A stretch of DNA of 64,000 nt from a bacterium (lineage in GTDB: Bacteria > Armatimonadota > Fimbriimonadia > Fimbriimonadales > Fimbriimonadaceae), in NCBI GenBank assembly GCA_027485645.1, contig JAIXQR010000007.1, positions 682,001 to 746,000 of the forward strand, given 5' to 3'. Shown here piece after piece: positions 1 through 64,000 of the stretch; positions within the stretch are counted from its first letter, which is position 1, and each line of letters starts with the position of its first letter. The notes under the pieces are model-generated. The model did not search any database. It was not told where the DNA came from and saw nothing but the letters and a program-made list of their open reading frames with translations. The translations under genes and the position numbers were made by a program.

Positions 1-132
1 TGGCGCGTAATCGAGGCCGTCGATCACTTTGACGTCCGCACCGAGCCGCTTGAGCTCTGCTTCGACGGCAATGGCGGCGCTGATGTGCCCATTACCGGTG
101 GATGCGTGGATGATCAGGATCTTTGGCTTCAT
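1..132 (-). CDS. Glycolipid glycosyltransferase (MGDG synthase/UgtP-like), N-terminus only
   Basis: The first 44 residues of a protein that runs off the left edge. The reading (MKPKILIIHASTGNGH, then SAAIAVEAELKRLGADVKVID) is the N-terminal Rossmann-like strand and G-x-GH-xx-AA loop of MGDG synthase / processive diacylglycerol glucosyltransferases, which transfer a sugar from a UDP-sugar to diacylglycerol at the membrane. The ATG at 132 overlaps the TGA of the upstream membrane-protein gene by 4 bp (ATGA), so the two are probably translationally coupled. The donor-binding C-terminal half is outside the window, so the sugar cannot be predicted. A MurG-like glycosyltransferase is the main alternative. 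Confidence 0.6.
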   Translation of the reverse strand, partial: MKPKILIIHASTGNGHISAAIAVEAELKRLGADVKVIDGLDYAP

Positions 133-968
133 GGGCTCTTATCAAGTCTCAGGGCCTTCCACACGCGTGTGCGGTGGAATCGTTGCAGCAAGGCGAGATA
201 CAGGTCCATGAGGACAAGCAAAGAAATGTAACCAACGAGCAAATATTTCCGTTCCGCAATGAACGGGACCATCATGCAGCCACCCATGGCCGAAGCGATG
301 AGGTGAATCTTCTCCGCCGCGATGGTGTCGTTGACGAAGTTGTAGAGTCCCTTTCGCGAGGAACGCTCCGTTGCCGGGCCGCCAGAAAGGCTGTCGACGA
401 ACGTTGCGACGCGCTTTCGGAAATGCTCCAATCCGATGCGCATATAGCCCGCCTGGGTCTCAAACCAGTACGGAGCGAACAAACCGGTCGCTTTCGGCCT
501 CTGAGGGCCAGGAATCTCGGATTGTGCTTCGTCCTCCGTCACGCGGTCATGAAGAATCGCGATCCAAAGCAGAACTCCCTTGTATGCCTCGGCAAGAATC
601 GAGAGCACGTGGAAGGCCACCAGGAGGGCCAAAACGGTAACCGACAAAGGATGCGGATTTTCCTTGATCCCGAAATAGATCGGAATATAAGATGCGAGGC
701 GGATGGCATTGGCGCTGGCGTAGTAACGACAGTCACGCACGCCTTTGCGGTAGGCCGGACCAGACATGATCGCCCCCTTTGCCAAGCCAGAAGCCTTTGG
801 CAACTGGTGCCAAGGTGGGGCCAAGAACGTATAGAACACCCGCACTCCGATGAGCTCCATCAATCGAGCTACGAAGAACAGGGGATGAGCTTTGCTAAAC
901 TTCGGCAATGCCTTTTCGTCGGGTGATGCGCCGTATTCCTTTGCAGTGCATTGAATTAACTGATCCAT
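129..968 (-). CDS. Hypothetical multi-pass membrane protein
   Basis: A protein of up to 279 aa that I do not recognise. Hydrophobic stretches lie near residues 28-50 (FFVARLMELIGVRVFYTFL), 105-140 (VTVLALLVAFHVLSILAEAYKGVLLWIAIL) and 222-262, with a charged Pro-rich loop between, so it should sit in the inner membrane. It ends in an ATGA overlap with the downstream glycolipid glycosyltransferase gene, which suggests a role in envelope lipid synthesis (inference from context only). The start is uncertain: from the ATG at 968 the gene would overlap the divergent GH127 gene by about 40-60 bp. An in-frame TTG near 907 (after a GAAAAGG stretch) or the ATG at 860 would shorten or remove the overlap. 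Confidence 0.6.
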   Translation of the reverse strand: MDQLIQCTAKEYGASPDEKALPKFSKAHPLFFVARLMELIGVRVFYTFLAPPWHQLPKASGLAKGAIMSGPAYRKGVRDCRYYASANAIRLASYIPIYFGIKENPHPLSVTVLALLVAFHVLSILAEAYKGVLLWIAILHDRVTEDEAQSEIPGPQRPKATGLFAPYWFETQAGYMRIGLEHFRKRVATFVDSLSGGPATERSSRKGLYNFVNDTIAAEKIHLIASAMGGCMMVPFIAERKYLLVGYISLLVLMDLYLALLQRFHRTRVWKALRLDKSP

Positions 969-2794
969 TTTGGTCTAATCGCCAGCGCGTGTTAGCTGAA
1001 ACGTCCCTTCCCCTCCAGTGGGAACACTTGGAGAGCACAGGACGGCTGGAAAACTTCCGCCGCGCGGCCGAGCAAAAAGGCGAATTTCAAGGTCTCTGGT
1101 TCAACGATAGCGATGTCTATAAATGGGCCGAGGCCTGTGCGTACGTACTTGCCCATCAATCTAACCCCAAGATCCGCGAAAAACTAGACGAACTGATTCG
1201 TCTAATCGCCGCAGCGCAATGTCCCGATGGGTACTTGAACACGTACTTCCAATTGAAGTTTCCCGATTTGCGTTGGTGCAATCTCAACATGATGCATGAG
1301 ATGTACTGCGGCGGGCACCTCATTGAGGCTGGGGTCGCAATAAACCAAGCCCTTAATGATGGCCGATTGCTGGAAGTTGGCGTCAAATTCGCCGACCACG
1401 TCATGTCCGTCTTTGGCCCCGGAAAGCGGGTTGGGTACTGCGGACACGAGGAATTTGAACTTGCGCTCCTCAAACTCGCGGATGAAACGAACGAGCAAAA
1501 ATACCGGGACTTTTCTCGCTGGATGGTAGAAGTGCGGGGTTCGCGCCCGAGCCCGTTCGAGAGCGAACTTCGAGATCCAATCTCGCTGAGCGTCACGCCG
1601 AACCCGGACCAAAGGCCCAGTACCACCGAGTACACCGGGGAGTACTACCAAGATCACACGCCGATTCGGGAGCACACCACCGTCGTCGGCCACGCCGTCC
1701 GGGCGATGTACCTCTACACTGCCGCAGCCGAACTTGCCAAAGACAAAACGGATTCGGAACTGGAACAGGCGCTTCTTGCCACCTGGAATAGCCTGGCGAA
1801 GCATCGCCTGTACGTCACCGGCGGCCTAGGGTCAAGCTCCTCGAACGAAGGGTTCACCCAAGATTTCGATCTGCCAAACCTAACCGCCTATGCCGAAACC
1901 TGTGCGGCATGCGGACTCGCCCAGTGGGGACTTTCCTTGCTCGAAGCCACCGGCAACAGTGATTTCGCCGACATCATCGAGCTGGCTCTCTACAACGGCA
2001 TGCTCGCCGGCATCTCTCTCGATGGGAAATCGTATTTCTACGACAACCCGCTAGAAAGCCGCGGGCAACACGCTCGCAAGCCGTGGTTCGCTTGTGCCTG
2101 CTGCCCTCCGAACGTAGCTCGTGTGATCGGGCAGATCGGCCAGTTTGCCGTCAGCGAAACCGAAGCCGGAGTTGCCGTTCATCTCCCGATCGGAATGACG
2201 GTAACGACCGACAAGGCAGTCGTCACGGTCAAATCCAATTATCCCTGGTCCGGAGAGTTCACCGTCTCAATCGCACCGAAGATCGCCGGAAAGTTTGAAC
2301 TCGCAATCCGAATCCCGGACTGGGCAGAAGAAGTGACAGCCGACCTAGAAGCGAGCGATGAACCGGCAGACTATCGGGACGGCTACATGATCTTCGATCG
2401 CGTCTGGAGCCCGTCTGACGTCCTCAAAGTCGAATTTGAGATGCCCGATCGGTTCCTCGTCAGCGATCCCCGCATTCGGGAAAACATCGGCCGCGTTGCC
2501 GTCGCGAAGGGACCGCTCATCTACGCGGCTGAAAGCACGGACAATCCTGCTATTCCCCAGCTTGCCGCAATCGACACCGGGCTAGAAATGGAAACCCGAA
2601 CGGATGTGCCCGGACTCAAGGGAATCACCGCTCTTGTGACCGAGGCGGAGTATCTCAGCGAAGCCTTCCCGGATTCGCTGTACGCAAGTTCCGACACGCT
2701 AGAGTCCGAAACCAAGCCCCTCACCCTCATTCCCTATTTCGCCTGGGCAAATCGCGGAGCAAGCCACATGCAAGTCTGGCTACGGAAGGGTTAG
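926..2794 (+). CDS. Glycoside hydrolase family 127 (beta-L-arabinofuranosidase-like)
   Basis: GH127 (formerly DUF1680) enzymes cleave beta-L-arabinofuranosides using a zinc-bound cysteine nucleophile. The N-terminal region (ELTDPFW, about 20 residues in) is the family's usual opening, followed by an (alpha/alpha)6 barrel and a C-terminal beta-sandwich. The key residues are present: AETCAACG supplies the Glu and Cys ligands, and WFACACCPPN supplies the adjacent Cys pair (about residues 392-393 from this start), the second of which is the nucleophile in the Bifidobacterium enzyme. There is no signal peptide, so it probably acts on imported oligosaccharides in the cytoplasm. I prefer the ATG at 926 over the in-frame ATG at 908, because homologues start about 15 residues before the TDPFW motif. 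The stop overlaps the convergent gene at 2791. Confidence 0.9.
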   Translation: MRRIPLQCIELTDPFWSNRQRVLAETSLPLQWEHLESTGRLENFRRAAEQKGEFQGLWFNDSDVYKWAEACAYVLAHQSNPKIREKLDELIRLIAAAQCPDGYLNTYFQLKFPDLRWCNLNMMHEMYCGGHLIEAGVAINQALNDGRLLEVGVKFADHVMSVFGPGKRVGYCGHEEFELALLKLADETNEQKYRDFSRWMVEVRGSRPSPFESELRDPISLSVTPNPDQRPSTTEYTGEYYQDHTPIREHTTVVGHAVRAMYLYTAAAELAKDKTDSELEQALLATWNSLAKHRLYVTGGLGSSSSNEGFTQDFDLPNLTAYAETCAACGLAQWGLSLLEATGNSDFADIIELALYNGMLAGISLDGKSYFYDNPLESRGQHARKPWFACACCPPNVARVIGQIGQFAVSETEAGVAVHLPIGMTVTTDKAVVTVKSNYPWSGEFTVSIAPKIAGKFELAIRIPDWAEEVTADLEASDEPADYRDGYMIFDRVWSPSDVLKVEFEMPDRFLVSDPRIRENIGRVAVAKGPLIYAAESTDNPAIPQLAAIDTGLEMETRTDVPGLKGITALVTEAEYLSEAFPDSLYASSDTLESETKPLTLIPYFAWANRGASHMQVWLRKG

Positions 2795-3333
2795 TAGCTT
2801 TCGAACGGTTGCAGAACCGGCGTCCACTTCGAACTCGGCGTGTACGTTGTTTCTGCAACGCGAGCCAAGAAGAATCCAAGCGCGTCACCAAACTGGCTCG
2901 CGGTGAACTTATCCGCCTTCATGGTCGCCAAAGGGCTGATCTTTGCGACGTATCCACCTTTGATCAGACTTGCCAGCCTTGGATCTTTTGAGACCAAGCG
3001 CGAAGCATCGTATGCCACGGGCACGGGCACGCTCTTAATGTGAGGGGCCGCCACCTTTCGCAGGCGATCTAACTCGGCCAGGAACTCGGCTCTGGTGAGT
3101 GGCGCGGTTCCAGGCTTGACGCCGCTTGCCGGCTTGCCAGAAGCCTTGAAGATGCTTCGCATCACCGTTTCTGCCTTCACGAAGTACTTGTGAGCGAGCG
3201 CCTTCGAAACGATGGGCTCTGCAACCGGCTTTGAAATAGGCGGCGCAGGCTTCTTTCCTGCTCCCTGAACCGCATTGGCCTGAGGGGCAACAAAAGCAAC
3301 ACTGCAAAAGGCGAGGGCAACGCTGAAGCTCAT
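2791..3333 (-). CDS. Secreted hypothetical protein, third gene of murA-mreB operon
   Basis: 180 aa with a clear signal peptide (MSFSVALAFCSVAFVAPQANA, probable cleavage after ANA), then a Lys/Pro/Ala-rich linker and a C-terminal region repeating helical segments such as LTRAEFLAELDRL and FTASQFGDALGFFLARVAE. These faintly resemble S-layer-homology-type helices, but I cannot assign a family. The ATG overlaps the mreB stop by 4 bp (ATGA), so it belongs to the murA-mreB transcript, and a periplasmic cell-wall role is a reasonable inference. Its stop overlaps the convergent GH127 stop. Confidence 0.72.
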   Translation of the reverse strand: MSFSVALAFCSVAFVAPQANAVQGAGKKPAPPISKPVAEPIVSKALAHKYFVKAETVMRSIFKASGKPASGVKPGTAPLTRAEFLAELDRLRKVAAPHIKSVPVPVAYDASRLVSKDPRLASLIKGGYVAKISPLATMKADKFTASQFGDALGFFLARVAETTYTPSSKWTPVLQPFESY

Positions 3334-4349
3334 AATGAAGTGACGGCGCCACTGGCTCGAATGGCAGGCAATTCTTCCAAAGCCCTACCCGTGCCAATCG
3401 CGACGCAGTTCAGAGCATTATCCGCGACTCGGACCGGAATGTCCGTAATTTCCATCAAAAGCTTGTCGAGACCTCGCAAAAGCGCGCCACCGCCGGTCAG
3501 CGTGATTCCCCGCTCGATGACATCGCTCGCAAGCTCTGGCGGAGTAATTTCCAACGCCTGACAGACCTTTTCGCAAATCTGGCGCACCGGCTCGGCTAGT
3601 GCGTCGCGAATCTCATCGCTCGTGATCTCAACCGATTTCGGTAAGCCCGCGACCAGGTCCCGGCCTCGGATCTCCATTCGAAGCTCTTGCTCCAGCGGAT
3701 ACGCGCTGCCAATCTTAATCTTCACTTCTTCGGCGGTCGGTTCGCCGATCATGAGGTTATAGGCGTTTCGGATGTGCCGAATAATCGCTTCGTCCAGCTT
3801 GTTCCCGCCCACCCGAATGCTTTGGGAGAGCACGATGCCGCCGAGCGAAATGACCGCGATATCGCTTGTGCCGCCGCCGATGTCGACGACCATGTTTCCG
3901 CCCGGGGCGCTAATCGGCAAACCTGCGCCAATGGCGGCAGACATCGGCTCTTCGATGACCATTGCCTGCCCTGCTCCGGCCTGCTTGGCCGCCATGATGA
4001 CGGCTCGCCGCTCAACGTTCGTAACGCCGCTGGGAACGCAGATCAGCGTTGTGGGTCGAATTCGGAAGGGGAACGGACCGCCACAGGTCTTCTTTATGAT
4101 GTATTCCAACATCTTCAAGGTGGTCGTGTAGTCCGCGATAACGCCGTCTTTTAGCGGCCGAATGGCGGTGATGTTGCCTGGCGTTCGGCCGAGCATGTCA
4201 CGCGCTTCGAGTCCGACGGAAAGAACCTTACCGTTGCTGGTGTTGATCGCAACAACGGTTGGTTCCGAAAGGACGATGCCCTTTCCACGCCGGTAAACGA
4301 TGATGTTTGCGGTACCAAGGTCGATACCAATTTCTGGAACCAGTTTCAA
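3330..4349 (-). CDS. mreB: Rod shape-determining protein MreB
   Basis: MreB is the bacterial actin that organises peptidoglycan synthesis along the cell side wall. The sequence has the actin-fold signatures: phosphate 1 (IGIDLGTANIIVY), phosphate 2 (VVDIGGGTSDIAVISLGG) and the adenosine motif (GITLTGGGALLRGLDKLL), with E-E-P (VIEEPMSAAIGAGL) between; total about 339 aa, normal for the family. The reading frame is open to 4403, but the usual MreB N-terminus is matched only by a TTG start at 4349 (MKLVPEIGIDLGTAN). This TTG overlaps the murA TGA as TTGA, a 4-bp coupling. Upstream murA and the downstream secreted gene form an envelope operon. Confidence 0.94.
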   Translation of the reverse strand: MKLVPEIGIDLGTANIIVYRRGKGIVLSEPTVVAINTSNGKVLSVGLEARDMLGRTPGNITAIRPLKDGVIADYTTTLKMLEYIIKKTCGGPFPFRIRPTTLICVPSGVTNVERRAVIMAAKQAGAGQAMVIEEPMSAAIGAGLPISAPGGNMVVDIGGGTSDIAVISLGGIVLSQSIRVGGNKLDEAIIRHIRNAYNLMIGEPTAEEVKIKIGSAYPLEQELRMEIRGRDLVAGLPKSVEITSDEIRDALAEPVRQICEKVCQALEITPPELASDVIERGITLTGGGALLRGLDKLLMEITDIPVRVADNALNCVAIGTGRALEELPAIRASGAVTSL

Positions 4350-5638
4350 ATTGTGTTTTCGGTCCTGAGGAAGTTGTAGCCTTCTTCCACTTCGCTGCGA
4401 CAAATATCCGCTCCGAGGGAAGTTAGGGTCTCCTCAAGTTTCTCATATCCGCGGTCGATATAGTTGACGTTTCGGATGTGAGTTTCGCCCGATGCCGCAA
4501 GTCCCGCAAGAACCAGGGCCGCTCCGGCTCGAAGATCGCTTGCAGAAACCGTAGCTCCAACGAGTTGTGGCACGCCTTGAATGACGCTGGTTCGATCGCT
4601 TAGCGTGACCGAAGCACCCATTCGGTTCAATTCCTGAATGTGTCCGATTCGGCCTTCGTAAACCGTTTCTTCAACGATGCTGGTTCCGGTGCTCAATGCC
4701 ATCAGCGCGCACATCGGCTGCTGCATGTCGGTTGGGAAGCCAGGGAACGGCATGGTGCGAAGCTTTATCGGCTCTGGTCGCGAATTGCTGACCACGCGAA
4801 CGTAGTCTCCGCCAACCTCGACGTCGAAGCCCATTTCCTGGAGCTTGTTCACGACCGGGGTCTGCGTTTCTGGCAGGATGCCGCGAGCCGTAACGTCGCC
4901 CTGGGTAATCGCGCCGGCGACTAGGTAGGTTCCGGCTTGAATTCGGTCACTCGGGACCCGGTAGGTGACGCCGTCTAGACTACGAACGCCGATGACGGTG
5001 ATCGTGCTGGTGCCAGCACCTTCGATCCGGCCGCCCATCGCGTTGATGAAGTCAGCCAATGAGGAGACTTCGGGCTCCATCGCGGCGTTGTGAATCGTGG
5101 TGATGCCGTGGGCCAACGCTGCGGTTGCCATGAGGTGCTGAGTTGCACCTGGGCTGGCGTAGTCAAGATAAATATTGGTTCCCTTCAGGCGCTTCGCCGT
5201 GGCGTGGAAAACGCCGGCGTGGTAGTTGATGGAAGCGCCAAGCGCTTCGAGGCCCTTGATGTGATAGTCAACCGGGCGAGCGCCGATTTTGCAGCCGCCA
5301 GGTGCCGGAATGGAAGCCTGTCCAAGTCGCGCGAGCAACGGTCCGAGAAGGAAGAAGCTGGTTCGAATCTTCGTTGCAAGATCTTGGTCGAGATCCGCGT
5401 TGTGCAGGTCCGTACAGTCGATGATCAGGGAGTTCTCGCGCCACTGCACCTTGGCTCCAAACACCTCGAGGATTGATGCCTTAATGCGAACATCCGCGAT
5501 ATCCGGAATGTTGTGAAGAACCGTGACGCCTTCAGCCATGACAACGGCCGAAAGTAGGCTAAGGGCAGAATTTTTTGAACCTGCGACGTCCACGACGCCA
5601 CACAGTCGGCGTCCTCCTTGAATCGACAAAACTTGCAT
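4346..5638 (-). CDS. murA: UDP-N-acetylglucosamine 1-carboxyvinyltransferase MurA
   Basis: Catalyses the first committed step of peptidoglycan synthesis: enolpyruvyl transfer from PEP to UDP-GlcNAc in the cytoplasm. 430 aa, the usual length. Seen directly: the N-terminal GSKNSAL loop (Lys22-Asn23), the catalytic loop PGGCKIGARPVD with Cys116 (the Cys form, expected to be fosfomycin sensitive), PSDRIQAGTY and the FPTDMQQP motif. It is the first gene of a minus-strand operon with mreB and a secreted protein. The 150 bp upstream (5639-5791) carries no gene and should hold the promoter, but I cannot pick one with confidence. Confidence 0.97.
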   Translation of the reverse strand: MQVLSIQGGRRLCGVVDVAGSKNSALSLLSAVVMAEGVTVLHNIPDIADVRIKASILEVFGAKVQWRENSLIIDCTDLHNADLDQDLATKIRTSFFLLGPLLARLGQASIPAPGGCKIGARPVDYHIKGLEALGASINYHAGVFHATAKRLKGTNIYLDYASPGATQHLMATAALAHGITTIHNAAMEPEVSSLADFINAMGGRIEGAGTSTITVIGVRSLDGVTYRVPSDRIQAGTYLVAGAITQGDVTARGILPETQTPVVNKLQEMGFDVEVGGDYVRVVSNSRPEPIKLRTMPFPGFPTDMQQPMCALMALSTGTSIVEETVYEGRIGHIQELNRMGASVTLSDRTSVIQGVPQLVGATVSASDLRAGAALVLAGLAASGETHIRNVNYIDRGYEKLEETLTSLGADICRSEVEEGYNFLRTENTI

Positions 5639-5791
5639 TATGTTTTAACCTGCCATCCGTGGTTGGTTATAAGACCGCTCTGAGCTTCTTGCTCGGGCGA
5701 CAAGTGTACCGTTAGGTCACCGGTCGCCAATCCCATCAATACGGGACTCTTTCGAGTTACAAAAGGGTTCAGATAGGTCTATACAGCCATT

Positions 5792-6346
5792 CTAGGCCGT
5801 TAGCTCAAAGAAGTCCAGCCCGTTGGCAAACTCTTCGAAGAACGGCAAGTACATCCGCCAGTCGTCTTTCCCTTGAGCCTTTAGGTACAGCGGCAAGCTG
5901 AGGTACGGAATAAAGTGCGGACGTTTAGGCTTGCGCGCCAGTTTCATGTGCGCTTGTTGCGGGGTCTTGTCCCCTTTCTTGAGATTGCATCGACGGCAGC
6001 AAGCCACAAGGTTGTCCCAGGTGTGCGGCCCGCCGCACCACTTAGGCACAACGTGGTCGATCGTCAAATCCCGTCCTTTGTTGCCGCAGTATTGGCACGT
6101 ATAGTTGTCGCGGGCTAAAACCGAATGCCGAGACAATCGGAGTTGAGGCATCGGTCGCCGCACCTGATAACGCATCTTCAGCACGCTCGGCGCAATATGC
6201 GGACCAGACGCAGTGGAAACCGGGCAGTCTCGCTGTTGGAGGACTTCGGCTTTCCCAAGCAACATCAGGCTCATTGCGCGGCGCAAGGAGCAAACGTTCA
6301 GCGGTTCATAGTTACTATTCAGGACAAGGACTTCGTGGGCTGCCAT
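5792..6346 (-). CDS. HNH endonuclease family protein
   Basis: 184 aa. A zinc-stabilised HNH domain is clear: C84-QY-C87, then LTIDHVVPKWCGG (Asp97-His98) and a second pair C117-RR-C120 followed by NLKKGDKTP. The N-terminal part (VLVLNSNYEPLNVCSLRRAMSLMLLGKAEVL) is the strand-helix module typical of stand-alone bacterial HNH proteins found as single genes in many phyla; their physiological role is unknown, so nuclease activity is inferred from the motif. It has no partner gene: the murA operon starts 150 bp downstream and a terminator lies upstream. Not evidently phage-borne. Confidence 0.88.
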   Translation of the reverse strand: MAAHEVLVLNSNYEPLNVCSLRRAMSLMLLGKAEVLQQRDCPVSTASGPHIAPSVLKMRYQVRRPMPQLRLSRHSVLARDNYTCQYCGNKGRDLTIDHVVPKWCGGPHTWDNLVACCRRCNLKKGDKTPQQAHMKLARKPKRPHFIPYLSLPLYLKAQGKDDWRMYLPFFEEFANGLDFFELTA

Positions 6347-6433
6347 GGCTTAGTTCCCTGCTCCGCTCACCGTAACTCTTGCCCTATTCAAGGTTTGCCA
6401 GACCTTTTGCATCAAATGCCCCGGGCCAGATAC

Positions 6434-6467
6434 AAAAAGACCCGTGAACGACAGGCGTTCACGGGTC
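6434..6467 (-). terminator. Rho-independent terminator after the sigma/anti-sigma/PAP2 operon
   Basis: A perfect 12-bp stem (GACCCGTGAACG, 6439-6450, paired with 6456-6467) with a 5-nt loop. On the minus strand it is followed by five T's (6438-6434). A shorter T-run on the other side makes it possibly bidirectional. It lies downstream of the PAP2 gene stop at 6598. Confidence 0.8.
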
Positions 6468-6499
6468 TTTTCGTCTGCTTGGCACAAGCACACACGTAT

Positions 6500-6531
6500 C
6501 GCGGTGTTCCCCATTTGGGGCGTCCACCGCG
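6500..6531. other. Second hairpin in the PAP2 3' region
   Basis: CGCGGTG (6500-6506) pairs with CACCGCG (6525-6531), and an inner CCCC/GGGG stem (6509-6512 with 6517-6520) sits inside. There is no T-run, so it is a 3'-UTR structure or part of a small RNA rather than a terminator. The rest of 6347-6597 shows no gene. Confidence 0.4.
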
Positions 6532-6597
6532 CACGTATGCAATGAACCAAGTCGAAGGTAAGCATCGCTATCTCATTGAGTTTATACGAACAACCGA

Positions 6598-7194
6598 CTA
6601 GATTCGCCGCGATTTTTGGTTAAGATTCTGGAACCATCGGGTGAGCGTCCCGTGGATCGGATGTTCTGGACGGTGCATCCCGATCAACGCCAAAAGGCAG
6701 GCGGAAAATATTCCCGCAAATGCACCGGCAAGCACGTCGGTCGGCCAATGAACCGCCCGATAAATGCGGCTAATCCCGACGAGGATCGCAAGCGAAAACC
6801 AGCCGATTCGCTCGAGCCACGACGCGTCCTTTCCGCGAAGGATGCAGATCATTGTCGCAAGCGCAAAACTCGTCGAGGTGTGCCCGCTTGGAAAGCTGTT
6901 CGCCAGCCACTCCTCCTGCGGCGTCGTCCACGCCAGGTTGCTCGGGCGATCGCGCGGGATGAGCTTCTTCATCAGTTGCGCGACCGGCAAGCCCGAAATC
7001 ACGATCGCGTAAACGCAAGCCGTGGTGAAATGCTGCATCTTCAGCACCCGCAAAAAGCCGAACGACAACACACCCTGAACTCCGCCGAGCCCCAAAAAGC
7101 TGAACACGGTGAAGAAAGCGTCGAGGACCGCCGAGTGCCAACCGATATGGATGGTCCGGAGAATGGCAAGATCCATCTCCCAAACGGATATCAA
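6598..7194 (-). CDS. PAP2-family membrane phosphatase
   Basis: 198 aa with about five or six membrane segments and the three PAP2 motifs in order: KKLIPRDRP (Lys77, Arg83-Pro84), FPSGH (Ser103-Gly104-His105) and SRIYRAVHWPTD (Arg143, His149, Asp153). Family members remove phosphate from undecaprenyl pyrophosphate, phosphatidate or related lipids on the outer face of the inner membrane; the substrate here is unknown. The ATG overlaps the anti-sigma stop by 4 bp (ATGA), so it is the third gene of the ECF-sigma operon. This hints at envelope-stress control of lipid-carrier recycling (inference). Confidence 0.9.
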   Translation of the reverse strand: MISVWEMDLAILRTIHIGWHSAVLDAFFTVFSFLGLGGVQGVLSFGFLRVLKMQHFTTACVYAIVISGLPVAQLMKKLIPRDRPSNLAWTTPQEEWLANSFPSGHTSTSFALATMICILRGKDASWLERIGWFSLAILVGISRIYRAVHWPTDVLAGAFAGIFSACLLALIGMHRPEHPIHGTLTRWFQNLNQKSRRI

Positions 7195-8354
7195 GAACCG
7201 GTCACCGTCACCTGCACGATTCGTTTTTCGTTCGGCGCCACCGCTCGCTCTCTCGGCTTCTTGGCTTCGGCGATGCGCTTCTTAACCGCCTCAATTTCCG
7301 TGTCAAGCTCGCGAACTGGCTTCGCGTCCTCGTAGAACTCGGTCAGCAAAACGACCCGGCGCTCGTTGAGGGCTTGAAGTTCCTTCTCCAACTCATCCAC
7401 CGGAATGTCGTCCGCCGTGGTCGGTCGAGCGAGGTTATTTGTGCTTGTGGAAGCTCCATTTGCGGGGAGCGAATCCGTAACCGATCCAAACTGTCCGAGC
7501 GAAGCGCGCAACTGTCGCACGAACGGACTGGCGTTGGAGCCGATCACGGAGTACACGAAGAACTTGCTCTTAGCGCGGCTTCCGACCGTTTCCGAAACCA
7601 AACTTGCTCGGTACTGCTTCGCGATGGACTTCACAACGAGCACAAGTTCATCCAAACTCCGGCCGCCATCAATCTCCGAGAGATCGGCTGGAGAAAACGG
7701 TCGAAGTTTGCCAGCAATCGGCGAAGGCAGCGGTCCGGTCGGCATCGTCATCGAGCCGCCCCCGCCATTCACACTCCGCGTTCGCGCAAGCGCTTCCTCT
7801 GCCGCGTACATCTTCAGTCGGTTCGGGTCAACCGGCGGACCTTGAATCTCAGGAATCTTCAGCTTCGGCTCGCCCGACTTCGCGTTACGCTCCAGGACCG
7901 ATTCCGCCAGAGCCTGAGCATTTGCAGAAACCGCCCCGCTCGAAGGTGCATCTGCCGTTGGTGCGGCCGATTTTGTGAACTCCTCTGGACTGTCCAAAGT
8001 CGCTGATTTATGCTGCGCTAAGCTTGCGACCTGCGGTTGCGATAGCGAATTCCAGTTTTGGTTCGGAACCAGGAGCAGCCCCGCAATGCCCAACGCAATT
8101 GCCACTTTCAGCACGTTCAAGCCCACTCCGTTCCACCATGGTGTGCGCTTCTTTTCCACCAGCGCAAGCATCGTTCGCTCCATGCCCATTACCGGTGGCT
8201 GGACGGCCGTTCGGAAAGCGCTCTGGAGATCTCGAAAATCTTTCAACTCTTGGGCGACCAATTCGTCGCTGAGACTCTGATTCACCTCGCGCTGCTCCGC
8301 TTCGGTGAGTTCTCCATCCAAGAAGGCCTTAAGGTTGAGTTCCTTTTCGGTCAT
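7191..8354 (-). CDS. Putative membrane anti-sigma factor
   Basis: 387 aa. The N-terminus (KELNLKAFLDGELTEAEQREVNQSL) has the helical 'D-G-E-L' pattern of cytoplasmic anti-sigma domains. One membrane helix follows (about residues 78-97, VLKVAIALGIAGLLLV), then a large extracytoplasmic part. That part contains a folded segment (RSLDELVLVVKSIAKQYRASLVSETVGS) and a C-terminal coiled coil (VDELEKELQALNERRVVLL). Immediate co-location with an ECF sigma gene, with ATGA overlaps on both sides, supports the call. The periplasmic part is not the ordinary RseA type and would be the signal-sensing or proteolysis-controlled portion. Confidence 0.72.
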   Translation of the reverse strand: MTEKELNLKAFLDGELTEAEQREVNQSLSDELVAQELKDFRDLQSAFRTAVQPPVMGMERTMLALVEKKRTPWWNGVGLNVLKVAIALGIAGLLLVPNQNWNSLSQPQVASLAQHKSATLDSPEEFTKSAAPTADAPSSGAVSANAQALAESVLERNAKSGEPKLKIPEIQGPPVDPNRLKMYAAEEALARTRSVNGGGGSMTMPTGPLPSPIAGKLRPFSPADLSEIDGGRSLDELVLVVKSIAKQYRASLVSETVGSRAKSKFFVYSVIGSNASPFVRQLRASLGQFGSVTDSLPANGASTSTNNLARPTTADDIPVDELEKELQALNERRVVLLTEFYEDAKPVRELDTEIEAVKKRIAEAKKPRERAVAPNEKRIVQVTVTGS

Positions 8355-8881
8355 CCCCTCACCTCATCGCGCAACGATTTTCTCAGATTGATGAAGGCAT
8401 GGTGAAGGCGCGACTTGACCGTTCCGCTCGGAATTCCGATCACGGCCGCAATCTCGTCGTATGACAAACCTTCAATTTCGTGCATCACCACAACATCTCG
8501 ATGCTCATCCGATAGCGCGTTCAACGCTTTCGAAAGCGCCGTCCGATCAATCCACGCATTTTCCCGCCCCGATGCGCTCGCGTCCGGCAGATCGAACTCA
8601 ATCGTCGGCGGAAACAGCTTCCGCTTTCGGATCAATGCCCGACACTCGTTCAGCGCGATCCCGACGAGCCAGCTTCTCAGAGACGATTCGAACCGGAATC
8701 TTTTCAGCGCCTTTTGCGCCGTCAGGAACGTTTCTTGGGCAACGTCGGCCGCCCAATCTTGTCCTACGCGGCGAGCGCAGAAGCGATACACCACTTCGTA
8801 GTGCTCACGCACAATCGCGCTCATCTCCAATGGAGTCGACTCAATATCGGCTCTCACCGCACTCTTTATTGGCTCGCTCAT
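8351..8881 (-). CDS. ECF-type RNA polymerase sigma factor
   Basis: 176 aa with region 2 (VREHYEVVYRFCARRVGQDWAADVAQETFLTA, -10 recognition and core binding) and region 4 (LSDEHRDVVVMHEIEGLSYDEIAAVIG then IPSGTVKSRLHHA, the -35-binding helix-turn-helix). No sigma region 1 or 3, as expected for ECF factors. The first gene of a three-gene operon with its anti-sigma and a PAP2 phosphatase, all linked by ATGA overlaps. An upstream GGAACC on the minus strand (around 8948-8953) could be the -35 of an autoregulated promoter, but the -10 is not convincing. Confidence 0.92.
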   Translation of the reverse strand: MSEPIKSAVRADIESTPLEMSAIVREHYEVVYRFCARRVGQDWAADVAQETFLTAQKALKRFRFESSLRSWLVGIALNECRALIRKRKLFPPTIEFDLPDASASGRENAWIDRTALSKALNALSDEHRDVVVMHEIEGLSYDEIAAVIGIPSGTVKSRLHHAFINLRKSLRDEVRG

Positions 8882-8983
8882 AAAGTAGGTGTCGCTAACT
8901 TCCTCATCCGTTCAAACCGATTTCAACCATTTTCCGTGCCGCTTTCCGGTTCCACTTGGCGGATGATGCGCGTGGTCAACCAG

Positions 8984-8989
8984 TATTCT
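8984..8989 (+). promoter_or_regulatory. -10 box TATTCT, 7 nt before ATG
   Basis: TATTCT ends 7 nt before the ATG at 8997. No Shine-Dalgarno and no good -35. Fits the leaderless pattern seen at many genes in this window. Confidence 0.4.
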
Positions 8990-8996
8990 TACAGAG

Positions 8997-9332
8997 ATGA
9001 CGGTACCGGCAAGCGATTGGCTTTCACAAGGTGGGGCCTACGCCGTAGTTTTTATCCAAACGGTGCTGATCATGGGCGTCGGCGTCTATCTCGCCATGTC
9101 GATTGGAAAGAGCGCCAAAGCCGAAGGCGACGGCTGCCTGCTTGCCATGGCGAACATCGTTCTAGCCGCCCTTGGAGCCGGAATTGGGTTCTTCTCCTCT
9201 CAATATCCGTTCTTCGTCCTGACGTCGCTCATCGGGGCCTGCATCTTGCCAACCGCTGCCACCGCAATCTTTGCCAGCCGAATTCGAAAAGCTTCCGCAA
9301 AGGTTGAGCGACCATCCGACAAAGAGTCCTGA
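8997..9332 (+). CDS. Small membrane protein, three helices
   Basis: 111 aa, unrecognised. Three hydrophobic segments (about residues 14-36, 47-66 and 69-92) and a short charged C-tail (RIRKASAKVERPSDKES). It stands alone, divergent from the sigma operon and 45 bp before leuB in the same direction, so it might be co-transcribed with leuB, although leuB has its own -10 box. The start is supported by a -10 hexamer 7 nt upstream. Confidence 0.62.
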   Translation: MTVPASDWLSQGGAYAVVFIQTVLIMGVGVYLAMSIGKSAKAEGDGCLLAMANIVLAALGAGIGFFSSQYPFFVLTSLIGACILPTAATAIFASRIRKASAKVERPSDKES

Positions 9333-9365
9333 TTCGCCGTTAATCACGAACCGGCCCCGTTTCGC

Positions 9366-9371
9366 CATAAT
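9366..9371 (+). promoter_or_regulatory. -10 box CATAAT, 6 nt before leuB ATG
   Basis: CATAAT followed by six bases and the leuB ATG; no Shine-Dalgarno. Predicts a leaderless leuB mRNA. Confidence 0.45.
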
Positions 9372-9377
9372 TCGCCC

Positions 9378-10457
9378 ATGACGCGTCGGATCGCAGTTCT
9401 CGCCGGAGACGGCATTGGCCCCGAAGTCACCGCCGAAGCGGTGAAGGTCCTCGAAGCCACCGGAAAGCAGTTTCATTTCCAATCCGCCCTGGTCGGCGGA
9501 GCTGCCTACGATGCGGTCGGGCACCCGTTGCCAGCTGAAACGTTAGAACTGTGCCGCAACTCGGACGCCGTGCTCCTCGGCGCCGTTGGCGGTCCGAAGT
9601 ACGACGCCATTCAGCCGCCATCCATGCGTCCAGAAGTTGGAGCGCTCCTTCCGTTGCGGCGCAAACTGAACCTATACGCAAACGTCCGCCCGGCAAAGGC
9701 GATGAAAGCGCTGCTCAACGCAAGCCCACTCAAAAGCAATCGGGGGCTCATCGACCTCGTCGTCATTCGCGAACTCACGGGAGGCATCTACTTTGCCGAG
9801 CCACGGGAGCGGCGAAATGAGGGCAACACCGCGGTGGACACCTGCATGTACCACCGGCACGAGATTGAGCGCATCACGCATCGCGCCTTTGCCATCGCCC
9901 GCCAGCGAAAGAACGAGATCGTTCACGTAGACAAAGCCAACGTTCTTGAAACCAGCCGGCTCTGGCGAGAAGTCGTGGACGAAATCGCGAAGGCAAACTC
10001 CGACGTCAAGGTCACCCACATGCTAGTGGACAACTGCGCCATGCAGCTGATTCGCGAACCGAGCCAGTTCGACGTGATCCTCACCGAAAACATGTTTGGC
10101 GACATCATCAGCGACGAAGCGTCCATGATCACTGGCTCTCTTGGCCTTTTGCCATCCGCGAGCCTGAGCGACCCGAAGGACGGTCAGGTCTTCGGACTTT
10201 ACGAACCGGTCCACGGCAGCGCCCCCGACATCGCGGGCCAGGGACGCGCCAACCCCATCGCCGCCATTCTGAGCGGCGCGCTGATGCTGCGCTACAGCTT
10301 CGAAGACGACGAGACGGCAACCCGAATTGAAACGGCGGTTGAACACGCGCTAGAAGCGGGCCTGCGAACCGCCGATGTCTTCGAGCACGGCTGCCGACTG
10401 GTGAGCACTTCCGAATTCGGGGATGCGGTTGTCTTTAAGCTAAAAGCGGCGGCCTAA
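9378..10457 (+). CDS. leuB: 3-isopropylmalate dehydrogenase LeuB
   Basis: Oxidatively decarboxylates 3-isopropylmalate with NAD+ in leucine biosynthesis. 359 aa, typical length. Landmarks: IAVLAGDGIGPEVTAEA at the N-terminus, LLPLRRKLNLYANVRP, the substrate loop VVIRELTGGIYFAEPR, HVDKANVLETSRLWREVV, the metal-binding stretch NMFGDIISDEASMITGSLGLLPSASL, and EPVHGSAPDIAGQGRANPIA. No other leucine genes are near, so the pathway is dispersed in this genome. The stop overlaps by a few bases the convergent protease-nuclease gene. Confidence 0.97.
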   Translation: MTRRIAVLAGDGIGPEVTAEAVKVLEATGKQFHFQSALVGGAAYDAVGHPLPAETLELCRNSDAVLLGAVGGPKYDAIQPPSMRPEVGALLPLRRKLNLYANVRPAKAMKALLNASPLKSNRGLIDLVVIRELTGGIYFAEPRERRNEGNTAVDTCMYHRHEIERITHRAFAIARQRKNEIVHVDKANVLETSRLWREVVDEIAKANSDVKVTHMLVDNCAMQLIREPSQFDVILTENMFGDIISDEASMITGSLGLLPSASLSDPKDGQVFGLYEPVHGSAPDIAGQGRANPIAAILSGALMLRYSFEDDETATRIETAVEHALEAGLRTADVFEHGCRLVSTSEFGDAVVFKLKAAA

Positions 10458-12373
10458 GCCTCGAACTCTGCCCCTGGGAAGATCTCCTTCAGGCGACTCT
10501 CCGTAAGCGCGAGGGTCGCCTTTCCACGATCGGCATCAAGCAACGGCCCGAAGTCAAGCGAAGTCGCGGTCGCGATCTCCGCGATGCTGACCTGGAAATC
10601 TTGAATTTTGTCGAGGACAAGCGACTCCTTCTTTACTGCGTCTGCGATGTCGTCAACGAACTTGGTCTGCCACTGCATGAAGCCGTAGCTGACCAACTGC
10701 CCGTTCTCCTCGTACGCAACCACCTTCCAAAACGCGACCGGGCACTTCACCCCGAGGATAACCGGGTCATCGAAACGGAGCACCGGGCCGGTGAAAACAA
10801 CGTACTTTCGGCCGGAGTTTCGGGCTGAGCTGAGAATGCCGTTTTCCAGCCGAAGCCAGGCTTTGCTGTTGAAGTCTTCGTGCTGCGGGCTACAGTTCGT
10901 CATGTAGAACGAGTCGTCGTTGCCCTGCACCGCTTCCCAATCTTCGTTGCCCCACACCGGGTCCTCGCGACGCACTAAGTGGCCGAAGGCGAACTTCGTA
11001 GCGTCGTAGACCTCAGGTCCGAGTTGGTACTGAAGGTCGATCCGTGGGTCGTACCACCACTTATCGGCTGCCGCCTCGAGTTGCGGAGCGCCAAGATTTT
11101 TCCAGTCTCGAAGCTTGCGGTCGATCTTGATCTTTCGCTGCTTGCCGCCATCAATGTTCACCACCGTATAGCGAGCGAGTTTTCGGCTCTTCGACATCAC
11201 CACCGAATAGTGCCGGTACTTCAGCTCGAAGCCCTGGCCATCCTTTCTCGGGGCCAAGTCAGACTGAATCCACTCCGGCATTTCTGGATGCGGCACCGAG
11301 ATTCCGTGCCCCAAGAAGTCAACGTCGTGACCATCCCGACCATCAAGATCGGCCTCGGGCCGGGGCTTGACTGCGGTTTTCGTGCCCTCGGTTGAGATTT
11401 CGCGAACGGCTTCTACGACCACTGCCTGCTTTCCGCGGACCGGTCGGCCGTTTCGGATTACGTCTGGATCGGTGATAAGCCGGTGGAGGGCTGGACCGTC
11501 GCCATCTACCGAGTTCCCTTTCTCCGTTTTGCCGTTCTTGATTGCGTCGATGATCTTGCTGATTCGAATGCCCTCGTTAGCGACCACCGCGGAACCGCGA
11601 TGCTGGATCGGCAACGTGAGAGATGCGTGATGAAGGGCGACTACCTGCCACTGGCGGTTGAACACTGGCGAGCCACTAGACCCTGGCTCGGTGTCGGTCG
11701 TGTAGTGCAAGAACGCCTGGACGCGCTGAACCAGCTCGCTGTTGAAAAGGCACAGCTCCTTCTCTCGACCGTTCGGGTGCTGCACGATGACCACCGGCTC
11801 ACCCTCCAGAATCTTGTCCGTTCGTGGCTCTAGCGGAAGCCAGCCGAGACTATCCACCCCTTCCCCAGTTATGGCGAAGATCGCAAAATCGAGATCGTCT
11901 TCACCCGAAATCGCGAACGGCTTGCTGAGATCAACCTTAAACTTGCGTCGGCTCGGCTTGATGTCGTCAAATCCAAATTCGTAGCCAAACTCCAGCAGTG
12001 ATTCGCGAGCTTTGTCGGTATTGGCAATCACATGTTGGTTGGTCATCACTACGCCAGGCGCGATCATGAAGCCCGAACCCATGGCTGCTCCGTCGACCAA
12101 GATTCGGCAAACACAGTCTGCCGCCGCGCGGCCGTAGTCTAGGAAGTTCACGCCTGCAAGATCCGTGCCACCAGAGATGGCCTCGACCCGACGGCCTTCG
12201 GCAACCGTAAGGTGCGCTACACGGTTCACCGCCGTCTGCAGCCCGGCTGCTCCAAGCACGCCAACCGTTTCAATCTCCGCCAGCCGCCCCTCTCGAACCT
12301 CGGTTTGCGACTCGTAAAGGTCCTTAAAACGTTTGACTCGCGCTTCGGCGGTTTCTGGCAGTTCGATTTTCAC
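10454..12373 (-). CDS. Trypsin-like serine protease fused to a NucA/EndoG-type DNA/RNA nuclease
   Basis: 639 aa with three parts. Residues 1-80 are a helical/unknown lead. Residues about 82-280 are a chymotrypsin/V8-fold protease with a full triad: His114 (MTNQHVIA), Asp162 (DDLDFAIFAI) and Ser235 (TEPGSSGSPVFN). Residues about 380-620 are a DNA/RNA non-specific endonuclease domain with His465 (FAFGHLVRREDPVWGN) and the metal-binding Asn502 in TNCSPQHEDFNSKAW. The usual DRGH Arg is replaced: the motif reads F-A-F-G-H. There is no signal peptide, so a nuclease of a normally secreted or organellar class would be made in the cytoplasm, perhaps held in check and released by its protease. It starts at GTG 12373, directly after a promoter-like stretch, and lies downstream of a K+ channel gene. 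The function is unknown; a self-activated conflict effector is my inference. Confidence 0.9.
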   Translation of the reverse strand: MKIELPETAEARVKRFKDLYESQTEVREGRLAEIETVGVLGAAGLQTAVNRVAHLTVAEGRRVEAISGGTDLAGVNFLDYGRAAADCVCRILVDGAAMGSGFMIAPGVVMTNQHVIANTDKARESLLEFGYEFGFDDIKPSRRKFKVDLSKPFAISGEDDLDFAIFAITGEGVDSLGWLPLEPRTDKILEGEPVVIVQHPNGREKELCLFNSELVQRVQAFLHYTTDTEPGSSGSPVFNRQWQVVALHHASLTLPIQHRGSAVVANEGIRISKIIDAIKNGKTEKGNSVDGDGPALHRLITDPDVIRNGRPVRGKQAVVVEAVREISTEGTKTAVKPRPEADLDGRDGHDVDFLGHGISVPHPEMPEWIQSDLAPRKDGQGFELKYRHYSVVMSKSRKLARYTVVNIDGGKQRKIKIDRKLRDWKNLGAPQLEAAADKWWYDPRIDLQYQLGPEVYDATKFAFGHLVRREDPVWGNEDWEAVQGNDDSFYMTNCSPQHEDFNSKAWLRLENGILSSARNSGRKYVVFTGPVLRFDDPVILGVKCPVAFWKVVAYEENGQLVSYGFMQWQTKFVDDIADAVKKESLVLDKIQDFQVSIAEIATATSLDFGPLLDADRGKATLALTESRLKEIFPGAEFEA

Positions 12374-12379
12374 GAACTA

Positions 12380-12408
12380 TAACTACAACTTTACAAAAAA
12401 TATTTCAA
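12380..12408 (-). promoter_or_regulatory. Promoter of protease-nuclease gene (-35 TTGAAA, -10 TAGTTA)
   Basis: On the minus strand TTGAAA (12408-12403), a 17-nt AT-rich spacer, TAGTTA (12385-12380), six bases, then GTG at 12373. Correct spacing and no ribosome-binding site: a likely leaderless start. It lies in the 51-bp gap after the K+ channel stop. A GTTAAG-AAAA-CTTAAC inverted repeat (12414-12429) overlaps that stop and may be a weak terminator or operator. Confidence 0.5.
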
Positions 12409-12424
12409 GTCTTGTTAAGAAAAC

Positions 12425-13165
12425 TTAACGTTTCATTTCCGAAACGTCCGTCACGCTCGCCAGGGTCGCGATGAACCTTGCGATCACCACCGTGAGATAC
12501 AGCGTGCCGAGAAACCCTTGCGTCACCGCAATCCAGCGGGCATCCCCTTTCGGCGTAAAGTCGCCGTAGCCGATGGTGAGCTGAGTTACGAAGCTGAAGT
12601 AGAGCGCGTCCTGACCGCTGTTCATCGTGGTGCCAGATTGAACCACCGAAGCATTCGGCAGCAGCCAATAAAGCATCGCAAAGCAAAGCCCGGTCTCCAG
12701 GTAGTTGATGAAGCTCATCACGATGACCCTCTCCTTTGAGCCGATCACGTGTTCGGGTTGCGCCGCGCCCATCGCCACCGGAATGTACCGATCGAAAATC
12801 ACGACGCGCTGCGCGTATGCCGAAACATCCAAGATCCGCCAGATGGCAAAGGCGATCAGAACATTGCGGAGCGCGATGGCCGGCGGGTTCACCAGCTCGA
12901 GCCCAATCACCTCAATTGCCACGCAGCTCATCGTGAGGAAGTCAACGCGCAACCCGTGCCAGAGCCGCCGCTTCGTGTACTCCTCTGGCTTGTCCAAACG
13001 CGTCTCTTTCCGGCCCAGCAACAGGGTGCCGGGAAAAGTCATGAGGCACAGCAGCGCTGCGTACAAGGTCACGATGAGCGAGGCCGTGTGCGTTTCTCGC
13101 TTGTACCGCCAATAGCCAATGAGCGGATAGAAGCCCTCCTTCACAATCGTCAGCCAGGTGTTCAA
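12425..13165 (-). CDS. Potassium ion channel (2-TM pore domain with N-terminal membrane region)
   Basis: 246 aa. The selectivity filter TIGYGD (Thr197-Asp202) with a preceding pore helix (DALYFSFVTQL) and a following inner helix (GTLYLTVVIARFIATL) identifies a K+ channel pore. Upstream are more hydrophobic segments (about residues 28-50, 80-112 and 148-168), so it is larger than a minimal two-helix channel, and there is no obvious RCK domain. The start is a TTG at 13165, with TAGAAT nine nt upstream. It is 51 bp upstream of the protease-nuclease gene in the same direction; whether they work together is unknown. Channels do occur as effectors or sensors in some defence systems, but equally as housekeeping genes. 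Confidence 0.88.
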   Translation of the reverse strand: MNTWLTIVKEGFYPLIGYWRYKRETHTASLIVTLYAALLCLMTFPGTLLLGRKETRLDKPEEYTKRRLWHGLRVDFLTMSCVAIEVIGLELVNPPAIALRNVLIAFAIWRILDVSAYAQRVVIFDRYIPVAMGAAQPEHVIGSKERVIVMSFINYLETGLCFAMLYWLLPNASVVQSGTTMNSGQDALYFSFVTQLTIGYGDFTPKGDARWIAVTQGFLGTLYLTVVIARFIATLASVTDVSEMKR

Positions 13166-13207
13166 CGCGGCTTCATTCTAACTCGGATGCCCTTCTCGCA
13201 TTCCTGA

Positions 13208-13213
13208 TACGAT
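13208..13213 (+). promoter_or_regulatory. -10 box TACGAT, 7 nt before GTG
   Basis: TACGAT followed by seven bases and the GTG start at 13221; no Shine-Dalgarno. Leaderless pattern. Confidence 0.35.
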
Positions 13214-13220
13214 CATTGTT

Positions 13221-14045
13221 GTGATCACTCTTATCTCGGCACTGTTGATCGGCTCTCAGGCCATGCCAGACATGCATCTGGTGTCGAAATCTGCCCGAGC
13301 GATCGTCTCGCCGAAAATCGGCCGCCTCATCTACTTCGGTCCGCTCCACGGCCCGAACCTGCTCTGGCAAGATCGATCGGCCCCCGATGCACCGTGGCGC
13401 AATTGGGGCGGCGATAAGCTGTGGACCGCGCCGCAAAGCGACTGGAACTGGCCACCGGTGTTGGAGCACGATGGCCAACCGCACCACGCCAGCCTCAACG
13501 AGAACACGATCCACCTACTCTCTGACCCCGATGCCCGCGGCGTCCGGTTTGTGCGCGAATTCTGCCTCATTGGCCGAGAGCTGACGATTGTGAATCGGAT
13601 GGAAAACTTTGGCCATGATCCGGTCCGCGCCGCCATTTGGCAGATCACCCAGATTCCCGCACCGGCCGAGATTCGCTTTGCCTACGAGCCATCCTCGCTC
13701 TTTCCCGCCGGCTGGGAAGCCTATCCCTGGACCACCCAAGGCGCAACCCAGATCTCTCGAAACGCCGCTGAGGTCGTGATCTCGCCAGACTTCTCCACCG
13801 CCCAGAAGTACGGCACGGCCACTCAAGCCGGCTACCTTTGCGCAAAAATCGGCAACTACTGGCTCCGCCTCACCCACCCCTACGAGCCCCACGCAACCTA
13901 TGCCGACCAAGGCAAAGCCCAGCAAGTCTTCCTAAGCAACAGCCCCCGCTACGCCGAACTAGAAGTCACCGCCCCGTTGGAAACGATCCGATCCCGCGGA
14001 CACCAATCGATGACGACAACCCTCTCGTTCGAAAGGGCCCGTTAG
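13221..14045 (+). CDS. DUF4380-like secreted sugar-mutarotase-fold protein
   Basis: 274 aa. A short hydrophobic N-terminus (MITLISALLIGSQA) looks like a signal peptide. The body is rich in beta-strand and carries phrases I associate with DUF4380 / aldose-epimerase-like folds: YFGPLHGPNLLW, WGGDKLWTAPQSDWNWPP, and an acidic-aromatic LTHPYEPHATYADQG near the end. Such proteins are often found with glycoside hydrolases, and their reaction is unknown. The start is GTG, supported by the -10 box. It stands alone between the K+ channel (divergent) and the repeat island. Confidence 0.68.
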   Translation: MITLISALLIGSQAMPDMHLVSKSARAIVSPKIGRLIYFGPLHGPNLLWQDRSAPDAPWRNWGGDKLWTAPQSDWNWPPVLEHDGQPHHASLNENTIHLLSDPDARGVRFVREFCLIGRELTIVNRMENFGHDPVRAAIWQITQIPAPAEIRFAYEPSSLFPAGWEAYPWTTQGATQISRNAAEVVISPDFSTAQKYGTATQAGYLCAKIGNYWLRLTHPYEPHATYADQGKAQQVFLSNSPRYAELEVTAPLETIRSRGHQSMTTTLSFERAR

Positions 14046-14048
14046 CCT

Positions 14049-14099
14049 CTGGAGTGCGGCAGTTGGAGTTAAAAACGAAACGTAGCTCTAAGCTGCCGC
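14049..14099. repeat. Dispersed hairpin repeat 'CTGGAGTGCGGCAG', long variant
   Basis: Begins CTGGAGTGCGGCAGTT as in the copies after clpB (44685 and 44833). The left arm from 14056 pairs imperfectly with the right arm to 14099 around an A-rich loop. It sits just after a stop codon, as the other copies do. Confidence 0.55.
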
Positions 14100-14123
14100 C
14101 AAAACAAATCCGAACCACGAACG

Positions 14124-14153
14124 AATCCGAACTAATCCGAACTAATCCGAACT
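14124..14153. repeat. Three tandem copies of AATCCGAACT
   Basis: Three exact head-to-tail copies of a 10-bp unit, with a partial match just upstream (about 14106). It lies between the DUF4380-like gene and the first island gene; no function is evident. Confidence 0.7.
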
Positions 14154-14161
14154 AAGGATGG

Positions 14162-14500
14162 CTAATCCTTAGCCTTCCACGCGAACAACGTCATACATCC
14201 GACAAGGTAACTAGCTTGCTGCACCGGCGGAAGCACGTTGAGCAGTCCCTTTGGCAAGTTTTCTTTGACCGATAAAACAAGGCAACTTGCAAGACAAAGA
14301 ATGGCTGTGATTGCTAAAGCCTTGTTCCTAAATGCAGCTATAGATGTACTGGTTGATGCCAGCATAACAACCGCCGACACTATCACAACGGAATCGATCT
14401 GCGGCATGCTTGGACGCTCAAAAATCCGCGAGCCAATCCAGAGAACTAAGAACACCAATCCTCCGACAAGTCGTGCGCGCTCAGATACGGACTGTTTCAT
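14162..14500 (-). CDS. Small membrane protein (island gene)
   Basis: 112 aa, unrecognised. Four hydrophobic stretches (about residues 10-24, 37-57, 61-79 and 92-108) with a short charged N-terminus; likely a four-helix inner-membrane protein. It is the last gene of the minus-strand island and stops next to a 10-bp tandem repeat. No partner is coupled to it. Confidence 0.6.
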   Translation of the reverse strand: MKQSVSERARLVGGLVFLVLWIGSRIFERPSMPQIDSVVIVSAVVMLASTSTSIAAFRNKALAITAILCLASCLVLSVKENLPKGLLNVLPPVQQASYLVGCMTLFAWKAKD

Positions 14501-14607
14501 CGGCTTTTCGTCCTCAGCTCTGTTAGTCTATCACGTGGCAAACCCAGCTTTTGCAGGACCGGCCAAAAGTCGCAGTCAATCCGGTCGCATCGAAACATTA
14601 GTTGAAC

Positions 14608-14934
14608 TCAAAGGATATTGATGATAGTGTCCACTACATCACTTTGACGAGGAAGCTCCACCACCACAACATCCGGGAGCCCAGCTTCCACTGCGTTAAA
14701 CGTCGGCGTCACGGGGCCGGGAAAGGCCAGCACCACCATACGTCCCTTGCTCTTACACTGGCGGCACACTTGATAGCCATCCATTATTGGCATCATTGCT
14801 GCCACGATGGCTAAATCCCACGGCTCCGTCAACAAGCGTTCCAATAGCTTGTCACCTTCGAAAACTTGCTCAAAAACCACACCGTCGCGTGGTGTGAGTT
14901 TATAATCGTACAAAAGACCCTCAATACTGCACAA
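14608..14934 (-). CDS. Degenerate response-regulator receiver-like protein
   Basis: 108 aa. The middle (DLAIVAAMMPIMDGYQVCRQ) closely follows the receiver-domain pattern D-L-x-x-x-D-x-x-M-P-x-M-D-G, but the phospho-acceptor Asp is replaced by Ala, and the N-terminal acidic pair is missing. MVVLAF followed by PGLPDVVVVELPR corresponds to the later strands. If real it is a pseudo-receiver that cannot be phosphorylated in the normal way. The start overlaps the upstream gene by 14 bp, the same overlap length as in the duplicated island pair, suggesting coupling. The receiver assignment is from motif reading only. Confidence 0.55.
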   Translation of the reverse strand: MCSIEGLLYDYKLTPRDGVVFEQVFEGDKLLERLLTEPWDLAIVAAMMPIMDGYQVCRQCKSKGRMVVLAFPGPVTPTFNAVEAGLPDVVVVELPRQSDVVDTIINIL

Positions 14935-15379
14935 CTCTCTTCACTCGATCGTGTCCATCAGGCTTCTGGCCCTCTAAAGAAGCCGCGGTAAGAAGTTCTG
15001 TAGCGAACGCTCTCAGATCATCTTTCAGCGCATAACCGTTCAACTGTTGACCGTTAGCCATTGAGACTTGGACATGCAAGGTATTGGGAACCTTACAATT
15101 CCGTATGGTCCAAACGAAGTCTCGAAGTCCCGCTTGAAGGCAAACAGAATCTTTAAAGGCTACGGGCCAGGCGTCATGCCAATCGGCATTTGTAGCATCA
15201 ATCACCGCTTCTGCAATCCTCGTCAGAGCAAAAGCCCCGCTCGAACCGAGTTCGTAGGCCAGGCACTCGGTTTTTTCATATTCAGTCCAACAGACACTGA
15301 TTTCTTGACCATCAACCTGGAAACTGATGATCGGCCCTCTGTCCGTGAATAGCTTCTTGAGCTTCAAGGTGGCACTCAT
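14921..15379 (-). CDS. Hypothetical protein (island gene)
   Basis: 152 aa, unrecognised, no membrane segment or signal peptide; cytoplasmic, mixed alpha/beta by eye, moderately Cys-rich (five Cys). A weak ribosome-binding site (GAGAAG) precedes the ATG. It overlaps the pseudo-receiver gene downstream by 14 bp. The general look (150 aa, soluble, near small membrane proteins) is like immunity proteins of polymorphic toxin loci, but I see no toxin and no family motif. Confidence 0.62.
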   Translation of the reverse strand: MSATLKLKKLFTDRGPIISFQVDGQEISVCWTEYEKTECLAYELGSSGAFALTRIAEAVIDATNADWHDAWPVAFKDSVCLQAGLRDFVWTIRNCKVPNTLHVQVSMANGQQLNGYALKDDLRAFATELLTAASLEGQKPDGHDRVKRVVQY

Positions 15380-15444
15380 ATGTTCTTCTCAATCATCTGT
15401 GATAGGACCGCAAACTTCATCGAAAATCGAATCTATAAGTTTGC

Positions 15445-15609
15445 CTACATCTTTGGAAACGACTTCGATTCCAAAGCCCCCAAAAGCAACATCATGAGCA
15501 CTAACAACCAAGGACGTAGTTCTTTTGAAGCATGGAAGAAACTCAGATACAATAGCCCGGCAATAGCACCTATAACCGCAACATAACACAAAAGCCCTTT
15601 AACGTTCAT
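15445..15609 (-). CDS. Tiny membrane protein (54 aa), coupled
   Basis: 54 aa: MNVKGLLCYVAVIGAIAGL, then a short charged turn (SFFHASKELRP) and WLLVLMMLLLGALESKSF: two membrane helices. Its ATG at 15609 overlaps the TGA of the upstream gene as ATGA, which is the main reason to believe it, since this overlap is used throughout the window. A different-frame ORF on the same strand (15389-15589) has no such support. Confidence 0.5.
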   Translation of the reverse strand: MNVKGLLCYVAVIGAIAGLLYLSFFHASKELRPWLLVLMMLLLGALESKSFPKM

Positions 15610-16052
15610 CGTGGATTCCTCAACTGGTGAAGCGCGGCTTCAGTTTCGGCCGGATGGGCCAGTCGACAATCCAGCACTACCCAACGACTGTTCACGTGAA
15701 AATACCAAAGCTCGCCCCCAGGCAGCGGATGCATGCCGGTCCGTCGAACCTTTTCGGCCGGCTGGGTCGTGCCATCCGAGAGCAACAAAGAGAAGGAGTT
15801 CTCGTCCCGAATAAGGTTGTAACGCATGTCCCGACATAGCCTCCAACACCCAAATCCGAGGTGCGCAAAGTACGTTCCAGACATCACAAAAAACGCCAGC
15901 ACGACGTAGCCTAAGAGATCTTCGATCGGCATTCGGGTGAACAAGATTTGCAAGACGAAAAACACCGAACCTACGACCAGTAGAAGAAAAAATGTGCCGC
16001 AGATCCCAAGGAAGCGACGCGTGTACGGACGAAACTCCATCCTCTGCTTCAT
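15606..16052 (-). CDS. Two-helix membrane protein with soluble C-domain (island gene)
   Basis: 148 aa. A basic N-terminus, two membrane helices (about residues 14-36 and 44-64), then a cytoplasmic or periplasmic beta-rich domain (ENSFSLLLSDGTTQPAEKVRR ... YFHVNSRWVVLDCRL). The layout recalls YcxB-like / DUF-type immunity membrane proteins, but I cannot name a family. The gene starts 20 bp downstream of repeat copy A and is followed by the overlapping 54-aa membrane protein. Confidence 0.68.
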   Translation of the reverse strand: MKQRMEFRPYTRRFLGICGTFFLLLVVGSVFFVLQILFTRMPIEDLLGYVVLAFFVMSGTYFAHLGFGCWRLCRDMRYNLIRDENSFSLLLSDGTTQPAEKVRRTGMHPLPGGELWYFHVNSRWVVLDCRLAHPAETEAALHQLRNPR

Positions 16053-16070
16053 AAGCTCGACTTTTCACGC

Positions 16071-16112
16071 AACAAACATGCCGTCATGCTCCGTGACTAT
16101 CGTACACGGGAA
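16071..16112 (-). repeat. Island repeat, copy A (truncated: lead only)
   Basis: Carries the lead part shared with copies B-D (AAACATGCCGTCATGCTC followed by a CGTACAC motif) but lacks the 12-bp hairpin. It lies between two island genes, just upstream of the start at 16052. Confidence 0.7.
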
Positions 16113-16189
16113 TCAAAACGGAAATCGTTTGTCCAGACTAAAGGACCTCAAAATCTTAGAGTATGAGAAGCAAATTTCCTACCAGAAAG

Positions 16190-16759
16190 TTACGTCTTGA
16201 TACAGCTTTGAAAATCTGCGGCCGCGCTTGCAGATGCTGCAAAACACAAGAACTCGCCACCTGTCCCATCCATTGCTCCCGACACTCTTAGCGAAGTCGC
16301 ATCCAAACGAAAAACCCGCCCAGTTTGCACCTCGTTAGAACAAGCTTGAGCCAAAGCGGAACCCGGCGGAATCCAGGACGTAGCTTCTAGTTGATCACGA
16401 ACAGCTTCGAATTCTGGGCCAAAGCAGACTTGGAAATAGCCGACATCGGTAGCCGCGCTTCTAGGCAACCAAGCTTCAGATTCATCCCAAATCCAATCCG
16501 CGCAAAGAATCGCTTGTGAATCGGCCGGGAGCTTTACGGGCGCGTTATCAAGTCCAGGAACGACAACGCGCAAAATGAGTGCGGGCCCTAATCTTCTCAA
16601 TAGGCAACCGAGAAGATTGCGGACCTCATCCATCACCAAATCGTCCCACGGGACTTCCTGAACGGCTGCCCGGCCAATCCATGCATGGCTCCAATCGCCC
16701 AGATCATAGACCCCAACTGATCTTAGGTCCTCAAAACTCGGATTAGGCACCCATTGCAT
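16190..16759 (-). CDS. Hypothetical protein (island gene)
   Basis: 189 aa, soluble, unrecognised. Aromatic- and acidic-rich N-terminus (SHAWIGRAAVQEVPWDDLVMDEV), then a predicted alpha/beta body ending in an Ala-rich Cys-containing tail. A strong Shine-Dalgarno (GAGGAG, 7 nt from the ATG) supports the start at 16759. Repeat copy B lies directly upstream and copy A downstream, so the gene occupies one complete unit of the island. Confidence 0.68.
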   Translation of the reverse strand: MQWVPNPSFEDLRSVGVYDLGDWSHAWIGRAAVQEVPWDDLVMDEVRNLLGCLLRRLGPALILRVVVPGLDNAPVKLPADSQAILCADWIWDESEAWLPRSAATDVGYFQVCFGPEFEAVRDQLEATSWIPPGSALAQACSNEVQTGRVFRLDATSLRVSGAMDGTGGEFLCFAASASAAADFQSCIKT

Positions 16760-16821
16760 TCTTCACTCCTCAAGTCTACGTCCGACGTGCTATGAAAGGG
16801 CCACCAGACCAACAACGCAAT

Positions 16822-16912
16822 AAACATGCCGTCATGCTCTGCGCGCATAGTACACAAAAAACTGTTTGAGCCCCTTCTCCGTTCCGACGGAGAAGGGGTC
16901 GGGGGATGAGGA
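16822..16912 (-). repeat. Island repeat, copy B (lead plus hairpin)
   Basis: Lead AAACATGCCGTCATGCTC, then a perfect 12-bp stem CCCCTTCTCCGT (16871-16882) / ACGGAGAAGGGG (16887-16898) with loop TCCG, then TCGGGGGATGAGGA. The tail diverges from copies C-E. It is located between the stop at 16924 and the start at 16759. Confidence 0.85.
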
Positions 16913-16923
16913 TCCATTTCGAA

Positions 16924-17205
16924 TCACTCCATCTCCTCACCTTGCATGCAGCTCGCGAGAAATCGAAGCAGGTACGTTCTACGCTGGACGACAAGAGCCT
17001 CCACCATCCGCTCAAACTCGGCTTCATTCACCCGCTCGACACGATGATGCACCAGAATCGATCCGAAGGCCGCCCTCCCTTGGTAAACAATGTGGACGTC
17101 CATTGTCTCATTCCCGTCCGCCACGGATGCTTCCCCCGTAGCCAATAGGTGACCAAATAGTCGAGTGCGGTAGGGCCCAATATGCTCGACCTCGCTCATC
17201 TTCAA
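16924..17205 (-). CDS. Small hypothetical protein (island gene)
   Basis: Up to 93 aa; the TTG at 17205 opens the frame, but the ATG two codons later (17199, MSEVEHIGPYRTRLFGHLL) is the more likely start. Soluble, Glu/Arg-rich; a strand-rich first half and a C-terminal helix (EAEFERMVEALVVQRRTYLLRFLAS). It is separated from the upstream 224-aa gene by only 32 bp, so the two are probably co-transcribed. No family recognised. Confidence 0.58.
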   Translation of the reverse strand: MKMSEVEHIGPYRTRLFGHLLATGEASVADGNETMDVHIVYQGRAAFGSILVHHRVERVNEAEFERMVEALVVQRRTYLLRFLASCMQGEEME

Positions 17206-17237
17206 GAAATGCCCCTAACCTCTTGTATCAATTCAGC

Positions 17238-17912
17238 TTAGGCGGGCCGATCTGGCCGTCTCAAATTCTGCCACCGCTCAATGTTCTCCGCAAGCGATAA
17301 CGGCGGCAGAATCTGCCCGTCTTGCGGCGACCAATTTGTCCCGAGAGCCCTGTTCTCCGCAATCTCTGCCGAGGTCGTCACCAAACTTCCGACTGGCAAT
17401 GGTGGCAACTCCAGATCATTTCGATGCCATAAGAATGCGGTGTTAACGCTAAACTCGAAAACGTCGGCAAACACCGCAAAACTGCACCCCTCTATCCCCG
17501 CGGCGTAGTTGGCGAAGCTGGAAGCTGAACAGTGCTCGAGTGTTAGGGGGGCCTGATATAAGCCATTTAGCCAAGAATCACGTGTAGATCGCCGCGCAAA
17601 CAAGAGGGCTATCGGCGTCGTGGATATGATCTTCAAATACTCTATACCCGCTACTATCGAAGGCACATCGTTAAAGCTCCAAGTCTGCTGAAAAGCTGAA
17701 GCGTCGTTAACTAGAATCTGCACACCTTCTGACTCCACTTGAGGTACGCCACGTAGTTCCGGAGTCTCCAGCTCAGTCAACATCAGCCCGCGCAGTTTCG
17801 GTTGGACTTGCTCAAGAAGTTGCAGAAACGCCACAAACGGCGACGGCATTTGCCCTACCTCCAACGCAGCACCGTGCCAACCTGGCAGAACGATCACTTC
17901 TTGGTTGTTCAT
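17238..17912 (-). CDS. Hypothetical protein (island gene)
   Basis: 224 aa, soluble, unrecognised. A hydrophobic core but no membrane segment; alternating strand/helix pattern, with several Asn/Asp-rich turns (VNDASAFQQTWSFNDVPSIVAG, SVNTAFLWHRNDLELPPLP). An AAGGGG stretch 12 nt before the ATG may serve as ribosome-binding site. It lies 59 bp from the upstream PKIF-type gene. There is no palindromic repeat on its 5' side, so it appears to share a unit with its neighbours. Confidence 0.66.
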   Translation of the reverse strand: MNNQEVIVLPGWHGAALEVGQMPSPFVAFLQLLEQVQPKLRGLMLTELETPELRGVPQVESEGVQILVNDASAFQQTWSFNDVPSIVAGIEYLKIISTTPIALLFARRSTRDSWLNGLYQAPLTLEHCSASSFANYAAGIEGCSFAVFADVFEFSVNTAFLWHRNDLELPPLPVGSLVTTSAEIAENRALGTNWSPQDGQILPPLSLAENIERWQNLRRPDRPA

Positions 17913-17971
17913 CGTTTCGTCAACCCCTTCTTAGTTTCTAGAATGTCTAACGGCAGTACTTGGTGTCCACC

Positions 17972-18370
17972 TTACCGAAGCTCGGGCCATTGCATGGCCA
18001 TATCTTCCCGCGTCACTGGCCATCGCCGTGCCTCCGCAGTTGCCGATTGTTTAATCTTCTGATGAACTTCCTCGAACGTCGCGGCATCAAGATATCTTAA
18101 CTCCAGAGCCATTTTGTAAAGGGAGGTTTCACCTCCCTTCATCCTCCGAAAAAGTGCGCCCGAATCTGCAGGCGCGGCCATTCCCTGTGTTGAAGTCAGA
18201 AGCCAAGCGTTTTCCACGTACCAATAGCGAATGATGAATCTCAAACGTTCGCCGTCCGGCTGTTTCTTGAGTAGCCGAACCACGTGCCTATACCGGGAGT
18301 TCATCGTAGCCGAACTGAACACAACCTGAGCCAGCGCTCCAGGCAATCGAAAGATCTTAGGAATTGTCAT
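17972..18370 (-). CDS. PKIF-type hypothetical protein, copy 1 of duplicated pair
   Basis: 132 aa from ATG 18370. The start is fixed by alignment to its paralogue at 18954-19352: both begin M-x-x-PKIFRLPG-L-Q and share MNSRY, RFIIR-WY-E, LFRRMKGGE and W-E-L near the end. The frame is open further upstream, but the extra residues have no counterpart. It overlaps the upstream membrane-protein gene by 14 bp exactly as the second copy does. Soluble; function unknown. The two proteins are clearly homologous but diverged at many positions, so the duplication is not recent. Confidence 0.75.
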   Translation of the reverse strand: MTIPKIFRLPGALAQVVFSSATMNSRYRHVVRLLKKQPDGERLRFIIRYWYVENAWLLTSTQGMAAPADSGALFRRMKGGETSLYKMALELRYLDAATFEEVHQKIKQSATAEARRWPVTREDMAMQWPELR

Positions 18371-18707
18371 TTCCAGAACTCGTACTCTTAGGTTCCATCT
18401 CAGGCTCAGGCTTGTCCCAGCTCCTAGGCTTCGACTTAAAATATTGTACGAAAACCACGGCAAGGATAGTTTGAACCAGGAAGCTCAACCCCACACCGCG
18501 AAAGCCAGAGTAAATCCCCGATTCGTAAACCCATAGGACCATGAAAGAACACGCGTGGGCTCCAATTACTCGTCCATCTTTCGTAAGCGTGCCAAGCCCA
18601 ATCATGAACAGGGTCTGCACGCCGAATTGGATGACTCGAAAACAGTTTCTTTGCTCCATGAGCACTTCGCTTCCAATCTCTGCAACGAGAGAAAGTACGT
18701 CCATCAT
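18357..18707 (-). CDS. Membrane protein with ESGIYSGFRGVG motif, copy 1
   Basis: About 116 aa from the ATG at 18707 (MMDVLSLVAEIGSE). The frame continues upstream to 18797, but the paralogue at 19339-19710 starts at about this point, and copy 1 has ATC where copy 2 has its first ATG. Three hydrophobic segments; a conserved loop WV-ESGIYSGFRGVGL-FLVQ precedes the last helix, followed by a basic and Pro-rich tail. Its 3' end overlaps the PKIF gene by 14 bp. Probably an inner-membrane partner of the PKIF protein (inference from coupled duplication). Confidence 0.68.
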   Translation of the reverse strand: MMDVLSLVAEIGSEVLMEQRNCFRVIQFGVQTLFMIGLGTLTKDGRVIGAHACSFMVLWVYESGIYSGFRGVGLSFLVQTILAVVFVQYFKSKPRSWDKPEPEMEPKSTSSGNDNS

Positions 18708-18815
18708 CGCTGAGAAAGCGACCCCGATTTCGCTGAAACACCGACGGTATCGTCCGTCTGAACGTTTTTCACCGGGAGTGAAATCAAGCGAAAACAACCC
18801 ACCGCATCAAGTACC

Positions 18816-18935
18816 AAACATGCCGCCATGCTCCGTGACCATCGTACACGAGAAACCGTTTGAGCCCCTTCTCCGTTCCGACGGAGAAGGGGTCGGGGGA
18901 TGAGGACACGCGCAGCCAAATATCGGACAATCAAC
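18816..18935 (-). repeat. Island repeat, copy C (full length)
   Basis: Lead (AAACATGCCGCCATGCTCC, CGTACACGAGAAACC), 12-bp stem at 18865-18876 / 18881-18892, the TCGGGGGATGAGGA segment, and a tail GACACGCGCAGCC that matches copy E. It separates the two copies of the membrane + PKIF pair. Confidence 0.88.
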
Positions 18936-18953
18936 GAACCAAAAGCTTCCAAC

Positions 18954-19352
18954 TCAGTGAAGCTCGGACCATCGCAGAGCTAAATACGTTTGCGCCACTG
19001 GCCACTTCCATGACTCCGCTATTACCGCTTGCTGAACGTTCTGACGGATTTCCTCTGGAGTCGGAGCATCAAGGGCTCTTAACTCCAGAGCAATATCCGC
19101 TATGGAGGCTTCACCTCCCTTCATCCGCCGAAAGAGTGCATTCGAATTTGAAGGCACGGCTGATCCTGATGTTAAGACCAGCAGCCAACTGCTTTCCAAG
19201 TACCAAAAGCGAATGATGAAGCCGAGATGCTCGCCGTCTGACTGACTCCCCAAGTCCCGAACCACACGCTTATACCGGGAGTTCATCGTAGTGGAACGGA
19301 ACAAAGCCTGAACCAGTTCGCCAGGTAAGCGGAAGATCTTAGGAACTCTCAT
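18954..19352 (-). CDS. PKIF-type hypothetical protein, copy 2
   Basis: 132 aa starting MRVPKIFRLPGELVQALF, homologous over its whole length to the protein at 17972-18370. The ATG overlaps the upstream membrane-protein gene by 14 bp. Soluble, helical C-terminus. Unknown function; the strict co-duplication with the membrane gene argues that the two products act together. Confidence 0.76.
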   Translation of the reverse strand: MRVPKIFRLPGELVQALFRSTTMNSRYKRVVRDLGSQSDGEHLGFIIRFWYLESSWLLVLTSGSAVPSNSNALFRRMKGGEASIADIALELRALDAPTPEEIRQNVQQAVIAESWKWPVAQTYLALRWSELH

Positions 19353-19710
19353 TTGCCGAACTCCCGCGCTGCGGTTCTAATTCAGGTCCAGTCTGGATCG
19401 CAGTTCTTGGCCTCGACCTGAAAAATCGCACCAGGACAACGGCAATGAGAAGTTGCACTAGAAAACCCAGCCCCACTCCGCGAAATCCCGAGTAAATCCC
19501 CGATTCGTCAACCCATAGGAACATGACTGAAGGCATGGAATATATCAGCGCTCTGTCTTCTTTCGTAAACTTAATGATCCCAGCACCGATCACGGCCTGA
19601 AGGACTATTTGCAAAAATCGAATGTAATCTATCTGCCCTTCGGGCGCCTCGCTTCCAATCTCCGCAACAAGAGAAAGTAAGTCCATCACCGCTGAGAAAG
19701 CGCTCCCCAT
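19339..19710 (-). CDS. Membrane protein with ESGIYSGFRGVG motif, copy 2
   Basis: Up to 123 aa (MGSAFSAVMDLLSLVAEIGSE); homologous to 18357-18707. The in-frame GTG/ATG pair seven to eight residues in matches the start I chose for copy 1, so either could be used. Membrane segments at about residues 32-48, 62-72 and 85-103, with the same loop DESGIYSGFRGVGLGFLVQ. Repeat copy D lies immediately upstream. Confidence 0.7.
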   Translation of the reverse strand: MGSAFSAVMDLLSLVAEIGSEAPEGQIDYIRFLQIVLQAVIGAGIIKFTKEDRALIYSMPSVMFLWVDESGIYSGFRGVGLGFLVQLLIAVVLVRFFRSRPRTAIQTGPELEPQRGSSANESS

Positions 19711-19788
19711 TTCGCTGAAACTCCGACAGCATCGTCCGCCCCGGCCCGGAGCCTAATCAAGCTAAACCAAACCTCCCCATCAAGCAAC

Positions 19789-19905
19789 AAACATTCCGTC
19801 ATGTTTCCGCAACTATCGTACACGAGAAAATCCGTGTGAGCCCCTTCTCCGTTCCGACGGAGAAGGGGTCGGGGGATGAGGACCCGCCCAACCGAAACTC
19901 GGACG
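19789..19905 (-). repeat. Island repeat, copy D (full length)
   Basis: Lead AAACATTCCGTCATG and CGTACACGAGAAA, the same 12-bp stem (19841-19852 / 19857-19868), TCGGGGGATGAGGA, and a tail related to C and E (CCGAAACTCGGACG). It lies between the FGE-like gene stop and the start of membrane copy 2. Confidence 0.86.
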
Positions 19906-19938
19906 TTCGTCCTATCGGTAGTGTCCCAACAAGCCCGC

Positions 19939-20709
19939 TCACAAGTCGAAGGCCACTCTAAACCCAGCTGGTTCTAAGTTATGGCAGCGCATACCGACCA
20001 TCGCTCCGGATAGATAGTCCTCATTCATCTCAATTCGCAGGCCCGAATAGAAGATTTTGTCCCGGCGTCCCATGGGTTTGATGACTGGGCCTCTGAGCCA
20101 ATAATCCGGACCATAGGCTCCTTGCACGAGTTCACGAACATTGCCCCATAGCCCTTTAACGCCCTGAGAGCTGCATGCCAGATCGGGGGAATCAACCGGA
20201 ATTACGTCCGGCAGAATGTCTTTCACGGTTCCTTGCGTAAGGCTTCGACTAGCTTGATACCCAAGAAAACCGCTGCGTTGACGCCCCCTGAGCAAAAACT
20301 CAAACTCTTCTTCTCGAAGCAAACGACCGCCAACAAGGGAACAAAACGTAATGGCCTCAGCATAGGAAACTCCTAGCACTGGCATGTCATCGGAGTAGCC
20401 CGAAATATCGAAAGTGCTATGCCAGTACTGTTTATGTTCGTCTGGGATCGACAGAGAGGATTCAAGGTATATCCTGCGAAAACTCTCCTTCGTAATTGCG
20501 CAACGCATGACTCGAAATGGGCGGATGCGAGCCCGTCTCGGCGGGCAGTCGCCTAGAATTTCAGCCGCAATCTTCTCACCAAATTGGTCATTGATCGTGT
20601 CCATATCGGGAGAGTGAATTCCGAGGCGTACAGCGGCGGGCCGCTCGATCGTAACCACGTTCGCGGTGGAACAAAATTGACTTACATAGTCTTGCCAATC
20701 TGACTTCAA
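19939..20709 (-). CDS. FGE-sulfatase (SUMF1) fold protein, probably non-catalytic
   Basis: 256 aa from a TTG at 20709 that overlaps the TGA of an upstream 43-aa ORF (TTGA). The second half follows the formylglycine-generating-enzyme / EgtB-like fold: MPVLGVSYAEAITFCSLVGGRL, REEEFEFLLRG, GLWGNVRELVQGAYG, and a terminal GFRVAFDL. The pair of active-site cysteines used by true FGEs is not seen near the C-terminus (only one Cys, MRCHN), so sulfatase activation is unlikely. The fold is also used as a binding or scaffold module. The N-terminal 90 residues are unassigned. Confidence 0.75.
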   Translation of the reverse strand: MKSDWQDYVSQFCSTANVVTIERPAAVRLGIHSPDMDTINDQFGEKIAAEILGDCPPRRARIRPFRVMRCAITKESFRRIYLESSLSIPDEHKQYWHSTFDISGYSDDMPVLGVSYAEAITFCSLVGGRLLREEEFEFLLRGRQRSGFLGYQASRSLTQGTVKDILPDVIPVDSPDLACSSQGVKGLWGNVRELVQGAYGPDYWLRGPVIKPMGRRDKIFYSGLRIEMNEDYLSGAMVGMRCHNLEPAGFRVAFDL

Positions 20710-20837
20710 TTAAAGACACCTAAAGTTCCTAGTACCTCGGCACAAGAAGCGCGAATCAAAAGCCAATCCGACTTCTTTCGGATCAATTCCGTACTGATAA
20801 CCTGTCCCGCGCTATGGCGCAGCAAAAAATCCCTCAT
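20706..20837 (-). CDS. Possible small ORF (43 aa) coupled to the FGE-like gene
   Basis: MRDFLLRHSAGQVISTELIR continuing to a TGA that overlaps the TTG of the FGE-like gene. The overlap type is the same as murA/mreB. The N-terminal end abuts repeat copy E. It is either a real small cytoplasmic protein or a coupling leader; nothing in the sequence shows function. Confidence 0.35.
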   Translation of the reverse strand: MRDFLLRHSAGQVISTELIRKKSDWLLIRASCAEVLGTLGVFN

Positions 20838-20840
20838 CTT

Positions 20841-20945
20841 CCCGTCACCATCATACGCACGAAACCGTTTGAGCCCCTTCTCCGTTCCGACGGAGAAGGG
20901 GTCGGGGGATGAGGACACGCGCAGCCGAAATTCGGACGATCAACC
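20841..20945 (-). repeat. Island repeat, copy E
   Basis: Weak lead, then ACCGTTTGAG, the 12-bp stem (20874-20885 / 20890-20901), TCGGGGGATGAGGA and the GACACGCGCAGCC tail shared with copy C. It is the right-most copy and lies between the 51-aa membrane gene and the FGE unit. Confidence 0.85.
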
Positions 20946-20992
20946 TGCCTGAACCATTCATAACGGCAGCCAACGAACCTCCCAGACGCAGG

Positions 20993-21148
20993 TCATCTCC
21001 AACCGACCCGCGGCAAGAAAATTCTGACCCCTAACTCCACAAGCGCAATGAGAAAGACAAAGTTGACCACGACCCAGAACAACTGGCGCTTGGGATGGTT
21101 ATCCAAAACACCAATGAGCACCAAGATTGCAAAGAACAAGTAAATCAT
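20993..21148 (-). CDS. Tiny two-helix membrane protein (51 aa)
   Basis: Reads MIYLFFAILVLIGVL, a basic turn DNHPKRQ, LFWVVVNFVFLIALVELG, then VRIFLPRVGWR. It is a clean two-helix hairpin with positively charged turn and tail. It lies 18 bp after the gene at 21167-21550, on the same strand, with repeat copy E directly downstream. Together with the 54-aa protein at 15445-15609 it shows that very small membrane proteins recur in the island. Confidence 0.52.
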   Translation of the reverse strand: MIYLFFAILVLIGVLDNHPKRQLFWVVVNFVFLIALVELGVRIFLPRVGWR

Positions 21149-21166
21149 CGGTCACCGCATCATCAT

Positions 21167-21550
21167 CTAACCAAACGAAAGAACCTTGTCGCCTCGTCCA
21201 ACCCAGTCTTCTAGCTCCACGACATCCACAATTCCTCCTCCGCCAACATCGTCATATATGTAGACCAAGGATCCTGTCAACAGCCTAATCACGGTCTGCA
21301 CCACTCTTTCAGCAAACGTTTCTATATCAGGGCAACCACCAATCATATAGAAATCGTGCATGTACCCGAACCTGGAGTGCAACTCGACATAGCCATTAAA
21401 TCGCACGACGATACCTTCCGCTGATTTGCGTGGCGACACCACCAGATCACCATTCGTTTCATGACTAAGCTCAGCCAATTCCAACAGGTCTGCCGACCCC
21501 AAAAGCCGATCACGGATGAACTGAAACTCCTCGGCCTCGTCATGTTGCAT
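21167..21550 (-). CDS. Hypothetical protein (island gene)
   Basis: About 127 aa, acidic, soluble, unrecognised. MQHDEAEEFQFIRDRLLGSADLL, then strands and VYIYDDVGGGGIVDVVELEDWVG near the end. The start at ATG 21550 is favoured over the GTG two codons upstream because a TAGGAT box ends exactly 7 nt before it. The first gene of the island in transcription order. Confidence 0.65.
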   Translation of the reverse strand: MQHDEAEEFQFIRDRLLGSADLLELAELSHETNGDLVVSPRKSAEGIVVRFNGYVELHSRFGYMHDFYMIGGCPDIETFAERVVQTVIRLLTGSLVYIYDDVGGGGIVDVVELEDWVGRGDKVLSFG

Positions 21551-21557
21551 CTTCACA

Positions 21558-21563
21558 ATCCTA
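21558..21563 (-). promoter_or_regulatory. -10 box TAGGAT, 7 nt before ATG 21550
   Basis: On the minus strand TAGGAT, seven bases, ATG. Leaderless-type promoter and probably the promoter of the first island transcript. The remaining bases up to 21665 show nothing else. Confidence 0.4.
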
Positions 21564-21665
21564 CTCCAGCATCACGTACCGAAAGTCAATCTACGATGGC
21601 CATTCCGCAGCACCTTCAGGCGCAGCTCTGATCGAAGCAATGTTGGTCCAGAACTAAACCGCCAC

Positions 21666-22067
21666 CTAACCGATCGGCTGACCCATCGACCAGTTGTGCC
21701 CAAACGGGCACCGGAACTGCCCGTACCGATCGCCCCAGAACTGATCCGCCAACGGCATCGTCACCGTGCCACCCGCATCAATCGCGCGCTGGAATTGGTT
21801 GTCGATATCCGTGCAAGAAATGTGGATTGTCACCGGAACCGACTCGCCCTCCTTTGGACCAAACGCGCCGTAATCCGGGAACTCGTCGTTCAGCATCAGC
21901 ATTGAATCGCCGATCTTCAGCTGAGCGTTCATCACCTTGCCTTCCGGCGTTTCCATCACTTCGATCGTAATCGCCCCGAGCGCCTGCTCATAAAACGCAA
22001 TCGCCGCGCGGGCGTCACGAACAACCAAGTAGGGGGTCAAAGTTGACAAGGTGATATGTTCAGCCAT
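21666..22067 (-). CDS. VOC-family (PhnB/glyoxalase-like) protein
   Basis: 133 aa. Typical PhnB-like VOC protein: TPYLVVRDARAAIAFYEQALGA at the N-terminus, MLNDEFPDYGAFGP in the middle, and DQFWGDRYGQFRCPFGHNW at the C-terminus. Two beta-alpha-beta-beta-beta modules. The family includes metal-dependent dioxygenases, isomerases and drug-binding proteins, so no substrate is predictable. The start is supported by a TATATT box 7 nt upstream, and the gene is divergent from GH26 with a 45-bp shared promoter region. Confidence 0.85.
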   Translation of the reverse strand: MAEHITLSTLTPYLVVRDARAAIAFYEQALGAITIEVMETPEGKVMNAQLKIGDSMLMLNDEFPDYGAFGPKEGESVPVTIHISCTDIDNQFQRAIDAGGTVTMPLADQFWGDRYGQFRCPFGHNWSMGQPIG

Positions 22068-22112
22068 GGTGTGTAATATATTCCTTACTCGCGAGTTTGT
22101 GATATATAGTCG
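22068..22112. promoter_or_regulatory. Divergent promoter region VOC / GH26 with palindrome
   Basis: For the minus gene: TATATT (22080-22075), 7 nt before ATG. For the plus gene: a TATATA at 22103-22108. Between them lies a perfect 10-bp palindrome ACTCGCGAGT (22087-22096) with a central CG, as in LacI-type operators; the regulator is unknown. Confidence 0.4.
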
Positions 22113-23057
22113 GTGGCTCCGGCCAAATACGCCATGTTGACCACCCTCCTCGCCGCGACAACCATCCTGACCGCGCCAAGCTTGGTCAACAAAGCTTCGA
22201 CCCCCGAAACCGTCGCCCTCAAGTCCTACCTAGACTCAATCTACGGCCAGAAAATGCTCTCCGGCCAGTGCGACGACAAGTATCTGGAGTTCATCAAAAC
22301 CACCACCGGCGGTAAAGAACCCGCCATCATGGGCTACGACTTCAACGGCGTCTGCCCTTCCCAAAACGGAAACCGTGATGCCGAAAAAGCCATCCGCTGG
22401 GTTAACGGACGCGGCGGAATCGCTACCTTCCAATGGCACTGGATCTCGCCCAACGCCGATGGCGACTTCTACACCGACAAGTTCAAACTCGACCAGGCCA
22501 TCGCAAACCCGGAGAGCCAAGGCTACAAAAACCTAGTCCGAGACCTAGACCTCGTCGCGAACAAGCTCAAGATCCTGCAACAAGCCAAGGTCCCCATCAT
22601 CTGGCGCCCCCTCCACGAGGCTGAGGGCAAATGGTTCTGGTGGGGAAAGTCCGGCGAGGCCGCCTGCAAAAAGCTGTACCGCCTCATGTATGACCGGTTC
22701 GTCAACCGGCATAAGCTGAACAACCTCATCTGGACCTGGACCAGCTACGGCAGCCAAAAGGGCAACTGGTATCCCGGAGACGACGTCGTCGACCTCATCG
22801 TTTGGGACTACGAGGACAAGTCGTCTTGGACCGACTACCAAACCCTCTTCGGCGGCCGAGGCAAGCTGTTCGGACTCGGCGAAGAAGGCAAACTGCCAGA
22901 CCCGGAAAACTTCCGCGCCCGCCCCTGGCTGTACTTCCTCACCTGGGCCTACATGATCGAGGACCCCAAGAAGGGCAACACCCCGGAATGGATCAAAAAG
23001 GTCTACAACGACCCCCGAGTCGTCAACCTCTCTGATCTCCCCACCTTCCGCAAATAA
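22113..23057 (+). CDS. Glycoside hydrolase family 26 (beta-mannanase-type), secreted
   Basis: 314 aa with an N-terminal signal peptide (MLTTLLAATTILTAPS), then a GH26 (beta/alpha)8 barrel. Catalytic residues by motif: acid/base Glu169 in WRPLHEAEGKWFWWG, and a nucleophile Glu at GLGEEGK (Glu257). GYDFNGVC, FQWHW and WTWTSYG are also family-like. GH26 enzymes hydrolyse beta-1,4-mannans outside the cytoplasm. The frame opens at GTG 22113, but ATG 22134 gives a better signal peptide and may be the true start. It is followed after 39 bp by the GH5-like gene. Confidence 0.9.
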   Translation: MAPAKYAMLTTLLAATTILTAPSLVNKASTPETVALKSYLDSIYGQKMLSGQCDDKYLEFIKTTTGGKEPAIMGYDFNGVCPSQNGNRDAEKAIRWVNGRGGIATFQWHWISPNADGDFYTDKFKLDQAIANPESQGYKNLVRDLDLVANKLKILQQAKVPIIWRPLHEAEGKWFWWGKSGEAACKKLYRLMYDRFVNRHKLNNLIWTWTSYGSQKGNWYPGDDVVDLIVWDYEDKSSWTDYQTLFGGRGKLFGLGEEGKLPDPENFRARPWLYFLTWAYMIEDPKKGNTPEWIKKVYNDPRVVNLSDLPTFRK

Positions 23058-23084
23058 CCCCTAGCCGCTCGCCGGCACCAAACC

Positions 23085-23090
23085 TATACT
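23085..23090 (+). promoter_or_regulatory. -10 box TATACT, 6 nt before ATG of GH5-like gene
   Basis: TATACT then six bases and ATG 23097; no ribosome-binding site. The same geometry as 48203 and 51167. It means the GH5-like gene has its own leaderless promoter after GH26. Confidence 0.5.
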
Positions 23091-23096
23091 GAAGGC

Positions 23097-25679
23097 ATGA
23101 TGTTGTCGCTGTTGCTAGCATCCGCCGTGCCCTTTTCTCCGCCGCTGGAGTTCACGCTCGACCGCACGGCCAACATCCGCGTGTCGGAAGAAGGCGAAAA
23201 CATCGCGACCTTCGGCTTTGGCATGTTCCGCACCGGCTGGCAATACACCGGCACCCAATCTGCCGAAAACGGCCAAGGCAACCCCACCACCGCGAAAGCC
23301 GTCTGGAGCGGCGGCGAGGCGACGGTGGTCGGCGGCGTCACCGAACTCGCAGATGGCCTCCGCTTTCAAATCCAAGCCACGACCAACGCAAACGTCGGCC
23401 TAGAAAGCGCGCACCTCTACGGCAACTTCCCGACGCCAAAGTGGGCTGGCAGCATCGCCAACGTCGACGGCACCGACTACCCCATCCCCCTCAACTTCGC
23501 GGGGAACACGTTCCTCCGCGGTGGAAACGGCAAAACCGTCAAGTTCTCCAAAGGAGATATTGAAGTCACCATCGAAGGCGATGCCAGCCGACCATCGGTC
23601 CTGCAAGACTCCCGCCAATGGTCGCCGCATGTGGAATGGCGCTTTAACGCCGTCGGCGGAACATGGGCCGCCAACACCACCCGAACCTACACCGTCACCC
23701 TAAAAACCAGCCGCCCCTATACGTTCTCCGTCCAACAGCCATACACCATCACCGCCGGCCCCGACTGGGCCGAGCTCCCCTTCCCTCTCGACGTCACCCC
23801 CGGCTCCGCCCTAGATTGGTCGTCCACTGATTACAAACGCGCCGGATCAGAAGGCTGGCTCGAGTCCCGAAACGGCCACTTCTACTTCCCCGGCAATCCT
23901 CAACCGCAGCGATTCTACGGCGTAAACCTCGCCTTCTCGGCCATGTTTATGAGCAAAAAGGATTCGGAAAAGCTCGCTACCCGCCTCGCCCGAATGGGCT
24001 ACAACGCCGTTCGGCTCCACCACTTCGATTCTGAGCTGACCGGCTGGTCTGGCGGAACCACCAGCACCAGCATCTTCCCGGACAAACTCGACCAGCTCAA
24101 CTACCTGGTCGCAATGCTCAAGAAGCGCGGCATCTACATCTCCCTCGACCTGTTCACGATCCGCCAAATCCGCAACAACGAAGTCCTAACCGGTGCAACC
24201 GACGGCGACGAGTTCAAGGCGCTTCAACTGGTCAATCAAACTGCCAGAAACAACTGGCTAGCCTTCTCGACCAATCTCCTCAACTCGCTCAATCCATACA
24301 CGGGTCTGCGCTGGAAGGACGACCCGGCCATCGCCTGGATCGTGCCCGTGAACGAGAACAACATGGGCAGCGCCACCCGGTCCCTCTCCGCCACCTCCCG
24401 CGCCCTCTTCGATGCCGCCTGGCAGAATGCCGGGAACACCGGCTCCTGGAACTACCAAACCGACGCCGGCGCGAGGTTTGGTGCAAACTTGCATGCCAAC
24501 GCCTATGCCTGGATGAAAACCGAGCTTAGAAACCTCGGCGTTAAGGCACTGCTTTCCGACGTCAACGGCTGGCACGACCAAAGTGTCCTTGTCGGACATC
24601 GCTCCAACCTGGATTACGTCGACAACCACTTCTATTGGGATCATCCCAACTTCTTGGAAAACGCGTGGTCGATCCCGTCTCGAGGCTGGGACAATGGCGG
24701 AATGGCGACCAAGGTCCTTGGTTCTGGTCTCCAAAACACCGCCCTTTCGCGGGTCTATGGCAAACCGTTCACCCTCTCCGAATTCAACTTCGCCGCACCA
24801 AACCGCTTCCGCGCCGAGGGCGGCTTACTGCTCGGTTCGATCGCGGCCCGCCAAGATTGGGATGCCGCGTTCCGGTTCGCTTGGAGCCACAACTCGGCGC
24901 GAATCCAAAACACCAGTCGCTTTGACTACTTCGACATGCAAGCCGACCCGATCGGCCTCGCGTCCGAGCGGGCCATCATCGCGCTGTTCCTCCGCCGAGA
25001 CCTAGACTCCGCATCGGACGAAGGCGTCTTGCGCATTGATCCAAACGGAAGCGGCGTCGCGGGCGGCTACAACGCCCAAATGAGGCGGCAAATTCTCTCC
25101 CGCAAGCTCTACAGCTCAACGACTACCGGAGGCGACGGCAACCTCACCGACCCAACTGCCGCGCAGCCGGTTCAAGTAGATACCGAAACCGGAACCCTGA
25201 CCGTCAACACGCCCCGCACCCAAGGCCTCTTCGCCCCCATTGGCGCAAACGTCACAGCCGGCGGCGTCAACGCCACGCTCTCCGGTCACCGAGGCGCCCT
25301 CTGGATTACCAGTGTCGACCGAAAGCCCATCGCCAGTAGCGGCCGAATGCTCCTGACTTTCCTCACCGACGTTCAGAACACCAACATCCGCTACTCGGGC
25401 CCAGATCGCGATGTCATCGAAAGCTGGGGCACGGTTCCCCACCTCGTCCGGGTCGGCAGCGCATCCGTAACGCTCACCGTGGCCAATGCCAGCCGGTACA
25501 AGGTCTACCGACTCGACATGGCGGGCAATCGTACCGAAGAGATACCGGTCACTCGCACCGCTACCACCCTAGGCTTCACCGTCACCAACTCTGGCCCGAA
25601 CGGCCAAACGCTGTATCACGAAATTGTCGCGGGAAGCATTTTGCCCATCCGCCGCAACCCTGGCCCAGCGCAAAGATGA
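23097..25679 (+). CDS. Large secreted GH5-like (clan A) glycoside hydrolase
   Basis: 860 aa with a signal peptide (MMLSLLLASAVPFSPP). Residues about 20-215 are a beta-sandwich; about 255-640 a clan-A barrel (FYGVNLAFSAMFMS, MGYNAVRLHHFDSE); about 680-850 a beta-sandwich. Catalytic Glu are at residues 420 (IVPVNENNMG, acid/base) and 562 (FTLSEFNFA, nucleophile), at the ends of strands 4 and 7 as in GH5/GH-A cellulases and mannanases. VDNHFYWDHP supplies the strand-6 region. Pairing with the GH26 gene suggests beta-mannan or related hemicellulose as substrate (inference). Length and accessory domains exceed an ordinary GH5. Confidence 0.85.
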   Translation: MMLSLLLASAVPFSPPLEFTLDRTANIRVSEEGENIATFGFGMFRTGWQYTGTQSAENGQGNPTTAKAVWSGGEATVVGGVTELADGLRFQIQATTNANVGLESAHLYGNFPTPKWAGSIANVDGTDYPIPLNFAGNTFLRGGNGKTVKFSKGDIEVTIEGDASRPSVLQDSRQWSPHVEWRFNAVGGTWAANTTRTYTVTLKTSRPYTFSVQQPYTITAGPDWAELPFPLDVTPGSALDWSSTDYKRAGSEGWLESRNGHFYFPGNPQPQRFYGVNLAFSAMFMSKKDSEKLATRLARMGYNAVRLHHFDSELTGWSGGTTSTSIFPDKLDQLNYLVAMLKKRGIYISLDLFTIRQIRNNEVLTGATDGDEFKALQLVNQTARNNWLAFSTNLLNSLNPYTGLRWKDDPAIAWIVPVNENNMGSATRSLSATSRALFDAAWQNAGNTGSWNYQTDAGARFGANLHANAYAWMKTELRNLGVKALLSDVNGWHDQSVLVGHRSNLDYVDNHFYWDHPNFLENAWSIPSRGWDNGGMATKVLGSGLQNTALSRVYGKPFTLSEFNFAAPNRFRAEGGLLLGSIAARQDWDAAFRFAWSHNSARIQNTSRFDYFDMQADPIGLASERAIIALFLRRDLDSASDEGVLRIDPNGSGVAGGYNAQMRRQILSRKLYSSTTTGGDGNLTDPTAAQPVQVDTETGTLTVNTPRTQGLFAPIGANVTAGGVNATLSGHRGALWITSVDRKPIASSGRMLLTFLTDVQNTNIRYSGPDRDVIESWGTVPHLVRVGSASVTLTVANASRYKVYRLDMAGNRTEEIPVTRTATTLGFTVTNSGPNGQTLYHEIVAGSILPIRRNPGPAQR

Positions 25680-25839
25680 GCACGATTAACAAGCTCAGAC
25701 CAATAAATATCTGTAAAACAGATCAGTTACGAATAACACCTAATGATTCTAGAAAACAATCCAATAATGGCCGCTTGAGGTTTTCTTGCGCACTAACAAA
25801 CCGCAACTAACGGTATGCACAATTCGACATCCGCATAGG

Positions 25840-25845
25840 TAAAGT
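25840..25845 (+). promoter_or_regulatory. -10 box TAAAGT, 6 nt before racemase ATG
   Basis: TAAAGT, six bases, ATG 25852; no Shine-Dalgarno. The rest of 25680-25839 is AT-rich with only a short ATCTG/CAGAT inverted repeat. Confidence 0.4.
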
Positions 25846-25851
25846 ATCGCG

Positions 25852-26562
25852 ATGTGCTTACTGGGGATGGTTGGTGGGGCAAGTTGGGTTTCGACGGTTG
25901 AGTACTACCGTCACGTCAACAGCCTGGTAAACGAACGCGCAGGCGGGGTCGAAGCGGCAAACATTGTCCTTTGGTCCCTTAACTTTGGCGACCTCCAAAG
26001 AAACAACATCGCCAACGACAGCGGAGCAACCTTTAATCTCATTCTTGAAGGCTGCAAAAAGGTCGAGGCCGCCGGCGCAGAAGCCATCATCATTTGCGCG
26101 AGCTCGATGCACCGGTACGTCGCCGATCTTCAGCCGCAACTGAACATCCCCATCATCGACCTTCGGCTCGCCGTGGCCCAAGAGGCCGAGCGCCTCGGCC
26201 TCAAACGCCTGCTGCTTCTTGGAACCCGTCCAACCATGGAAGACGGCTTCTGCCGCGATTTTCTAGAAAGTCACGGCATCGAGGTTCTCATCCCAAATCC
26301 TGCCGATCGCGACGTGATTCATCGAACCATCTTCGAGGAAATGGGCAAAGGCCTCTTCCGAATCGCCACCCGCCAGTCGTACCGCGAGATCATCAATCGC
26401 GGCATCGCCGACGGTGCCGAGGGCGTGATCATGGGCTGCACCGAGATTCCCATCCTCCTAGAAGGCGAGAATCAGCCGGTGCCTTTCCTCGACAGCACTT
26501 TCCTGCACTCCCGGGCCGCTGTCGAGTTCATCCTCCGCGGACTCGAAGCAAAGTCACTTTAG
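25852..26562 (+). CDS. Aspartate/glutamate racemase family protein
   Basis: 236 aa. Starts with the family signature LGMVGGASWVSTVEYYRHVN. The two catalytic cysteines are in IIICASSMHRY (usual CANTMH) and VIMGCTEIPILL. Two alpha/beta domains related by pseudo-symmetry. Members interconvert L- and D-aspartate or glutamate without cofactor; some act on other substrates. The Ala-Ser-Ser after the first Cys, in place of Ala-Asn-Thr, is a deviation that may alter specificity. The 3' end overlaps the convergent esterase by 9 bp. Confidence 0.88.
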   Translation: MCLLGMVGGASWVSTVEYYRHVNSLVNERAGGVEAANIVLWSLNFGDLQRNNIANDSGATFNLILEGCKKVEAAGAEAIIICASSMHRYVADLQPQLNIPIIDLRLAVAQEAERLGLKRLLLLGTRPTMEDGFCRDFLESHGIEVLIPNPADRDVIHRTIFEEMGKGLFRIATRQSYREIINRGIADGAEGVIMGCTEIPILLEGENQPVPFLDSTFLHSRAAVEFILRGLEAKSL

Positions 26563-27423
26563 GGTTTTTTCGAACCAGTCCAGGATCAGACCAACCTGGA
26601 CTTCCATTCCGGCCCAACCGTGTCCCTTGCCGGGCACTCTCACGAGCTCATTCTTAACGCCAAGGTCCTTGAGCTTCTTGATCGTGATCTCCGATTGCTG
26701 AATCGGCACCAGCAAATCGGCATCTCCATGCACCAAAAACGTCGGCGGCATCGCGCTCGTCATAAACGATAGCGGCGACATGCTTTTACCTACCTCCACC
26801 ATCTTTTCCTTCGGAGCCGTTTTTGGGTCTTCCAAAAATGCCCGACCGTAAGTCGCCATCAATGCCGGATTATCGAAAGCAAAGAATCCGTCCTTGCCGT
26901 AGTTCATAAAGTCCGCTGGCGGATAGAACACTCCAACAGAGTTCACCGCCGCCGATTCTCGCTCCACCGGATCAGGACCTCCCGGGTTACCCGGCGAAGC
27001 CAGACTAGCCACCATCAGCGACAAGTGCCCGCCCGCGCTGCCGCCCGAGATGGCAAGCTTGTTCGGGTTCACCCCGTACTCCGCCGCGTGTGAACGCACA
27101 AAACGTACCGCCCGCTGTACCTGCTTAACAATCTCCGGAACCTTGTATCGAGGCTGCGCACCATGTACAACCTGAAAAACGGTAAAACCACGGTCCGTGC
27201 ACTGCTTTGCGAAGTCAGCGTTGATGCTGTTATGGTTCGAAACCCAGCCGCCGCTGACCATGAAGACCAAAGCAATTCCGTTCTGCTTCGCCGGGCGAAA
27301 AACGTCCATTGTAAACGCCGCCCCGTCCTGCTTCAGATAAACCACGTCAGACTTGCGGACAAAGTCCTGCGAAAAAGCAGTGGTGACCAACAGAGAAAGG
27401 GCAAGAATGCCGAGCGGCTTCAT
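26554..27423 (-). CDS. Secreted alpha/beta hydrolase (esterase/feruloyl-esterase-like)
   Basis: About 289 aa with a signal peptide (MKPLGILALSLLVTTAFSQ). Nucleophile elbow SGGSAGGH, acid in HGDADLLVP and His in GKGHGWAG give a full Ser-Asp-His triad; FMVSGGWVSNH is the oxyanion region. It belongs to the bacterial esterase/lipase group often found with polysaccharide hydrolases, where they remove acyl groups. Start at ATG 27423 rather than the TTG two codons upstream, because a TAAGCT box ends six nt before it and the signal peptide is intact. A terminator precedes it on the same strand. Confidence 0.87.
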   Translation of the reverse strand: MKPLGILALSLLVTTAFSQDFVRKSDVVYLKQDGAAFTMDVFRPAKQNGIALVFMVSGGWVSNHNSINADFAKQCTDRGFTVFQVVHGAQPRYKVPEIVKQVQRAVRFVRSHAAEYGVNPNKLAISGGSAGGHLSLMVASLASPGNPGGPDPVERESAAVNSVGVFYPPADFMNYGKDGFFAFDNPALMATYGRAFLEDPKTAPKEKMVEVGKSMSPLSFMTSAMPPTFLVHGDADLLVPIQQSEITIKKLKDLGVKNELVRVPGKGHGWAGMEVQVGLILDWFEKTLK

Positions 27424-27429
27424 GGCCAA

Positions 27430-27435
27430 AGCTTA
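27430..27435 (-). promoter_or_regulatory. -10 box TAAGCT, 6 nt before esterase ATG
   Basis: On the minus strand TAAGCT, six bases, ATG 27423. It lies just after the upstream terminator, consistent with an independent leaderless transcript. Confidence 0.4.
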
Positions 27436-27441
27436 CAACGA

Positions 27442-27475
27442 AAAGGGCGTCTCTTCACCCGAAGAGACGCCCTTT
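27442..27475 (-). terminator. Terminator of prepilin-like gene
   Basis: A perfect 13-bp stem AAAGGGCGTCTCT (27442-27454) / 27463-27475 with an 8-nt loop. On the minus strand the stem ends in TTT followed by another T. It lies between the prepilin stop (27497) and the esterase start. Confidence 0.75.
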
Positions 27476-27496
27476 CCGAACCAAATCAAAGAATGA

Positions 27497-28354
<858 letters not shown>

Positions 28355-28536
28355 AATTCCTCTCACAAACGGAATACGAGCCATTCTAGGCGAAGGATTG
28401 TTAAGCAACGTTTAAGGCGCGAGTTTTTTCTTAGTCACCAATATTTAACTCGTATTGTTAAGAAAATATAAAGAAGAGCGTCCGCAAACGGAACTTCAAA
28501 TCGGGACCAAAGCTCCGGCCGACCGCGCTCCTATGT

Positions 28537-28542
28537 TAATCT
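28537..28542 (+). promoter_or_regulatory. -10 box TAATCT, 7 nt before ATG 28550
   Basis: TAATCT, seven bases, ATG; no Shine-Dalgarno. The remaining 28355-28536 divergent region is AT-rich near 28440-28470 with no clear operator. Confidence 0.4.
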
Positions 28543-28549
28543 GGACGCA

Positions 28550-30508
28550 ATGAGCTCGTTCCGATACGCCCTGCCTTGCGCGGCGATCATCCCCCTTATC
28601 GGGATTTTCTATGCCAACCGCCCCACTGACTCGGCGGTCGCTGGCCCCACCGTCCCGGTGATGAACCGAACCACCATCGACGGGACGACGGTGAACATCG
28701 GCACCGGCAAGCTCACCGTGATCGCTCTAACCGGCACCACGTGCCCGGTCGCCAAGCGCTACGGCCCAACTCTGGCGTCGCTTGAAAAAACCTACGCGGC
28801 AAAGGGCGTGCAGTTCGTTTACGTAAACCCCACCGAAAGCGAAACCGCCGCCGAAATGCGCTCGGCCAAAACTCGCCTTGGCCTTAAAGGCGCCTACATT
28901 CACGACAAGACAAAGGAGGTCGCCAAGACCCTAGAAGCAACCACCACGACCGAAGTTTTCCTGCTGAACGCCCAGCGGCAAGTCATCTACCGCGGAGCGG
29001 TGGACGACCAGTACGGCCTGACCTATAGCAAGGCCCAACCAACCAACAAGTACCTCGCCCGCGCTATCGATTCCGCCCTAAAGAACTCCGCACCCGCCGT
29101 CGCCAAAACCGCGGCCCCGGGTTGCGCGCTGGACCTTTCGGACGTTCAACCCCTCCAAAAGCCCGTCACCTACCACAACCGGATTTCGCGCATCATCCAG
29201 GAGAACTGCCTCCCTTGCCACCGTCCCGGAGGCGTAGGCCCGTTCACCCTGGACACCTTCACCAAGGTGAAAGATCGCGCCGCAATGATCAAGCAGGTGG
29301 TGAACAACAAGCAGATGCCACCTTGGTTTGCCGCCGACGCAAAGCCCAGCAAGTGGAAGAACGACCGAAGCCTTTCGGAAGCCGATAAGCGAGATCTCCT
29401 CGCCTGGATCGATGCCAAAACTCCCCTCGGCGACGCAAAAGAAGCTCCCGCACCCGCCAAGTTCAACCCGGATTGGCAAATCGGTAAGCCCGACGAGATC
29501 TATCAGCTCCCCAAACCGATAGCCATCAAGGCCGACGGATTCATGGAGTACCAAAACGTCATCGTTCCGCTGAACTCCGCAACCGAACGTTGGGTGAAAG
29601 CCATCGAGATCATCCCGACCGCCCGACAAGTCGTGCACCACATTCTTGTCTTCGTGGTCCCCAAAGGACAGCGAACCGGCGGCCGAGCGAGCGAGAATGT
29701 CGAGGGCCTGAACGGATACTTCGCCATCTATGTGCCCGGAAACAGCTCGATCATCTACCCAGATGGCCTTGCGAAACAGATCCCGGCAAACTCTGACCTG
29801 CGGTTCCAAATCCACTACACTCCGAACGGCGAAGCCACCACCGACCAGTCGAAAATTGGTTTTGTTTACAGCGCTACTCCGCCGAAGCATGAGGTCCGAA
29901 CCGCGGGCGTTGCAAACGTGCTGATCAATATTCCGCCCGGAGCAGACAACCACAAAGAAGTCGCCGCGGTCACCGTGCCCACCGACGTCGAAATCCTCTC
30001 CTTCCTGCCCCACATGCATGTGCGCGGAAAAGCCTGCCGCTACGATGTCGTTTCTCCCGGCGGAAAGAGAGAAACGCTCTTGGACGTACCTCGATACGAC
30101 TTCAACTGGCAGCTCAGCTACGAGTACGCCCAGTGGAAGAAGCTCGAGAAGGGCCAGAAGATCGAGTTCAGTGTCTGGTTCGATAACAGCGACAAAAACC
30201 CCGCCAACCCCGACCCAACCAAACGGGTCCGATGGGGGGATCAGACCTACGACGAAATGCACCTCGGCTACGTGGAATACATCGTTCCCGGAGCAACGCC
30301 CGGAGCCGACACCCCCGGCATTGGCACCGGTCGACGCCGCGCTGACGCCGGCGTTATCGACAGGACTTTCGCCCGCCTCGATCGAAACAACGACGGCTTC
30401 GTCGTAGCCGCCGAGGCCGGATCAGTCTGGGACCAAATCAAATCCGCCGACCTCAATGGCGACGGCAAAGTCTCCCTGGAAGAAGCGAAGAAGGCGTTCG
30501 GCGGATAG
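28550..30508 (+). CDS. Redoxin - cytochrome c - copper monooxygenase-like - EF-hand fusion
   Basis: 652 aa, exported (hydrophobic N-terminus, residues 7-22). Domains in order: a thioredoxin-like redoxin (about 40-180) with a single Cys65 in TTCPVAKRYG; a c-type haem motif C220-LP-C223-H224 with IIQENCLPCHRPGG; a region resembling the copper type II monooxygenase fold (about 330-580) with His363-His364 (VVHHILVF), His422 (RFQIHYTPNGE), His488-x-His490 (LPHMHVRG) and Met570-His571; and two EF-hands (DRNNDGFVVAAE and DLNGDGKVSLEE). This architecture occurs in Planctomycetes and Acidobacteria; the substrate is unknown. It is monocistronic, facing the ABC operon tail. Confidence 0.87.
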   Translation: MSSFRYALPCAAIIPLIGIFYANRPTDSAVAGPTVPVMNRTTIDGTTVNIGTGKLTVIALTGTTCPVAKRYGPTLASLEKTYAAKGVQFVYVNPTESETAAEMRSAKTRLGLKGAYIHDKTKEVAKTLEATTTTEVFLLNAQRQVIYRGAVDDQYGLTYSKAQPTNKYLARAIDSALKNSAPAVAKTAAPGCALDLSDVQPLQKPVTYHNRISRIIQENCLPCHRPGGVGPFTLDTFTKVKDRAAMIKQVVNNKQMPPWFAADAKPSKWKNDRSLSEADKRDLLAWIDAKTPLGDAKEAPAPAKFNPDWQIGKPDEIYQLPKPIAIKADGFMEYQNVIVPLNSATERWVKAIEIIPTARQVVHHILVFVVPKGQRTGGRASENVEGLNGYFAIYVPGNSSIIYPDGLAKQIPANSDLRFQIHYTPNGEATTDQSKIGFVYSATPPKHEVRTAGVANVLINIPPGADNHKEVAAVTVPTDVEILSFLPHMHVRGKACRYDVVSPGGKRETLLDVPRYDFNWQLSYEYAQWKKLEKGQKIEFSVWFDNSDKNPANPDPTKRVRWGDQTYDEMHLGYVEYIVPGATPGADTPGIGTGRRRADAGVIDRTFARLDRNNDGFVVAAEAGSVWDQIKSADLNGDGKVSLEEAKKAFGG

Positions 30509-30515
30509 TAGGAAA

Positions 30516-31232
30516 TTAAGCTGGCTCAACAGACTTCTCGGGCGTCACGTCCGTAGCGATTTTGCCGTCAACCACGGTGATCATTCGCCGGGTCTTTCGA
30601 GCCAGATTCTGATCGTGCGTAACGATCAGGAACGTAGTTCCCTCACTCCGATTAAACTCCTTCATCAGTTCAAAAACCTCGTTGCCGGAAACAGAGTCCA
30701 AGTTTCCGGTTGGCTCGTCTGCCAGCACGATGCTTCGCTTCCGTGCTAGCGCCCGCGCGATTGCGACCCTCTGTTGCTGCCCACCCGAAAGCTGTGCCGG
30801 CTTGCTATCAAACTTGCTTCCAAGCCCCACCCGTTCGAGTAGCGCCTTCGCCTCCGAAATGTCGGGCGGCTTTGCAACGCCAACGCAAATGCGGCTTGGT
30901 ACAAGCACATTTTCGAGTGCCGTAAAGTCTGGCAACAGGTGGTGAAACTGAAAAATGAACCCGAGGTGAATTCGCCGAAGGCGCGACAAGCCGTCGGCAT
31001 CCAAATCGTTCAGCCGCACTCCACCAATCTCAAGCGTGCCGCTTGTTGGCCGATCAAGCGCACCAAGCAGGTTCAAAAGTGTGCTCTTGCCGGAACCTGA
31101 TGGTCCCGTGATTGCAACAAACTCTCCGCGCTTGAACTCGAGCGAGACTTCCTTAAGCGCATGGACCTGGACCTCGGTCCCATATATTTTTGAAACCGAG
31201 CTAAAGCGGATCAGGGTTTCGTCAGACGCCAC
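30516..31232 (-). CDS. ABC transporter ATPase (LolD/MacB-type)
   Basis: 238 aa. Walker A GPSGSGKST, Q-loop IFQFHHLLPDF, signature LSGGQQQRVA, Walker B SIVLADEP and the H-loop VTHD are all intact. The LolD/MacB type (FtsX-permease partner) is recognised by the length and GALDRPTSGTL. It overlaps the permease gene by about 11 bp. Last gene of a marR - lipoprotein - MFP - permease - ATPase operon; it powers a mechanotransmission-type exporter rather than a classical importer. Confidence 0.94.
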   Translation of the reverse strand: MASDETLIRFSSVSKIYGTEVQVHALKEVSLEFKRGEFVAITGPSGSGKSTLLNLLGALDRPTSGTLEIGGVRLNDLDADGLSRLRRIHLGFIFQFHHLLPDFTALENVLVPSRICVGVAKPPDISEAKALLERVGLGSKFDSKPAQLSGGQQQRVAIARALARKRSIVLADEPTGNLDSVSGNEVFELMKEFNRSEGTTFLIVTHDQNLARKTRRMITVVDGKIATDVTPEKSVEPA

Positions 31233-32442
31233 GAATCGCCTCCACCGGATCCAACTTCGACGCCTTTCTGGCCGGTATGTATGCGCCGATCACCGCAACC
31301 AGCACCGCAACAATGACCGCCTCCCAAACTTGCCTCATCTGAAAGTCCGTCGCGAAACTTGGAGCGCCCTTCGGAGTGTTTGCCGATACAACTTTCAACG
31401 CGGCATTCAGAACGTAACTCAGGAATGCTCCCGCAAGTCCACCGAGTAGCCCAATGAACCCGCCCAAAAAGATGAAGACATACAGAACCTGGCTTTGAAC
31501 TGCCCCCATGCTCTTGATAATTCCTATTTCCTTGCCTTTCTGAGTAACGGTTACATTCAAAACCGACGCAATTCCAAGGGCAACGCTCAACAAGGCAAAA
31601 GCTCGAATGACTCCGGTCGCAATGTTCTGCGAGGAGATGAGCGTTAGAACCTGCGTATTGTTTTCCATCCACGGCGTGCACTTCAACTTAACTCGCTGCC
31701 GCAGAATCTCCGCGACTTTCGCAGCATCAAACACGTTTTTCACCTTCACTTCAATTGCCGAGATGGATCCATCCAAACGCAACAGCCTTTGCGCATCACC
31801 CAAAGTCACATAAATCGTTGATTCGTCCGCAATAGGATTACCCGCATAAACGATTCCTGCGATTTGCACATTGGTCTGAACGCCTCGGTTCGAAATAACA
31901 CGAACACGGTCCGATACCGAAACATTAAGCTTCTTTGCCAACGTGATGCCGATAACTGCCTTTCCTGCCGAAAGATCAAAAACCCCTTCGACAAGATCCT
32001 TCTTGATGTTGACAATCCGATCCATCAACTCTGGTTCACCACCACGAATGGAAACCGGACGAGATTGTGTTCCGCGCTCTACAAAACCACTGCCAAGCAC
32101 CGCCGGGGAAATAACCGTAATCTCCGGTAACTCCCCGAGCCTCGCAATTTCAGACGGCCAGTCACTGATCTTCTTTTCCCGTTGTTGGCCGGTCTGGATT
32201 GTGCTTAGCACCTGACCACGATCGATTGTTCTATCCACAATGGGCAAGTCATCAAACGGCTCGATCGTCACGTGAGAACTGGAGCCGAGGCTGTTCCGGA
32301 TAACGTCACTTTGAATCCCTTGAACCGTGGCCGTGATGAATGTGTAGGCGGTGACACCTACCATCACCAAGCAAAGCATCAAAATCGTCTGGTTCCTTCC
32401 AGATTGGACATATCGGAGCGCGGTATAGAAGCCAAAGATCAA
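31222..32442 (-). CDS. ABC transporter permease (FtsX/MacB/LolC type)
   Basis: 406 aa with one N-terminal helix (about residues 19-40), a large periplasmic domain (about 45-275) and three C-terminal helices (about 280-395), the standard four-helix MacB_PCD-FtsX layout. The C-terminal VTVTQKGKEIGIIKSMGA is the FtsX-domain signature. The stop overlaps the ATPase start and the ATG overlaps the MFP gene stop. Works with the adaptor and ATPase to move a substrate out across the envelope. Confidence 0.92.
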   Translation of the reverse strand: MIFGFYTALRYVQSGRNQTILMLCLVMVGVTAYTFITATVQGIQSDVIRNSLGSSSHVTIEPFDDLPIVDRTIDRGQVLSTIQTGQQREKKISDWPSEIARLGELPEITVISPAVLGSGFVERGTQSRPVSIRGGEPELMDRIVNIKKDLVEGVFDLSAGKAVIGITLAKKLNVSVSDRVRVISNRGVQTNVQIAGIVYAGNPIADESTIYVTLGDAQRLLRLDGSISAIEVKVKNVFDAAKVAEILRQRVKLKCTPWMENNTQVLTLISSQNIATGVIRAFALLSVALGIASVLNVTVTQKGKEIGIIKSMGAVQSQVLYVFIFLGGFIGLLGGLAGAFLSYVLNAALKVVSANTPKGAPSFATDFQMRQVWEAVIVAVLVAVIGAYIPARKASKLDPVEAIRGV

Positions 32443-33989
32443 GTCTGCTTCCTCTTGCTTTGCACGAGTGCGCCATCTGAGACAGCCTGAGCGTCTAACA
32501 CCAGTTCGTCGGCTGCCGAAACTCCAGAAGCTAAGATAACTCCCTCCGCCGTTGACGAAACTACTTTCACTTCTTGCCGCCGAACCCGCTTACCTTCGAC
32601 AACCATCACGAAACTAGTTTCATTCACCTTGGCGATGCAAGAATTCGGAACGACAATTGCGTTCTTGTACTGTTTCGTAACGACGGTAATGTTGGTCGTA
32701 AGGTCTGATCTGAGCTGCTCATCTGTCGAAGTCAGTCGAAACCGAACAAGGACCGTGCCGGTTGTGCGATTGGCTTCCCGACCAATTTGATCTACAACGG
32801 CGCTGTATGCCATAGACGGGTTCGCATCCGGACGAATAATCGCCGCTAAGCCCACCTTCAACTCTGGTAGCAGCTTCTCGTCGACGTCAGCGGATGCGCG
32901 GAATGATATGCCCGAAGTGATTCGAAGCAGTACCTTGCCAGCTTGGACGGTATCTCCGAGGGAAACGTCGCGACGACTCACGTATCCTGCAATCGGCGCT
33001 CGCAGTTCCGTTTGCTGCAATTTGGCCGCGATTTCATCAGCCCTTGCCCGACGGACTTCAATCAGCAGCTTCGCCGCTTCGAGAGCAAACTGATTGACCT
33101 GAACTTCATTTGCCGCCGATTGAGCCTGAGAACGCAGGGACAAACGCTCTTGCAACGCGCGCTCGGCCCGTTGAAGCGCCATCTTTGCCGCGGCATACGC
33201 GGTCTCCGACTCCGCCAAAGCTGCTTGCGACTCCGCAATGTCCTCGGCACGCCCACTCTCCAGTGACTTAAGTTCTTGGCGGGCCGACTCGGTCGCGGCC
33301 TTTGCCGTTACGAGGGCCAACTCTGCGGATTCGAGGTTCTTCTTTGGAACCGCCCCGGTTTCATAGAGGTAGGACTGGCGCTTTACCTCTCGCTCACGGT
33401 CCGCCATCGTCGCTTCTGCAGAGCCAAGCGATGCCTGCGCTTTGCGAACATCTTCTGGCCGTGCTCCGGTGGCGACCTTTTGCAACCTCGCTCGGACCTG
33501 CAACAGGCGCTTCTCCGAGATTCGTAGGTTCTCCGCCGCTTGGTCACGACTAGCGCGGAGATCTAACGATAGTTCGAGAGATCGATCTGCAATTGTTCTA
33601 CTCAGCGAACTTCCCCGGTACGCCGCTTGAGCCCGCATCAATTCCGCCTCAGCCTGTTTCAGCAGAGACCGAGCCTCTCGTTCCTGCGCTAACAGCTCGC
33701 CGTCATCAAGTTTCAGGAGTAGCTGTCCTGGTTCTACTCTTGCGCCAACGTCAACCAACAACTGCCGTACTTGAGCGACAGAACTTGCCGAAGAGATTGA
33801 GACCTCCGAAATGGGCTCAATCCGTCCGGTTAGCGAGAGAACAGTGTCAATATCACGTGGATTTACCGAGAATGTTTCAACTTCACGCGGTCGGCCACTA
33901 AAGAGTGAGTAGCCAATTGCCACGGATATTGCGACCGCGACAAAGTAAACCCATTTAGGCAGCGAAAACAAGTACCGTAATCGACTCAT
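32439..33989 (-). CDS. Membrane-fusion/HlyD-type adaptor with long coiled coil
   Basis: 516 aa. One N-terminal membrane helix (about 14-32), a biotinyl-lipoyl half-motif (SISSASSVAQVRQLLVDVG), then a long coiled coil of about 230 residues rich in Ala/Glu/Arg/Gln, the second lipoyl half (TELRAPIAGYVSRRDVSLGD) and beta-barrel/membrane-proximal domains. The coiled coil is longer than in many MacA proteins, suggesting either a direct bridge to an outer-membrane channel or a tall adaptor. ATGA overlaps on both sides (permease and lipoprotein). Confidence 0.92.
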   Translation of the reverse strand: MSRLRYLFSLPKWVYFVAVAISVAIGYSLFSGRPREVETFSVNPRDIDTVLSLTGRIEPISEVSISSASSVAQVRQLLVDVGARVEPGQLLLKLDDGELLAQEREARSLLKQAEAELMRAQAAYRGSSLSRTIADRSLELSLDLRASRDQAAENLRISEKRLLQVRARLQKVATGARPEDVRKAQASLGSAEATMADREREVKRQSYLYETGAVPKKNLESAELALVTAKAATESARQELKSLESGRAEDIAESQAALAESETAYAAAKMALQRAERALQERLSLRSQAQSAANEVQVNQFALEAAKLLIEVRRARADEIAAKLQQTELRAPIAGYVSRRDVSLGDTVQAGKVLLRITSGISFRASADVDEKLLPELKVGLAAIIRPDANPSMAYSAVVDQIGREANRTTGTVLVRFRLTSTDEQLRSDLTTNITVVTKQYKNAIVVPNSCIAKVNETSFVMVVEGKRVRRQEVKVVSSTAEGVILASGVSAADELVLDAQAVSDGALVQSKRKQT

Positions 33990-34654
33990 CGCTTGATCCT
34001 CGGCAGTTCGACGTAATACTTAGCGACGGGATCAAACTTCTCTAACGGGCCAAGTAACTTGCTCAAAGATTCGCTCTGTTTTGGCGTGAGTACTGCTACC
34101 AGTGCTTGCTTCTCCGAACCATCTGTGTTGCCTGGCAACTGTTCATACTTCGCTCGGATGGAGTCGAACTTGCGCTGTTGATCTCGGGTTAGCTTTAGAC
34201 TTCGTTTGGTTTCCTTTTCATGAAGAAAAGCCGGTCCTTTCAGCTGGTTCATGAGCTGTTCTAACCTAGCAAGTCGCGCGTCGGACAGAAGAGTCAGCAC
34301 TTTGGCTTCAGTCTCGGCAAGCTTTCCGCGAAGAACGTCCTTGATCATCGAGTCGCTGATGAACGATGGAAGGCCTCCACCATTCGGTGGCTTTGCATTC
34401 GATTCAAACGTCTCTCGAATCTTCTTCTTTAAGTAGTTGCTCAGATCAAGCTGTTTAGCCACGTCCGTTCGCAGAATCGTTCCCAAGCGAGTACCAGCAA
34501 GGATTTCCTCAACTGAGATATCAGCTGCCGTCGTCGAATCGGCAACCTTAACCGAGTAGTTCCGAGGCTGCGGAGCCGGCCGACAGGAGGCGAGGAGCCC
34601 AAACGAAATGACGAAAACGAAGAGAATTTTCGAGTTAGTTTGATGACGGTTCAT
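33986..34654 (-). CDS. Lipoprotein with helical periplasmic domain, in export operon
   Basis: About 222 aa from the ATG at 34654 (MNRHQTNSKILF), preferred over the GTG-type start at 34672 because it gives a compact lipoprotein signal ending LLASC (Cys near residue 24). The mature part is mostly helical and charged, with two repeats of a 'LTPKQSESLSKLL' / 'LTRDQQRKFDSI' kind, as in Spy/CpxP-like periplasmic proteins that have LTxxQ motifs. I infer a sensory or chaperone role for the exporter. The stop overlaps the adaptor start by 4 bp. Confidence 0.78.
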   Translation of the reverse strand: MNRHQTNSKILFVFVISFGLLASCRPAPQPRNYSVKVADSTTAADISVEEILAGTRLGTILRTDVAKQLDLSNYLKKKIRETFESNAKPPNGGGLPSFISDSMIKDVLRGKLAETEAKVLTLLSDARLARLEQLMNQLKGPAFLHEKETKRSLKLTRDQQRKFDSIRAKYEQLPGNTDGSEKQALVAVLTPKQSESLSKLLGPLEKFDPVAKYYVELPRIKR

Positions 34655-34681
34655 CGGATGTACCACACGCATTCAAGATAC

Positions 34682-34694
34682 GTGTAGAGTACAC
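34682..34694. promoter_or_regulatory. Inverted repeat GTGTA-GAG-TACAC between marR and export genes
   Basis: A perfect 5-bp inverted repeat with 3-nt spacer in the 87-bp gap between the marR stop (34742) and the lipoprotein start (34654). It could be a half-length MarR operator, which would give local control of the export genes. Weak on its own. Confidence 0.3.
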
Positions 34695-34741
34695 AAGATT
34701 TGTTTCAGTTCTAGTACATGTGGGACATTCAGAACTTATCT

Positions 34742-35251
34742 TCAGATTTCTTCCAGAATTGTGTTTGGGTTTTCAAGCCGACGAATGCACGCGGCCTCCG
34801 CTTCACTCAAGGCTTCAAGCGTCTTGAGTGCTCCCCGTAAATCCTCCGCGCTCAAATGCTCCAACAGATCCGGAAAGATGGTTGCACTCGCTTTCCGAAT
34901 CGCAATCTCCACTCCAAATCCGGCTTCGGTCACCTGAACTTCCGTAATCCTGCGATCCTCCTTGTTCAGAGTCCGATCAATCAGGCCCTTGTTCTCAAGG
35001 CTATCAAGCATTCGAGTAATCGTCGTTCGATCGCGCTGCAGAGCGTCCGCAATTCCGGTCACCGTGTTCTGCTGAAACCTTGCGATCGCGCCGAGCCCCA
35101 TTGCTTCTTCCGGAGAGAGATCAATGCCCTGGCTTTGAAGCAATCTGGAAAGCAATGCGCGTGAGGAATGGGCCGTCCTGGTTACCCGGAAAAGTAAGGA
35201 CGCCAAGAGCATATGGGCTTCAGGACCGGATGGAACTGGTTGCGAAGCCAC
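34742..35251 (-). CDS. MarR-family transcriptional regulator
   Basis: 169 aa. The winged helix-turn-helix is clear: VTGIADALQRDRTTITRMLDSLENKGLIDRTLNKEDRRITEVQVTEAG, with the wing carrying the D-R-R motif. N- and C-terminal helices form the dimer interface. The first gene of the exporter operon, so probably a repressor relieved by the exported compound (usual MarR logic, inferred). It starts at GTG 35251 with TATGAT ending 5 nt upstream. Confidence 0.92.
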   Translation of the reverse strand: MASQPVPSGPEAHMLLASLLFRVTRTAHSSRALLSRLLQSQGIDLSPEEAMGLGAIARFQQNTVTGIADALQRDRTTITRMLDSLENKGLIDRTLNKEDRRITEVQVTEAGFGVEIAIRKASATIFPDLLEHLSAEDLRGALKTLEALSEAEAACIRRLENPNTILEEI

Positions 35252-35391
35252 TCCTCATCATACAATCCCGGTTTTCAAGATGCCTAGACTCTTCATCAAC
35301 GAGGTTGAATAAAATCTGAACTGATGGGAACTGATAAATTCATCATTTTCGTATGATGTTTCACCGCGACCGTCGTCGCCCAAGAACGCAT

Positions 35392-36324
35392 ATGAAAACT
35401 TTCAAGTCCGTCATCTTCTTCGCTGCCACTCTCGCAACCGTTGCATCCGCCACGGCGGCGGACATTGTCGACACGGCCATTGGGGCCGGTAACTTTAAGA
35501 CCCTCATCACTGCCGTTCAAAAGGCCGGACTCGAGTCCAGCCTCCGCAAGGGCAATAACCTCACTGTCTTCGCCCCGACCGACGCCGCCTTCGCCGCCCT
35601 GCCAAAGGGAACGCTAGAAAAGCTGATTCAGCCGAACAACAAAGGTGCGCTCACTCAAATCCTAACTTTCCATGTTCTGCCGAAGGAGGTCCTTGGCGCA
35701 AATCTCGACCGCGTGAAGTCGAAGACAAACTTCGAAACCCTTAACGGCGCAAACCTCACCTTCGAAAAGCGCGGCGCAAAAATTGGAAACGCTCGCATCG
35801 TTACCCGTGACATCCTCACCGACAACGGCGTGATCCACGTCATCGACGCCGTCTTGCTCCCACCAAACCTGCCTAAGCTCAACGATGCAGAAGCGTCGGA
35901 AGCAAGAGCCGATGGCAACCTCGTTGAAGTCGCGCAAGGTGCTGGTCAGTTCAAAACCCTCATCAAGGCCGTCCAAACCGCAGGTCTTGCCAAAACTCTC
36001 ATGGGCGACGGACCTTTCACCGTCTTCGCACCAAACGACGAGGCATTCGCAAAGCTCGGCCACACGGTTTCCGACCTCCTGAAGCCAGAAAACCGAGGCA
36101 CCTTAACTAGCATCCTCACGTACCACGTCCTACCTACCGAAGTCCTCGCGGCAAACGTTCTTCGCTTGCAAGATGGAGCCCACGTTAAGACCGTGAACGG
36201 CAAAACCGTCCGCATCCGAAACAAAGGCACCCTCCGCGTCAACAACAGTCGCATCATCGCCACCGACGTCCTCGCCAGCAATGGCGTCATCCACGTCATC
36301 GATTCCGTTCTGATGCCGCACTAA
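35392..36324 (+). CDS. Secreted protein with two fasciclin (FAS1) domains
   Basis: About 310 aa from ATG 35392 (MKTFKSVIFFAATLATVASATAA, a good signal peptide). Two FAS1 domains (about residues 25-165 and 175-310), each with the H1 motif (NLTVFAPTDAAFAAL; FTVFAPNDEAFAKL) and H2 motif (NGVIHVIDAVLLPP; NGVIHVIDSVLMPH). FAS1 proteins mediate adhesion or matrix contact. The tandem copies are near-identical in key blocks, a likely internal duplication. Divergent from marR; a CATCAT/ATGATG inverted repeat at 35341-35358 lies upstream. Confidence 0.92.
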   Translation: MKTFKSVIFFAATLATVASATAADIVDTAIGAGNFKTLITAVQKAGLESSLRKGNNLTVFAPTDAAFAALPKGTLEKLIQPNNKGALTQILTFHVLPKEVLGANLDRVKSKTNFETLNGANLTFEKRGAKIGNARIVTRDILTDNGVIHVIDAVLLPPNLPKLNDAEASEARADGNLVEVAQGAGQFKTLIKAVQTAGLAKTLMGDGPFTVFAPNDEAFAKLGHTVSDLLKPENRGTLTSILTYHVLPTEVLAANVLRLQDGAHVKTVNGKTVRIRNKGTLRVNNSRIIATDVLASNGVIHVIDSVLMPH

Positions 36325-36332
36325 GCCCAAAA

Positions 36333-36375
36333 CAGCTCCCTCTCGCAATGCAACCCAGAACGTGAGAGGGAGCTG
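36333..36375 (-). terminator. Terminator between fasciclin gene and pirin
   Basis: A perfect 12-bp stem CAGCTCCCTCTC (36333-36344) / GAGAGGGAGCTG (36364-36375), 19-nt loop. Four T's follow on the minus strand, so it mainly ends the pirin transcript; it may also serve the fasciclin gene. Confidence 0.6.
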
Positions 36376-36388
36376 GCTCAAGAACAAT

Positions 36389-37228
36389 CTAAACCGGAAA
36401 AGTCCCGGCCGCGATCTGATCCACCGCTTCCGCCATTTGCTCCGCCGTATTCAAAACAATCGATCGGTACTGCATCACCGGCTCATTCAAAGGGGCGGCG
36501 GCAAACAGAATGATGTCCACCGGTCCCGCGTCTGTCGCGCGCAGCCGCACCGCATCATCCGCACCAAGCACTCCTAGCTGTGCCTCAGCGACCGTCTTCG
36601 TGCCGGACTCAAACGAGCCTCGAGCGGCGTAGACCCCGCCAAGAAACCCCGCTGGAATCGGCACCGTCAACCCAGGACCAGGCTCAAGATGGATATGCAA
36701 AACAAGCGGGTTCACCGCGATTCCGCTGACGGCGCCTTTGACCCCGAAGTACTCACCCGCAATCACTCTCACAAATCCAGCTGGAACTGGAACCTGCGGA
36801 ATCTGATCTTCCGCCTTCGCGACGTATCCCGGCGCGACAAACTTCTGCGCCGCAGGCAGGTTGAACCACAATTGAATCGAGTCATTCCCATCGGCGTGAC
36901 CGACGAGCATTTCGGAGTGCCAAATCCCTGAGCCAGCGGTCATCCATTGCACCGCGCCTTTCGAAATCGTATCGTCGTTCCCTAGCGAATCGCGGTGATT
37001 CACCTGTCCGCTCAGCACAATCGTCAGCGTTTCAATTCCGCGATGAGGATGCCGCGGAAAACCAACCGATTCCGCACCTTCACCCGCCGGAACCGTGAGG
37101 TGGTCCAAGAGCAAAAATGGATCCAGCGTGATCAAGCGCTCACTCCCGATGCTGCGTCGAATGCGAACGCCTTCGGCTTCTGCGGCCTCAATCGGCTCGG
37201 CTACAAAGGCAATCTGTTTTGTACTCAT
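36389..37228 (-). CDS. Pirin-family protein (bicupin)
   Basis: 279 aa. The pirin metal site is visible: GFPRHPHRGIETLTIVLSG with two His, NHRDSLGN with a third, and WMTAGSGIWHSEM as the Glu/His region. The C-terminal cupin (LGGVYAARGSFESGTKTV) is present. Pirins range from quercetin dioxygenases to redox-sensing transcription cofactors; the role is not predictable here. An AAGAAAGA stretch about 4 nt before the ATG may be the ribosome-binding site. Confidence 0.93.
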   Translation of the reverse strand: MSTKQIAFVAEPIEAAEAEGVRIRRSIGSERLITLDPFLLLDHLTVPAGEGAESVGFPRHPHRGIETLTIVLSGQVNHRDSLGNDDTISKGAVQWMTAGSGIWHSEMLVGHADGNDSIQLWFNLPAAQKFVAPGYVAKAEDQIPQVPVPAGFVRVIAGEYFGVKGAVSGIAVNPLVLHIHLEPGPGLTVPIPAGFLGGVYAARGSFESGTKTVAEAQLGVLGADDAVRLRATDAGPVDIILFAAAPLNEPVMQYRSIVLNTAEQMAEAVDQIAAGTFPV

Positions 37229-37374
37229 GATCTTTCTTACGTTATATCACCGTGTCATTGACATTGCCTTTCGCAGGCGGTATACATCGGTTGAGCGTTG
37301 CCAGCCGGGGCCACGAAGAAAGACGCTCAACTCGTCTCCGTCCACCCTCTTCCCTCTGTTTTAGGAGCCCATAA

Positions 37375-39561
37375 ATGGAAACCGCGCCTGCATTGCGCCC
37401 CGGGGATGCCCCCCTCACCAGTTCAGAAACCCTCATCGAGCTCATCGGAGACTTTGCCGAGAACGGCCGTTTTGGCAGCCGGACCCTCCTTGTCGACGCC
37501 ACCCAGGTGCGCGTCCAGGAAACCGGCGGCGCCGTCTCATTCCAAATCCCCATCGCCGATATCAAGAGCGCTCGAAACGAGCCTCTTGTAGGTGGCGGTC
37601 GCTTGGAAGTCACCACCAAAACCGGTGAGATCCTTCCGATCATCTCCTACTCCCTCACCGTCGCGGCAAAATTCAGCGAAGCCGCCCGAGGCATTGAGCA
37701 ACTAGCAAAGGGAGAACCGCTCTCCATTAACCTAAAGCAAGAGCGACTTCGCTGTGCCAAGTGCAATCGCCTGCTTCCGGAGAAAGATGGCATCTGCCCC
37801 GCCTGCGTAAACCGTGGCCGCACGATGCTTCGCATCGGCAAGTTCCTTCACCCGTACACCAAGCAAGCGCTTCTCCTCACCTTCATTTCGCTGCTCACCA
37901 CGATCTTAAACCTGCTCCCGCCGATGATCCAGGGGCAGCTCATCGATCGCGTCTTGCAGAAGCATGAAGAGCTACCCATGCTCTGGCAGCTCATGGGCGC
38001 CTGGCTTGGCGTACTCGTGATCAACTCCGGCCTGCAAATCCTCAACGGCCGCACAATCAGTTTCCTTGCCGGTTCGATCGCGGCTGACCTACGCGCTGCT
38101 GTGTACCGATCCATCGAGTTCTTACAGCTCAGCTTCTTCGATAAGAAGCAGGTCGGAGCGATCGCATCCCGCGTCACCAGCGATACCGACCGAGTTTGGG
38201 GCTTCCTCGTTGAGGGTGTTCCTTATCTCCTTCTCAACGGCCTGACCCTCATCGGGATCATGGGCTTCCTTTTCTGGACAAACGCGTTCCTCGCGGCGTG
38301 CATCCTGGCCCCGGTACCGATCATCCTCGGCATCGGCGCGTTCTTCTGGAAGCCGATGTCGCAGATGTTCCACCGCGTCGGCCAAAAGTGGGCTCGATTC
38401 CATACTCACCTCAATGAGTCGCTGCACGGCATCCGCGTCGTCAAGGCGTTTGCCAACGAAGACAAGGAGTACAACAAGTTCCGCGACCGGAACTACGAAC
38501 TCCGCGATGCCGGTGTCCAAGCCGACACTCGCTGGCACACGATTTTCGGCGCGATGACCTTTTTCACCGCCCTTGGCGGCCTTATCTGCTGGACCGTTGG
38601 CGGATACATGGTCTACAACAAGCAGCTCACCCTCGGTGAGTTCTGGCGCATCAATGCCTTCTTGCAGCTGGTTTATGGACCGCTCATGTGGTTCTCCGCC
38701 ATCAACCAATGGTTTAGCCGCGCCATGGCCGGTGCCGACCGCATCTTCGAAATCATCGACACCGAAGCCGAAAACTACGGCGACCTCGGCAAGAAGATGG
38801 AGATCAGCGGTCAAGTCAAGTTCGAAAATGTCCGCTTTGGCTACGACAAGTCGAACCCGGTCCTGAAAGGAATCGACTTCACCGCTGAAGCTGGAGAAAT
38901 GATCGGCCTAGTTGGAAAGTCGGGTGCCGGAAAGTCCACCACGATCAACCTCATCTGCCGGTTCTATGAGCCAGATGCCGGTGTGATCAAGATCGACGGC
39001 GTCGACTACCGTGACATCTCGCTCCAAGACCTCCGCCGCCAAATCGGAATCGTTCTTCAAGAACCGTTCCTGTTCAATGGCACGATCGCCGAGAACATCG
39101 CCTATGGCAAACCTGGCGCGTCGCTGGACGAAATCATCGAAGCCGCCCGCGCCGCAAACGCCCACAACTTCATCCTCGCAAAGCCAGATGGCTACGACAG
39201 CATGGTCGGCGAAAGAGGGGCAAAGCTATCTGGCGGCGAACGTCAGCGCGTTTCGATCGCTCGAGCAATCCTGCACAACCCGCGCATTCTCATCCTCGAT
39301 GAAGCAACCTCGTCGGTTGACGTGGAAACGGAAAAGCAAATTCAAGAAGCCATCGGCCGCCTCATCAAGGGCCGCACGACCTTCGCGATCGCCCACCGAC
39401 TTTCGACGCTAAGAAACGCAAATCGTCTGATCGTGCTCGATCGCGGAGAGATCGCGGAAATTGGAACCCACGAAGAATTGATGGAAAAGAAGGGAGCGTT
39501 CTACACCTTAGTAGAAACCCAAACTGCCATCAACGAGATCATTGGGCTCGGAAGTGTGTAG
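37375..39561 (+). CDS. ABC exporter (MsbA-like) with N-terminal PH-like and zinc-ribbon region
   Basis: 728 aa. Residues 1-120 are a soluble strand-rich domain, followed by a zinc ribbon Cys127-x2-Cys130 ... Cys141-x2-Cys144 (RCAKCNRLL ... ICPACVNRG). Next comes a six-helix transmembrane domain (about 160-460) and an ATPase with Walker A LVGKSGAGKST, signature LSGGERQRVS, Walker B ILILDEATSSVD and H-loop AHRLST. The ribbon-plus-exporter architecture with a DUF1854 gene downstream is the pair known from cyanophycin gene clusters ('cyanophycin metabolism-associated ABC transporter'), though no cyanophycin synthetase is in this window. An AGGAG ribosome-binding site lies 9 nt before the ATG. Confidence 0.92.
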   Translation: METAPALRPGDAPLTSSETLIELIGDFAENGRFGSRTLLVDATQVRVQETGGAVSFQIPIADIKSARNEPLVGGGRLEVTTKTGEILPIISYSLTVAAKFSEAARGIEQLAKGEPLSINLKQERLRCAKCNRLLPEKDGICPACVNRGRTMLRIGKFLHPYTKQALLLTFISLLTTILNLLPPMIQGQLIDRVLQKHEELPMLWQLMGAWLGVLVINSGLQILNGRTISFLAGSIAADLRAAVYRSIEFLQLSFFDKKQVGAIASRVTSDTDRVWGFLVEGVPYLLLNGLTLIGIMGFLFWTNAFLAACILAPVPIILGIGAFFWKPMSQMFHRVGQKWARFHTHLNESLHGIRVVKAFANEDKEYNKFRDRNYELRDAGVQADTRWHTIFGAMTFFTALGGLICWTVGGYMVYNKQLTLGEFWRINAFLQLVYGPLMWFSAINQWFSRAMAGADRIFEIIDTEAENYGDLGKKMEISGQVKFENVRFGYDKSNPVLKGIDFTAEAGEMIGLVGKSGAGKSTTINLICRFYEPDAGVIKIDGVDYRDISLQDLRRQIGIVLQEPFLFNGTIAENIAYGKPGASLDEIIEAARAANAHNFILAKPDGYDSMVGERGAKLSGGERQRVSIARAILHNPRILILDEATSSVDVETEKQIQEAIGRLIKGRTTFAIAHRLSTLRNANRLIVLDRGEIAEIGTHEELMEKKGAFYTLVETQTAINEIIGLGSV

Positions 39562-39714
39562 TAGTGTTTTGGCCCTAATGATGGTTTGAATCGAGGGCCA
39601 CAACACGGTACTATCTCATCGTCAAAAGTCAGGCAATGTTGCCAATTGACTGCAAACTGGCTACGAAGCCTAACGACGCAAGCGGTTCTGAAGCAAGAAC
39701 CGGAGGTGAACAAA

Positions 39715-39780
39715 ATGATCAAGTTAATGAAAATTGTATTCAACCCCCTCGCGCGTCGGTTCGATCGCGCGAAACTTTAA
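39715..39780 (+). CDS. Possible 21-aa leader peptide with very strong ribosome-binding site
   Basis: MIKLMKIVFNPLARRFDRAKL, stop at 39778-39780. It is preceded by GGAGGTGA (39702-39709), an almost perfect Shine-Dalgarno with 5-nt spacing and the strongest in the window. It is too short to be more than a leader or small basic amphipathic peptide. The downstream ORF begins in the -1 frame within about 20 bp, so it may be translationally coupled or, less likely, reached by frameshift. Confidence 0.45.
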   Translation: MIKLMKIVFNPLARRFDRAKL

Positions 39781-39797
39781 ACCCAACTCGCACGATT

Positions 39798-40175
39798 TTG
39801 ACGGAAACTCTAAACAAACCCGAGCCCACTTTGACGTCTGCCCTGACTGAAAGTCAGGCGATCCCATATCCTCTCCGTGCCCGGCCCATCGCCGCCGCAC
39901 TGAGATCACAAAGAGCCTACGAAGGTCTGCTCGCTATGCTCGGCATTGCCGTGGTAAAACGAGCCGAAGGGCCATACATCCGCGTTGAAGCACGGCTAAA
40001 TGATCGAACCATCGCCGAACTTCTGCTGGATGTCACCCCTGGCCAGCCAAGGATTGGCGCCCCCGTCGTCGACCCAGACTTCGAGAGATGTGGACTAGAG
40101 CAAGGGCTCCGCGCCCATGCCCTCCGGATGCTCTCAAGCTCTGGCGAGCGATGGGTTGAACTCATTCAGAACTGA
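39798..40175 (+). CDS. Hypothetical protein between ABC exporter and DUF1854 gene
   Basis: About 125 aa from a TTG at 39798; the start is uncertain because the frame is open from 39636 without a convincing start (other choices are TTG 39831 and ATG 39936). The C-terminal 90 residues look like real protein (AYEGLLAMLGIAVVKRAEGPYIRVEARLNDRTIAELLLDV), a small alpha/beta domain. It ends 7 bp before the DUF1854 start, so they share a transcript. No family recognised. Confidence 0.55.
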   Translation: MTETLNKPEPTLTSALTESQAIPYPLRARPIAAALRSQRAYEGLLAMLGIAVVKRAEGPYIRVEARLNDRTIAELLLDVTPGQPRIGAPVVDPDFERCGLEQGLRAHALRMLSSSGERWVELIQN

Positions 40176-40182
40176 GAACGCC

Positions 40183-40653
40183 ATGACTCCGCAAACCATT
40201 CGCCTCTTTCACGAACCCAAAGACCGTCTTCGGCTCACCGCCGAGGACCGGTCTTTTGTAACCGTTAAGCCCGTCTGGTCTGCCCCCCTCAGCCACCCAA
40301 CGAAGTACCTGTCGTTGATGAACGGCAAAGGCGAAGAAATCCTCCTCGTGCCAAACCTTGAGGACCTCAATCCTGAGAGTCTAAAGGCTGCAAACGAGGA
40401 GTTAGCTCGTCGGTACCTAACCGCCCAAGTGCAAACCATTCTCGACGCAAGAACCGAGTTTGGGGCAACTTACTGGACCGTCGAAACTGAGCGAGGAACC
40501 CGCGAACTGGTAACGCAATCGCTTCAGGAAAACGCCCAGTGGCTGTCGCCTACCCATCTCATGCTCATCGATGTAGATGGAAACCGGTTCGAACTAACGG
40601 ACATCAATGCCCTCGACGCGAAGAGCCAGCAACTGCTCCACTCTGTCATCTGA
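40183..40653 (+). CDS. DUF1854 family protein
   Basis: 156 aa from ATG 40183. It has the family features I recall: a Leu/Ala strand N-terminus, ANEELARRYLTAQVQTILD, ATYWTVETERGTRELV, and the end block THLMLIDVDGNRFELTDINALDAKSQQLL. DUF1854 proteins occur next to the zinc-ribbon ABC exporter in cyanophycin clusters; the function is unknown. Here the exporter is also directly upstream, which supports a conserved pair working independently of cyanophycin genes. Confidence 0.83.
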   Translation: MTPQTIRLFHEPKDRLRLTAEDRSFVTVKPVWSAPLSHPTKYLSLMNGKGEEILLVPNLEDLNPESLKAANEELARRYLTAQVQTILDARTEFGATYWTVETERGTRELVTQSLQENAQWLSPTHLMLIDVDGNRFELTDINALDAKSQQLLHSVI

Positions 40654-40756
40654 TTCTCGCTACTTCAAGGCGGTAACTTGAAAGCAACCCAAATCATTAA
40701 GCCACTGTTAAGATCGAACCCATTTGCAACCTTCGAGTTGTATCCTAAGTAATTCG

Positions 40757-42022
40757 ATGGTGACTCAACCGGAAGCCGAAGCCGCATACCAAGCGGGTGA
40801 TTACTCGACCGCAGCCCACATCTATGGCGAACTGCTGGCAAAAGAGCCGAACAGTTCGTCCCTCCTGCGCGGCTACGCCCTATCCCAGGGCCTCCTCGGC
40901 AATCACACCGACGCCCTCGAAGCCGCCCGCAAGGCCGCAAAAATCCAGCCCGCCGACCCTGAGGTTCGCTACACCCTCGGCTACCTCCTCGGCCTCTCTG
41001 GCGATCATCGCGCCGCCGTCAGCGAACTCGATACCACCCTCATCCTAAAGACCAACCACGTTCCGGCAAGGCTCGCCCTCGTGGCTTCCCTGGTCATGGA
41101 CGGCGAAGCGAGTGAAACCGACGACAAAGAGCACGCCGAGCAAGTCTTGAGCCGTGCCTACAAAATGGACCAGCGCAATCCCGCCACGGTCAACGCTTAC
41201 CTCCAGTTTCTTCACCGCACCGGTCAACGAGGAAAGGTCGTCCGCGAACTCTCCAACCTGGACGAGTCAATCAAGGGCCTCGCCCCTCTCGCAGCCTTCG
41301 TCGGCAAAGTGAAAATGGACCCGCAGTATCAGGCTATCGGCGGTCCTGCCTCATCCACGCCAATCTCGAGCGTGCCTATCCAGCCTCAGGTCGCGATGCC
41401 GCCCATGGGCTCAAGCCCGCAACTCTTTGCTGGAGGCAACACCGCCGACCCACTCGCCAGCGGTGCCGCCCAACCCGCCGCCGCACGGCCTCAACCGGTC
41501 ATCACCGGCCCCACTGGCCACGTATACGCCGGAAACCAGGCCCCGCAAGCCCTTGCCACGATGCCTTGCCCGAACTGTCGGCAGCCCATCATGGCCCACG
41601 CCGCCATCTGCCCCCACTGCAACTTCCAAAACCGAGCCGTCGGCACCTTCGCTGGCCGCCAAGACGGCCCCAACCACGTTTGGCAAGAAATCGCCTTCAA
41701 CATCATTTGCGTCATCTGGGGCCTTGCTGCGGCTTGGGACATCGTCGCCTGGGCGCAAGCGAAGTGGGAACCCGGCTTCCTTGCCGTCGCAGGTCTCTTT
41801 GGGGTAGCCCGAGTCGGAATGTGCATCGGTCTTCTCTTCCGAAACGAGTTCTGCGGCATTTGGGCAAAGTGGGTTCTCTACTTAAACCTGTTTGGCACCG
41901 GCATGGGTTTCATGATCAGCCTCTTCTCGGGCAACATCTTTATCATCCTTTTAAGTGCAGCCATGCTTGGTCTGACCGGATTCATGCTCTACCTCCTCAA
42001 CTTCGTCATGGGCGACTACTGA
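40757..42022 (+). CDS. TPR protein with zinc ribbon and C-terminal membrane region
   Basis: 421 aa from ATG 40757. N-terminal half: four or five TPR-like helical pairs (AAYQAGDYSTAAHIYGELL, RGYALSQGLLGNHTDALEAARKAAK, VRYTLGYLLGLSGDHRAAVSEL). Then a Pro/Ala-rich linker, a zinc ribbon CPNC-x14-CPHC (about residues 284-304), and three or four membrane helices at the end. The architecture suggests a membrane-anchored scaffold or assembly factor. Nothing in the neighbourhood indicates its partner. Confidence 0.8.
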   Translation: MVTQPEAEAAYQAGDYSTAAHIYGELLAKEPNSSSLLRGYALSQGLLGNHTDALEAARKAAKIQPADPEVRYTLGYLLGLSGDHRAAVSELDTTLILKTNHVPARLALVASLVMDGEASETDDKEHAEQVLSRAYKMDQRNPATVNAYLQFLHRTGQRGKVVRELSNLDESIKGLAPLAAFVGKVKMDPQYQAIGGPASSTPISSVPIQPQVAMPPMGSSPQLFAGGNTADPLASGAAQPAAARPQPVITGPTGHVYAGNQAPQALATMPCPNCRQPIMAHAAICPHCNFQNRAVGTFAGRQDGPNHVWQEIAFNIICVIWGLAAAWDIVAWAQAKWEPGFLAVAGLFGVARVGMCIGLLFRNEFCGIWAKWVLYLNLFGTGMGFMISLFSGNIFIILLSAAMLGLTGFMLYLLNFVMGDY

Positions 42023-42087
42023 CAAAAGACCCAAACCTTTGACACCCTTCAAATAAGATCACTTGAGCCTGTTACACTAATGTCCAT

Positions 42088-44682
42088 ATGCGATTGGACA
42101 AACTCACCCTCAAAGCTCAAGAAGCGGTGCAGGAGGCGCAATCTGTTTCGGAACGCCTCCAGCACACCACGATCGACGTCGAGCACCTCGTCTCTGCCCT
42201 CCTGGCAAAAGGCGATGGCGTCGTAGCACCGCTTCTGAAGAAGATCGGCCTCAATCCGGACCAAGTCCTGACCGAAGTCGAAGCCGAACTCGCCAAAATC
42301 CCCAAGGTCCAAGGCGGCACCAGCTACGGCTCGGCGATGTCCTCGCGCCTCCAGAACCTCCTCAACGCCGCCTTCAAAGAAGCCGACGCCCTGAAGGATG
42401 AGTACGTCTCGTCCGAGCACATCCTCCTAGCCGCCACCGAAGACTCCGGATTCACCGGCCGCCTCTTAAAGTCCCTCGGCGCAAACAAAGCCATCGTCCA
42501 AAAAGCCATCGCAGAAATCCGAGGCGGCCGCCGCGTGACCTCCCCGAACGCCGAAGAGTCTTACCAAGCCCTCGAAAAATACGGCCAAGACCTCACCGCC
42601 GCCGCCCGATCCGGAAAGCTCGACCCGGTCATCGGCCGCGACGAAGAAATCCGCCGCGCCATCCAAGTCCTCTCGCGCCGAACCAAAAACAATCCCGTCC
42701 TCATCGGTGAACCCGGCGTAGGCAAAACCGCCGTCGCCGAGGGCCTCGCCCAACGCATCGTCAGCGGCGACATCCCAGAAGGCCTCCGCGGAAAGTCCGT
42801 CATCTCCCTCGACATGGGAGCTCTTGTCGCGGGTGCCAAATATCGCGGCGAATTTGAAGAACGCCTCAAAGCCGTCCTCGAAGAAATAAAAGGCTCAAAC
42901 GGCGAAATCATCCTCTTCATCGATGAACTCCACACCCTCGTCGGAGCCGGAAAAGCCGAAGGCGCGATGGACGCCGCCAACATGCTCAAGCCCATGCTCG
43001 CCCGCGGCGAACTCCGCTGCATCGGCGCCACCACCCTCGACGAGTACCGAAAATACATCGAAAAGGACAAAGCCCTTGAGCGCCGATTCCAAATGGTCCT
43101 CGTCGATGAACCCACCGTCGAAGAAACCATCAGCATCCTCCGCGGACTTAAGGAGCGCTACGAAATCCACCACGGTGTCCGCATCACCGACGGTGCCATC
43201 GTCGCCGCCGCCACCCTCTCCAACCGCTACATCACCGCCCGCTTCCTCCCCGACAAAGCCATCGACCTCGTCGACGAAGCCGCCTCGCGCCTGAAAATCG
43301 AAATCGACAGCGTCCCCGCCGAAATCGACGAAGTCGAACGCCAAATCGTCCAAGCCGAAATCGATCGCGAAGCCCTGAAAAAGGAAACCGACGCCGCCAG
43401 CAAGGCACGCCTCGAAGCCATCGAGCGCAAACTCGCCGAACTCTCCGAAAAATCCAGCACCCTCCGCGCCCGCTGGCAGCAAGAAAAGGACAAGATCGAA
43501 ACCGTCCGCGCCAGCAAGCAGGAAATCGAGCAGCTCCGTACCCAGCTCGAAGCCGCCCAGCGTGAGCTCGACTGGGCCCGCGCCGCCGAAATCCAGCACG
43601 GCCTCATCCCCCGCCTCGAAGCCAAACTCAACGCCGACCTAGAAGAAGTCGCCGCCCTCCAAACCGCCGGCAAAATGCTGAAAGAAGAGGTCGATAGCGA
43701 AGACATCGCCGAAGTTGTCGCCAAGTGGACCGGCGTCCCGGTTAGCCGCCTCCTCCAGGGCGAAATGGAGAAGCTCGTCCTCATGGAAGACCGACTCCAT
43801 CAACGAGTCGTCGGCCAATCCGAAGCCCTCGAAGCCGTCGCCGATGCCATCCGCCGCTCCCGATCTGGCCTCAGCGACCCCAATCGCCCCATCGGCTCCT
43901 TCCTCTTCCTCGGCCCCACCGGCGTAGGAAAAACCGAAACCGCCAAGGCCCTCGCCGAGTTCCTCTTCGACGACGAGCACAACCTCGTCCGGATCGACAT
44001 GAGCGAATACAGCGAAAAGCACGCCGTCTCGCGCCTCATCGGTGCCCCTCCGGGATACGTCGGCTACGATGAAGGCGGCCAGCTCACCGAGGCCGTCCGC
44101 CGCCGCCCCTACTCGGTAATCCTCCTCGACGAAATCGAAAAGGCCCACCCAGAAATCTTCAACGTCCTCCTGCAGGTCCTAGATGACGGCCGCCTAACCG
44201 ATGGCCAGGGCCGGACCGTGGACTTCAAAAACACCGTCCTCATCCTGACCAGTAATATTGGCTCGCACTACTACGGCGACCCCCTTGAACCCCGCGACTT
44301 CGCCCAAGTGCAACAACAAGTCCTCGACGAAGTCCGGCTCCACCTGCGCCCCGAGTTCATCAATCGGCTCGACGACATGGTCGTCTTCCACCCCCTCGGC
44401 TCTGCCCAAATCCGCGAGATCGTCGGCATCCAGCTCCAAAGCCTGCGCCACCGCCTCGCCGAGCGCCGCATCGAAATCGACATCTCCCCCGAAGCCATGG
44501 ACCTCGTCGCCGCCGCCGGCTACGACCCCGTCTACGGCGCCCGCCCTCTAAAGCGCGCCATCCAAAAAGAGATCATGAACCCCCTCGCCACCCTCCTCCT
44601 CCGAGGCGAAATCCGCGACGGCCAACTAGTAACCATCACCGCCCAAGAAGGCCAATTCACCTTCACCGGCACCGACCGATAA
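42088..44682 (+). CDS. clpB: ClpB disaggregase
   Basis: 864 aa AAA+ chaperone that works with DnaK to extract proteins from aggregates. N-domain with two Clp repeats (residues 1-145), first AAA+ module with Walker [14 protein letters not shown] and Walker [13 protein letters not shown], a long coiled-coil M-domain (about 400-525, [21 protein letters not shown]), and second AAA+ module with Walker [16 protein letters not shown] and Walker [14 protein letters not shown]. The coiled coil separates it from ClpA/ClpC. A TACACT box 9 nt before the ATG may be its -10. No CIRCE or other heat-shock operator seen. Confidence 0.96.
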
Positions 44683-44684
44683 CC

Positions 44685-44751
44685 CTGGAGTGCGGCAGTT
44701 CTACTGCCGCTTTTCCCTCGCCGTAGCCACCCCCAACCCAGCGCGGGAGCT
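44685..44751. repeat. Dispersed hairpin repeat, direct copy 1 after clpB
   Basis: CTGGAGTGCGGCAG then a 7-bp stem GCGGCAG/CTGCCGC (44692-44698 / 44704-44710) ending TTTT, continued by about 37 bp that match the copy at 44833. The hairpin plus T-run could terminate clpB. Confidence 0.75.
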
Positions 44752-44794
44752 CTGAATTCCACCCCCCCACCGAATTCTAGAACCTACAAGCTTC

Positions 44795-44823
44795 AAAAGC
44801 GGTGGCAGAGCCCCCGCACTCCA
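44795..44823. repeat. Dispersed hairpin repeat, inverted copy
   Basis: AAAAGCGGTGGC ... GCCCCCGCACTCCA: the same element read on the opposite strand (TGGAGTGCGG...CCGCTTTT), with an imperfect 8-bp stem. It lies between the two direct copies. Confidence 0.65.
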
Positions 44824-44832
44824 AAGCGCCCC

Positions 44833-44899
44833 CTGGAGTGCGGCAGTTCTACTGCCGCTTTTCCCCCGCCGTAACCACCCTCAACCCATCGCGGGATTC
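44833..44899. repeat. Dispersed hairpin repeat, direct copy 2
   Basis: The same 30-bp core as 44685 and a similar following segment (GCCGTAACCACCCTCAACCC against GCCGTAGCCACCCCCAACCC). Three copies in 215 bp plus one at 14049. Confidence 0.75.
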
Positions 44900-44958
44900 C
44901 GCCCCGCCGTACCCACCCGCAAACTGCCCCGCCACCCCGAACAAAACGCACCCCCCGG

Positions 44959-44964
44959 TAATAT
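44959..44964 (+). promoter_or_regulatory. -10 box TAATAT, 7 nt before ATG 44972
   Basis: TAATAT, seven bases, ATG 44972. Selects this ATG over the in-frame one at 44963. Leaderless pattern. Confidence 0.45.
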
Positions 44965-44971
44965 GTTCCCA

Positions 44972-45952
44972 ATGCCTGCAACGGCGGAAGCCAAACTTGC
45001 CATCGAGGAGCTCAGCGCTTACACCGCCGCAGCCGCCGAACGTGCTGGCTCAAAAGACGCCAAAAACCCCGGAAACCGCGTGCTCTTCCGCTGGCCGCCG
45101 CACCCCGTCAGCTGGGAATACAACGTCCACCCCACCGACTGGACCGGCGAGGCCACCTTCGAAGCCCACGGCGAAACCTTCTCCGTCCAGGTCGCCCGAA
45201 CCGCAAACGGAACCTTCGGAAAGTGCCACGAACTCTGGCTAGAAGCCCGGGGAGAAGACCTCGAAGACATGCTGGCCGAACTCAAAGAGGCCAGCCAACC
45301 CCTCTTCAAAAGGCAACTCGCCATCGCAAACTGCATCGGACAACCCACCCGATTCACCAAGCATCTCCGAGACCTAAACCGAACCCAGCTCCTGCGACTC
45401 CTCTTCTGCGAAGACCGAGACGTCGCCCACGAAACTCGCGTCCTCATTGAGAGCACCGCCACCGACCCCTTCTGGCTCCCCTGCCTCATCTTCATCCTAA
45501 ACGACCGCAACCACCCCTACCGCCGCGTCGCCCAATGGTGCGTCCTCGACCTCTTCGAAGCCCTTCCAACCTTCGCCGGAGATCGCGACACCACCGAAGC
45601 CGTCGCCGCCATGAAATCCCTCATCTGGGACGCCGAAGACGATTTCGCCCGAACCGTTTACAAAGCCGGCGTCGTCCTCGGAGGCCACCTCCCCCACATC
45701 CTCGGCGGCCCAACCCTCCTAGAATGTCTCTCGGCCCCCAGTCCCATCGGCCGCCGAGCCGCCATCCACGGCCTCTATCACGTCGTCGAATGGATTCCAG
45801 AAATGAAGGAAACGGTCACCAAAGCCCTTCAAAACGTCGCCGTAAACGATCCGCACCCGCTCCTCCGGTCCTACGCCGCCGCCATGGCCCAAGATATCCT
45901 CAACGACGAAGCCGACCACGTGGTTGAACCCCTGCTGGAAAACGAACGATGA
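44972..45952 (+). CDS. HEAT-like helical repeat protein, coupled to dacB
   Basis: About 326 aa. An N-terminal alpha/beta part (LFRWPPHPVSWEYNVHPTDW), then helical repeats of about 35-40 residues (TQLLRLLFCEDRDVAHETRVLIES, HPYRRVAQWCVLDLFEALP, SPIGRRAAIHGLYHVVEWIPEM, HPLLRSYAAAMAQDILND) in the HEAT/PBS-lyase style. The stop overlaps the dacB ATG by 4 bp (ATGA). The role is unknown; the coupling implies related expression only. Confidence 0.72.
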   Translation: MPATAEAKLAIEELSAYTAAAAERAGSKDAKNPGNRVLFRWPPHPVSWEYNVHPTDWTGEATFEAHGETFSVQVARTANGTFGKCHELWLEARGEDLEDMLAELKEASQPLFKRQLAIANCIGQPTRFTKHLRDLNRTQLLRLLFCEDRDVAHETRVLIESTATDPFWLPCLIFILNDRNHPYRRVAQWCVLDLFEALPTFAGDRDTTEAVAAMKSLIWDAEDDFARTVYKAGVVLGGHLPHILGGPTLLECLSAPSPIGRRAAIHGLYHVVEWIPEMKETVTKALQNVAVNDPHPLLRSYAAAMAQDILNDEADHVVEPLLENER

Positions 45953-47217
45953 TCCCCGCGCTAACCCCGCTCCTCCTCCTCGCCACCCAACAAGCCCCCT
46001 CGGCCACTGACCAACTCGAAGCCCTTCTAAACGACCCCAAACTCAAAGGCGCCCTCGTCACCGCCAGCGTCACCAGCCTCGACGGAACCACCCTCTACGA
46101 GAAAAACCCCGGCCTAAGGGTCATGCCGGCCAGCAACCAAAAGCTCATCAGCAGCGCCTTCGCCCTAAACCAGCTCGGCCCCGACTACCGCCCCCGAACC
46201 CGCTTCTGGCGCGTAGACGACAAAGTCATCATCGACTCCCCCGGAGACCCGCTGATGAACTACCGAACCCTGATGGAAGCCTCCCGCCTCCTCCGAACCA
46301 CCCGAGCGCTCCGAGTCTTCGTCCGCCAATCCTACGCCCCCGGAGTCCCCGACACCTGGGAGTTCGACGACCTTCCGAACAAATACGCCGCCCCCATAAC
46401 CGCCTTCACCGTAGACCGGGCGAGCGTCGAACTTTGGAACGTCAACGGAACCCCGGCAATCCGCCCGACCAAGTACTACCTAAGGATCGAGCAACAGGAA
46501 GGGCCAAAACTAACCACCCGCTATGCCCCCTTCGACCGCACCATCTACATCTCCGGAAAGCTAGAAAAGAAAACCGAACGGCTAGACACCCTCAGCCTCG
46601 TCGCCCCCTCAGAAGCCGCCGCCATGCTCTTCGGCCGCCCCCAAAGGGCGACCCCGGAACTCCCCGAGGCCCCACCCACCCTCGCCATCGACGGCCGCCC
46701 CCTCGCCGACATGCTAAAAGAGTGCCTCCCACCCAGCGACAACAACATCGCCGAGCACCTCCTTCTCCTAGGCGCCCAAGCAAAAATCCCTCTCGGCGAA
46801 ACGCCCTACACCGTCGCCCGAAAGTCGGCCCAAGCCTTCTTAGAAGAAACGGTTGGCGTAGCGAAAGGCGATTTCCGAATCTACGACGGCAGCGGAATGA
46901 GCCGCCACAATTTGGTCACAACAAGAGGAATAACGAAGCTCCTAACCTGGGCCGAAACCCAACCGACCTCGCGGCTCTACCGAAACGCCATGGCCACTCC
47001 GGGCCGAGGAACCCTCGCAACTCGCCTAGACGGCGTCCCATTCCAAGGCAAAACCGGATCCCTCGACATGGTCGTCGGCCTAAGCGGCTACCTGCGCTGC
47101 GAAAACGGCCGCCAAGTCGCCATCAGCATCATCCTAAACCAGTTCCTCTGCTCCGCCACCGAAGCGAGAAACATCCTCGACGACTTCACGCGCTCGGCGC
47201 GACGCCTGCAGCCCTAA
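45949..47217 (+). CDS. dacB: D-alanyl-D-alanine carboxypeptidase/endopeptidase PBP4 (family S13)
   Basis: 422 aa with a signal peptide (IPALTPLLLLATQQAPSA). The three penicillin-binding motifs are present: S62-NQ-K65 (PASNQKLISS), SDN in LPPSDNNIAEHLL, and KTG in FQGKTGSLD. The PBP4/DacB type is shown by length and the insert between motifs 1 and 2. Trims or cleaves peptidoglycan crosslinks in the periplasm. The 3' end overlaps the convergent DUF1385 gene by 32 bp. Confidence 0.93.
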   Translation: MIPALTPLLLLATQQAPSATDQLEALLNDPKLKGALVTASVTSLDGTTLYEKNPGLRVMPASNQKLISSAFALNQLGPDYRPRTRFWRVDDKVIIDSPGDPLMNYRTLMEASRLLRTTRALRVFVRQSYAPGVPDTWEFDDLPNKYAAPITAFTVDRASVELWNVNGTPAIRPTKYYLRIEQQEGPKLTTRYAPFDRTIYISGKLEKKTERLDTLSLVAPSEAAAMLFGRPQRATPELPEAPPTLAIDGRPLADMLKECLPPSDNNIAEHLLLLGAQAKIPLGETPYTVARKSAQAFLEETVGVAKGDFRIYDGSGMSRHNLVTTRGITKLLTWAETQPTSRLYRNAMATPGRGTLATRLDGVPFQGKTGSLDMVVGLSGYLRCENGRQVAISIILNQFLCSATEARNILDDFTRSARRLQP

Positions 47218-48196
47218 CCTTCTCCGCATCAATCACGGCCTGCAACGAAGCAATCGCAACCTCAAGGTGCTTATCTTCGGGGTCCCGCGTCGTCAAGTAC
47301 TGACTCATCAACCCCGGCCAAAAGATGCCCTGAACAATCTTGTTGTTCTTCATCTTCCCGGCCCACCGAATCGCCTCATAGGCGAGACCAGAGATCAACG
47401 GCAACACGACCAGCTCGATCAAAAACCGAACCGAAGCGTCAATAAACCACCCCCTCGGCGCCCCAAACGGATACCGAGGAACAAAAGTGAAAACGATAAA
47501 GCTAATGATCAGAACCACGATGGCAAAGCTAGTGCCGCATCGCGGATGCAACCGAGTCTGCGCCCGAACCTCTTCCAGGTTCAAAGGCCGCCCCGCCTCA
47601 ACCGCATTGATCGCCTTATGCTCCGCACCGTGATATCGGAACACTTCCTTGATATCCGGCAACTGCCCAATCCCCCAAAGGTAGCCGAGGAAGAAGGTGA
47701 CCTTGATGATCTCCACCACCAAGTTGATCAGCATCCCACTGGCCCCAAACCGCTCCAATGGTTGCGCAAGCAAGTTCGGAAGGTAGTTAAACAGGAACAA
47801 GCCCATCGCAAGGCCGATCACCAACGCGCCGCCGATGGCCACGTCCTGGATCTTCGCCTGGTTCTTCTCGCCCTTCGTCGGCCCCGCCAAGGTTTCGCCC
47901 GCAGCCTCGGCGGCTTCGCGCTTCATCTCCTCTTCCCCGTCGGTAATCACCTTCGCCGCGTACCGCATCGCCCGCGCCCCTAGCGCCATCGTGTCAAGCA
48001 GAGCCAGCGACCCACGGAAGAATGGCCACTTCAGCCAAGCCTGACGACCAATCCAAGTCTTCTCCAGTGGCTCGTGGTGAACCACCACGTCCCCCTTTGG
48101 AGATCTCACCGCAACGGCAAAAAAGTGCGGAGATCTCATCATGACCCCCTCGATGACGGCTTGGCCGCCCATTTGGAGGTACTCAGCTTCGGGCAT
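47186..48196 (-). CDS. DUF1385 (YqhQ-like) membrane protein
   Basis: 336 aa. Starts with MGGQAVIEGVMMRSP (family opening) and contains the His-rich FRYHGAEHKAINAVEAG motif thought to bind metal, plus RLHPRCGTSFAIVVLIIS. Four to five membrane helices. The function is unresolved; homologues are widespread in Gram-positives and thermophiles and usually sit beside translation or stress genes. The start is well supported by a TATACT box 6 nt upstream. The extra charged insert (about 88-112) is longer than in B. subtilis YqhQ as I remember it. Confidence 0.9.
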   Translation of the reverse strand: MPEAEYLQMGGQAVIEGVMMRSPHFFAVAVRSPKGDVVVHHEPLEKTWIGRQAWLKWPFFRGSLALLDTMALGARAMRYAAKVITDGEEEMKREAAEAAGETLAGPTKGEKNQAKIQDVAIGGALVIGLAMGLFLFNYLPNLLAQPLERFGASGMLINLVVEIIKVTFFLGYLWGIGQLPDIKEVFRYHGAEHKAINAVEAGRPLNLEEVRAQTRLHPRCGTSFAIVVLIISFIVFTFVPRYPFGAPRGWFIDASVRFLIELVVLPLISGLAYEAIRWAGKMKNNKIVQGIFWPGLMSQYLTTRDPEDKHLEVAIASLQAVIDAEKVRAAGVAPSA

Positions 48197-48202
48197 GCCA
48201 GA

Positions 48203-48208
48203 AGTATA
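48203..48208 (-). promoter_or_regulatory. -10 box TATACT, 6 nt before ATG 48196
   Basis: On the minus strand TATACT, six bases, ATG. No Shine-Dalgarno; leaderless pattern. Confidence 0.5.
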
Positions 48209-48318
48209 CAGCCGGGCCCTACTCCTAAAATTCTGAGATAATTTTTAAAAAACACCCGCACAAATCCCAGCAAAACACGTCTAACATGTCATGCTATCGG
48301 GCATACAGGAGGGCTGAT

Positions 48319-48549
48319 ATGATTACTGACACCAGTCAGGAAGGTCTGCAGCTCACCGAGGATGAAGCGATCGCGCTTCTGGGATTGTGTATGACAAGCC
48401 CGCTGAAGTTAGATCCGGAGTCCGAGAAAGCGTTGAGAAAGCTTGCGGATTATTGCCAAGTGCAATTATCTAAGTCATCATCCGTGGAGTATCGCTCCAC
48501 GATCCAAAAGCCATTTCTCGACTGTGAGCTAAGTAAGGTGGGGACCTAG
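48319..48549 (+). CDS. Small hypothetical protein upstream of Nif3
   Basis: 76 aa from ATG 48319, chosen because AGGAGGG (ribosome-binding site) sits 5-6 nt upstream. MITDTSQEGLQLTEDEAIAL, LLGLCMTSPLKLDPESEKAL, RKLADYCQVQLSKSSSVEYR: helical, acidic, no membrane segment. Unrecognised; the Nif3 gene follows after 26 bp with its own TATAAT box. Confidence 0.7.
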   Translation: MITDTSQEGLQLTEDEAIALLGLCMTSPLKLDPESEKALRKLADYCQVQLSKSSSVEYRSTIQKPFLDCELSKVGT

Positions 48550-48563
48550 GTTCCCACCGACCT

Positions 48564-48569
48564 TATAAT
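48564..48569 (+). promoter_or_regulatory. -10 box TATAAT (consensus), 6 nt before GTG 48576
   Basis: An exact TATAAT, six bases, GTG. No Shine-Dalgarno, -35 weak. One of the clearest examples of the leaderless pattern, with a GTG start. Confidence 0.55.
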
Positions 48570-48575
48570 AAGCTC

Positions 48576-49697
48576 GTGCCCCTGAAATGTACGGTTCAGT
48601 CTGTTCTTTCAACCCTGGAGAGCATCTCTCCAGCAAGGTTTGCGTTTAGTTTTGATTCGGTGGGCCTCCTGCTGGGAGATCGCAACGCCACCGTATCCCG
48701 GGCCCTGGTCGCCTTGGACCATTCAATGGCTGCCGTCGATGCCTGCATCGACGCCGATGCACAGCTCCTGGTCTGCCACCATCCGATTTTCCTAAAGCCG
48801 GTCCAGCGCTTCAATACCGACACCTATGAGGGTCGAGTCGCTTGGAAAATGGCCAAGAACGGCATCTCGCTGATCACCGCGCATACGAACTGGGACTCTG
48901 CCATGGGCGGCGTAAATGATGCCCTCGCGGCAAAGCTTGGCCTGACGGACGTCACTGCCTTCGGCAGCGGCGCAGAGGTTTCCCGTTACAAACTTGTCAC
49001 CTACATCCCACTTGCGGATGCCGATGCCGTCGCGCTGGCGCTCGCCGAGGCCGGAGCGGGCCGAATCGGCAACTACGAACAATGCTCCTTCCGAAGCGAA
49101 GGCGAAGGACGCTTCCGCCCACTTTCTGGAGCGAACCCTGCAATCGGCGAAGTCGGCGAGCTCACCCGCGTGCCGGAAGTTCGGCTTGAAGTGTTGGTTC
49201 CCGGCGAAGTCAAAGCCAAGGTCCTTCGCGCCCTCCTGGCCGCCCACCCTTACGAGGAACCCGCTTACGACCTCATTCCGCTCGAGAAAACCGTCGAGCA
49301 ACCCGCAGGCCGCATTGGTCTACTGCCCGCCGCAATGCCGCTAGAACAGTTCTCCACGCTCGTTTCTGGATGCCTAAACGAAGCCATCTGGACATTTGGC
49401 GATCCAAAGCGACCGGTGAGAAAAGTCGCCGTAGTCGGCGGCGCGGCAGATGGCGATTGGATGCATGCGCAACGCGCCGGGGCGGATGTGTTTGTCACCG
49501 GAGAGGTCAAACAGCACGTCGGCCTCGAGGCCAGCGAATGCGGAATGCCCATCATCGCCGCCGGTCACTATGCGACCGAGCAGCCCGGCGTGGTCGCCCT
49601 GCGGGACCATCTAGCAAATCGGCTCACCGAACCGGAGTTCATCACCTTTGAACCGGAACTCGGGCAAGGCGGCAGACCGTTTGGCGTAAAGGTCTAA
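48576..49697 (+). CDS. Nif3-like dinuclear metal-centre protein
   Basis: 373 aa, the long form with an inserted PII-like domain (about residues 130-245, YKLVTYIPLADADAVALALAEAGAG). Metal ligands: LLVCHHPIFL (two His), TAHTNWDSAMGGVNDALA (His, Asp), and near the C-terminus ADVFVTGEVKQHVGLEA and IIAAGHYATE (His, Glu). Members are annotated as GTP cyclohydrolase I type 2, but the true reaction is unsettled. The start is GTG 48576. The 3' end overlaps the convergent GNAT gene by 4 bp. Confidence 0.92.
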   Translation: MPLKCTVQSVLSTLESISPARFAFSFDSVGLLLGDRNATVSRALVALDHSMAAVDACIDADAQLLVCHHPIFLKPVQRFNTDTYEGRVAWKMAKNGISLITAHTNWDSAMGGVNDALAAKLGLTDVTAFGSGAEVSRYKLVTYIPLADADAVALALAEAGAGRIGNYEQCSFRSEGEGRFRPLSGANPAIGEVGELTRVPEVRLEVLVPGEVKAKVLRALLAAHPYEEPAYDLIPLEKTVEQPAGRIGLLPAAMPLEQFSTLVSGCLNEAIWTFGDPKRPVRKVAVVGGAADGDWMHAQRAGADVFVTGEVKQHVGLEASECGMPIIAAGHYATEQPGVVALRDHLANRLTEPEFITFEPELGQGGRPFGVKV

Positions 49698-50158
49698 AGC
49701 GCCTTGCCAAAGCAAGTGCTGGCTTCGACCCCAACGTATGGCCCGTAGTTCGGAATGATCGCGTAGCCCGCATTTTGGTATAGCGAAAAAGCCGCAGTTA
49801 GGCGGATGCTGGTTTCCAGAATCGTATTTGGAAACCCGAGTTCCGTTGCCCAGCTCTCTAGCTCTTCCAGAATCGCACGCGAGATCCCCGCTCCGCGAGC
49901 GTCCGGAACCACGTACATTCGCTTCACCTCAATCTCCGATTCTGAGAACGGGCGAATGGCGCCACAGGCAACCGGCCGATCCTCCAGGTACGCAACCACC
50001 ACGTACGGAATTGAGTCCGCCTTGTTAAATTGCTGAAAGAAGCTCGCTTGCTCCCCGTCGTGAATCGCCAAAAACTGGGTCAGGTCTGCCGCCAGAATCT
50101 GAAAATCTGGGTGTTGTGAATCACTGCGAATGATGTGGAGTGGCTTCTTTTCGCTCAT
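49694..50158 (-). CDS. GNAT-family N-acetyltransferase
   Basis: 154 aa. The acetyl-CoA-binding loop is clear: IEVKRMYVVPDARGAGISRAILEELESWA (R-G-A-G-I-S), followed by NTILETSIRLTAAFSLYQNAGYAIIP. A free-standing single-domain acetyltransferase; the substrate cannot be predicted. Divergent from the small basic protein at 50232. Confidence 0.9.
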   Translation of the reverse strand: MSEKKPLHIIRSDSQHPDFQILAADLTQFLAIHDGEQASFFQQFNKADSIPYVVVAYLEDRPVACGAIRPFSESEIEVKRMYVVPDARGAGISRAILEELESWATELGFPNTILETSIRLTAAFSLYQNAGYAIIPNYGPYVGVEASTCFGKAL

Positions 50159-50220
50159 CGGGAATGCCGACCATTATCCACAAATGTCTCAGTACCCGAG
50201 TATTTGAAGCAAAACTTAAG

Positions 50221-50226
50221 TAATCT
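50221..50226 (+). promoter_or_regulatory. -10 box TAATCT, 5 nt before ATG 50232
   Basis: TAATCT, five bases, ATG of the 48-aa protein; no ribosome-binding site. Confidence 0.35.
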
Positions 50227-50231
50227 ACGCT

Positions 50232-50378
50232 ATGGAAAGACCAAGTAAGAAACAGATTCGCGAAGGAATTGAGCAGCTCAAAGCCAAGCCAACCTCCGAC
50301 GGCAACGTTCCGAATCCGCAAACCGGCAAGCTCGCCGAGAAGAAACTGAACCAGCGAATTCGAAAACAGGGCGTTTAG
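50232..50378 (+). CDS. Small basic protein (48 aa)
   Basis: MERPSKKQIREGIEQLKAK, then PTSDGNVPNPQTGKLAEKKL and NQRIRKQGV. Strongly basic and charged, with helical ends and a Pro/Asn turn; it looks like a small nucleic-acid-binding or ribosome-associated protein (inference from composition). A clean ORF with its own -10 box and terminator, which argues it is real. Confidence 0.68.
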   Translation: MERPSKKQIREGIEQLKAKPTSDGNVPNPQTGKLAEKKLNQRIRKQGV

Positions 50379-50390
50379 GGCGCCCTGTTT
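50364..50390 (+). terminator. Terminator of the 48-aa gene
   Basis: A perfect 10-bp stem AAACAGGGCG (50364-50373) / CGCCCTGTTT (50381-50390) with T's in the 3' arm; the stem overlaps the stop codon. Confidence 0.75.
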
Positions 50391-50410
50391 CTAGGTTCGA
50401 ACCTTGGAGA

Positions 50411-51160
50411 TTAAAGCGCAGCTAGGTGCTTTTTGGCAAGATGCGCAATCGCATTGGCCTGATCGAGCTTGTTAACGACCCTACGAGCATTTACAAAGTC
50501 CGTCTTCTCGGTGTTGACATAATCCGCGAGCTTTCGTCCCGTGAATCCGCCCGTCTTCATTCCGTGGACCAGTACGAACAGTGCAATTTCTGGCTCTAGA
50601 GCTAATTCAGGATTATCCACCAAACTGACATTCAGAATTTCCGCGTACTTTTGGTAGTTAGTTTTCCAAGTCAACTGGACGTAGCCGCGGCCGTAGTAAG
50701 GGAAATATGGCTTCGTCCGCAAGTGGGCCTCTTGTCCGCTTCCCAAGAAAAATGCCTCTTCAACCGGCTTGTAGGTGTGAGCCGTCTCCCATTGGACTGT
50801 AGCAAGAACGTAAGCGATCTGCGTCGGCAACGACAAACCTTGAGCTTTGCACTCTTGGATGATCGCTTTTATCGTTCCTTCCTTCGTCGCAAAATCGTGA
50901 TTCCCTTTGTTGGCGATTTCATCAAGGTTCTCTTGGAGCAACCTGATTCCGCCTGGTCCAATCAAGTCTGGATTCCCTTGAAAAACATCGGTCTTAAACT
51001 CTGCCCAGCCGGTTTTAGTCCGGACTCCAAGTAATCCGTCAATCGGCCCAACCGGGTAACCCAAAGTGCTTAAAGCCTTTTGCAACTCCTCAACCTGACT
51101 TTTTGACAGTTGGTCAAGTTCAACAACTTCCGTGATTTTGATGAGCTGTGTGAGCTTCAT
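50411..51160 (-). CDS. Peptidoglycan-binding GH19-type lysozyme/endolysin
   Basis: 249 aa from ATG 51160. An N-terminal peptidoglycan-binding type 1 domain (LSKSQVEELQKALSTLGYPV ... DGLLGVRTKTGWAEF) and a C-terminal GH19 chitinase/lysozyme domain with catalytic Glu in VQWETAHTYKPVEEAFFLG and the signature YYGRGYVQLTWKTNY. No signal peptide, as in phage endolysins. The promoter region upstream is AT-rich. Probably acquired from a phage, but no other phage gene is present. The start is fixed by the promoter 7 nt upstream; the frame is open 14 codons further. Confidence 0.88.
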   Translation of the reverse strand: MKLTQLIKITEVVELDQLSKSQVEELQKALSTLGYPVGPIDGLLGVRTKTGWAEFKTDVFQGNPDLIGPGGIRLLQENLDEIANKGNHDFATKEGTIKAIIQECKAQGLSLPTQIAYVLATVQWETAHTYKPVEEAFFLGSGQEAHLRTKPYFPYYGRGYVQLTWKTNYQKYAEILNVSLVDNPELALEPEIALFVLVHGMKTGGFTGRKLADYVNTEKTDFVNARRVVNKLDQANAIAHLAKKHLAAL

Positions 51161-51166
51161 GCCAAG

Positions 51167-51195
51167 AGTATAAAGGAACATCTTTTTGATGTCAA
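51167..51195 (-). promoter_or_regulatory. Near-consensus sigma-70 promoter, leaderless start
   Basis: On the minus strand TTGACA (51195-51190), exactly 17 nt, TATACT (51172-51167), then six bases and ATG 51160. A textbook -35/-10 pair; transcription should begin at or within one or two bases of the start codon. Confidence 0.8.
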
Positions 51196-51275
51196 TTATC
51201 AAAAATCGTCAATATTTATAATATTTTATTGTATTAACTTAACACTATCAAAACACATGTCACCAGTAGCACACG

Positions 51276-51671
51276 TCAAAGATTCCGCAAGAGCTTCGCC
51301 GCCGCAGACGCGTTGTGAAACTCCGTTTCCTGCAGCGGAGTTCGACCCGCCGGGTTCTGCGCGTTCGGGTCTGCGCCGCGAGCCAATAGCAATTCCACAA
51401 CCGCCTTCTGGTTCCCATGGGCGGCGGCGTGCAACGCCGTATCGCCCCAATGATCATTCTGGTTTCGATCTTGAATATCCGCGCCCGCATCGAGTAAGGC
51501 CTCGACAACGGCAACGTGCCCCTTCCAAGCCGCGCAATGCAATGGGGTCGAACCGTCAGAATCTCGCACCGACAGCAGGTCCGAGGACTCCGCGAGCAAC
51601 TGGCTAACCGTGGTGACATCCCCATTTTTCGCTGCCTTCAGCATCAACTTCTCCGAACTTGACAACGCCAT
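51276..51671 (-). CDS. Ankyrin-repeat protein
   Basis: 131 aa with three to four ankyrin repeats (LKAAKNGDVTTVSQLLAESS, GSTPLHCAAWKGHVAVVEALLDAGADIQ, GDTALHAAAHGNQKAVVELLLARGADPNA, GRTPLQETEFHN). No signal peptide; cytoplasmic protein-binding module. It is next to the GH19 gene on the same strand (about 75 bp apart), otherwise without partner. Confidence 0.9.
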   Translation of the reverse strand: MALSSSEKLMLKAAKNGDVTTVSQLLAESSDLLSVRDSDGSTPLHCAAWKGHVAVVEALLDAGADIQDRNQNDHWGDTALHAAAHGNQKAVVELLLARGADPNAQNPAGRTPLQETEFHNASAAAKLLRNL

Positions 51672-51770
51672 CGTTCATCGATCGTATCACTTTTGCCTCA
51701 CCAGTCAAAAAAGACGCCATAAACCTGCGAAGTCTCGCTATACTCCGAACACCTCCCGGTGAATTAGACA

Positions 51771-52142
51771 ATGGAACTTGGTGCCTTTTCAGTAAGTTTG
51801 GCCGTGAAAGACCTTGCCGCCTCGATGGCGTTTTACGAGAAACTCGGCTTCTCACAATTCCATGGAGACCCAGCACAAAACTGGGTGATGCTAAAGAATG
51901 GTGACCATGTGATCGGCTTGTTTCAGGGCATGTTCGAAAAGAACATTCTCACCTTCAACCCGGGCTGGAATCAAAATGGAGAATCCACGGGTGAGTTCAC
52001 TGACGTTCGCAAGATCCAACAACAGTTAAAAGCCGACGGACTGTCGATCCTCATGGAAGCCGACGAAACCACCACCGGTCCCGCGAGCTTGGTCCTGGAA
52101 GATCCAGACGGCAACCAAATCCTCCTCGATCAGCACGTCTGA
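51771..52142 (+). CDS. VOC-family glyoxalase-like protein
   Basis: 123 aa. Typical single VOC module pair: [25 protein letters not shown] at the N-terminus, and [13 protein letters not shown] at the C-terminus. It keeps the terminal acidic residue and a [12 protein letters not shown] strand. A GGTGA ribosome-binding site lies 8 nt before the ATG. The substrate is unknown. Confidence 0.88.
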
Positions 52143-52160
52143 GCTGAACCGATTCTGATG

Positions 52161-52191
52161 ACTTATGCCCGATAGCATGCCGGGCATAAGT
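52161..52191. other. Hairpin between VOC gene and secreted gene
   Basis: An 11-bp perfect stem ACTTATGCCCG (52161-52171) / 52181-52191 around a 9-nt loop. No T-run, so not a standard terminator. Confidence 0.4.
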
Positions 52192-52264
52192 TAAACCTGA
52201 GCGCATTCGCCTAAAAATGGACCTAGCCCGGTTCCACTTCTCCCTTAAATTGTTAAACTTGAAG

Positions 52265-52270
52265 TAGCCT
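52265..52270 (+). promoter_or_regulatory. -10 box TAGCCT, 6 nt before TTG 52277
   Basis: TAGCCT, six bases, TTG of the secreted gene; the in-frame ATG is at 52286. Weak, but fits the general pattern. Confidence 0.3.
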
Positions 52271-52276
52271 TCGGAC

Positions 52277-52912
52277 TTGCTTACCATGTCTAACATTTTC
52301 AAGATTCAAGTCACCTCTGTCGCTACCCTATTCGTTTTTGGTTCGGCGACAATCGCCCTTGCCCAGCCCGCAGATCGCGGCTCGGCTGTCGTCTACCCCA
52401 CCGTCTTCGACCAAAGCGGAACCAAAACCTCCCGCGCGGCCGCCGAAACTGCCCTCAACGACATCCTGAAAAAGGGCGGATTCAAACTCCAAGACAGCCA
52501 AGTCGCCGCTAGAGTCTGGAAGGCGAAGGGCATGCGAACCCCAACCAGCACCCGGCCCCCAAGCACCTCCGACCTCACGGAACTCGGCAAAGCTATCGGC
52601 GTTCGCTACGTCGTCGCCACCACCGTCAGCTTCCACACCCGATCCATTTGGGTCAACCTCGGACCCAAAACCGTCTCGACCTGCTCTTTCGTCACCACCA
52701 TTGTTGATTCAAAAACCGGCAAAGTCGTCCACGAAGCTGACACCGAGGGCCGAAGCGATGAGAAGTCAGACACCCTAAAAGTCGTCGGCTCCCTCCTAGT
52801 GACGCCGCTCGTCTCGGCCGTCAGCGGCGGCCCCAAGACTCCGCACGAAACCCGCGCCGCCCAAATCGCTGCTGCCCGAGCCCTCGAAAAGTTCGTGACG
52901 GTAACGAATTAA
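52277..52912 (+). CDS. Secreted hypothetical protein
   Basis: 211 aa (208 from ATG 52286). A signal peptide (IFKIQVTSVATLFVFGSATIALA, cleavage before QPADRG). The mature domain has alternating strands and helices; the TTVSFHTRSIWVNLGPKTVSTC and IVDSKTGKVVHEADTEGRSDEKSD blocks recall curli-assembly CsgG-like / lipoprotein-type alpha/beta folds, but I cannot assign a family. The start may be TTG 52277 (leaderless) or ATG 52286. Confidence 0.68.
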   Translation: MLTMSNIFKIQVTSVATLFVFGSATIALAQPADRGSAVVYPTVFDQSGTKTSRAAAETALNDILKKGGFKLQDSQVAARVWKAKGMRTPTSTRPPSTSDLTELGKAIGVRYVVATTVSFHTRSIWVNLGPKTVSTCSFVTTIVDSKTGKVVHEADTEGRSDEKSDTLKVVGSLLVTPLVSAVSGGPKTPHETRAAQIAAARALEKFVTVTN

Positions 52913-52921
52913 AGAAGAGAA

Positions 52922-52960
52922 CTTCAAGTCTGGAGTACGTTCGGCACTCCAGACTTGAAG
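52922..52960. terminator. 15-bp hairpin between the secreted gene and vapC remnant
   Basis: A perfect 15-bp stem CTTCAAGTCTGGAGT (52922-52936) / 52946-52960 with a 9-nt loop. No T-run on either side; it could still work as a transcription barrier between convergent genes. Confidence 0.5.
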
Positions 52961-52980
52961 CCCAGTCGTGGCCTTCTCCG

Positions 52981-53373
52981 CTAGTTGATAACCAGCAGAT
53001 CGTGAGGGAGGTATCCCGAAAACACAGGATCGACAGTCACAAGTTTCAAACCACGCTACTGCGCTTGGACAGCCAAGAGACGATCAAATGGATCCCGATG
53101 ATCCTGAGCGGGAAAACCTAAGGTGGCATACGCACTAACGTCATCAAGCGTAACCTCTAGTAAGTTCATCGCTTGCCTTTCGAAAGCAAACAAGTCCTCC
53201 AACGGCATCTCGAGTTTTAGCTTGCCGAGACCAAGTTTTATAGAGATCTCCCAGCACGTCACGATGCTCACAAACACTTGTGCATGAAGATCGTCAATAA
53301 GCGTTCGCGGCTCCCTTCCCAGCCGCAAATCGTTAGTGGCGTACCAAATGAAGACGTGCGTATCTAGCAGAAT
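52981..53373 (-). pseudogene. Decayed VapC-type PIN-domain toxin
   Basis: A full-length PIN toxin can be read from 53373 to 52981, but it is broken twice. (1) The conserved opening ILLDTHVFIWYATND (53373-53329, with the first catalytic Asp) has no ATG, GTG or TTG; the nearest upstream in-frame codon block ends in TGA. (2) A TAG at 53058-53056 interrupts the frame after RDPFDRLLAVQAQ. Beyond it the same frame continues RGLKLVTVDPVFSGYLP to a second TAG at 52983-52981 and includes the last catalytic Asp. The intact piece lacks either the first or the last Asp. The antitoxin gene overlaps its start. Programmed readthrough is possible but unlikely. Confidence 0.8.
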
Positions 53374-53597
53374 CCGGCTCGAGTGTAATCTTCCATCCCA
53401 GGAATAGGATCATCAAACTCGGGCAAAATCCGAACCTTCCCTTCCGCCCAGCCACTCTTCCGCACCGGCTGAACCGCCGCTCCAAGCTTTAAAACGATAA
53501 CTTCGACCCGCTCGCCAACAAGCGCGTCAGGAACAGTCACGGTCCCGCCCTGCCCCACCGTCGTTTCAAATCGGATCGCTTCCACCTCACGAATCAT
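53364..53597 (-). CDS. VapB-type antitoxin (DUF2281-like)
   Basis: 77 aa. An N-terminal strand-helix DNA-binding part (VEAIRFETTVGQGGTVTVPDALVG, then ERVEVIVLK) and a C-terminal toxin-binding tail with the WAEGKVRILPEFDDPIPGMEDY pattern common in small PIN antitoxins. Its stop overlaps the first codons of the vapC remnant, the normal antitoxin-toxin order. It may still repress its own promoter, although the toxin is dead. Confidence 0.82.
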   Translation of the reverse strand: MIREVEAIRFETTVGQGGTVTVPDALVGERVEVIVLKLGAAVQPVRKSGWAEGKVRILPEFDDPIPGMEDYTRAGFC

Positions 53598-53806
53598 ACA
53601 GCAGAATCTCCCTCGCTCCTGGCAAGTCCCAACCCCCGACTCGCCAGCTCCTCCCTCAAAACTCGCAGCGCTTTCGGACCCAACCCATGCAGCTTCTTAA
53701 GCTCCGCTTCCGTGACTCCAACGAGCTCCTCCAAGTGGCAATATCCCGCCGCCGCTAACGCATTCCGAGCCGGCTGCCCAATCCCCTTTAGGTCCTTAAA
53801 CTCCAT
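53594..53806 (-). CDS. Helix-hairpin-helix protein (RNA polymerase alpha-CTD-like)
   Basis: About 70 aa from ATG 53806 (an AAGG ribosome-binding site is close by; a TTG three codons upstream is the other choice). FKDLKGIGQPARNALAAAGYCHLEELVGVTEAELKKLHGLGPKALRVLREELAS contains two HhH-like hairpins and is the fold of the RNA polymerase alpha C-terminal domain; stand-alone proteins of this kind are thought to bind DNA. The stop overlaps the antitoxin ATG (ATGA), so they are co-expressed. Confidence 0.85.
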   Translation of the reverse strand: MEFKDLKGIGQPARNALAAAGYCHLEELVGVTEAELKKLHGLGPKALRVLREELASRGLGLARSEGDSAV

Positions 53807-53835
53807 TACCTTCAAACCAGTGTAAAACCTAACCC

Positions 53836-54318
53836 ATGACCGTCATCGAAGCCGCCAAGCGAAATACCGTCAACACCATGGAGATGTTCCTGCGAAACTT
53901 TTCGCACATCCCCGATGACAAGCTCACCTGGACCCCGAGTCCGACCGCAAAATCCCCGCTCCGAATCGCCGCCCACACCGCCCTCTATGCCGACCGATTC
54001 GCAAAAATGATCCGCGACCAAAAACTCCCCATCCCCGAAAACCTCGAACAGTGGCTAGAAGAAAGAAACCAAGAAGAACAAGCCATAACTACCCGCCAAG
54101 AAATCGAGCCCATCTTCCGAACCGGCACCGACCAAGTGCTCGCCGCCCTCGACTCCCTCACCCCCGAAGATCTCGACTCCGTTCTAGATTCCGGCCAAGG
54201 CTGGACCATGAGCATGCAGCACCTCATCACCCTCCCGGCCCTCCACGCCACCCTCCACACCGGCCAAATCGACTTCCTCCAAACCTGCTGGAACGACCAG
54301 CAGGTTTATGTCGGATAA
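53836..54318 (+). CDS. DinB-like superfamily protein
   Basis: 160 aa. A four-helix DinB fold: VNTMEMFLRNFSHIPDDKLTWTPSPTAKSPLRIAAHTALYADRFAKMI with the first metal His (AAHTALY), and LPALHATLHTGQIDFLQ with the second and third His. The family includes putative thiol-dependent metalloenzymes; the substrate is unknown. Divergent from the HhH gene with 29 bp between. Confidence 0.85.
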   Translation: MTVIEAAKRNTVNTMEMFLRNFSHIPDDKLTWTPSPTAKSPLRIAAHTALYADRFAKMIRDQKLPIPENLEQWLEERNQEEQAITTRQEIEPIFRTGTDQVLAALDSLTPEDLDSVLDSGQGWTMSMQHLITLPALHATLHTGQIDFLQTCWNDQQVYVG

Positions 54319-54324
54319 GTCAGC

Positions 54325-55203
54325 TCAGTAAGGACAGGTACGGGCAAGAACCGCCGCCTGCCCTTCGCTTTCATCCAAGGACCGCAATTCCTGCAAGAAC
54401 GCTCCAAAATGGCGGCTTGGGGCATAGCCCACCTCATCCCAACCGAGTACCGGGCCGTTAACCTGCGGCCTCCGCGCAATCCGAATGTCGTACTTCTGAA
54501 TCAAATCGGCAGAACCAGGGAAAATGCGCTCACAGGTCCCAACCGGATCCGCTTCCCAACCTTCCAACTGCTCCTCCGTAAACGCGTTCGGTCGCAAAGC
54601 ATCGACAATAATCGATTCCGGCTCCCCATCTAGTTCACGCTCCAGCCGCTGAACGGACCGCACGACGCAGTCCAAAACGTCCTCGCGATCAACCCCGCCG
54701 TAAAGCAGCTTCGCGCCATACCGATTCACCCAATCCGACCCCCAAGGCGTCAAATCTGCGGGGCGAACGGACACGTAGCGAAGACCGTTAGCACGTCGGT
54801 GGTACTCGCACAACTCTTCTCCAATGCGCTTAGTAAAGCCGTACTTGTCGTAGTGCCCGTGCCAAGCCTGCGAGCTCAAAAAGACGAACCGCTTGATTCC
54901 GCTGGCTTTGGCTGCCTGCAGCGACCAGAACAATCCATCGACGTTCAGTCGCCAAAAGTCGATCTCCGTCTTTTGCTGCCAATGAATGCCGTGCCAAGCC
55001 GGCAGGTGAATTATCGCGTCACACCCTTCGACGGCCTTCTCCATCCCAAACCCCTGCTGAATATCAACCTGATGAAATGGGAGCTCGGAAGGCTGAACCG
55101 GTTGCGAAAGGTCCGTAAGAACCAACTCGTGACCAAGAACTTGGAGCTTCGGAATGAGCCCGCTACCGATGTTGCCGTTGCACGCTGTGACCAAAATGCG
55201 CAT
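54325..55203 (-). CDS. NAD-dependent epimerase/dehydratase family protein
   Basis: 292 aa SDR-extended fold. Rossmann N-terminus MRILVTACNGNIGSGLIPKL (atypical G-x-x-G-x-x-G, here CNGNIGSG), HVDIQQG-type strand region, catalytic Tyr-x-x-x-Lys YDKYGFTK and the VSVRPADLTPWGSDW specificity region. Probably acts on a nucleotide sugar or a small carbonyl compound. A GATAAT box ends 5 nt before the ATG. Stands alone. Confidence 0.87.
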   Translation of the reverse strand: MRILVTACNGNIGSGLIPKLQVLGHELVLTDLSQPVQPSELPFHQVDIQQGFGMEKAVEGCDAIIHLPAWHGIHWQQKTEIDFWRLNVDGLFWSLQAAKASGIKRFVFLSSQAWHGHYDKYGFTKRIGEELCEYHRRANGLRYVSVRPADLTPWGSDWVNRYGAKLLYGGVDREDVLDCVVRSVQRLERELDGEPESIIVDALRPNAFTEEQLEGWEADPVGTCERIFPGSADLIQKYDIRIARRPQVNGPVLGWDEVGYAPSRHFGAFLQELRSLDESEGQAAVLARTCPY

Positions 55204-55278
55204 GCGGAATTATCTCCCAAGACACGCCCATCGATGTGCTTGGCGAAAAGCCTATGACGGATAATCCAAGAACCAGAA

Positions 55279-56001
55279 ATGTCCACGCCCCAAGAACTCC
55301 CAGCCGAAATTTCCTTCGAAGCGTGGATTAGCCACATCTTCGACCACGACGATCCGGATTGGCATTGGAAGGCGGACGCGCCGTCTTGGGACGAAGCATC
55401 TAACCGAGCCATCGCCCTCAACCACCTCGACCGTCTATTCTCCGAACCAGCGTTTCTAATAGAACGCTTTACTCCAAACCAAATTGGCACAGGACTCGCC
55501 TTCCTAGTAAACGGCGCGCTCTCTCAGTACGGTTTCGTGTTTCTTGACTACAGGCTTTCGATCGACCAACGAACCCGTTGCCTCCGAAACATCGCGACCG
55601 TTTACGAATCTGTTTTCACCAAAATATGCTCGAACATGAAGCAGCACGGTCGCAGTTCTTCACCGCCCGAACTCAAGATCGTCGACGGAATTTGCTTCAT
55701 GTTCTGGGACGTCTTTGGATTGTACGGCCGAACGCGAAGCGACAGGCGCGATGAACCGAATATCAAAGAGAACTGGAACGACAATTGCCAGATCGAGGCC
55801 GCCTGCCTCGACGCGATGGAACGCACCCTCGCCATCGACCACCTCTCGTGCCAAGAAGCCGCCCTCCATGGCCTCGGTCACTGGCAAATGTACTACCCCG
55901 ACCGCGTCGTCCCCATCATCGACCGCTACCTGGCCAGCGACATCACCAAACCCGAACTAGCCCAATACGCCCAAAACGCCCGCCGCGGCGAGATCCTCTA
56001 A
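55279..56001 (+). CDS. Hypothetical cytoplasmic protein
   Basis: 240 aa, unrecognised. Acidic, Trp-rich N-terminal (EISFEAWISHIFDHDDPDWHWKADAPSWDE) and a helical core (IALNHLDRLF, TRCLRNIATVYESVF, AACLDAMERTLAI); AALHGLGHWQMYYPDR near the C-terminus. It could be an immunity-type or HEAT-like protein. The 3' end overlaps the DUF6265 gene by 4 bp (convergent). Confidence 0.7.
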   Translation: MSTPQELPAEISFEAWISHIFDHDDPDWHWKADAPSWDEASNRAIALNHLDRLFSEPAFLIERFTPNQIGTGLAFLVNGALSQYGFVFLDYRLSIDQRTRCLRNIATVYESVFTKICSNMKQHGRSSSPPELKIVDGICFMFWDVFGLYGRTRSDRRDEPNIKENWNDNCQIEAACLDAMERTLAIDHLSCQEAALHGLGHWQMYYPDRVVPIIDRYLASDITKPELAQYAQNARRGEIL

Positions 56002-56915
56002 CGCTCGCGCTTAAACTCAAACCGACGCGGCGTTCCGCCTTTCAAAAACCCGATCGTCGCCGTCAACCCACCCTCGGCCGATAGCTCATAAATAATCCGC
56101 TTCGGATAGTCGTGCCGCGGGTTGTCAAACACCGCGCGGTTCGCGCTTAACTCCGTCAAAACAAACTCCGTCCCCGCCGCACCCCCGGGCTGCGCAATGT
56201 AAACCAGCCCGCCGTCCCGCTCAATAATCCGCAAAAACTCAAACGCCGACATCTTGTCTCGCGAAACCGTTCGAGACGTGGCCAGCATCGCGCCTCCCTT
56301 CGGCGCGCTCCATCGCTCTTCAAAGGAGATCGCGCCGTTCGTCCCCCGCGTCCCCACCCACGCCCCGGCCAGCCAAGCCAGGTCCCCAATCACCGCCCGC
56401 GCCGGCACCGGCATCGGAATATCCTGCGCGTGCCGATAAAGCCCCGTCGAGGTGTATTCCGTCGGCGACCCCAGGTTCGACCGAACCATCAATCCGTCCT
56501 TCGTCACCCGAAACTCTCGCCGAATCAACCCGACCGGCGCCGCGCCCTTGGCCCGAACAAAGTCGACCTCATAAGAAAAAGCCCCGTCCTTCCAAGCCCC
56601 CCGATACCGCGCTACTTCCCCCTCCGAGCTTCCCGGAACTTCGGTTACAGAGCCATCCAAAGCAACCCGAACTTCTCGACGCTGGCCGCCATGCCCGCTA
56701 GCCAAGATCATCGCCATGCCCTCTGTTCGGAACGCAAACTTCGATCCCATTGGTGGCGACAATTGCTCGTCCGTCCTCCCTACCGTGCGGTCTTCCACGA
56801 AAATCCATTCGCCATCCAGGGCCCGAAGTTCGGCCTGAGCAGACATCTCCGGCTTGGCAAGACCCATTGAACTTATGGCCACAAAGACCGCCGCGATTGA
56901 TCCGACAATTGCCAT
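55998..56915 (-). CDS. Secreted DUF6265 family protein
   Basis: About 305 aa from ATG 56915 (MAIVGSIAAVFVAISSMGLA, signal peptide), preferred over the GTG 12 codons upstream, which has no such signal. The N-terminal part ELRALDGEWIFVEDRTVGRT is lipocalin-like (TIGR03067-type). The C-terminal 140 residues (LAWLAGAWVGTRGTNGAISFEERWSAPKGGAMLA, RIIERDGGLVYIAQPGG, AVFDNPRHDYPKRIIYE) match DUF6265, a single-barrel secreted family with no known reaction. The fusion of two lipocalin-like modules is notable. Confidence 0.82.
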   Translation of the reverse strand: MAIVGSIAAVFVAISSMGLAKPEMSAQAELRALDGEWIFVEDRTVGRTDEQLSPPMGSKFAFRTEGMAMILASGHGGQRREVRVALDGSVTEVPGSSEGEVARYRGAWKDGAFSYEVDFVRAKGAAPVGLIRREFRVTKDGLMVRSNLGSPTEYTSTGLYRHAQDIPMPVPARAVIGDLAWLAGAWVGTRGTNGAISFEERWSAPKGGAMLATSRTVSRDKMSAFEFLRIIERDGGLVYIAQPGGAAGTEFVLTELSANRAVFDNPRHDYPKRIIYELSAEGGLTATIGFLKGGTPRRFEFKRER

Positions 56916-57078
56916 TTCTTTTACAACAATACTTGCCCGTGCGGTCCCCACGCCTCGGACCTCGCTAAGATCGCATTGAAGGCTCCCAGGCCGTCCAACC
57001 TATAACCCCGACGGGTAGAAGAGGTGTGTACAATAGCCAAAACCCATTTGTCTAAGGAAAGGAAACCCAAATCCTCCA

Positions 57079-59415
57079 ATGCTTATCCATTATATTTGCT
57101 GCGCAGTTATGACTCAATCAGCCTCTCACCTTGGTCCCATTCCTGCGGTCTCTGGAAAAGTATCCGTTTCCCCGGGAAGAGTCGAGGGACTTGCCGTCAA
57201 GCCACTAACTAGTAAGCCGACTGGGGTAGGGAAATGGATTTGGACGGATGGAGATCCGGTGGCACTCCGGTTCAAAAAAGTCATCGAGACAAAAACTTTG
57301 CCGCGAAGGTCGACCGTACGAATCTCTGCAGAATGTAGCTATCGTCTTTATGTAAATGATCAGCTCGTTGCGCGTGGACCAGCAGATGTGGGTCGCGACT
57401 ACGACATCGGTCCAACCGGCCCGTGGTTCTATGACGTTGTTGACATCAGTAAATGGATCAAGCGCGGCCCAAACACTCTTGCGGTTGAGGTCATTTCTCG
57501 CGCCCTCGTTCAGAGCGAAGGACGATTAGGTAAGCCGGGCCTTTGGTTAGAGGCAGAGATCGGACAACTGAAAATCGGCTCCGATGAAACCTGGCAAGTT
57601 AGTCCAAATGAATCCCTCAACTTTGCTGAAGCCCAAGCTGGTGAACCCCTCAGCGGGAAAGGCAGCTTCTTAACCCTAGGACATCAATCCCCACCTTCTT
57701 TGTGGGAATCAGAAAACCCAAATAGCTGGGTTACTGCAAGGGTTGTGAAGGCAGCCGAACGGCCAGTGCTTCAGAGCGAGATTCCTGCTCCGATGGAAGC
57801 AAACTACCTGAGCAACGGCTATAGTCGCATCACTGGAGGTGCTAAGATTGCCGGCAAACCTTCGTTCGTTTCCGATGGTGCATTTTCCCTGGACTTTGAC
57901 CGCGTACTCAGCGCGCACATTGTTCTAACGGTGAATGGTGGAGACGGCGCCGTACTTTCGGTAATGCCGAATGAGCGCAAATCGGCGGGCTACCATCGAG
58001 CCGTCCGACTGAAGCTCGGCAAAGGAAAGCAATCCTTCGAGATTCCGTTCTTTGACAGTTTCTCAACCATCAATCTTCAAGCGACCGGCGTCAAATCTCC
58101 GATTGAGGTTGAAGAAGTCCGCGCCGTGTTTCGATCCTATCCGGTTCGGTACCAAGGTGAGTTTGAATGCAATGATGCCGCGCTGAACGAGATCTGGAAA
58201 GTCGGCCGCTGGTCCACCCAGATCTGTATGCAAACCCACCACCTAGATTCGCCGCACCATCAGGAACCCATCAGTGACCCGGGCGACTACCTGATCGAAT
58301 CGCTGATCAGCTACAACACGTTTGGGGAAGCCGGCCTAGCAAAGCAGGACCTGCGCAAGTACGCCCAAATCATCCGAAATCGAAAGTCCAAAGTCTTCCA
58401 CACGAGCTATGCCCTTCTCTGGCTGCAAATGCTCATTGAGTACTGGCAACACACGGGAGATGAGAGCCTTCTCCGCGAACTCGCGCCAACGGCTTTCGAT
58501 TTAGTTGATACATGGGAAACCTGGCGCGGATCTAATGGCCTAATCTCAAACCCACCAAACTTCATGTTCATTGACTGGGTTGAGTTGGAAGGCTTTAACC
58601 TGCATCATCCTCCCGCAGTCATTGGTCAGGGAGTACTAACCGCCTTCTACTATCGCGCTCTCGAAGACGTTCAAAGAATCTCCAACTTCCTCGGTGAATC
58701 AAAGCGCGCAAATCGTTGCTCCGAATTGCGCGATAGCGTTAGATTTGCCTTCAACCGAGAACTTTGGTCCGCGCAAAAAGGACTCTATCGCGACGGAAAA
58801 CCCGGGCAGTCCAAATCCCCAATCGGTACCTGGCTCCCGGAAGACAAGTCCATCGAAACGTTCTCCAGCCAGGTCAACATCCTCGCTTCCGCCTACGGGA
58901 TTGCACCGGCGAAAGAAGCGCCACTAATCCTACGGAAAGTAATGGAAAGCGGTCCGTCTAACTGCCAACCCTACTTCATGCACTTCGCCTTCGACGCTCT
59001 CGAAGAAACTGGCCTTTTTGATACCTGGGCCACCAAGCAAATGAGACGATGGAAGGTCGTACCAGATACCCAGACTTTTCCAGAAATGTGGGATCGAGGT
59101 GACTTGAGCCATGCCTGGCAGTGCACCCCTACCTACCAGTTAAGCCGGCGAGTCCTCGGGGTCTCACCCATCGCGCCAGGATTTAAGCAGATCCGGATTC
59201 AACCGTTGCTCTGCGACCTCACTTGGGCACGTGGTACCGTCCCGACCCCTCTTGGGCCGGTCAAAGTGTCATGGCAAAGATCAGCCGCCGAACTAAACCT
59301 GGAAGTCACGATTCCGAAGGGCTCGGAAGCCGAAGTTGTACTTCCAGATCAAAGCAAGAAGAAAGTAGGTCCCGGCAAGCATAAGCTGCGTTGCCCACTC
59401 CCCCAAAAACCCTAA
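57079..59415 (+). CDS. GH78-type alpha-L-rhamnosidase family enzyme
   Basis: 778 aa (or about 768 from ATG 57109). N-terminal beta-sandwich with a carbohydrate-binding GH78 N domain (VRISAECSYRLYVNDQLVARGPADVG, WFYDVVDISKWIKRGPNTLAVEV), then an (alpha/alpha)6 catalytic barrel (DSPHHQEPISDPGDYLIESL, SYALLWLQMLIEYWQHTGD) and a C-terminal beta-sandwich (GDLSHAWQCTPTYQLSRRVLGVSP). No signal peptide: intracellular rhamnosidase or related enzyme. It faces the GH36-like/GH44 operon tail-to-tail with a 4-bp overlap, so it belongs to the same locus. Confidence 0.88.
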   Translation: MLIHYICCAVMTQSASHLGPIPAVSGKVSVSPGRVEGLAVKPLTSKPTGVGKWIWTDGDPVALRFKKVIETKTLPRRSTVRISAECSYRLYVNDQLVARGPADVGRDYDIGPTGPWFYDVVDISKWIKRGPNTLAVEVISRALVQSEGRLGKPGLWLEAEIGQLKIGSDETWQVSPNESLNFAEAQAGEPLSGKGSFLTLGHQSPPSLWESENPNSWVTARVVKAAERPVLQSEIPAPMEANYLSNGYSRITGGAKIAGKPSFVSDGAFSLDFDRVLSAHIVLTVNGGDGAVLSVMPNERKSAGYHRAVRLKLGKGKQSFEIPFFDSFSTINLQATGVKSPIEVEEVRAVFRSYPVRYQGEFECNDAALNEIWKVGRWSTQICMQTHHLDSPHHQEPISDPGDYLIESLISYNTFGEAGLAKQDLRKYAQIIRNRKSKVFHTSYALLWLQMLIEYWQHTGDESLLRELAPTAFDLVDTWETWRGSNGLISNPPNFMFIDWVELEGFNLHHPPAVIGQGVLTAFYYRALEDVQRISNFLGESKRANRCSELRDSVRFAFNRELWSAQKGLYRDGKPGQSKSPIGTWLPEDKSIETFSSQVNILASAYGIAPAKEAPLILRKVMESGPSNCQPYFMHFAFDALEETGLFDTWATKQMRRWKVVPDTQTFPEMWDRGDLSHAWQCTPTYQLSRRVLGVSPIAPGFKQIRIQPLLCDLTWARGTVPTPLGPVKVSWQRSAAELNLEVTIPKGSEAEVVLPDQSKKKVGPGKHKLRCPLPQKP

Positions 59416-60911
59416 GCCCAACCGTACTCAGATTGGGTGGTTCCCTGACTCCATCGATGCGGAGTCAGGGTCGCCAGCCAATCTTCCGGCACGGCCACCG
59501 CTTGCGGCCGAGAAGCAAGATCAAACGCCTCAGTCAGCGCGGCCTCTTGCTCCACGCCTAGAGCCTCCGAACTCGCGGAGACAAACAAAGGGGTGCCAGA
59601 CCGTGCAACCGCATCAAGCCACATTCGGTTAAGCCGCCAATCAATTTGCGGAGTTATCCCGACGCAGTCCGCATCAGCCGCAAACAGCGTGTCGTGTTGA
59701 ATCGACCGAAAAGCCAACGTATTGACCCCCATTTTCAGGGTGCGGCTCCACTCTTTTCCGCTTGTGTCGTCACCGGTCCGCTGAATCTCGTGCGTCCCGG
59801 CCGCCAGGTGACCAAAGGTGTTGCAGCCAATCAGAAGTGCTTCACCGGCTGCAGATCGAATGGAATCGTACAAATCGCCGAAGATCTCCGCGCTCGTCTT
59901 TTCCCGATTGTGAAACTGACGATCGTTTCCAAATACGCCATCGGCCATCTCGAAACCCCAGCGCCCAGTGCAGTCCCAAGAACTAAAGTCGTGCTTGATC
60001 AGTTCGAAACCCCACTCTCGGCACCGGGAGATATCCCGTCGGACTCGGTCCAGATTCTCCGGAAGGCTTGGATCGAGCGTGCCCGGATGCATGGTCAGCC
60101 GATCATCGATCGGCTCTCCCACCAACAATGGTCGAATCCAAATTCCCGGTCGACAGCCCATCTCCGCAATGTCGCGCGCTAGGCGCCCCATGTCACCAAA
60201 CCGGGAATTTCCAGCATCCCAAGGTCCGCCCTCGCACCCGCCATTCGGCTGCCACCCAGCATCAATCACCGAAAACGGGCGATTATCGGGATTCTGCGAC
60301 CAGCGACTGACTCGTTTAGAATCCTGCAAGATGCCGTCCCGAGTGTTATTCCCGTAAGCGTAATACCAATCGTTCGCGCCGTAGACCGGGAATCCCGCCA
60401 ATCTAGGATTCGGACAAAGTTGCTGACTCAGAATCCGCATGAATCCACACAAATCCACGCACGAAGAACCGCTTAACTGAATGATCTCCGCCGCCACGAG
60501 CGTTCTTCCGTTCAACAAGCACGGCAATGAACCGCTACGAACGTCGAGGTGAAGCGTAATCTTCCCTTCCTCAAGTGTCCAATGCGCAAAAGACTTGGCT
60601 TGCGTCCGGACACCAAAGCCCCAAACTCCCGAAGCATTCGATACCGCCGAAAACCACGGCAGATGCCGCTGGCTGTCGATCGTATACCACCCAAGATCAC
60701 CGTAACCGCGCTCCCAAGCATCTTGGAAGCAGTAACCACCCACCAAAAAATCAACGTTCCAGGTCAGCGAAATGGAGGAGACCCCGCCACGCGCACACGA
60801 AATGGAGACCTCCAAGACCTCGCTAGCAAATGCCACCCCGACTTCAACCGCCCCCGGAAACTCGGCGTTAATCCGAATCTCCGGGCCGCTATCTAAGAAG
60901 GGGAAGCTCAT
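59412..60911 (-). CDS. GH36-like (alpha-galactosidase-type) enzyme
   Basis: About 499 aa from ATG 60911, which overlaps the GH44 stop as ATGA. N-terminal beta-sandwich, then a (beta/alpha)8 barrel with the clan GH-D motifs: FSVIDAGWQPNGG, RPGIWIRPLL, ELIKHDFSSWD (catalytic Asp in K-x-D-F) and HEIQRTGDDTSGKEWS (acid/base Asp). GH36/GH27 enzymes cleave terminal alpha-galactosides; other GH-D activities are possible. No signal peptide, so it likely acts after GH44 has released oligosaccharides and they are imported. Confidence 0.85.
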   Translation of the reverse strand: MSFPFLDSGPEIRINAEFPGAVEVGVAFASEVLEVSISCARGGVSSISLTWNVDFLVGGYCFQDAWERGYGDLGWYTIDSQRHLPWFSAVSNASGVWGFGVRTQAKSFAHWTLEEGKITLHLDVRSGSLPCLLNGRTLVAAEIIQLSGSSCVDLCGFMRILSQQLCPNPRLAGFPVYGANDWYYAYGNNTRDGILQDSKRVSRWSQNPDNRPFSVIDAGWQPNGGCEGGPWDAGNSRFGDMGRLARDIAEMGCRPGIWIRPLLVGEPIDDRLTMHPGTLDPSLPENLDRVRRDISRCREWGFELIKHDFSSWDCTGRWGFEMADGVFGNDRQFHNREKTSAEIFGDLYDSIRSAAGEALLIGCNTFGHLAAGTHEIQRTGDDTSGKEWSRTLKMGVNTLAFRSIQHDTLFAADADCVGITPQIDWRLNRMWLDAVARSGTPLFVSASSEALGVEQEAALTEAFDLASRPQAVAVPEDWLATLTPHRWSQGTTQSEYGWA

Positions 60912-62467
60912 TTTCCGATGACCAGATGAACCGCACACTGCTTTGGCAGTTCAACCGTCAGAGTATCACCAGAAATGGAACCGCACTTCACCGGTTCTAA
61001 AGCCGACTTGTACGTCTGACCAAAACCGACCGAAGACAGGACTCTTAGCCCCGAGGAAGGCAGATTCACCGAGAACCGCACGGGCACATGCCGCCGCTTC
61101 CCGATCAGCACCAAATGGAGGTTCCCAGTTTTTGAATTCTTCGAAGCAAACACCGAGAACGACTTTCGATCCTGAGCGCTCACCGCGAAATTGAGATCAC
61201 CAAACGTCCCGCCTTTTCCATCAAAGTCTCGGTAAAGCCGAAAAGCCGATCGCGTAGGCGCCAGCTGCTCCTCTGTGAGCTTGTCGCCCAGAAGCGACCA
61301 CCACGTTGCGGCATCCAGCTTCTGCTGCCCGAAAACCCCCAGCATGTCCGCCGTCGCAATTCCACCGGTCAAAGTTGTCGGCCGCTCAGAATTCCATTCG
61401 CTGAACGCCAATTCCGTACCGTCAAAATATCGCTTAATGGACTGCCGAATTCTCGGAATCAGCGGAAAGAAGTTAGGATGAACCTCGCCCAACCAGCTTT
61501 GTTCGGTGTAAGTCGGATCCCACATCGCCCGCGCCGATTGCAAGTGAGCATCCGTTCCCCCTTCCTCAATCACGCCGCCACCGACGTAAAAGTGAAGATC
61601 TAACACGTCAAGCAGCCGCTGACCAAACTCCTTAGAAGCCTTCGCAAACTCCTCAAGGTAGTAGTCAATGTACCAAGCATATCCGCCCTTCTTCTGGATC
61701 TCCGGCCAATCTGGAGCACCGGTCAAAGCCATGTACTCGTAAACGCCAAATGGAGCGAATCCATGAATTTTCGCCGAAGGATCAACCGACTTGATCGCCT
61801 TTGCCGCCGCAATCGACTTCTGAACAAGCTCCTTAGCCCCGGTCTTTTCTGGGTGGGCATAAGGATGCGTATGGTGCCACAGCCCCGGCTCGTTATCCAG
61901 CGAGTAAGCATGAACCCCAGTTCCCGACTTGGCGGTTCCAAACTTCTTCACCAAGTAGTTCACCATCTCATCGATGTACACCACGCCATCCGTGGTATCC
62001 GGAGTCAATGAAAACGGCGTCGGCTTCTTCGGCTCGACCCGTACCCATCGCTTGCTTGGCGCTTTCTCCGATTCAAGAACCGAACCGTCACCATCGGCCG
62101 CAACGTAGCCCATTAAGTTCACCTGTACGATGGACTTAGCTCCGATTTCTAGCGCTTTGTTCTGATGGTTAATAATTGCCGCCGCTGGAATGCTCCGCAT
62201 CGAAGCTGGCGTGTGCCGCATCGACCAGCCATACCCGCTGCTCTGCTTCCAGTCACTTCCCGCGTTGTCAAAGTTGTTCTCCCAGTTATATGTCGTAGCG
62301 GCATTTCCGCCAAACCGGTAGAGAGTCCACTTTACATGGTGGTACTGACTGTCATTTGCCCCATAAATTAATGGACTAATGACATGAGTACTTTTCGACC
62401 AATCAACCTTGACCGTACTCAGATTCGAACTTTGAGCGGCGAAACAAGCCAGCGCGACGGCAAACAT
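60908..62467 (-). CDS. Secreted GH44 endoglucanase/xyloglucanase
   Basis: 519 aa with a short signal peptide (MFAVALACFAAQSS). The GH44 signature is strong: RFGGNAATTYNWENNFDNAGSDW, YSLDNEPGLWHHTHPYAHP (acid/base Glu), LDVLDLHFYVGGG and LAFSEWNSERP (nucleophile Glu). GH44 enzymes are endo-beta-1,4-glucanases, xyloglucanases or mannanases. Coupled to the GH36-like gene (ATGA overlap) and 8 bp after the lipoprotein. Probably the extracellular opening enzyme of the locus. Confidence 0.93.
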   Translation of the reverse strand: MFAVALACFAAQSSNLSTVKVDWSKSTHVISPLIYGANDSQYHHVKWTLYRFGGNAATTYNWENNFDNAGSDWKQSSGYGWSMRHTPASMRSIPAAAIINHQNKALEIGAKSIVQVNLMGYVAADGDGSVLESEKAPSKRWVRVEPKKPTPFSLTPDTTDGVVYIDEMVNYLVKKFGTAKSGTGVHAYSLDNEPGLWHHTHPYAHPEKTGAKELVQKSIAAAKAIKSVDPSAKIHGFAPFGVYEYMALTGAPDWPEIQKKGGYAWYIDYYLEEFAKASKEFGQRLLDVLDLHFYVGGGVIEEGGTDAHLQSARAMWDPTYTEQSWLGEVHPNFFPLIPRIRQSIKRYFDGTELAFSEWNSERPTTLTGGIATADMLGVFGQQKLDAATWWSLLGDKLTEEQLAPTRSAFRLYRDFDGKGGTFGDLNFAVSAQDRKSFSVFASKNSKTGNLHLVLIGKRRHVPVRFSVNLPSSGLRVLSSVGFGQTYKSALEPVKCGSISGDTLTVELPKQCAVHLVIGK

Positions 62468-62474
62468 AAGCGAC

Positions 62475-62684
62475 CTAGTTCCCAGCCCCGGCTGGCGGTC
62501 CGCCCGCCGTCGTCTGCTTCATTCGCTCCGCAGCCTGAGCTTGAACTTCCTTGAGCTCTTCCTCGGTCGGCTTCCTACCCATAAACGCCTTCTTTCCTTC
62601 ATCCGTAGGAGCAGGCGTACTCGAATCGCATCCCACCGCAAAAATAGTGAGAGCCGTAACGACGAATGCTGTAAATCTTTTCAT
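62475..62684 (-). CDS. Small lipoprotein
   Basis: 69 aa. MKRFTAFVVTALTIFAVGC gives a lipobox ending in Cys19, followed by a 50-residue soluble tail rich in Lys/Glu (EGKKAFMGRKPTEEELKEVQ, AQAAERMKQT). Probably helical in the periplasm or outer surface. It sits between the prepilin and GH44 genes in one operon, so it may help anchor or shape the pseudopilus or enzyme complex (inference). Confidence 0.8.
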   Translation of the reverse strand: MKRFTAFVVTALTIFAVGCDSSTPAPTDEGKKAFMGRKPTEEELKEVQAQAAERMKQTTAGGPPAGAGN

Positions 62685-62699
62685 GATTCAATGAGATGT

Positions 62700-62726
62700 C
62701 AGGTTCCGAGAGATTCCCGGAACCTG
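62700..62726. other. Intercistronic hairpin between prepilin and lipoprotein genes
   Basis: A 9-bp stem CAGGTTCCG (62700-62708) / CGGAACCTG (62718-62726), 9-nt loop, no T-run. It could be an mRNA processing or stability site separating the highly expressed prepilin from the enzymes. Confidence 0.4.
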
Positions 62727-62755
62727 AACACTAGGGGAGTAAAGGGGTCAGGAAC

Positions 62756-63595
62756 TTATCGCTTCGCGTCCCACATGTTTTCAAGTGGGCGGGTAGATGG
62801 GTTCGGATTAGTCGCTTCAGGTCGAAGAGACTTCGCGTGCGTATCGCTGAACACGAAGTTTGCAAGACCAGAGAACTTAGCGGAAACCGATCCTGCTCGT
62901 CCATTCGGATAAGCCGCCGTCGCGCTTCGCGTTCCGTTTGGAATCGAATTCGCCTTCGTGTAGAACACTCCGCTGAAGAAGACGCCCGGGCCAAAGTTCG
63001 TCAAAGGAGTATCCCAAGCCTGCAAAGCGGCTCCGCCGACGATTCCCTTAACGTCCTGAGCATATCGCTCACCCAAAAGAATGGTCTCGGCAACATTGGA
63101 AATGCTCGTTCCGCTCACCGCTCCAACCTGCTGAATCCAGCCGTTACCCGAGCAAGCAACCATGCCCATAGCGCCGCGGTGCTCAAATCCGGTTCCGTTG
63201 ATCCAGCCGCCGTGGTATGCATTCGCGGCGAGCGAGAAGTTAACGCCGGCCCAGCTCAGTCCTGGCCAAGGCTTGCCCGCGTCTGGGTCAGCTGGGCTGT
63301 AGAACATGTTGTAGTTCTTAACGTATGGCTCGGTGAACTTCACAAAGTTCACGTTTCCGGCCCAACCGCAGTTCTCGGTTCGGTCATTCCATGCTGGTGG
63401 GTGGTTATCGTCCTGGTCTGCGGCATAGATCATAATGCCGGTGCCGAGCTGCTTAACGTTCGAAAGCTGTTGGGTCTTCTTTGCTGCCAGCTTTGCCTGA
63501 GCAAAAACTGGGAAAAGGATAGCGGCTAGAATCGCGATGATTGCGATAACGACGAGAAGTTCAATGAGCGTAAAGGCCCGATTTCTTGTATTCAT
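62756..63595 (-). CDS. Prepilin-type protein in the polysaccharide operon
   Basis: 279 aa. [20 protein letters not shown] with a cleavage/methylation site before Phe, then [19 protein letters not shown]. The globular domain ends in [15 protein letters not shown], the Planctomycetes/Armatimonadota 'SDTHAK' end motif, homologous in layout to 27497-28354. A GTAGGTG ribosome-binding site precedes the ATG. The gene is 8 bp downstream of a LacI-type regulator and first among the locus genes, so it is probably induced with the hydrolases. Confidence 0.9.
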
Positions 63596-63603
63596 GATTA
63601 CAC

Positions 63604-64000
63604 CTACGGTGGTGGAGAAGTTGTCGCTCGTGCAATGAGCGACGTCGGCAGGACAAGGTCAGAAACTGACTGCCCCTCAATCTGGGACATGATCCCCTTA
63701 ACGGCAGCAGTTGCCATTTCAGGAATGGGTTGACGAATCGTAGTAAGAGGTGTCGGAAGGCTGCGAGCAATTCCGTCGTTGTCAAATCCAATAACGCTCA
63801 GCTGGTCAGGTACTCGAATGCCAAGGTCATAAGCCACTCGAAGCACCGCCGCCGCAACCAAGTCGTTAACGCACATCACCGCCGTCGGTCGATCCGACCT
63901 GTTCAGCAGCTCGTGCGCGACAGCCAAAATTGGATCAAAATTTGATCCCGAATCGATCACCCAAGCTGGGTTGATCTCGCCGAAGTAGCTCTCCATCTTC
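63604..64000 (-). CDS. LacI-family transcriptional regulator, C-terminal part
   Basis: The last 131 or so residues; the gene enters from the right edge. The effector-binding domain is recognised: [37 protein letters not shown] (classical LacI/PurR motif), [20 protein letters not shown] and the end [16 protein letters not shown]. The N-terminal DNA-binding helices are outside the window. As the first gene of the operon it likely represses the prepilin - lipoprotein - GH44 - GH36 genes until a sugar signal is present. Confidence 0.93.

What the first reader, a model, noticed from the sequence alone, without database searches (positions are those of the whole stretch)
14049..21563. Island of unrecognised small minus-strand genes in repeat-separated units
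Seventeen or so genes of 43-256 codons, all on one strand, few with known domains, mixing soluble 90-220-aa proteins and two- to four-helix membrane proteins. They fall into units bounded by a palindromic repeat found between a stop and the next start (copies A-E), like cassettes. The base composition by eye is more AT-rich than in flanking genes. No integrase, transposase or toxin is visible. It could be an array of immunity or lineage-specific genes that grows by repeat-mediated duplication.
Basis: partly seen in the sequence, partly recalled or inferred. Interest (0 to 1): 0.7.

Follow-up and report, generated by a model that had tools for sequence, protein, structure and literature searches.

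The report
Tipless Rhs-derived orphan immunity gene array
The island looks like the leftovers of a bacterial toxin locus (Rhs): every repeat that separates its small genes carries a broken scrap of the toxin's core gene, so the small genes are most likely antidote (immunity) genes kept after the toxins were lost, a known kind of array in a bacterial group where I found no report of one.

Summary
The island is real: about 15 co-oriented minus-strand ORFs, G+C 0.513 against 0.575-0.579 in the flanks, four identical 28-nt palindromes. The key point was missed at first reading. Right after each palindrome, and at a fifth boundary without one, lies a 44-105-nt frameshifted scrap of an Rhs/YD-repeat core gene (nhmmer E 3.7e-12 to 8.3e-5; next best hit in 64 kb 0.86). 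A sister locus in the same genome (contig C4) holds the same palindrome, a larger Rhs core with toxin tip, a candidate immunity gene and a second truncated core scrap. Between this genome and its closest relative, tip plus immunity gene are exchanged there. In that relative the island's own flanks abut an intact Rhs gene and its companion module. Related Armatimonadota carry full-length Rhs genes followed by tandem orphan core-tip-immunity units. Best reading: an orphan Rhs immunity array in which tips and the 3' core were deleted and immunity genes kept. One two-gene unit is tandemly duplicated; the other units are unrelated, so displacement rather than repeat-driven duplication explains most of the array. 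Immunity function is inferred: no homologue was found next to a toxin except a shared FGE-like domain. The palindrome's exclusive link to these islands remains unexplained.

The parts
20803..20857 (-). Rhs core scrap 1 (degenerate, frameshifted), before the FGE-like gene
   Evidence: nhmmer E 8.3e-5 with a model built only from copies outside the window; alignment
19743..19823 (-). Rhs core scrap 2, before the 123/132-aa gene pair
   Evidence: nhmmer E 3.7e-12; tblastn VYDSCGNMTECLLLDG..., 50% over 40 aa, E 7e-6
18764..18849 (-). Rhs core scrap 3, before the second gene pair
   Evidence: nhmmer E 1.4e-9
16751..16855 (-). Rhs core scrap 4, before the 189-aa gene
   Evidence: nhmmer E 2e-6
16064..16107 (-). 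Rhs core scrap 5 (no palindrome), before the 148-aa gene
   Evidence: nhmmer E 6.5e-9; 94% over 49 nt to G014 Rhs core
20874..20901 (-). palindrome copy 1 (12-bp stem, 4-nt loop)
   Evidence: folds at -22.3 kcal/mol
19841..19868 (-). palindrome copy 2
18865..18892 (-). palindrome copy 3
16871..16898 (-). palindrome copy 4
21167..21556 (-). 129-aa soluble candidate immunity protein; no homologue in 290 other genomes of the phylum
   Evidence: low-confidence model, no fold match
20993..21148 (-). 51-aa membrane protein
19939..20709 (-). 256-aa FGE-sulfatase-like protein; another FGE-like protein follows an Rhs orphan tip in genome G005 (L094:7658-8257)
19339..19710 (-). 123-aa membrane protein, first gene of duplicated unit copy 1
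18954..19352 (-). 132-aa soluble protein, second gene of unit copy 1
18357..18728 (-). membrane protein, paralogue of the 123-aa gene (51% aa), unit copy 2; listed ORF begins at 18797
17972..18370 (-). soluble protein, paralogue of the 132-aa gene (58% aa), unit copy 2
17238..17912 (-). 224-aa soluble candidate immunity protein, no homologue found
16924..17205 (-). 93-aa soluble protein
16190..16759 (-). 189-aa candidate immunity protein
15606..16052 (-). 148-aa membrane-anchored protein
15445..15609 (-). 54-aa membrane protein
14921..15379 (-). 152-aa soluble protein, no homologue found
14608..14934 (-). 108-aa receiver-domain-like protein (Response_reg, below cut-off)
14162..14500 (-). 112-aa protein with three hydrophobic segments

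Best explanation
The island is an orphan immunity array left by an Rhs (YD-repeat) polymorphic-toxin locus. Ancestrally, each unit was an Rhs core fragment, a toxin tip and its immunity gene(s), pushed downstream when a new tip-immunity pair recombined onto the Rhs gene through the shared core. In the window the 3' part of the core (past about MRQWGTH, including the DPxGK tip junction), all tips and the full-length Rhs gene are gone. The immunity genes remain, each unit headed by a 44-105-nt core scrap and, in four of five, a hairpin. Shown: Rhs scraps at all five boundaries; no 3' core or complete Rhs; low G+C; sharp non-syntenic block; intact Rhs at the flanks in the nearest relative; tip/immunity exchange at the sister locus; coding constraint on the duplicated pair. 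Inferred: that the genes encode immunity proteins, that they still protect against toxins from kin, and the order of events.
For: (1) A DNA profile from four Rhs core copies outside the window hits the 64-kb window five times, all at island unit boundaries on the gene strand (3.7e-12, 1.4e-9, 6.5e-9, 2e-6, 8.3e-5), next 0.86. The reversed window's best is 0.26 and 30 block-shuffled islands give at best 0.031. (2) Sister locus C4: palindrome plus Rhs core scoring as TIGR03696 Rhs_assc_core (3.5e-20) plus tip plus candidate immunity gene, then a truncated core scrap followed directly by a 78-aa gene, the layout seen in the window. (3) G000 versus G014 at C4: core (89%) and truncated scrap (84%) conserved, tip and immunity gene between them unrelated; a 123-aa gene present in one only. 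(4) Window flanks in G014: the left flank abuts an open Rhs ORF of 1293 aa plus a 143-aa gene, the right flank abuts the IscU-like/glycosyltransferase module that accompanies Rhs in G000 as well. (5) Relatives carry full-length Rhs followed by orphan units 1-2 kb apart; window scraps are 0.75-2.0 kb apart. (6) An FGE-like protein directly follows an Rhs orphan tip in G005, matching the FGE-like island gene. (7) Paralogous pairs differ at 27-31% of bases without indel or stop; neutral chance of an open frame 0.019 and 0.035.
Against: No island gene has a detectable homologue beside a toxin tip, apart from the FGE domain; one search scored few candidates per genome. No known immunity family was hit. 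No intact Rhs of this core type is in the genome; its three other Rhs loci have diverged cores. The scraps are short. dN/dS of the paralogues (0.5-1.05) is compatible with relaxed as well as diversifying selection. The 224- and 93-aa genes (17.9-16.9 kb) and the genes below 15.6 kb have no scrap of their own.
Confidence: 0.78

Rival explanations
1. Rhs graveyard: the block is non-functional debris of a decayed Rhs locus, and the open frames survive by recency or chance.
For: Core scraps are frameshifted, tips and Rhs are lost, dN/dS of the paralogues is near 0.5-1, and nothing is conserved in the relative.
Against: About 15 frames are open on one strand, many overlapping by 4-14 nt or separated by short gaps. 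The paralogous pairs have no indels or stops at 27-31% divergence (neutral chance 0.019 and 0.035), whereas the scraps beside them do have indels.
Confidence: 0.12
2. Some of the genes are displaced toxin tips rather than immunity proteins.
For: In intact orphan units the tip lies between core and immunity gene; no island gene has a tested function.
Against: Tips are fused in frame after the DPxGK motif; here the 3' core with that motif is missing at all five boundaries, and the first gene has its own start, out of frame with the scrap. At the C4 locus the same truncated scrap precedes a 78-aa membrane protein conserved in both genomes.
Confidence: 0.06
3. An integron-like or recombinase-built cassette array (including Bacteroidales rAID-type), with the palindrome as recombination site.
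For: Co-oriented short genes and conserved intergenic motif, as in rAID (PMC12247911). The palindrome block is 46-47 nt identical between units that are about 72% identical.
Against: No recombinase found. No paired GTTRRRY/RYYYAAC core sites at the palindromes. The palindrome is missing at one of five boundaries, where the Rhs scrap is present.
Confidence: 0.03
4. An ordinary lineage-specific operon into which palindromes and Rhs fragments were inserted later.
For: No homologues of most proteins; one strand.
Against: Scraps lie at unit heads in the same orientation as the genes. Sister locus C4 shows the same order with a real core, tip and candidate immunity gene. The relative has an Rhs gene at the same flank.
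Confidence: 0.03

Closest known systems
Displaced Rhs C-terminal tips ('silent cassettes', orphan rhs-CT/rhsI modules; Jackson 2009 PMC2935791, Poole 2011 PMC3150448)
   Same: Core fragments of variable length ahead of small genes, low G+C trough, degenerate frameshifted cores, unrelated units at one locus, exchange of tip plus immunity between close relatives (at the C4 sister locus).
   Different: In the window no full-length rhs precedes the array, the tips are gone and the core scraps are truncated before the tip junction. A lineage-specific hairpin sits at the start of four of five scraps.
Orphan immunity gene arrays at T6SS effector clusters of Vibrio cholerae (Kirchberger 2017, PMC5361080)
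   Same: Arrays of immunity-like genes without effectors, explained by successive displacement of effectors with retention of immunity genes.
   Different: There the array follows a working effector cluster and its genes match immunity genes of other strains; here neither holds. The scaffold is Rhs, and one unit is duplicated, whereas those authors argue against duplication as the source of their arrays.
[quoted passage not shown]
   Same: Co-oriented short genes (about 50-260 codons here, 100-300 there) and conserved intergenic sequence motifs, no effectors.
   Different: No tyrosine recombinase found. The intergenic motif is explained as Rhs core debris plus a hairpin.

Membership tests
Orphan Rhs-CT/immunity (displaced tip) array | Rhs core fragments at the head of units | tested here: met
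   Five nhmmer hits, all at unit boundaries
Orphan Rhs-CT/immunity (displaced tip) array | Full-length rhs gene of the same core type upstream | tested here: not met
   No Rhs in the window; genome-wide Rhs cores lie on C4 and at C1:872-911 kb, other core types apart from the C4:62 kb fragment. Relative G014 has an Rhs gene of another core type at this flank
Orphan Rhs-CT/immunity (displaced tip) array | Dissociated toxin tips after the DPxGL-type motif | tested here: not met
   3' core and DPxGK absent at all five boundaries; present at sister locus C4
Orphan Rhs-CT/immunity (displaced tip) array | Low G+C trough over tips and immunity genes | tested here: met
   0.513 versus 0.575-0.579
Orphan immunity gene array | Genes homologous to immunity genes paired with effectors elsewhere | tested here: inconclusive
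   No homologues among 291 genomes of the phylum for three proteins; limited-depth search for 14 proteins in 113 genomes; FGE-like domain found beside an Rhs tip in G005
Orphan immunity gene array | Neutralises a toxin | not testable with these tools
   Needs co-expression assay
rAID | Tyrosine recombinase in the cluster | tested here: not met
   No integrase domain in the island and flanking proteins scanned
rAID | Co-oriented short genes with conserved intergenic motif | tested here: met
Integron cassette array | attC-like paired core sites GTTRRRY / RYYYAAC at cassette joints | tested here: not met
   No pairs within the palindrome neighbourhoods; one stray GTTRRRY

The most novel reading that the evidence does not exclude
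The hairpin is not a passenger but a lineage-specific junction element of Rhs loci. It sits at a fixed point of the core, is kept identical across units that have diverged by about 28%, and provides homology or a structural break point at which immunity cassettes are trimmed of their toxin and gained or lost: a recombinase-free cassette system for immunity genes.
Probability: 0.12. Interest if true: 0.65.

Novelty: new variant of a known kind. Interest (0 to 1): 0.48.

Why it matters
It explains an opaque 'island of unknown genes' by debris that annotation pipelines do not report, and offers a general trick: use short frameshifted Rhs core scraps to find orphan immunity arrays whose toxins are gone. 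I found no paper holding both Fimbriimonas and Rhs, and only one, unrelated in title, holding both Armatimonad* and polymorphic toxin, so this phylum looks like an unexplored source of toxin and immunity families. If the genes protect, the array records past encounters with kin toxins.

Tried and rejected
Close-homologue scan of 84,980 genomes with the 132-aa protein: 57 pattern matches, none confirmed. Pfam, NCBIfam and PADLOC on the island proteins: nothing usable beyond FGE-sulfatase and a weak receiver domain; the PADLOC hit PDC-M45C (E 0.0037, 30 residues) is too short to use. AlphaFold: the 129-aa protein gave pLDDT 64 without a PDB match at E <= 0.001; the 132-aa protein gave pLDDT 40, discarded. 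Integron-type sites: absent. RAYT as mobiliser of the palindrome: two Y1_Tnp genes exist at C3:245.6-247.1 kb but no palindrome copy lies near them; a Y1_Tnp gene lies inside the Rhs array of G003; not pursued. Third island at C3:144.5-147.3 kb has the palindrome and small genes but no Rhs core hit, so I do not claim it as an Rhs array.
Full report
What is in the window. Between 14162 and 21556 lie about 15 co-oriented minus-strand ORFs of 51-256 aa, at G+C 0.513 against 0.579 and 0.575 in the flanks. Only the 256-aa protein has a clear Pfam domain (FGE-sulfatase, 1.9e-12); the 108-aa protein has a weak receiver-domain match below cut-off. Four identical palindromes (CCCCTTCTCCGTCGGAACGGAGAAGGGG; -22.3 kcal/mol as RNA) head four of the units. 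One unit of two overlapping genes (membrane plus soluble) is present twice in tandem, about 72% identical in DNA, 51% and 58% in protein.

Where it is. The genome is a 3.19-Mb, 7-contig assembly. The closest relative held, G014, has flank proteins 84-90% identical and matches the MAG CAMCWC01, labelled Chthonomonas calidirosea ME-09jul19-71: its contig CAMCWC010000004.1 is 201,464 bases long, as is G014:C4. Other loci with the same core type are mostly Fimbriimonadaceae and other Armatimonadota. The window genome's own name is not given, so its placement in that phylum is inferred.

The repeat is Rhs debris. A second place in the genome, C4:61.5-64.5 kb, has the same palindrome, followed by a reading frame ...NMTACLLRDGAGGFTLTSRRAYDPWGAMRQWGTHPSG...[36 protein letters not shown]...DPSGK, an Rhs associated core (TIGR03696, 3.5e-20), with a C-terminal tip and a 117-aa membrane protein behind it, then a truncated 120-nt core scrap followed by a 78-aa membrane protein. 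The conserved stretch after each window palindrome is the same core DNA with frameshifts (alignment). A profile built only from the four outside copies (two in this genome, two in G014) hits the whole 64-kb window five times, all on the gene strand at unit boundaries: 19823-19743 (3.7e-12), 18849-18764 (1.4e-9), 16107-16064 (6.5e-9), 16855-16751 (2e-6), 20857-20803 (8.3e-5); the next hit has E 0.86. The reversed window's best is 0.26, and of 30 shuffled islands the best is 0.031. The scraps end near MRQWGTH; the later core with the DPxGK tip junction has no match in the island, so tips were removed with the 3' core.

Comparative evidence. At C4 the two genomes agree on both sides, but between the long core (89% identical) and the truncated scrap plus 78-aa gene (84%) the tip and immunity candidate are unrelated: L016 8380-9250 against L031 8741-9576. 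A 123-aa gene (L016:10115-10486) between repeat copies is present here and absent in G014. At the window site similarity to G014 stops exactly at 14049 and 21648. In G014 the left flank runs into an Rhs ORF of 1293 aa (open at the contig end) with a 143-aa gene behind it, and the right flank into an IscU-like gene and a glycosyltransferase (those two names are my reading of the sequences, not a family search). In this genome that module accompanies two other Rhs genes at contig ends. The two G014 contigs overlap by 29 nt inside the Rhs N-terminus, so their adjacency is likely, not proven. Among 20 genomes of the genus, 19 have Rhs core matches, many with a 1300-1480-aa gene plus shorter ones on the same contig. 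Three that I read (G019, G005, G003) show full-length Rhs, small gene, orphan core-tip, small gene, in tandem. Of 34 examined core loci, nearly all Armatimonadota, 22 hold two or more cores, up to five, mostly about 1-2 kb apart. In G005 an FGE-like protein starts 6 nt behind an orphan Rhs tip, the same domain as the 256-aa island gene behind scrap 1.

Are the genes alive? The paralogous pairs differ at 108/399 and 116/372 positions with no indel and no stop; neutral substitution alone would leave the frame open with probability 0.019 and 0.035. dN/dS estimates lie between 0.5 and 1.05, which fits weak or diversifying selection. The neighbouring scraps have indels.

The palindrome. With one mismatch allowed it occurs 8 times in this genome and 3 times in G014 and in none of 18 other genomes of the genus. 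In this genome 4 copies are in the window island, 3 at the C4 Rhs locus, 1 at a third small-gene island (C3:147.2 kb) that has no Rhs core hit; all 3 G014 copies are at the C4 Rhs locus. Between the two tandem units a block of about 46 nt around it is identical although the units are about 72% alike, so it was inserted late, is converted between copies, or is constrained; I cannot tell which. It lacks paired integron core sites.

Interpretation. The best-supported reading is an orphan immunity array of an Rhs locus, formed by repeated displacement of tip-immunity pairs through the shared core, as proposed for enterobacterial rhs (PMC2935791) and described for orphan rhs-CT/rhsI modules (PMC3150448), followed by deletion of tips and of the Rhs gene with retention of immunity genes, as in the Vibrio immunity arrays (PMC5361080). 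The Rhs origin is shown by sequence; the immunity function is inferred from position, size, membrane/soluble mix and lineage restriction. No homologues were found in 291 genomes for the 152-, 224- and 129-aa proteins.

Membership. As an orphan Rhs array it meets core scraps and G+C trough but fails on full-length Rhs and on tips, so I call it a tipless variant, not a typical member. It shares two of three rAID features (PMC12247911) but no recombinase was found.

Noticed in passing
L093:288-7157 and L094:10245-16903: Armatimonadota Rhs genes sit in a three-gene operon: a secreted-looking protein of about 480-490 aa, a TPR/Peptidase_C39-like protein, then Rhs. It may be a delivery or maturation set.
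   Followed up: partly
L097:7809-12951 and L098:10031-15416 (contig ends C1 and C4): Two similar modules of Rhs, an IscU-like protein and a glycosyltransferase; contigs of the assembly break inside them. The Rhs on C1 has a tip with an HELMH metallopeptidase-like motif.
   Followed up: partly
14118-14157: 10-bp tandem repeat (GGATTAGTTC) at the island's low-coordinate edge, with similar copies at about nine other genome sites, one beside the C3 small-gene island.
   Followed up: no
L017:6497-9232: Third small-gene island (C3:144.5-147.2 kb, G+C 0.513) with one palindrome and the tandem repeat but no Rhs core hit.
   Followed up: partly
10454-12373: Fusion of a trypsin-like protease domain and a DNA/RNA non-specific endonuclease domain, conserved in G014; next to a potassium-channel-like protein (12425-13165).
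   Followed up: no
L095:7721-8239: IS200-like (Y1_Tnp, RAYT-type) transposase gene inside the Rhs array of G003.
   Followed up: no
19939-20709: The FGE-like protein ends in GFRVAFDL; from memory, catalytic FGEs have a cysteine at that place (GFRC), so it may be a non-enzymatic scaffold.
   Followed up: no

Follow-up and report, generated by a model that had tools for sequence, protein, structure and literature searches.

Rhs loci, as described in PMC2935791, have a new toxin tip and its immunity gene spliced onto the core while the old one is pushed downstream, and the same paper reports low-G+C tracts exceeding 7 kb that hold strings of dissociated rhs tips (Jackson et al. 2009). An orphan immunity protein of an Rhs locus in Serratia protects against a rival's Rhs, according to PMC10539506. 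Extended polyimmunity loci are given in the 2012 listing of PMC3482391 only for certain proteobacteria, bacteroidetes, firmicutes and actinobacteria, and our search of the open-licence literature for Rhs or polymorphic toxins in Armatimonadota or Fimbriimonas returned nothing that, going by its listing, deals with Rhs loci.

Here we analysed a 64,000-nucleotide stretch (the window) from the draft genome of a Fimbriimonadaceae bacterium (the host; 3.19 Mb, 7 contigs, 98% complete), in which a duplicated pair of genes lies within an island of small genes (Table 1). The island resembles the displaced rhs tip arrays of PMC2935791 in carrying Rhs core fragments and unrelated small genes on the rhs strand of a low-G+C tract of more than 7 kb, and differs from the arrays described there in that its Rhs scraps are much shorter and mostly broken, the window holds no core-end tips and the site lacks the main gene. 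As in the orphan rhs-CT/rhsI modules outlined by Poole et al. (2011, PMC3150448), an Rhs fragment is followed by small possible immunity genes; unlike in those modules, no CT tip is detectable and two overlapping ORFan genes occur instead of one immunity gene. With the polyimmunity loci of Zhang et al. (2012, PMC3482391) it shares tandem genes on one strand without toxin genes, the presence of paralogues and contents that vary among relatives, whereas the scanned proteins belong to no named immunity family and Rhs scraps and hairpins punctuate the genes. Older immunity genes kept after effector displacement are also described for the T6SS immunity arrays of Vibrio cholerae (PMC5361080), although there the secretion system and effectors are others and the main effector is still present. 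The tandem esaG, tsaI and tipC immunity genes of T7SS, as portrayed in PMC9484751, are likewise non-identical tandem paralogues and include membrane immunity proteins, but they are single-gene units mostly near a toxin gene, and the likeness lies in the descriptions. The island is probably a known kind of gene store, made here of new protein families and with a putative function. With it, the pattern of displaced tips and orphan immunity genes known from Rhs loci would reach Armatimonadota, and two new protein families become available as candidate immunity proteins.

Table 1. Features of the island and of the duplicated gene pair, with positions in the window. L047 denotes Rhs fragments of the sister genome G082.
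Feature	Positions	Strand	Evidence and remarks
Island of mostly ORFan genes	14050..21647	- (candidate genes)	7.6 kb, low G+C; absent from sister site
Rhs core remnant A, frameshifted, no hairpin	16065..16149	-	78% identity over 86 columns to L047:8384-8469, E 1e-11
189-aa ORFan gene	16190..16759	-	behind repeat copy B
Repeat copy B, hairpin and weak Rhs remnant	16813..16913 (B also placed at 16839)	-	before 16190-16759 gene
224-aa ORFan gene	17238..17912	-	next gene downstream of pair 1, with no intervening repeat
Soluble (PKIF) protein gene, copy 1	17972..18370	-	ORF; 14-bp overlap with membrane gene
Membrane protein gene, copy 1	18357..18707	-	ORF; one hydrophobic segment over threshold
Rhs core remnant C, frameshifted	18791..18858	-	80% identity over 69 columns to L047:9572-9640, E 2e-9
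Repeat copy C, hairpin heading duplicated unit 1	18858..18912	-	1 of 200 shuffles as good
Soluble (PKIF) protein gene, copy 2	18954..19352	-	ORF; 14-bp overlap with membrane gene
Membrane protein gene, copy 2	19339..19710	-	ORF; two hydrophobic segments over threshold; 51% identity with copy 1
Rhs core remnant D	19757..19829	-	82% identity over 73 bp to L047:9575-9647, E 8e-14
Repeat copy D, hairpin heading duplicated unit 2	19834..19884	-	RNA fold -24.6 kcal/mol; 0 of 200 shuffles as good
FGE-sulfatase-like gene	19939..20709	-	behind repeat copy E; PF03781, E 1.9e-12
Repeat copy E, hairpin and weak Rhs remnant	20842..20944	-	before FGE-like gene

The G+C content of the island is 0.49–0.54, against mostly 0.54–0.61 in the ten kb on each side; other low-G+C stretches of the window lie at 31-35, 50-52 and 57-59 kb. 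At third codon positions, fourteen island ORFs (the four pair genes included) have a G+C of 0.47–0.65 and five nearby genes 0.73–0.80, with a further window gene at 57079 having 0.56. The genes of the island, putative immunity genes, lie in tandem on one strand without toxin genes. At the left edge of the island (14118-14157), a 10-bp unit of the type CGAACTAATC is present four times in tandem, with two exact units, and to the left of the island a 639-aa protein (10454-12373) combines trypsin-like protease (PF13365) and DNA/RNA non-specific endonuclease (PF01223) domains. A weak match of the 15606-16052 protein to the Rhs fragment of the host's C4 locus (E 0.008) was given no weight.

The site of the island could be compared with that in a sister genome of the same genus (G082). 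The left flank (12027-14049) aligns to sister contig C30 at 83% and the right flank (21648-24000) to contig C28 at 90%, while 14050-21647 yields only repeat-family matches, to the sister's C4, and the sister has none of the island genes between these syntenic flanks. Island contents hence differ between close relatives, as judged from this one relative. Beside the right flank, C28 carries a gene that by eye is glycosyltransferase-like, followed by one of 116 aa and by the beginning of an rhs gene; C30 carries an rhs body of 1293 codons (PF05593 in 12 stretches, E 1.4e-79), a tip after DPSGK and a 143-aa follower, and then the left flank. The sister's rhs has the orientation of the island genes. 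The ends of C28 and C30 have 29 bp in common, inside the rhs gene, hence the two contigs most likely abut and one intact rhs gene most likely spans both, a join to some other rhs gene of the sister being less likely. The sister thus appears to have an intact Rhs gene at this site, across two contigs, which is absent from the site in the host, and gain and loss become directly readable. Regions of three further genomes (G091, G096 and G088) aligned to the window only in the GH26 region and were uninformative on the island.

Within the island, the coordinates and gene order that the sequence-only reading had assigned to the two pairs proved correct: both lie on the minus strand in tandem, at a spacing of 982 bp, with repeat copy C (18833-18935) between them and copy D (19809-19911) preceding the second pair on that strand. 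The membrane gene of copy 2 belongs to the upstream pair in transcription order and may have an alternative start (GTG/ATG) near 19686-19689. The overlap between the two genes is 14 bp in both pairs but is not identical, as had been thought, since 12 of its 14 bases agree. The soluble proteins are identical at 76 of 132 residues and the membrane proteins at 59 of 116 aligned residues with the starts first assigned, or 60 of 118 with equalised starts; the copy-versus-copy matches (E 2.3e-47 and 5.3e-32) are beyond chance. The runs singled out earlier as most conserved, ESGIYSGFRGVG in the membrane protein and PKIFRLPG in the soluble protein, are indeed invariant, but so are the similarly long runs LSLVAEIGSE and ALFRRMKGGE. 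No third copy of either gene was found in the host draft genome at E up to 1.

Both genes are part of the duplication, which extends further than had been described, from the hairpin (19876/18900) to the stop of the soluble gene. The duplicated unit comprises the hairpin, an Rhs scrap, the membrane gene and the soluble gene, and a DNA alignment of the two units gives 712 identical bases out of 985, a count that includes 54 positions upstream of the copy D hairpin that are 56% identical and possibly non-homologous. Outside the genes, identity between units is 45/46 in the hairpin, 63/76 in the Rhs scrap (3 gap positions) and 34/46 in the spacer (9 gap positions); within them it is 244/358 for the membrane gene and 291/399 for the soluble gene, with no gaps. 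The fixed gene order and overlap, on which a membrane–soluble partnership had been proposed, only suggest co-expression of the two genes, and the partnership as such does not stand on them.

Repeats are present at the heads of these units, as had been recognised from the letters, but their content had been missed: they enclose decayed core sequence of Rhs, a YD-repeat polymorphic toxin. On the minus strand, copies B–E are each laid out as a hairpin followed by an Rhs fragment. Scraps A, C and D (whose E values in Table 1 come from a search limited to six loci) read VYDxxGNMTxCLL, with a frameshift in A and C; remnant D still reads VYDSCGNMTECLLLDG, out of frame with the membrane gene. Likeness to the longer pattern VYDxxGNMTxCLLxDG is clear in C and D and weak in B and E. 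Over 65–85 columns, A, C and D are 68–77% identical to three intact Rhs fragments and B and E 59–67%, the latter two being 53–67% identical to the other scraps and Rhs fragments. Rhs core fragments therefore head the cassettes clearly for A, C and D and weakly for B and E. These matches leave an Rhs origin of the scraps well supported.

Scraps C and D are 76% identical to each other, no closer than to the C4 fragment (77% and 78%), and a one-base deletion is common to A, B and C where D keeps the base; both observations count against a simple tandem copy of the scrap. On the other side are the spacer shared by C and D and seven changes that both scraps show (out of 16 and 17) relative to a state on which three intact copies agree, the most among ten scrap pairs (next B–C, with 5), which count for a scrap duplicated with the genes. 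We infer that decay of the scrap was under way when it was duplicated, and that the copies later underwent loss or exchange.

On balance we hold it probable that the island is a relic Rhs locus, that its displaced downstream genes form an orphan immunity array and that the pair is one cassette of it, duplicated in tandem. New Rhs tips with their immunity genes would have displaced older ones, and the older downstream genes would have stayed as orphan cassettes headed by Rhs core scraps, the main rhs gene of the site being later lost or moved. The pair would then most likely be a two-gene immunity unit, with a membrane protein guarding the envelope and a co-translated soluble partner. It would have been duplicated in tandem after the Rhs scrap began decaying, and both copies would have diverged quickly, giving resistance to different toxin versions from rivals. 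The data themselves show the duplication, the Rhs scraps, Rhs at this site in the sister and quick protein change in frames that stay open; the reading draws further on the unlike tips and followers of other Rhs loci, on the low third-position G+C of the island ORFs and on the published arrays. The order of events, the immunity role of the pair, the expression of the genes and the split of labour between membrane and soluble protein are given as we would reconstruct them. Immunity itself is the weakest step: the searches gave the pair no toxin tip partner, no known immunity family is matched, and there are two proteins instead of the usual one. Two-gene immunity units are unusual, which also counts against this reading, as do the lack of DPxG before the pair and of a main rhs at the site, a soluble dN/dS not clearly below the random control, poor structure models and a C–D scrap similarity that does not favour a simple tandem copy. 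If the relic-locus reading is right, the pair would be a natural diverged duplicate and a system for asking whether immunity genes split specificity after duplication.

Further Rhs loci occur in the host and its sister. At the host's C4 locus (L013), a scrap-like stretch lies in a 254-codon open frame (TIGR03696, E 3.5e-20) that runs on to YDPWGAMRQW...ARYYEPGSGRFISEDP...DPSGK, the Rhs core end, and a tip. This tip has hydrophobic stretches (by eye) and a 16-bp overlap with the next gene (L013:5993-6757 and 6742-7095). The C4 loci of host and sister have orthologous neighbours and Rhs core ends that are 94% identical over 107 residues, but their tips are unrelated (12% over 57 residues, E 0.74) and their followers do not match; another Rhs fragment comes after these. 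Relatives of the sister's 116-aa gene and site Rhs occur at two other places in the host, near contig ends. The two long host Rhs proteins are 92% identical over 1204 residues and 79% identical to the sister's site Rhs, while their tips and followers are unrelated; polymorphic Rhs toxins are known to combine a like core with differing tips and followers in this way. One host Rhs (L025:10309-14358, 1349 aa) has a 140-aa follower and a tip containing HELMH, which we take to be a zinc-peptidase-like motif. An Rhs end of another type (L023:6396-7400, a 334-aa ORF) is followed by three small same-strand ORFs, a candidate orphan array.

The tip that overlaps its neighbour at the host's C4 locus is similar in layout to the pair, and orphan Rhs toxin fragments with immunity genes are described in PMC3150448 and PMC3967940. 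The pair could accordingly be read as an orphan toxin–immunity module, in which a detached, membrane-acting tip survives as the membrane protein and is countered by the soluble protein as antidote (or with these roles exchanged), kept as a silent reserve that recombination could fuse onto a full Rhs gene. We consider this unlikely. The membrane ORF has its own start and is out of frame with the Rhs scrap, the core end (DPxG) and variable toxin tip present at the C4 loci of both genomes are absent from the cassette heads of the window, and the scraps are too decayed and short for easy rejoining to a main gene.

Further tandem copies in related genomes, the check attached to the sequence-only reading, did not turn up: neither pair protein had a convincing relative in the 290 other phylum genomes (291 genomes searched at E up to 0.01). 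Weak matches (E 1e-5 or weaker) were obtained in four other genomes for the soluble protein and in two for the membrane protein, several of them in longer frames or with internal stops. Of these, the membrane protein match L009, the only locus inspected as DNA, lies in a 427-aa frame, and L005, which came up again with soluble copy 2 in a small search (E 3e-5, 56 residues), was not accepted as a convincing relative. The 224-aa and 189-aa island proteins had no match at E 1e-4 in the 290 other phylum genomes. Searches with the soluble protein returned 57 stretches from genome contigs (single sequence) and 69 from viral contigs (alignment), none of them confirmed, and copy 2 of both proteins gave nothing usable against plasmids. 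Among PDB sequences, the soluble protein hit three designed helical proteins (E 0.14–0.82) and the membrane alignment none.

Family scans were similarly sparse. The four pair proteins had no match over cut-off in Pfam or NCBIfam, none in PHROGs or PADLOC, and matched no named immunity family. Among ten island proteins, Pfam gave one match over cut-off (FGE-like), one sub-cutoff Sigma70_ECF match and none for eight, and NCBIfam three sub-cutoff matches only; Pfam gave none for island proteins 14162 and 21167, and the scans covered the island proteins other than 14608 and 20993. The Sigma70_ECF match, to soluble copy 1 (E 0.083, below cut-off), was rejected, copy 2 being without it. Structure models were useless for the soluble protein (mean pLDDT 39.9) and poor for the membrane protein (64.5 at best, 45–47 in the other four).

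Such a lack of convincing relatives, of families over cut-off and of a toxin partner would suit passenger ORFans, that is, unrelated accessory genes that gathered at a hypervariable site, serve some purpose other than toxin conflict and underwent a chance duplication via flanking repeats. One cassette does carry an FGE-like enzyme, and the unit is bounded by repeats able to recombine. This origin nevertheless seems quite unlikely to us, given that Rhs scraps are clear at three cassette heads and weak at two, that the sister has Rhs at this very site, and that the frames are kept without indels.

The hairpins that accompany the scraps have at least 12 pairs and z values of -2.9 to -3.4 in the four copies folded. 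Five places in the host genome have the exact stem, of which four are in the window, and variants occur at the host's C4 and C1:907524 and in the sister; in some host and sister copies A-T replaces G-C on both sides of the stem. Four window copies are identical over 42 hairpin bases (16871-16912, 18865-18906, 19841-19882 and 20874-20915), and copies C and E show 91% identity across 103 bases. The Rhs scraps adjoining these four copies (B–E) differ by 24–47%. Either local homogenisation of the hairpin copies or selection on the hairpin may have kept them alike. The hairpin and Rhs scrap might also act as a boundary at which immunity cassettes are stacked, duplicated and swapped in an integron-like manner, through exchange that is either site-specific or driven by homology. 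That would account for identical hairpin bases beside such divergent scraps, yet we think it very unlikely, as the hairpin is a dispersed element also present away from Rhs in host and sister (host C3 and C1:907524). No attC hallmark was apparent in the hairpin by eye. A known RNA was rejected for the repeats, as no Rfam family reached gathering score in the window; a plain intergenic nature was rejected for the Rhs part on its Rhs matches and stands for the hairpin part, which occurs away from Rhs. One hairpin copy (L025:7025-7089) adjoins the 3' end of a gene (L025:7135-8178) that is presumably of IS110 transposase-like type.

The tandem duplication proposed from the letters, with both copies kept open and diverging, is borne out by the coding sequences, which contain no stops and no indels between copies at a dS of 0.47–0.74. 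This dS is within or above the 0.17–0.60 of seven orthologous genes of host and sister. Three indels occur in the approximately 125 bases just upstream, and none over 757 coding bases; the chance of zero coding indels is 1e-8 at the full upstream rate and 0.002 at one third of it, the upstream stretch being short. When random substitutions of the same spectrum were placed on copy 1, the soluble frame stayed free of stops in 30 of 1000 trials and the membrane frame in 39 of 1000. That the ORFs are decaying, functionless remnants, either fortuitously open or under relaxed selection once the main rhs had gone, is scarcely credible against these indel and stop counts, even though the soluble dN/dS lies within the random control and coding identity (68% and 73%) is no higher than that of the Rhs scrap (83%) or spacer (74%). 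Between copies, dN/dS (Nei-Gojobori) is 0.64 for the soluble gene and 0.47–0.49 for the membrane gene, values as low or lower arising in 116 and 7 of 1000 random trials, respectively, which indicates some constraint on the membrane gene and little that is demonstrable for the soluble gene. The seven host–sister orthologues have dN/dS of 0.05–0.26, hence the pair proteins change approximately 2–14 times faster relative to silent change.
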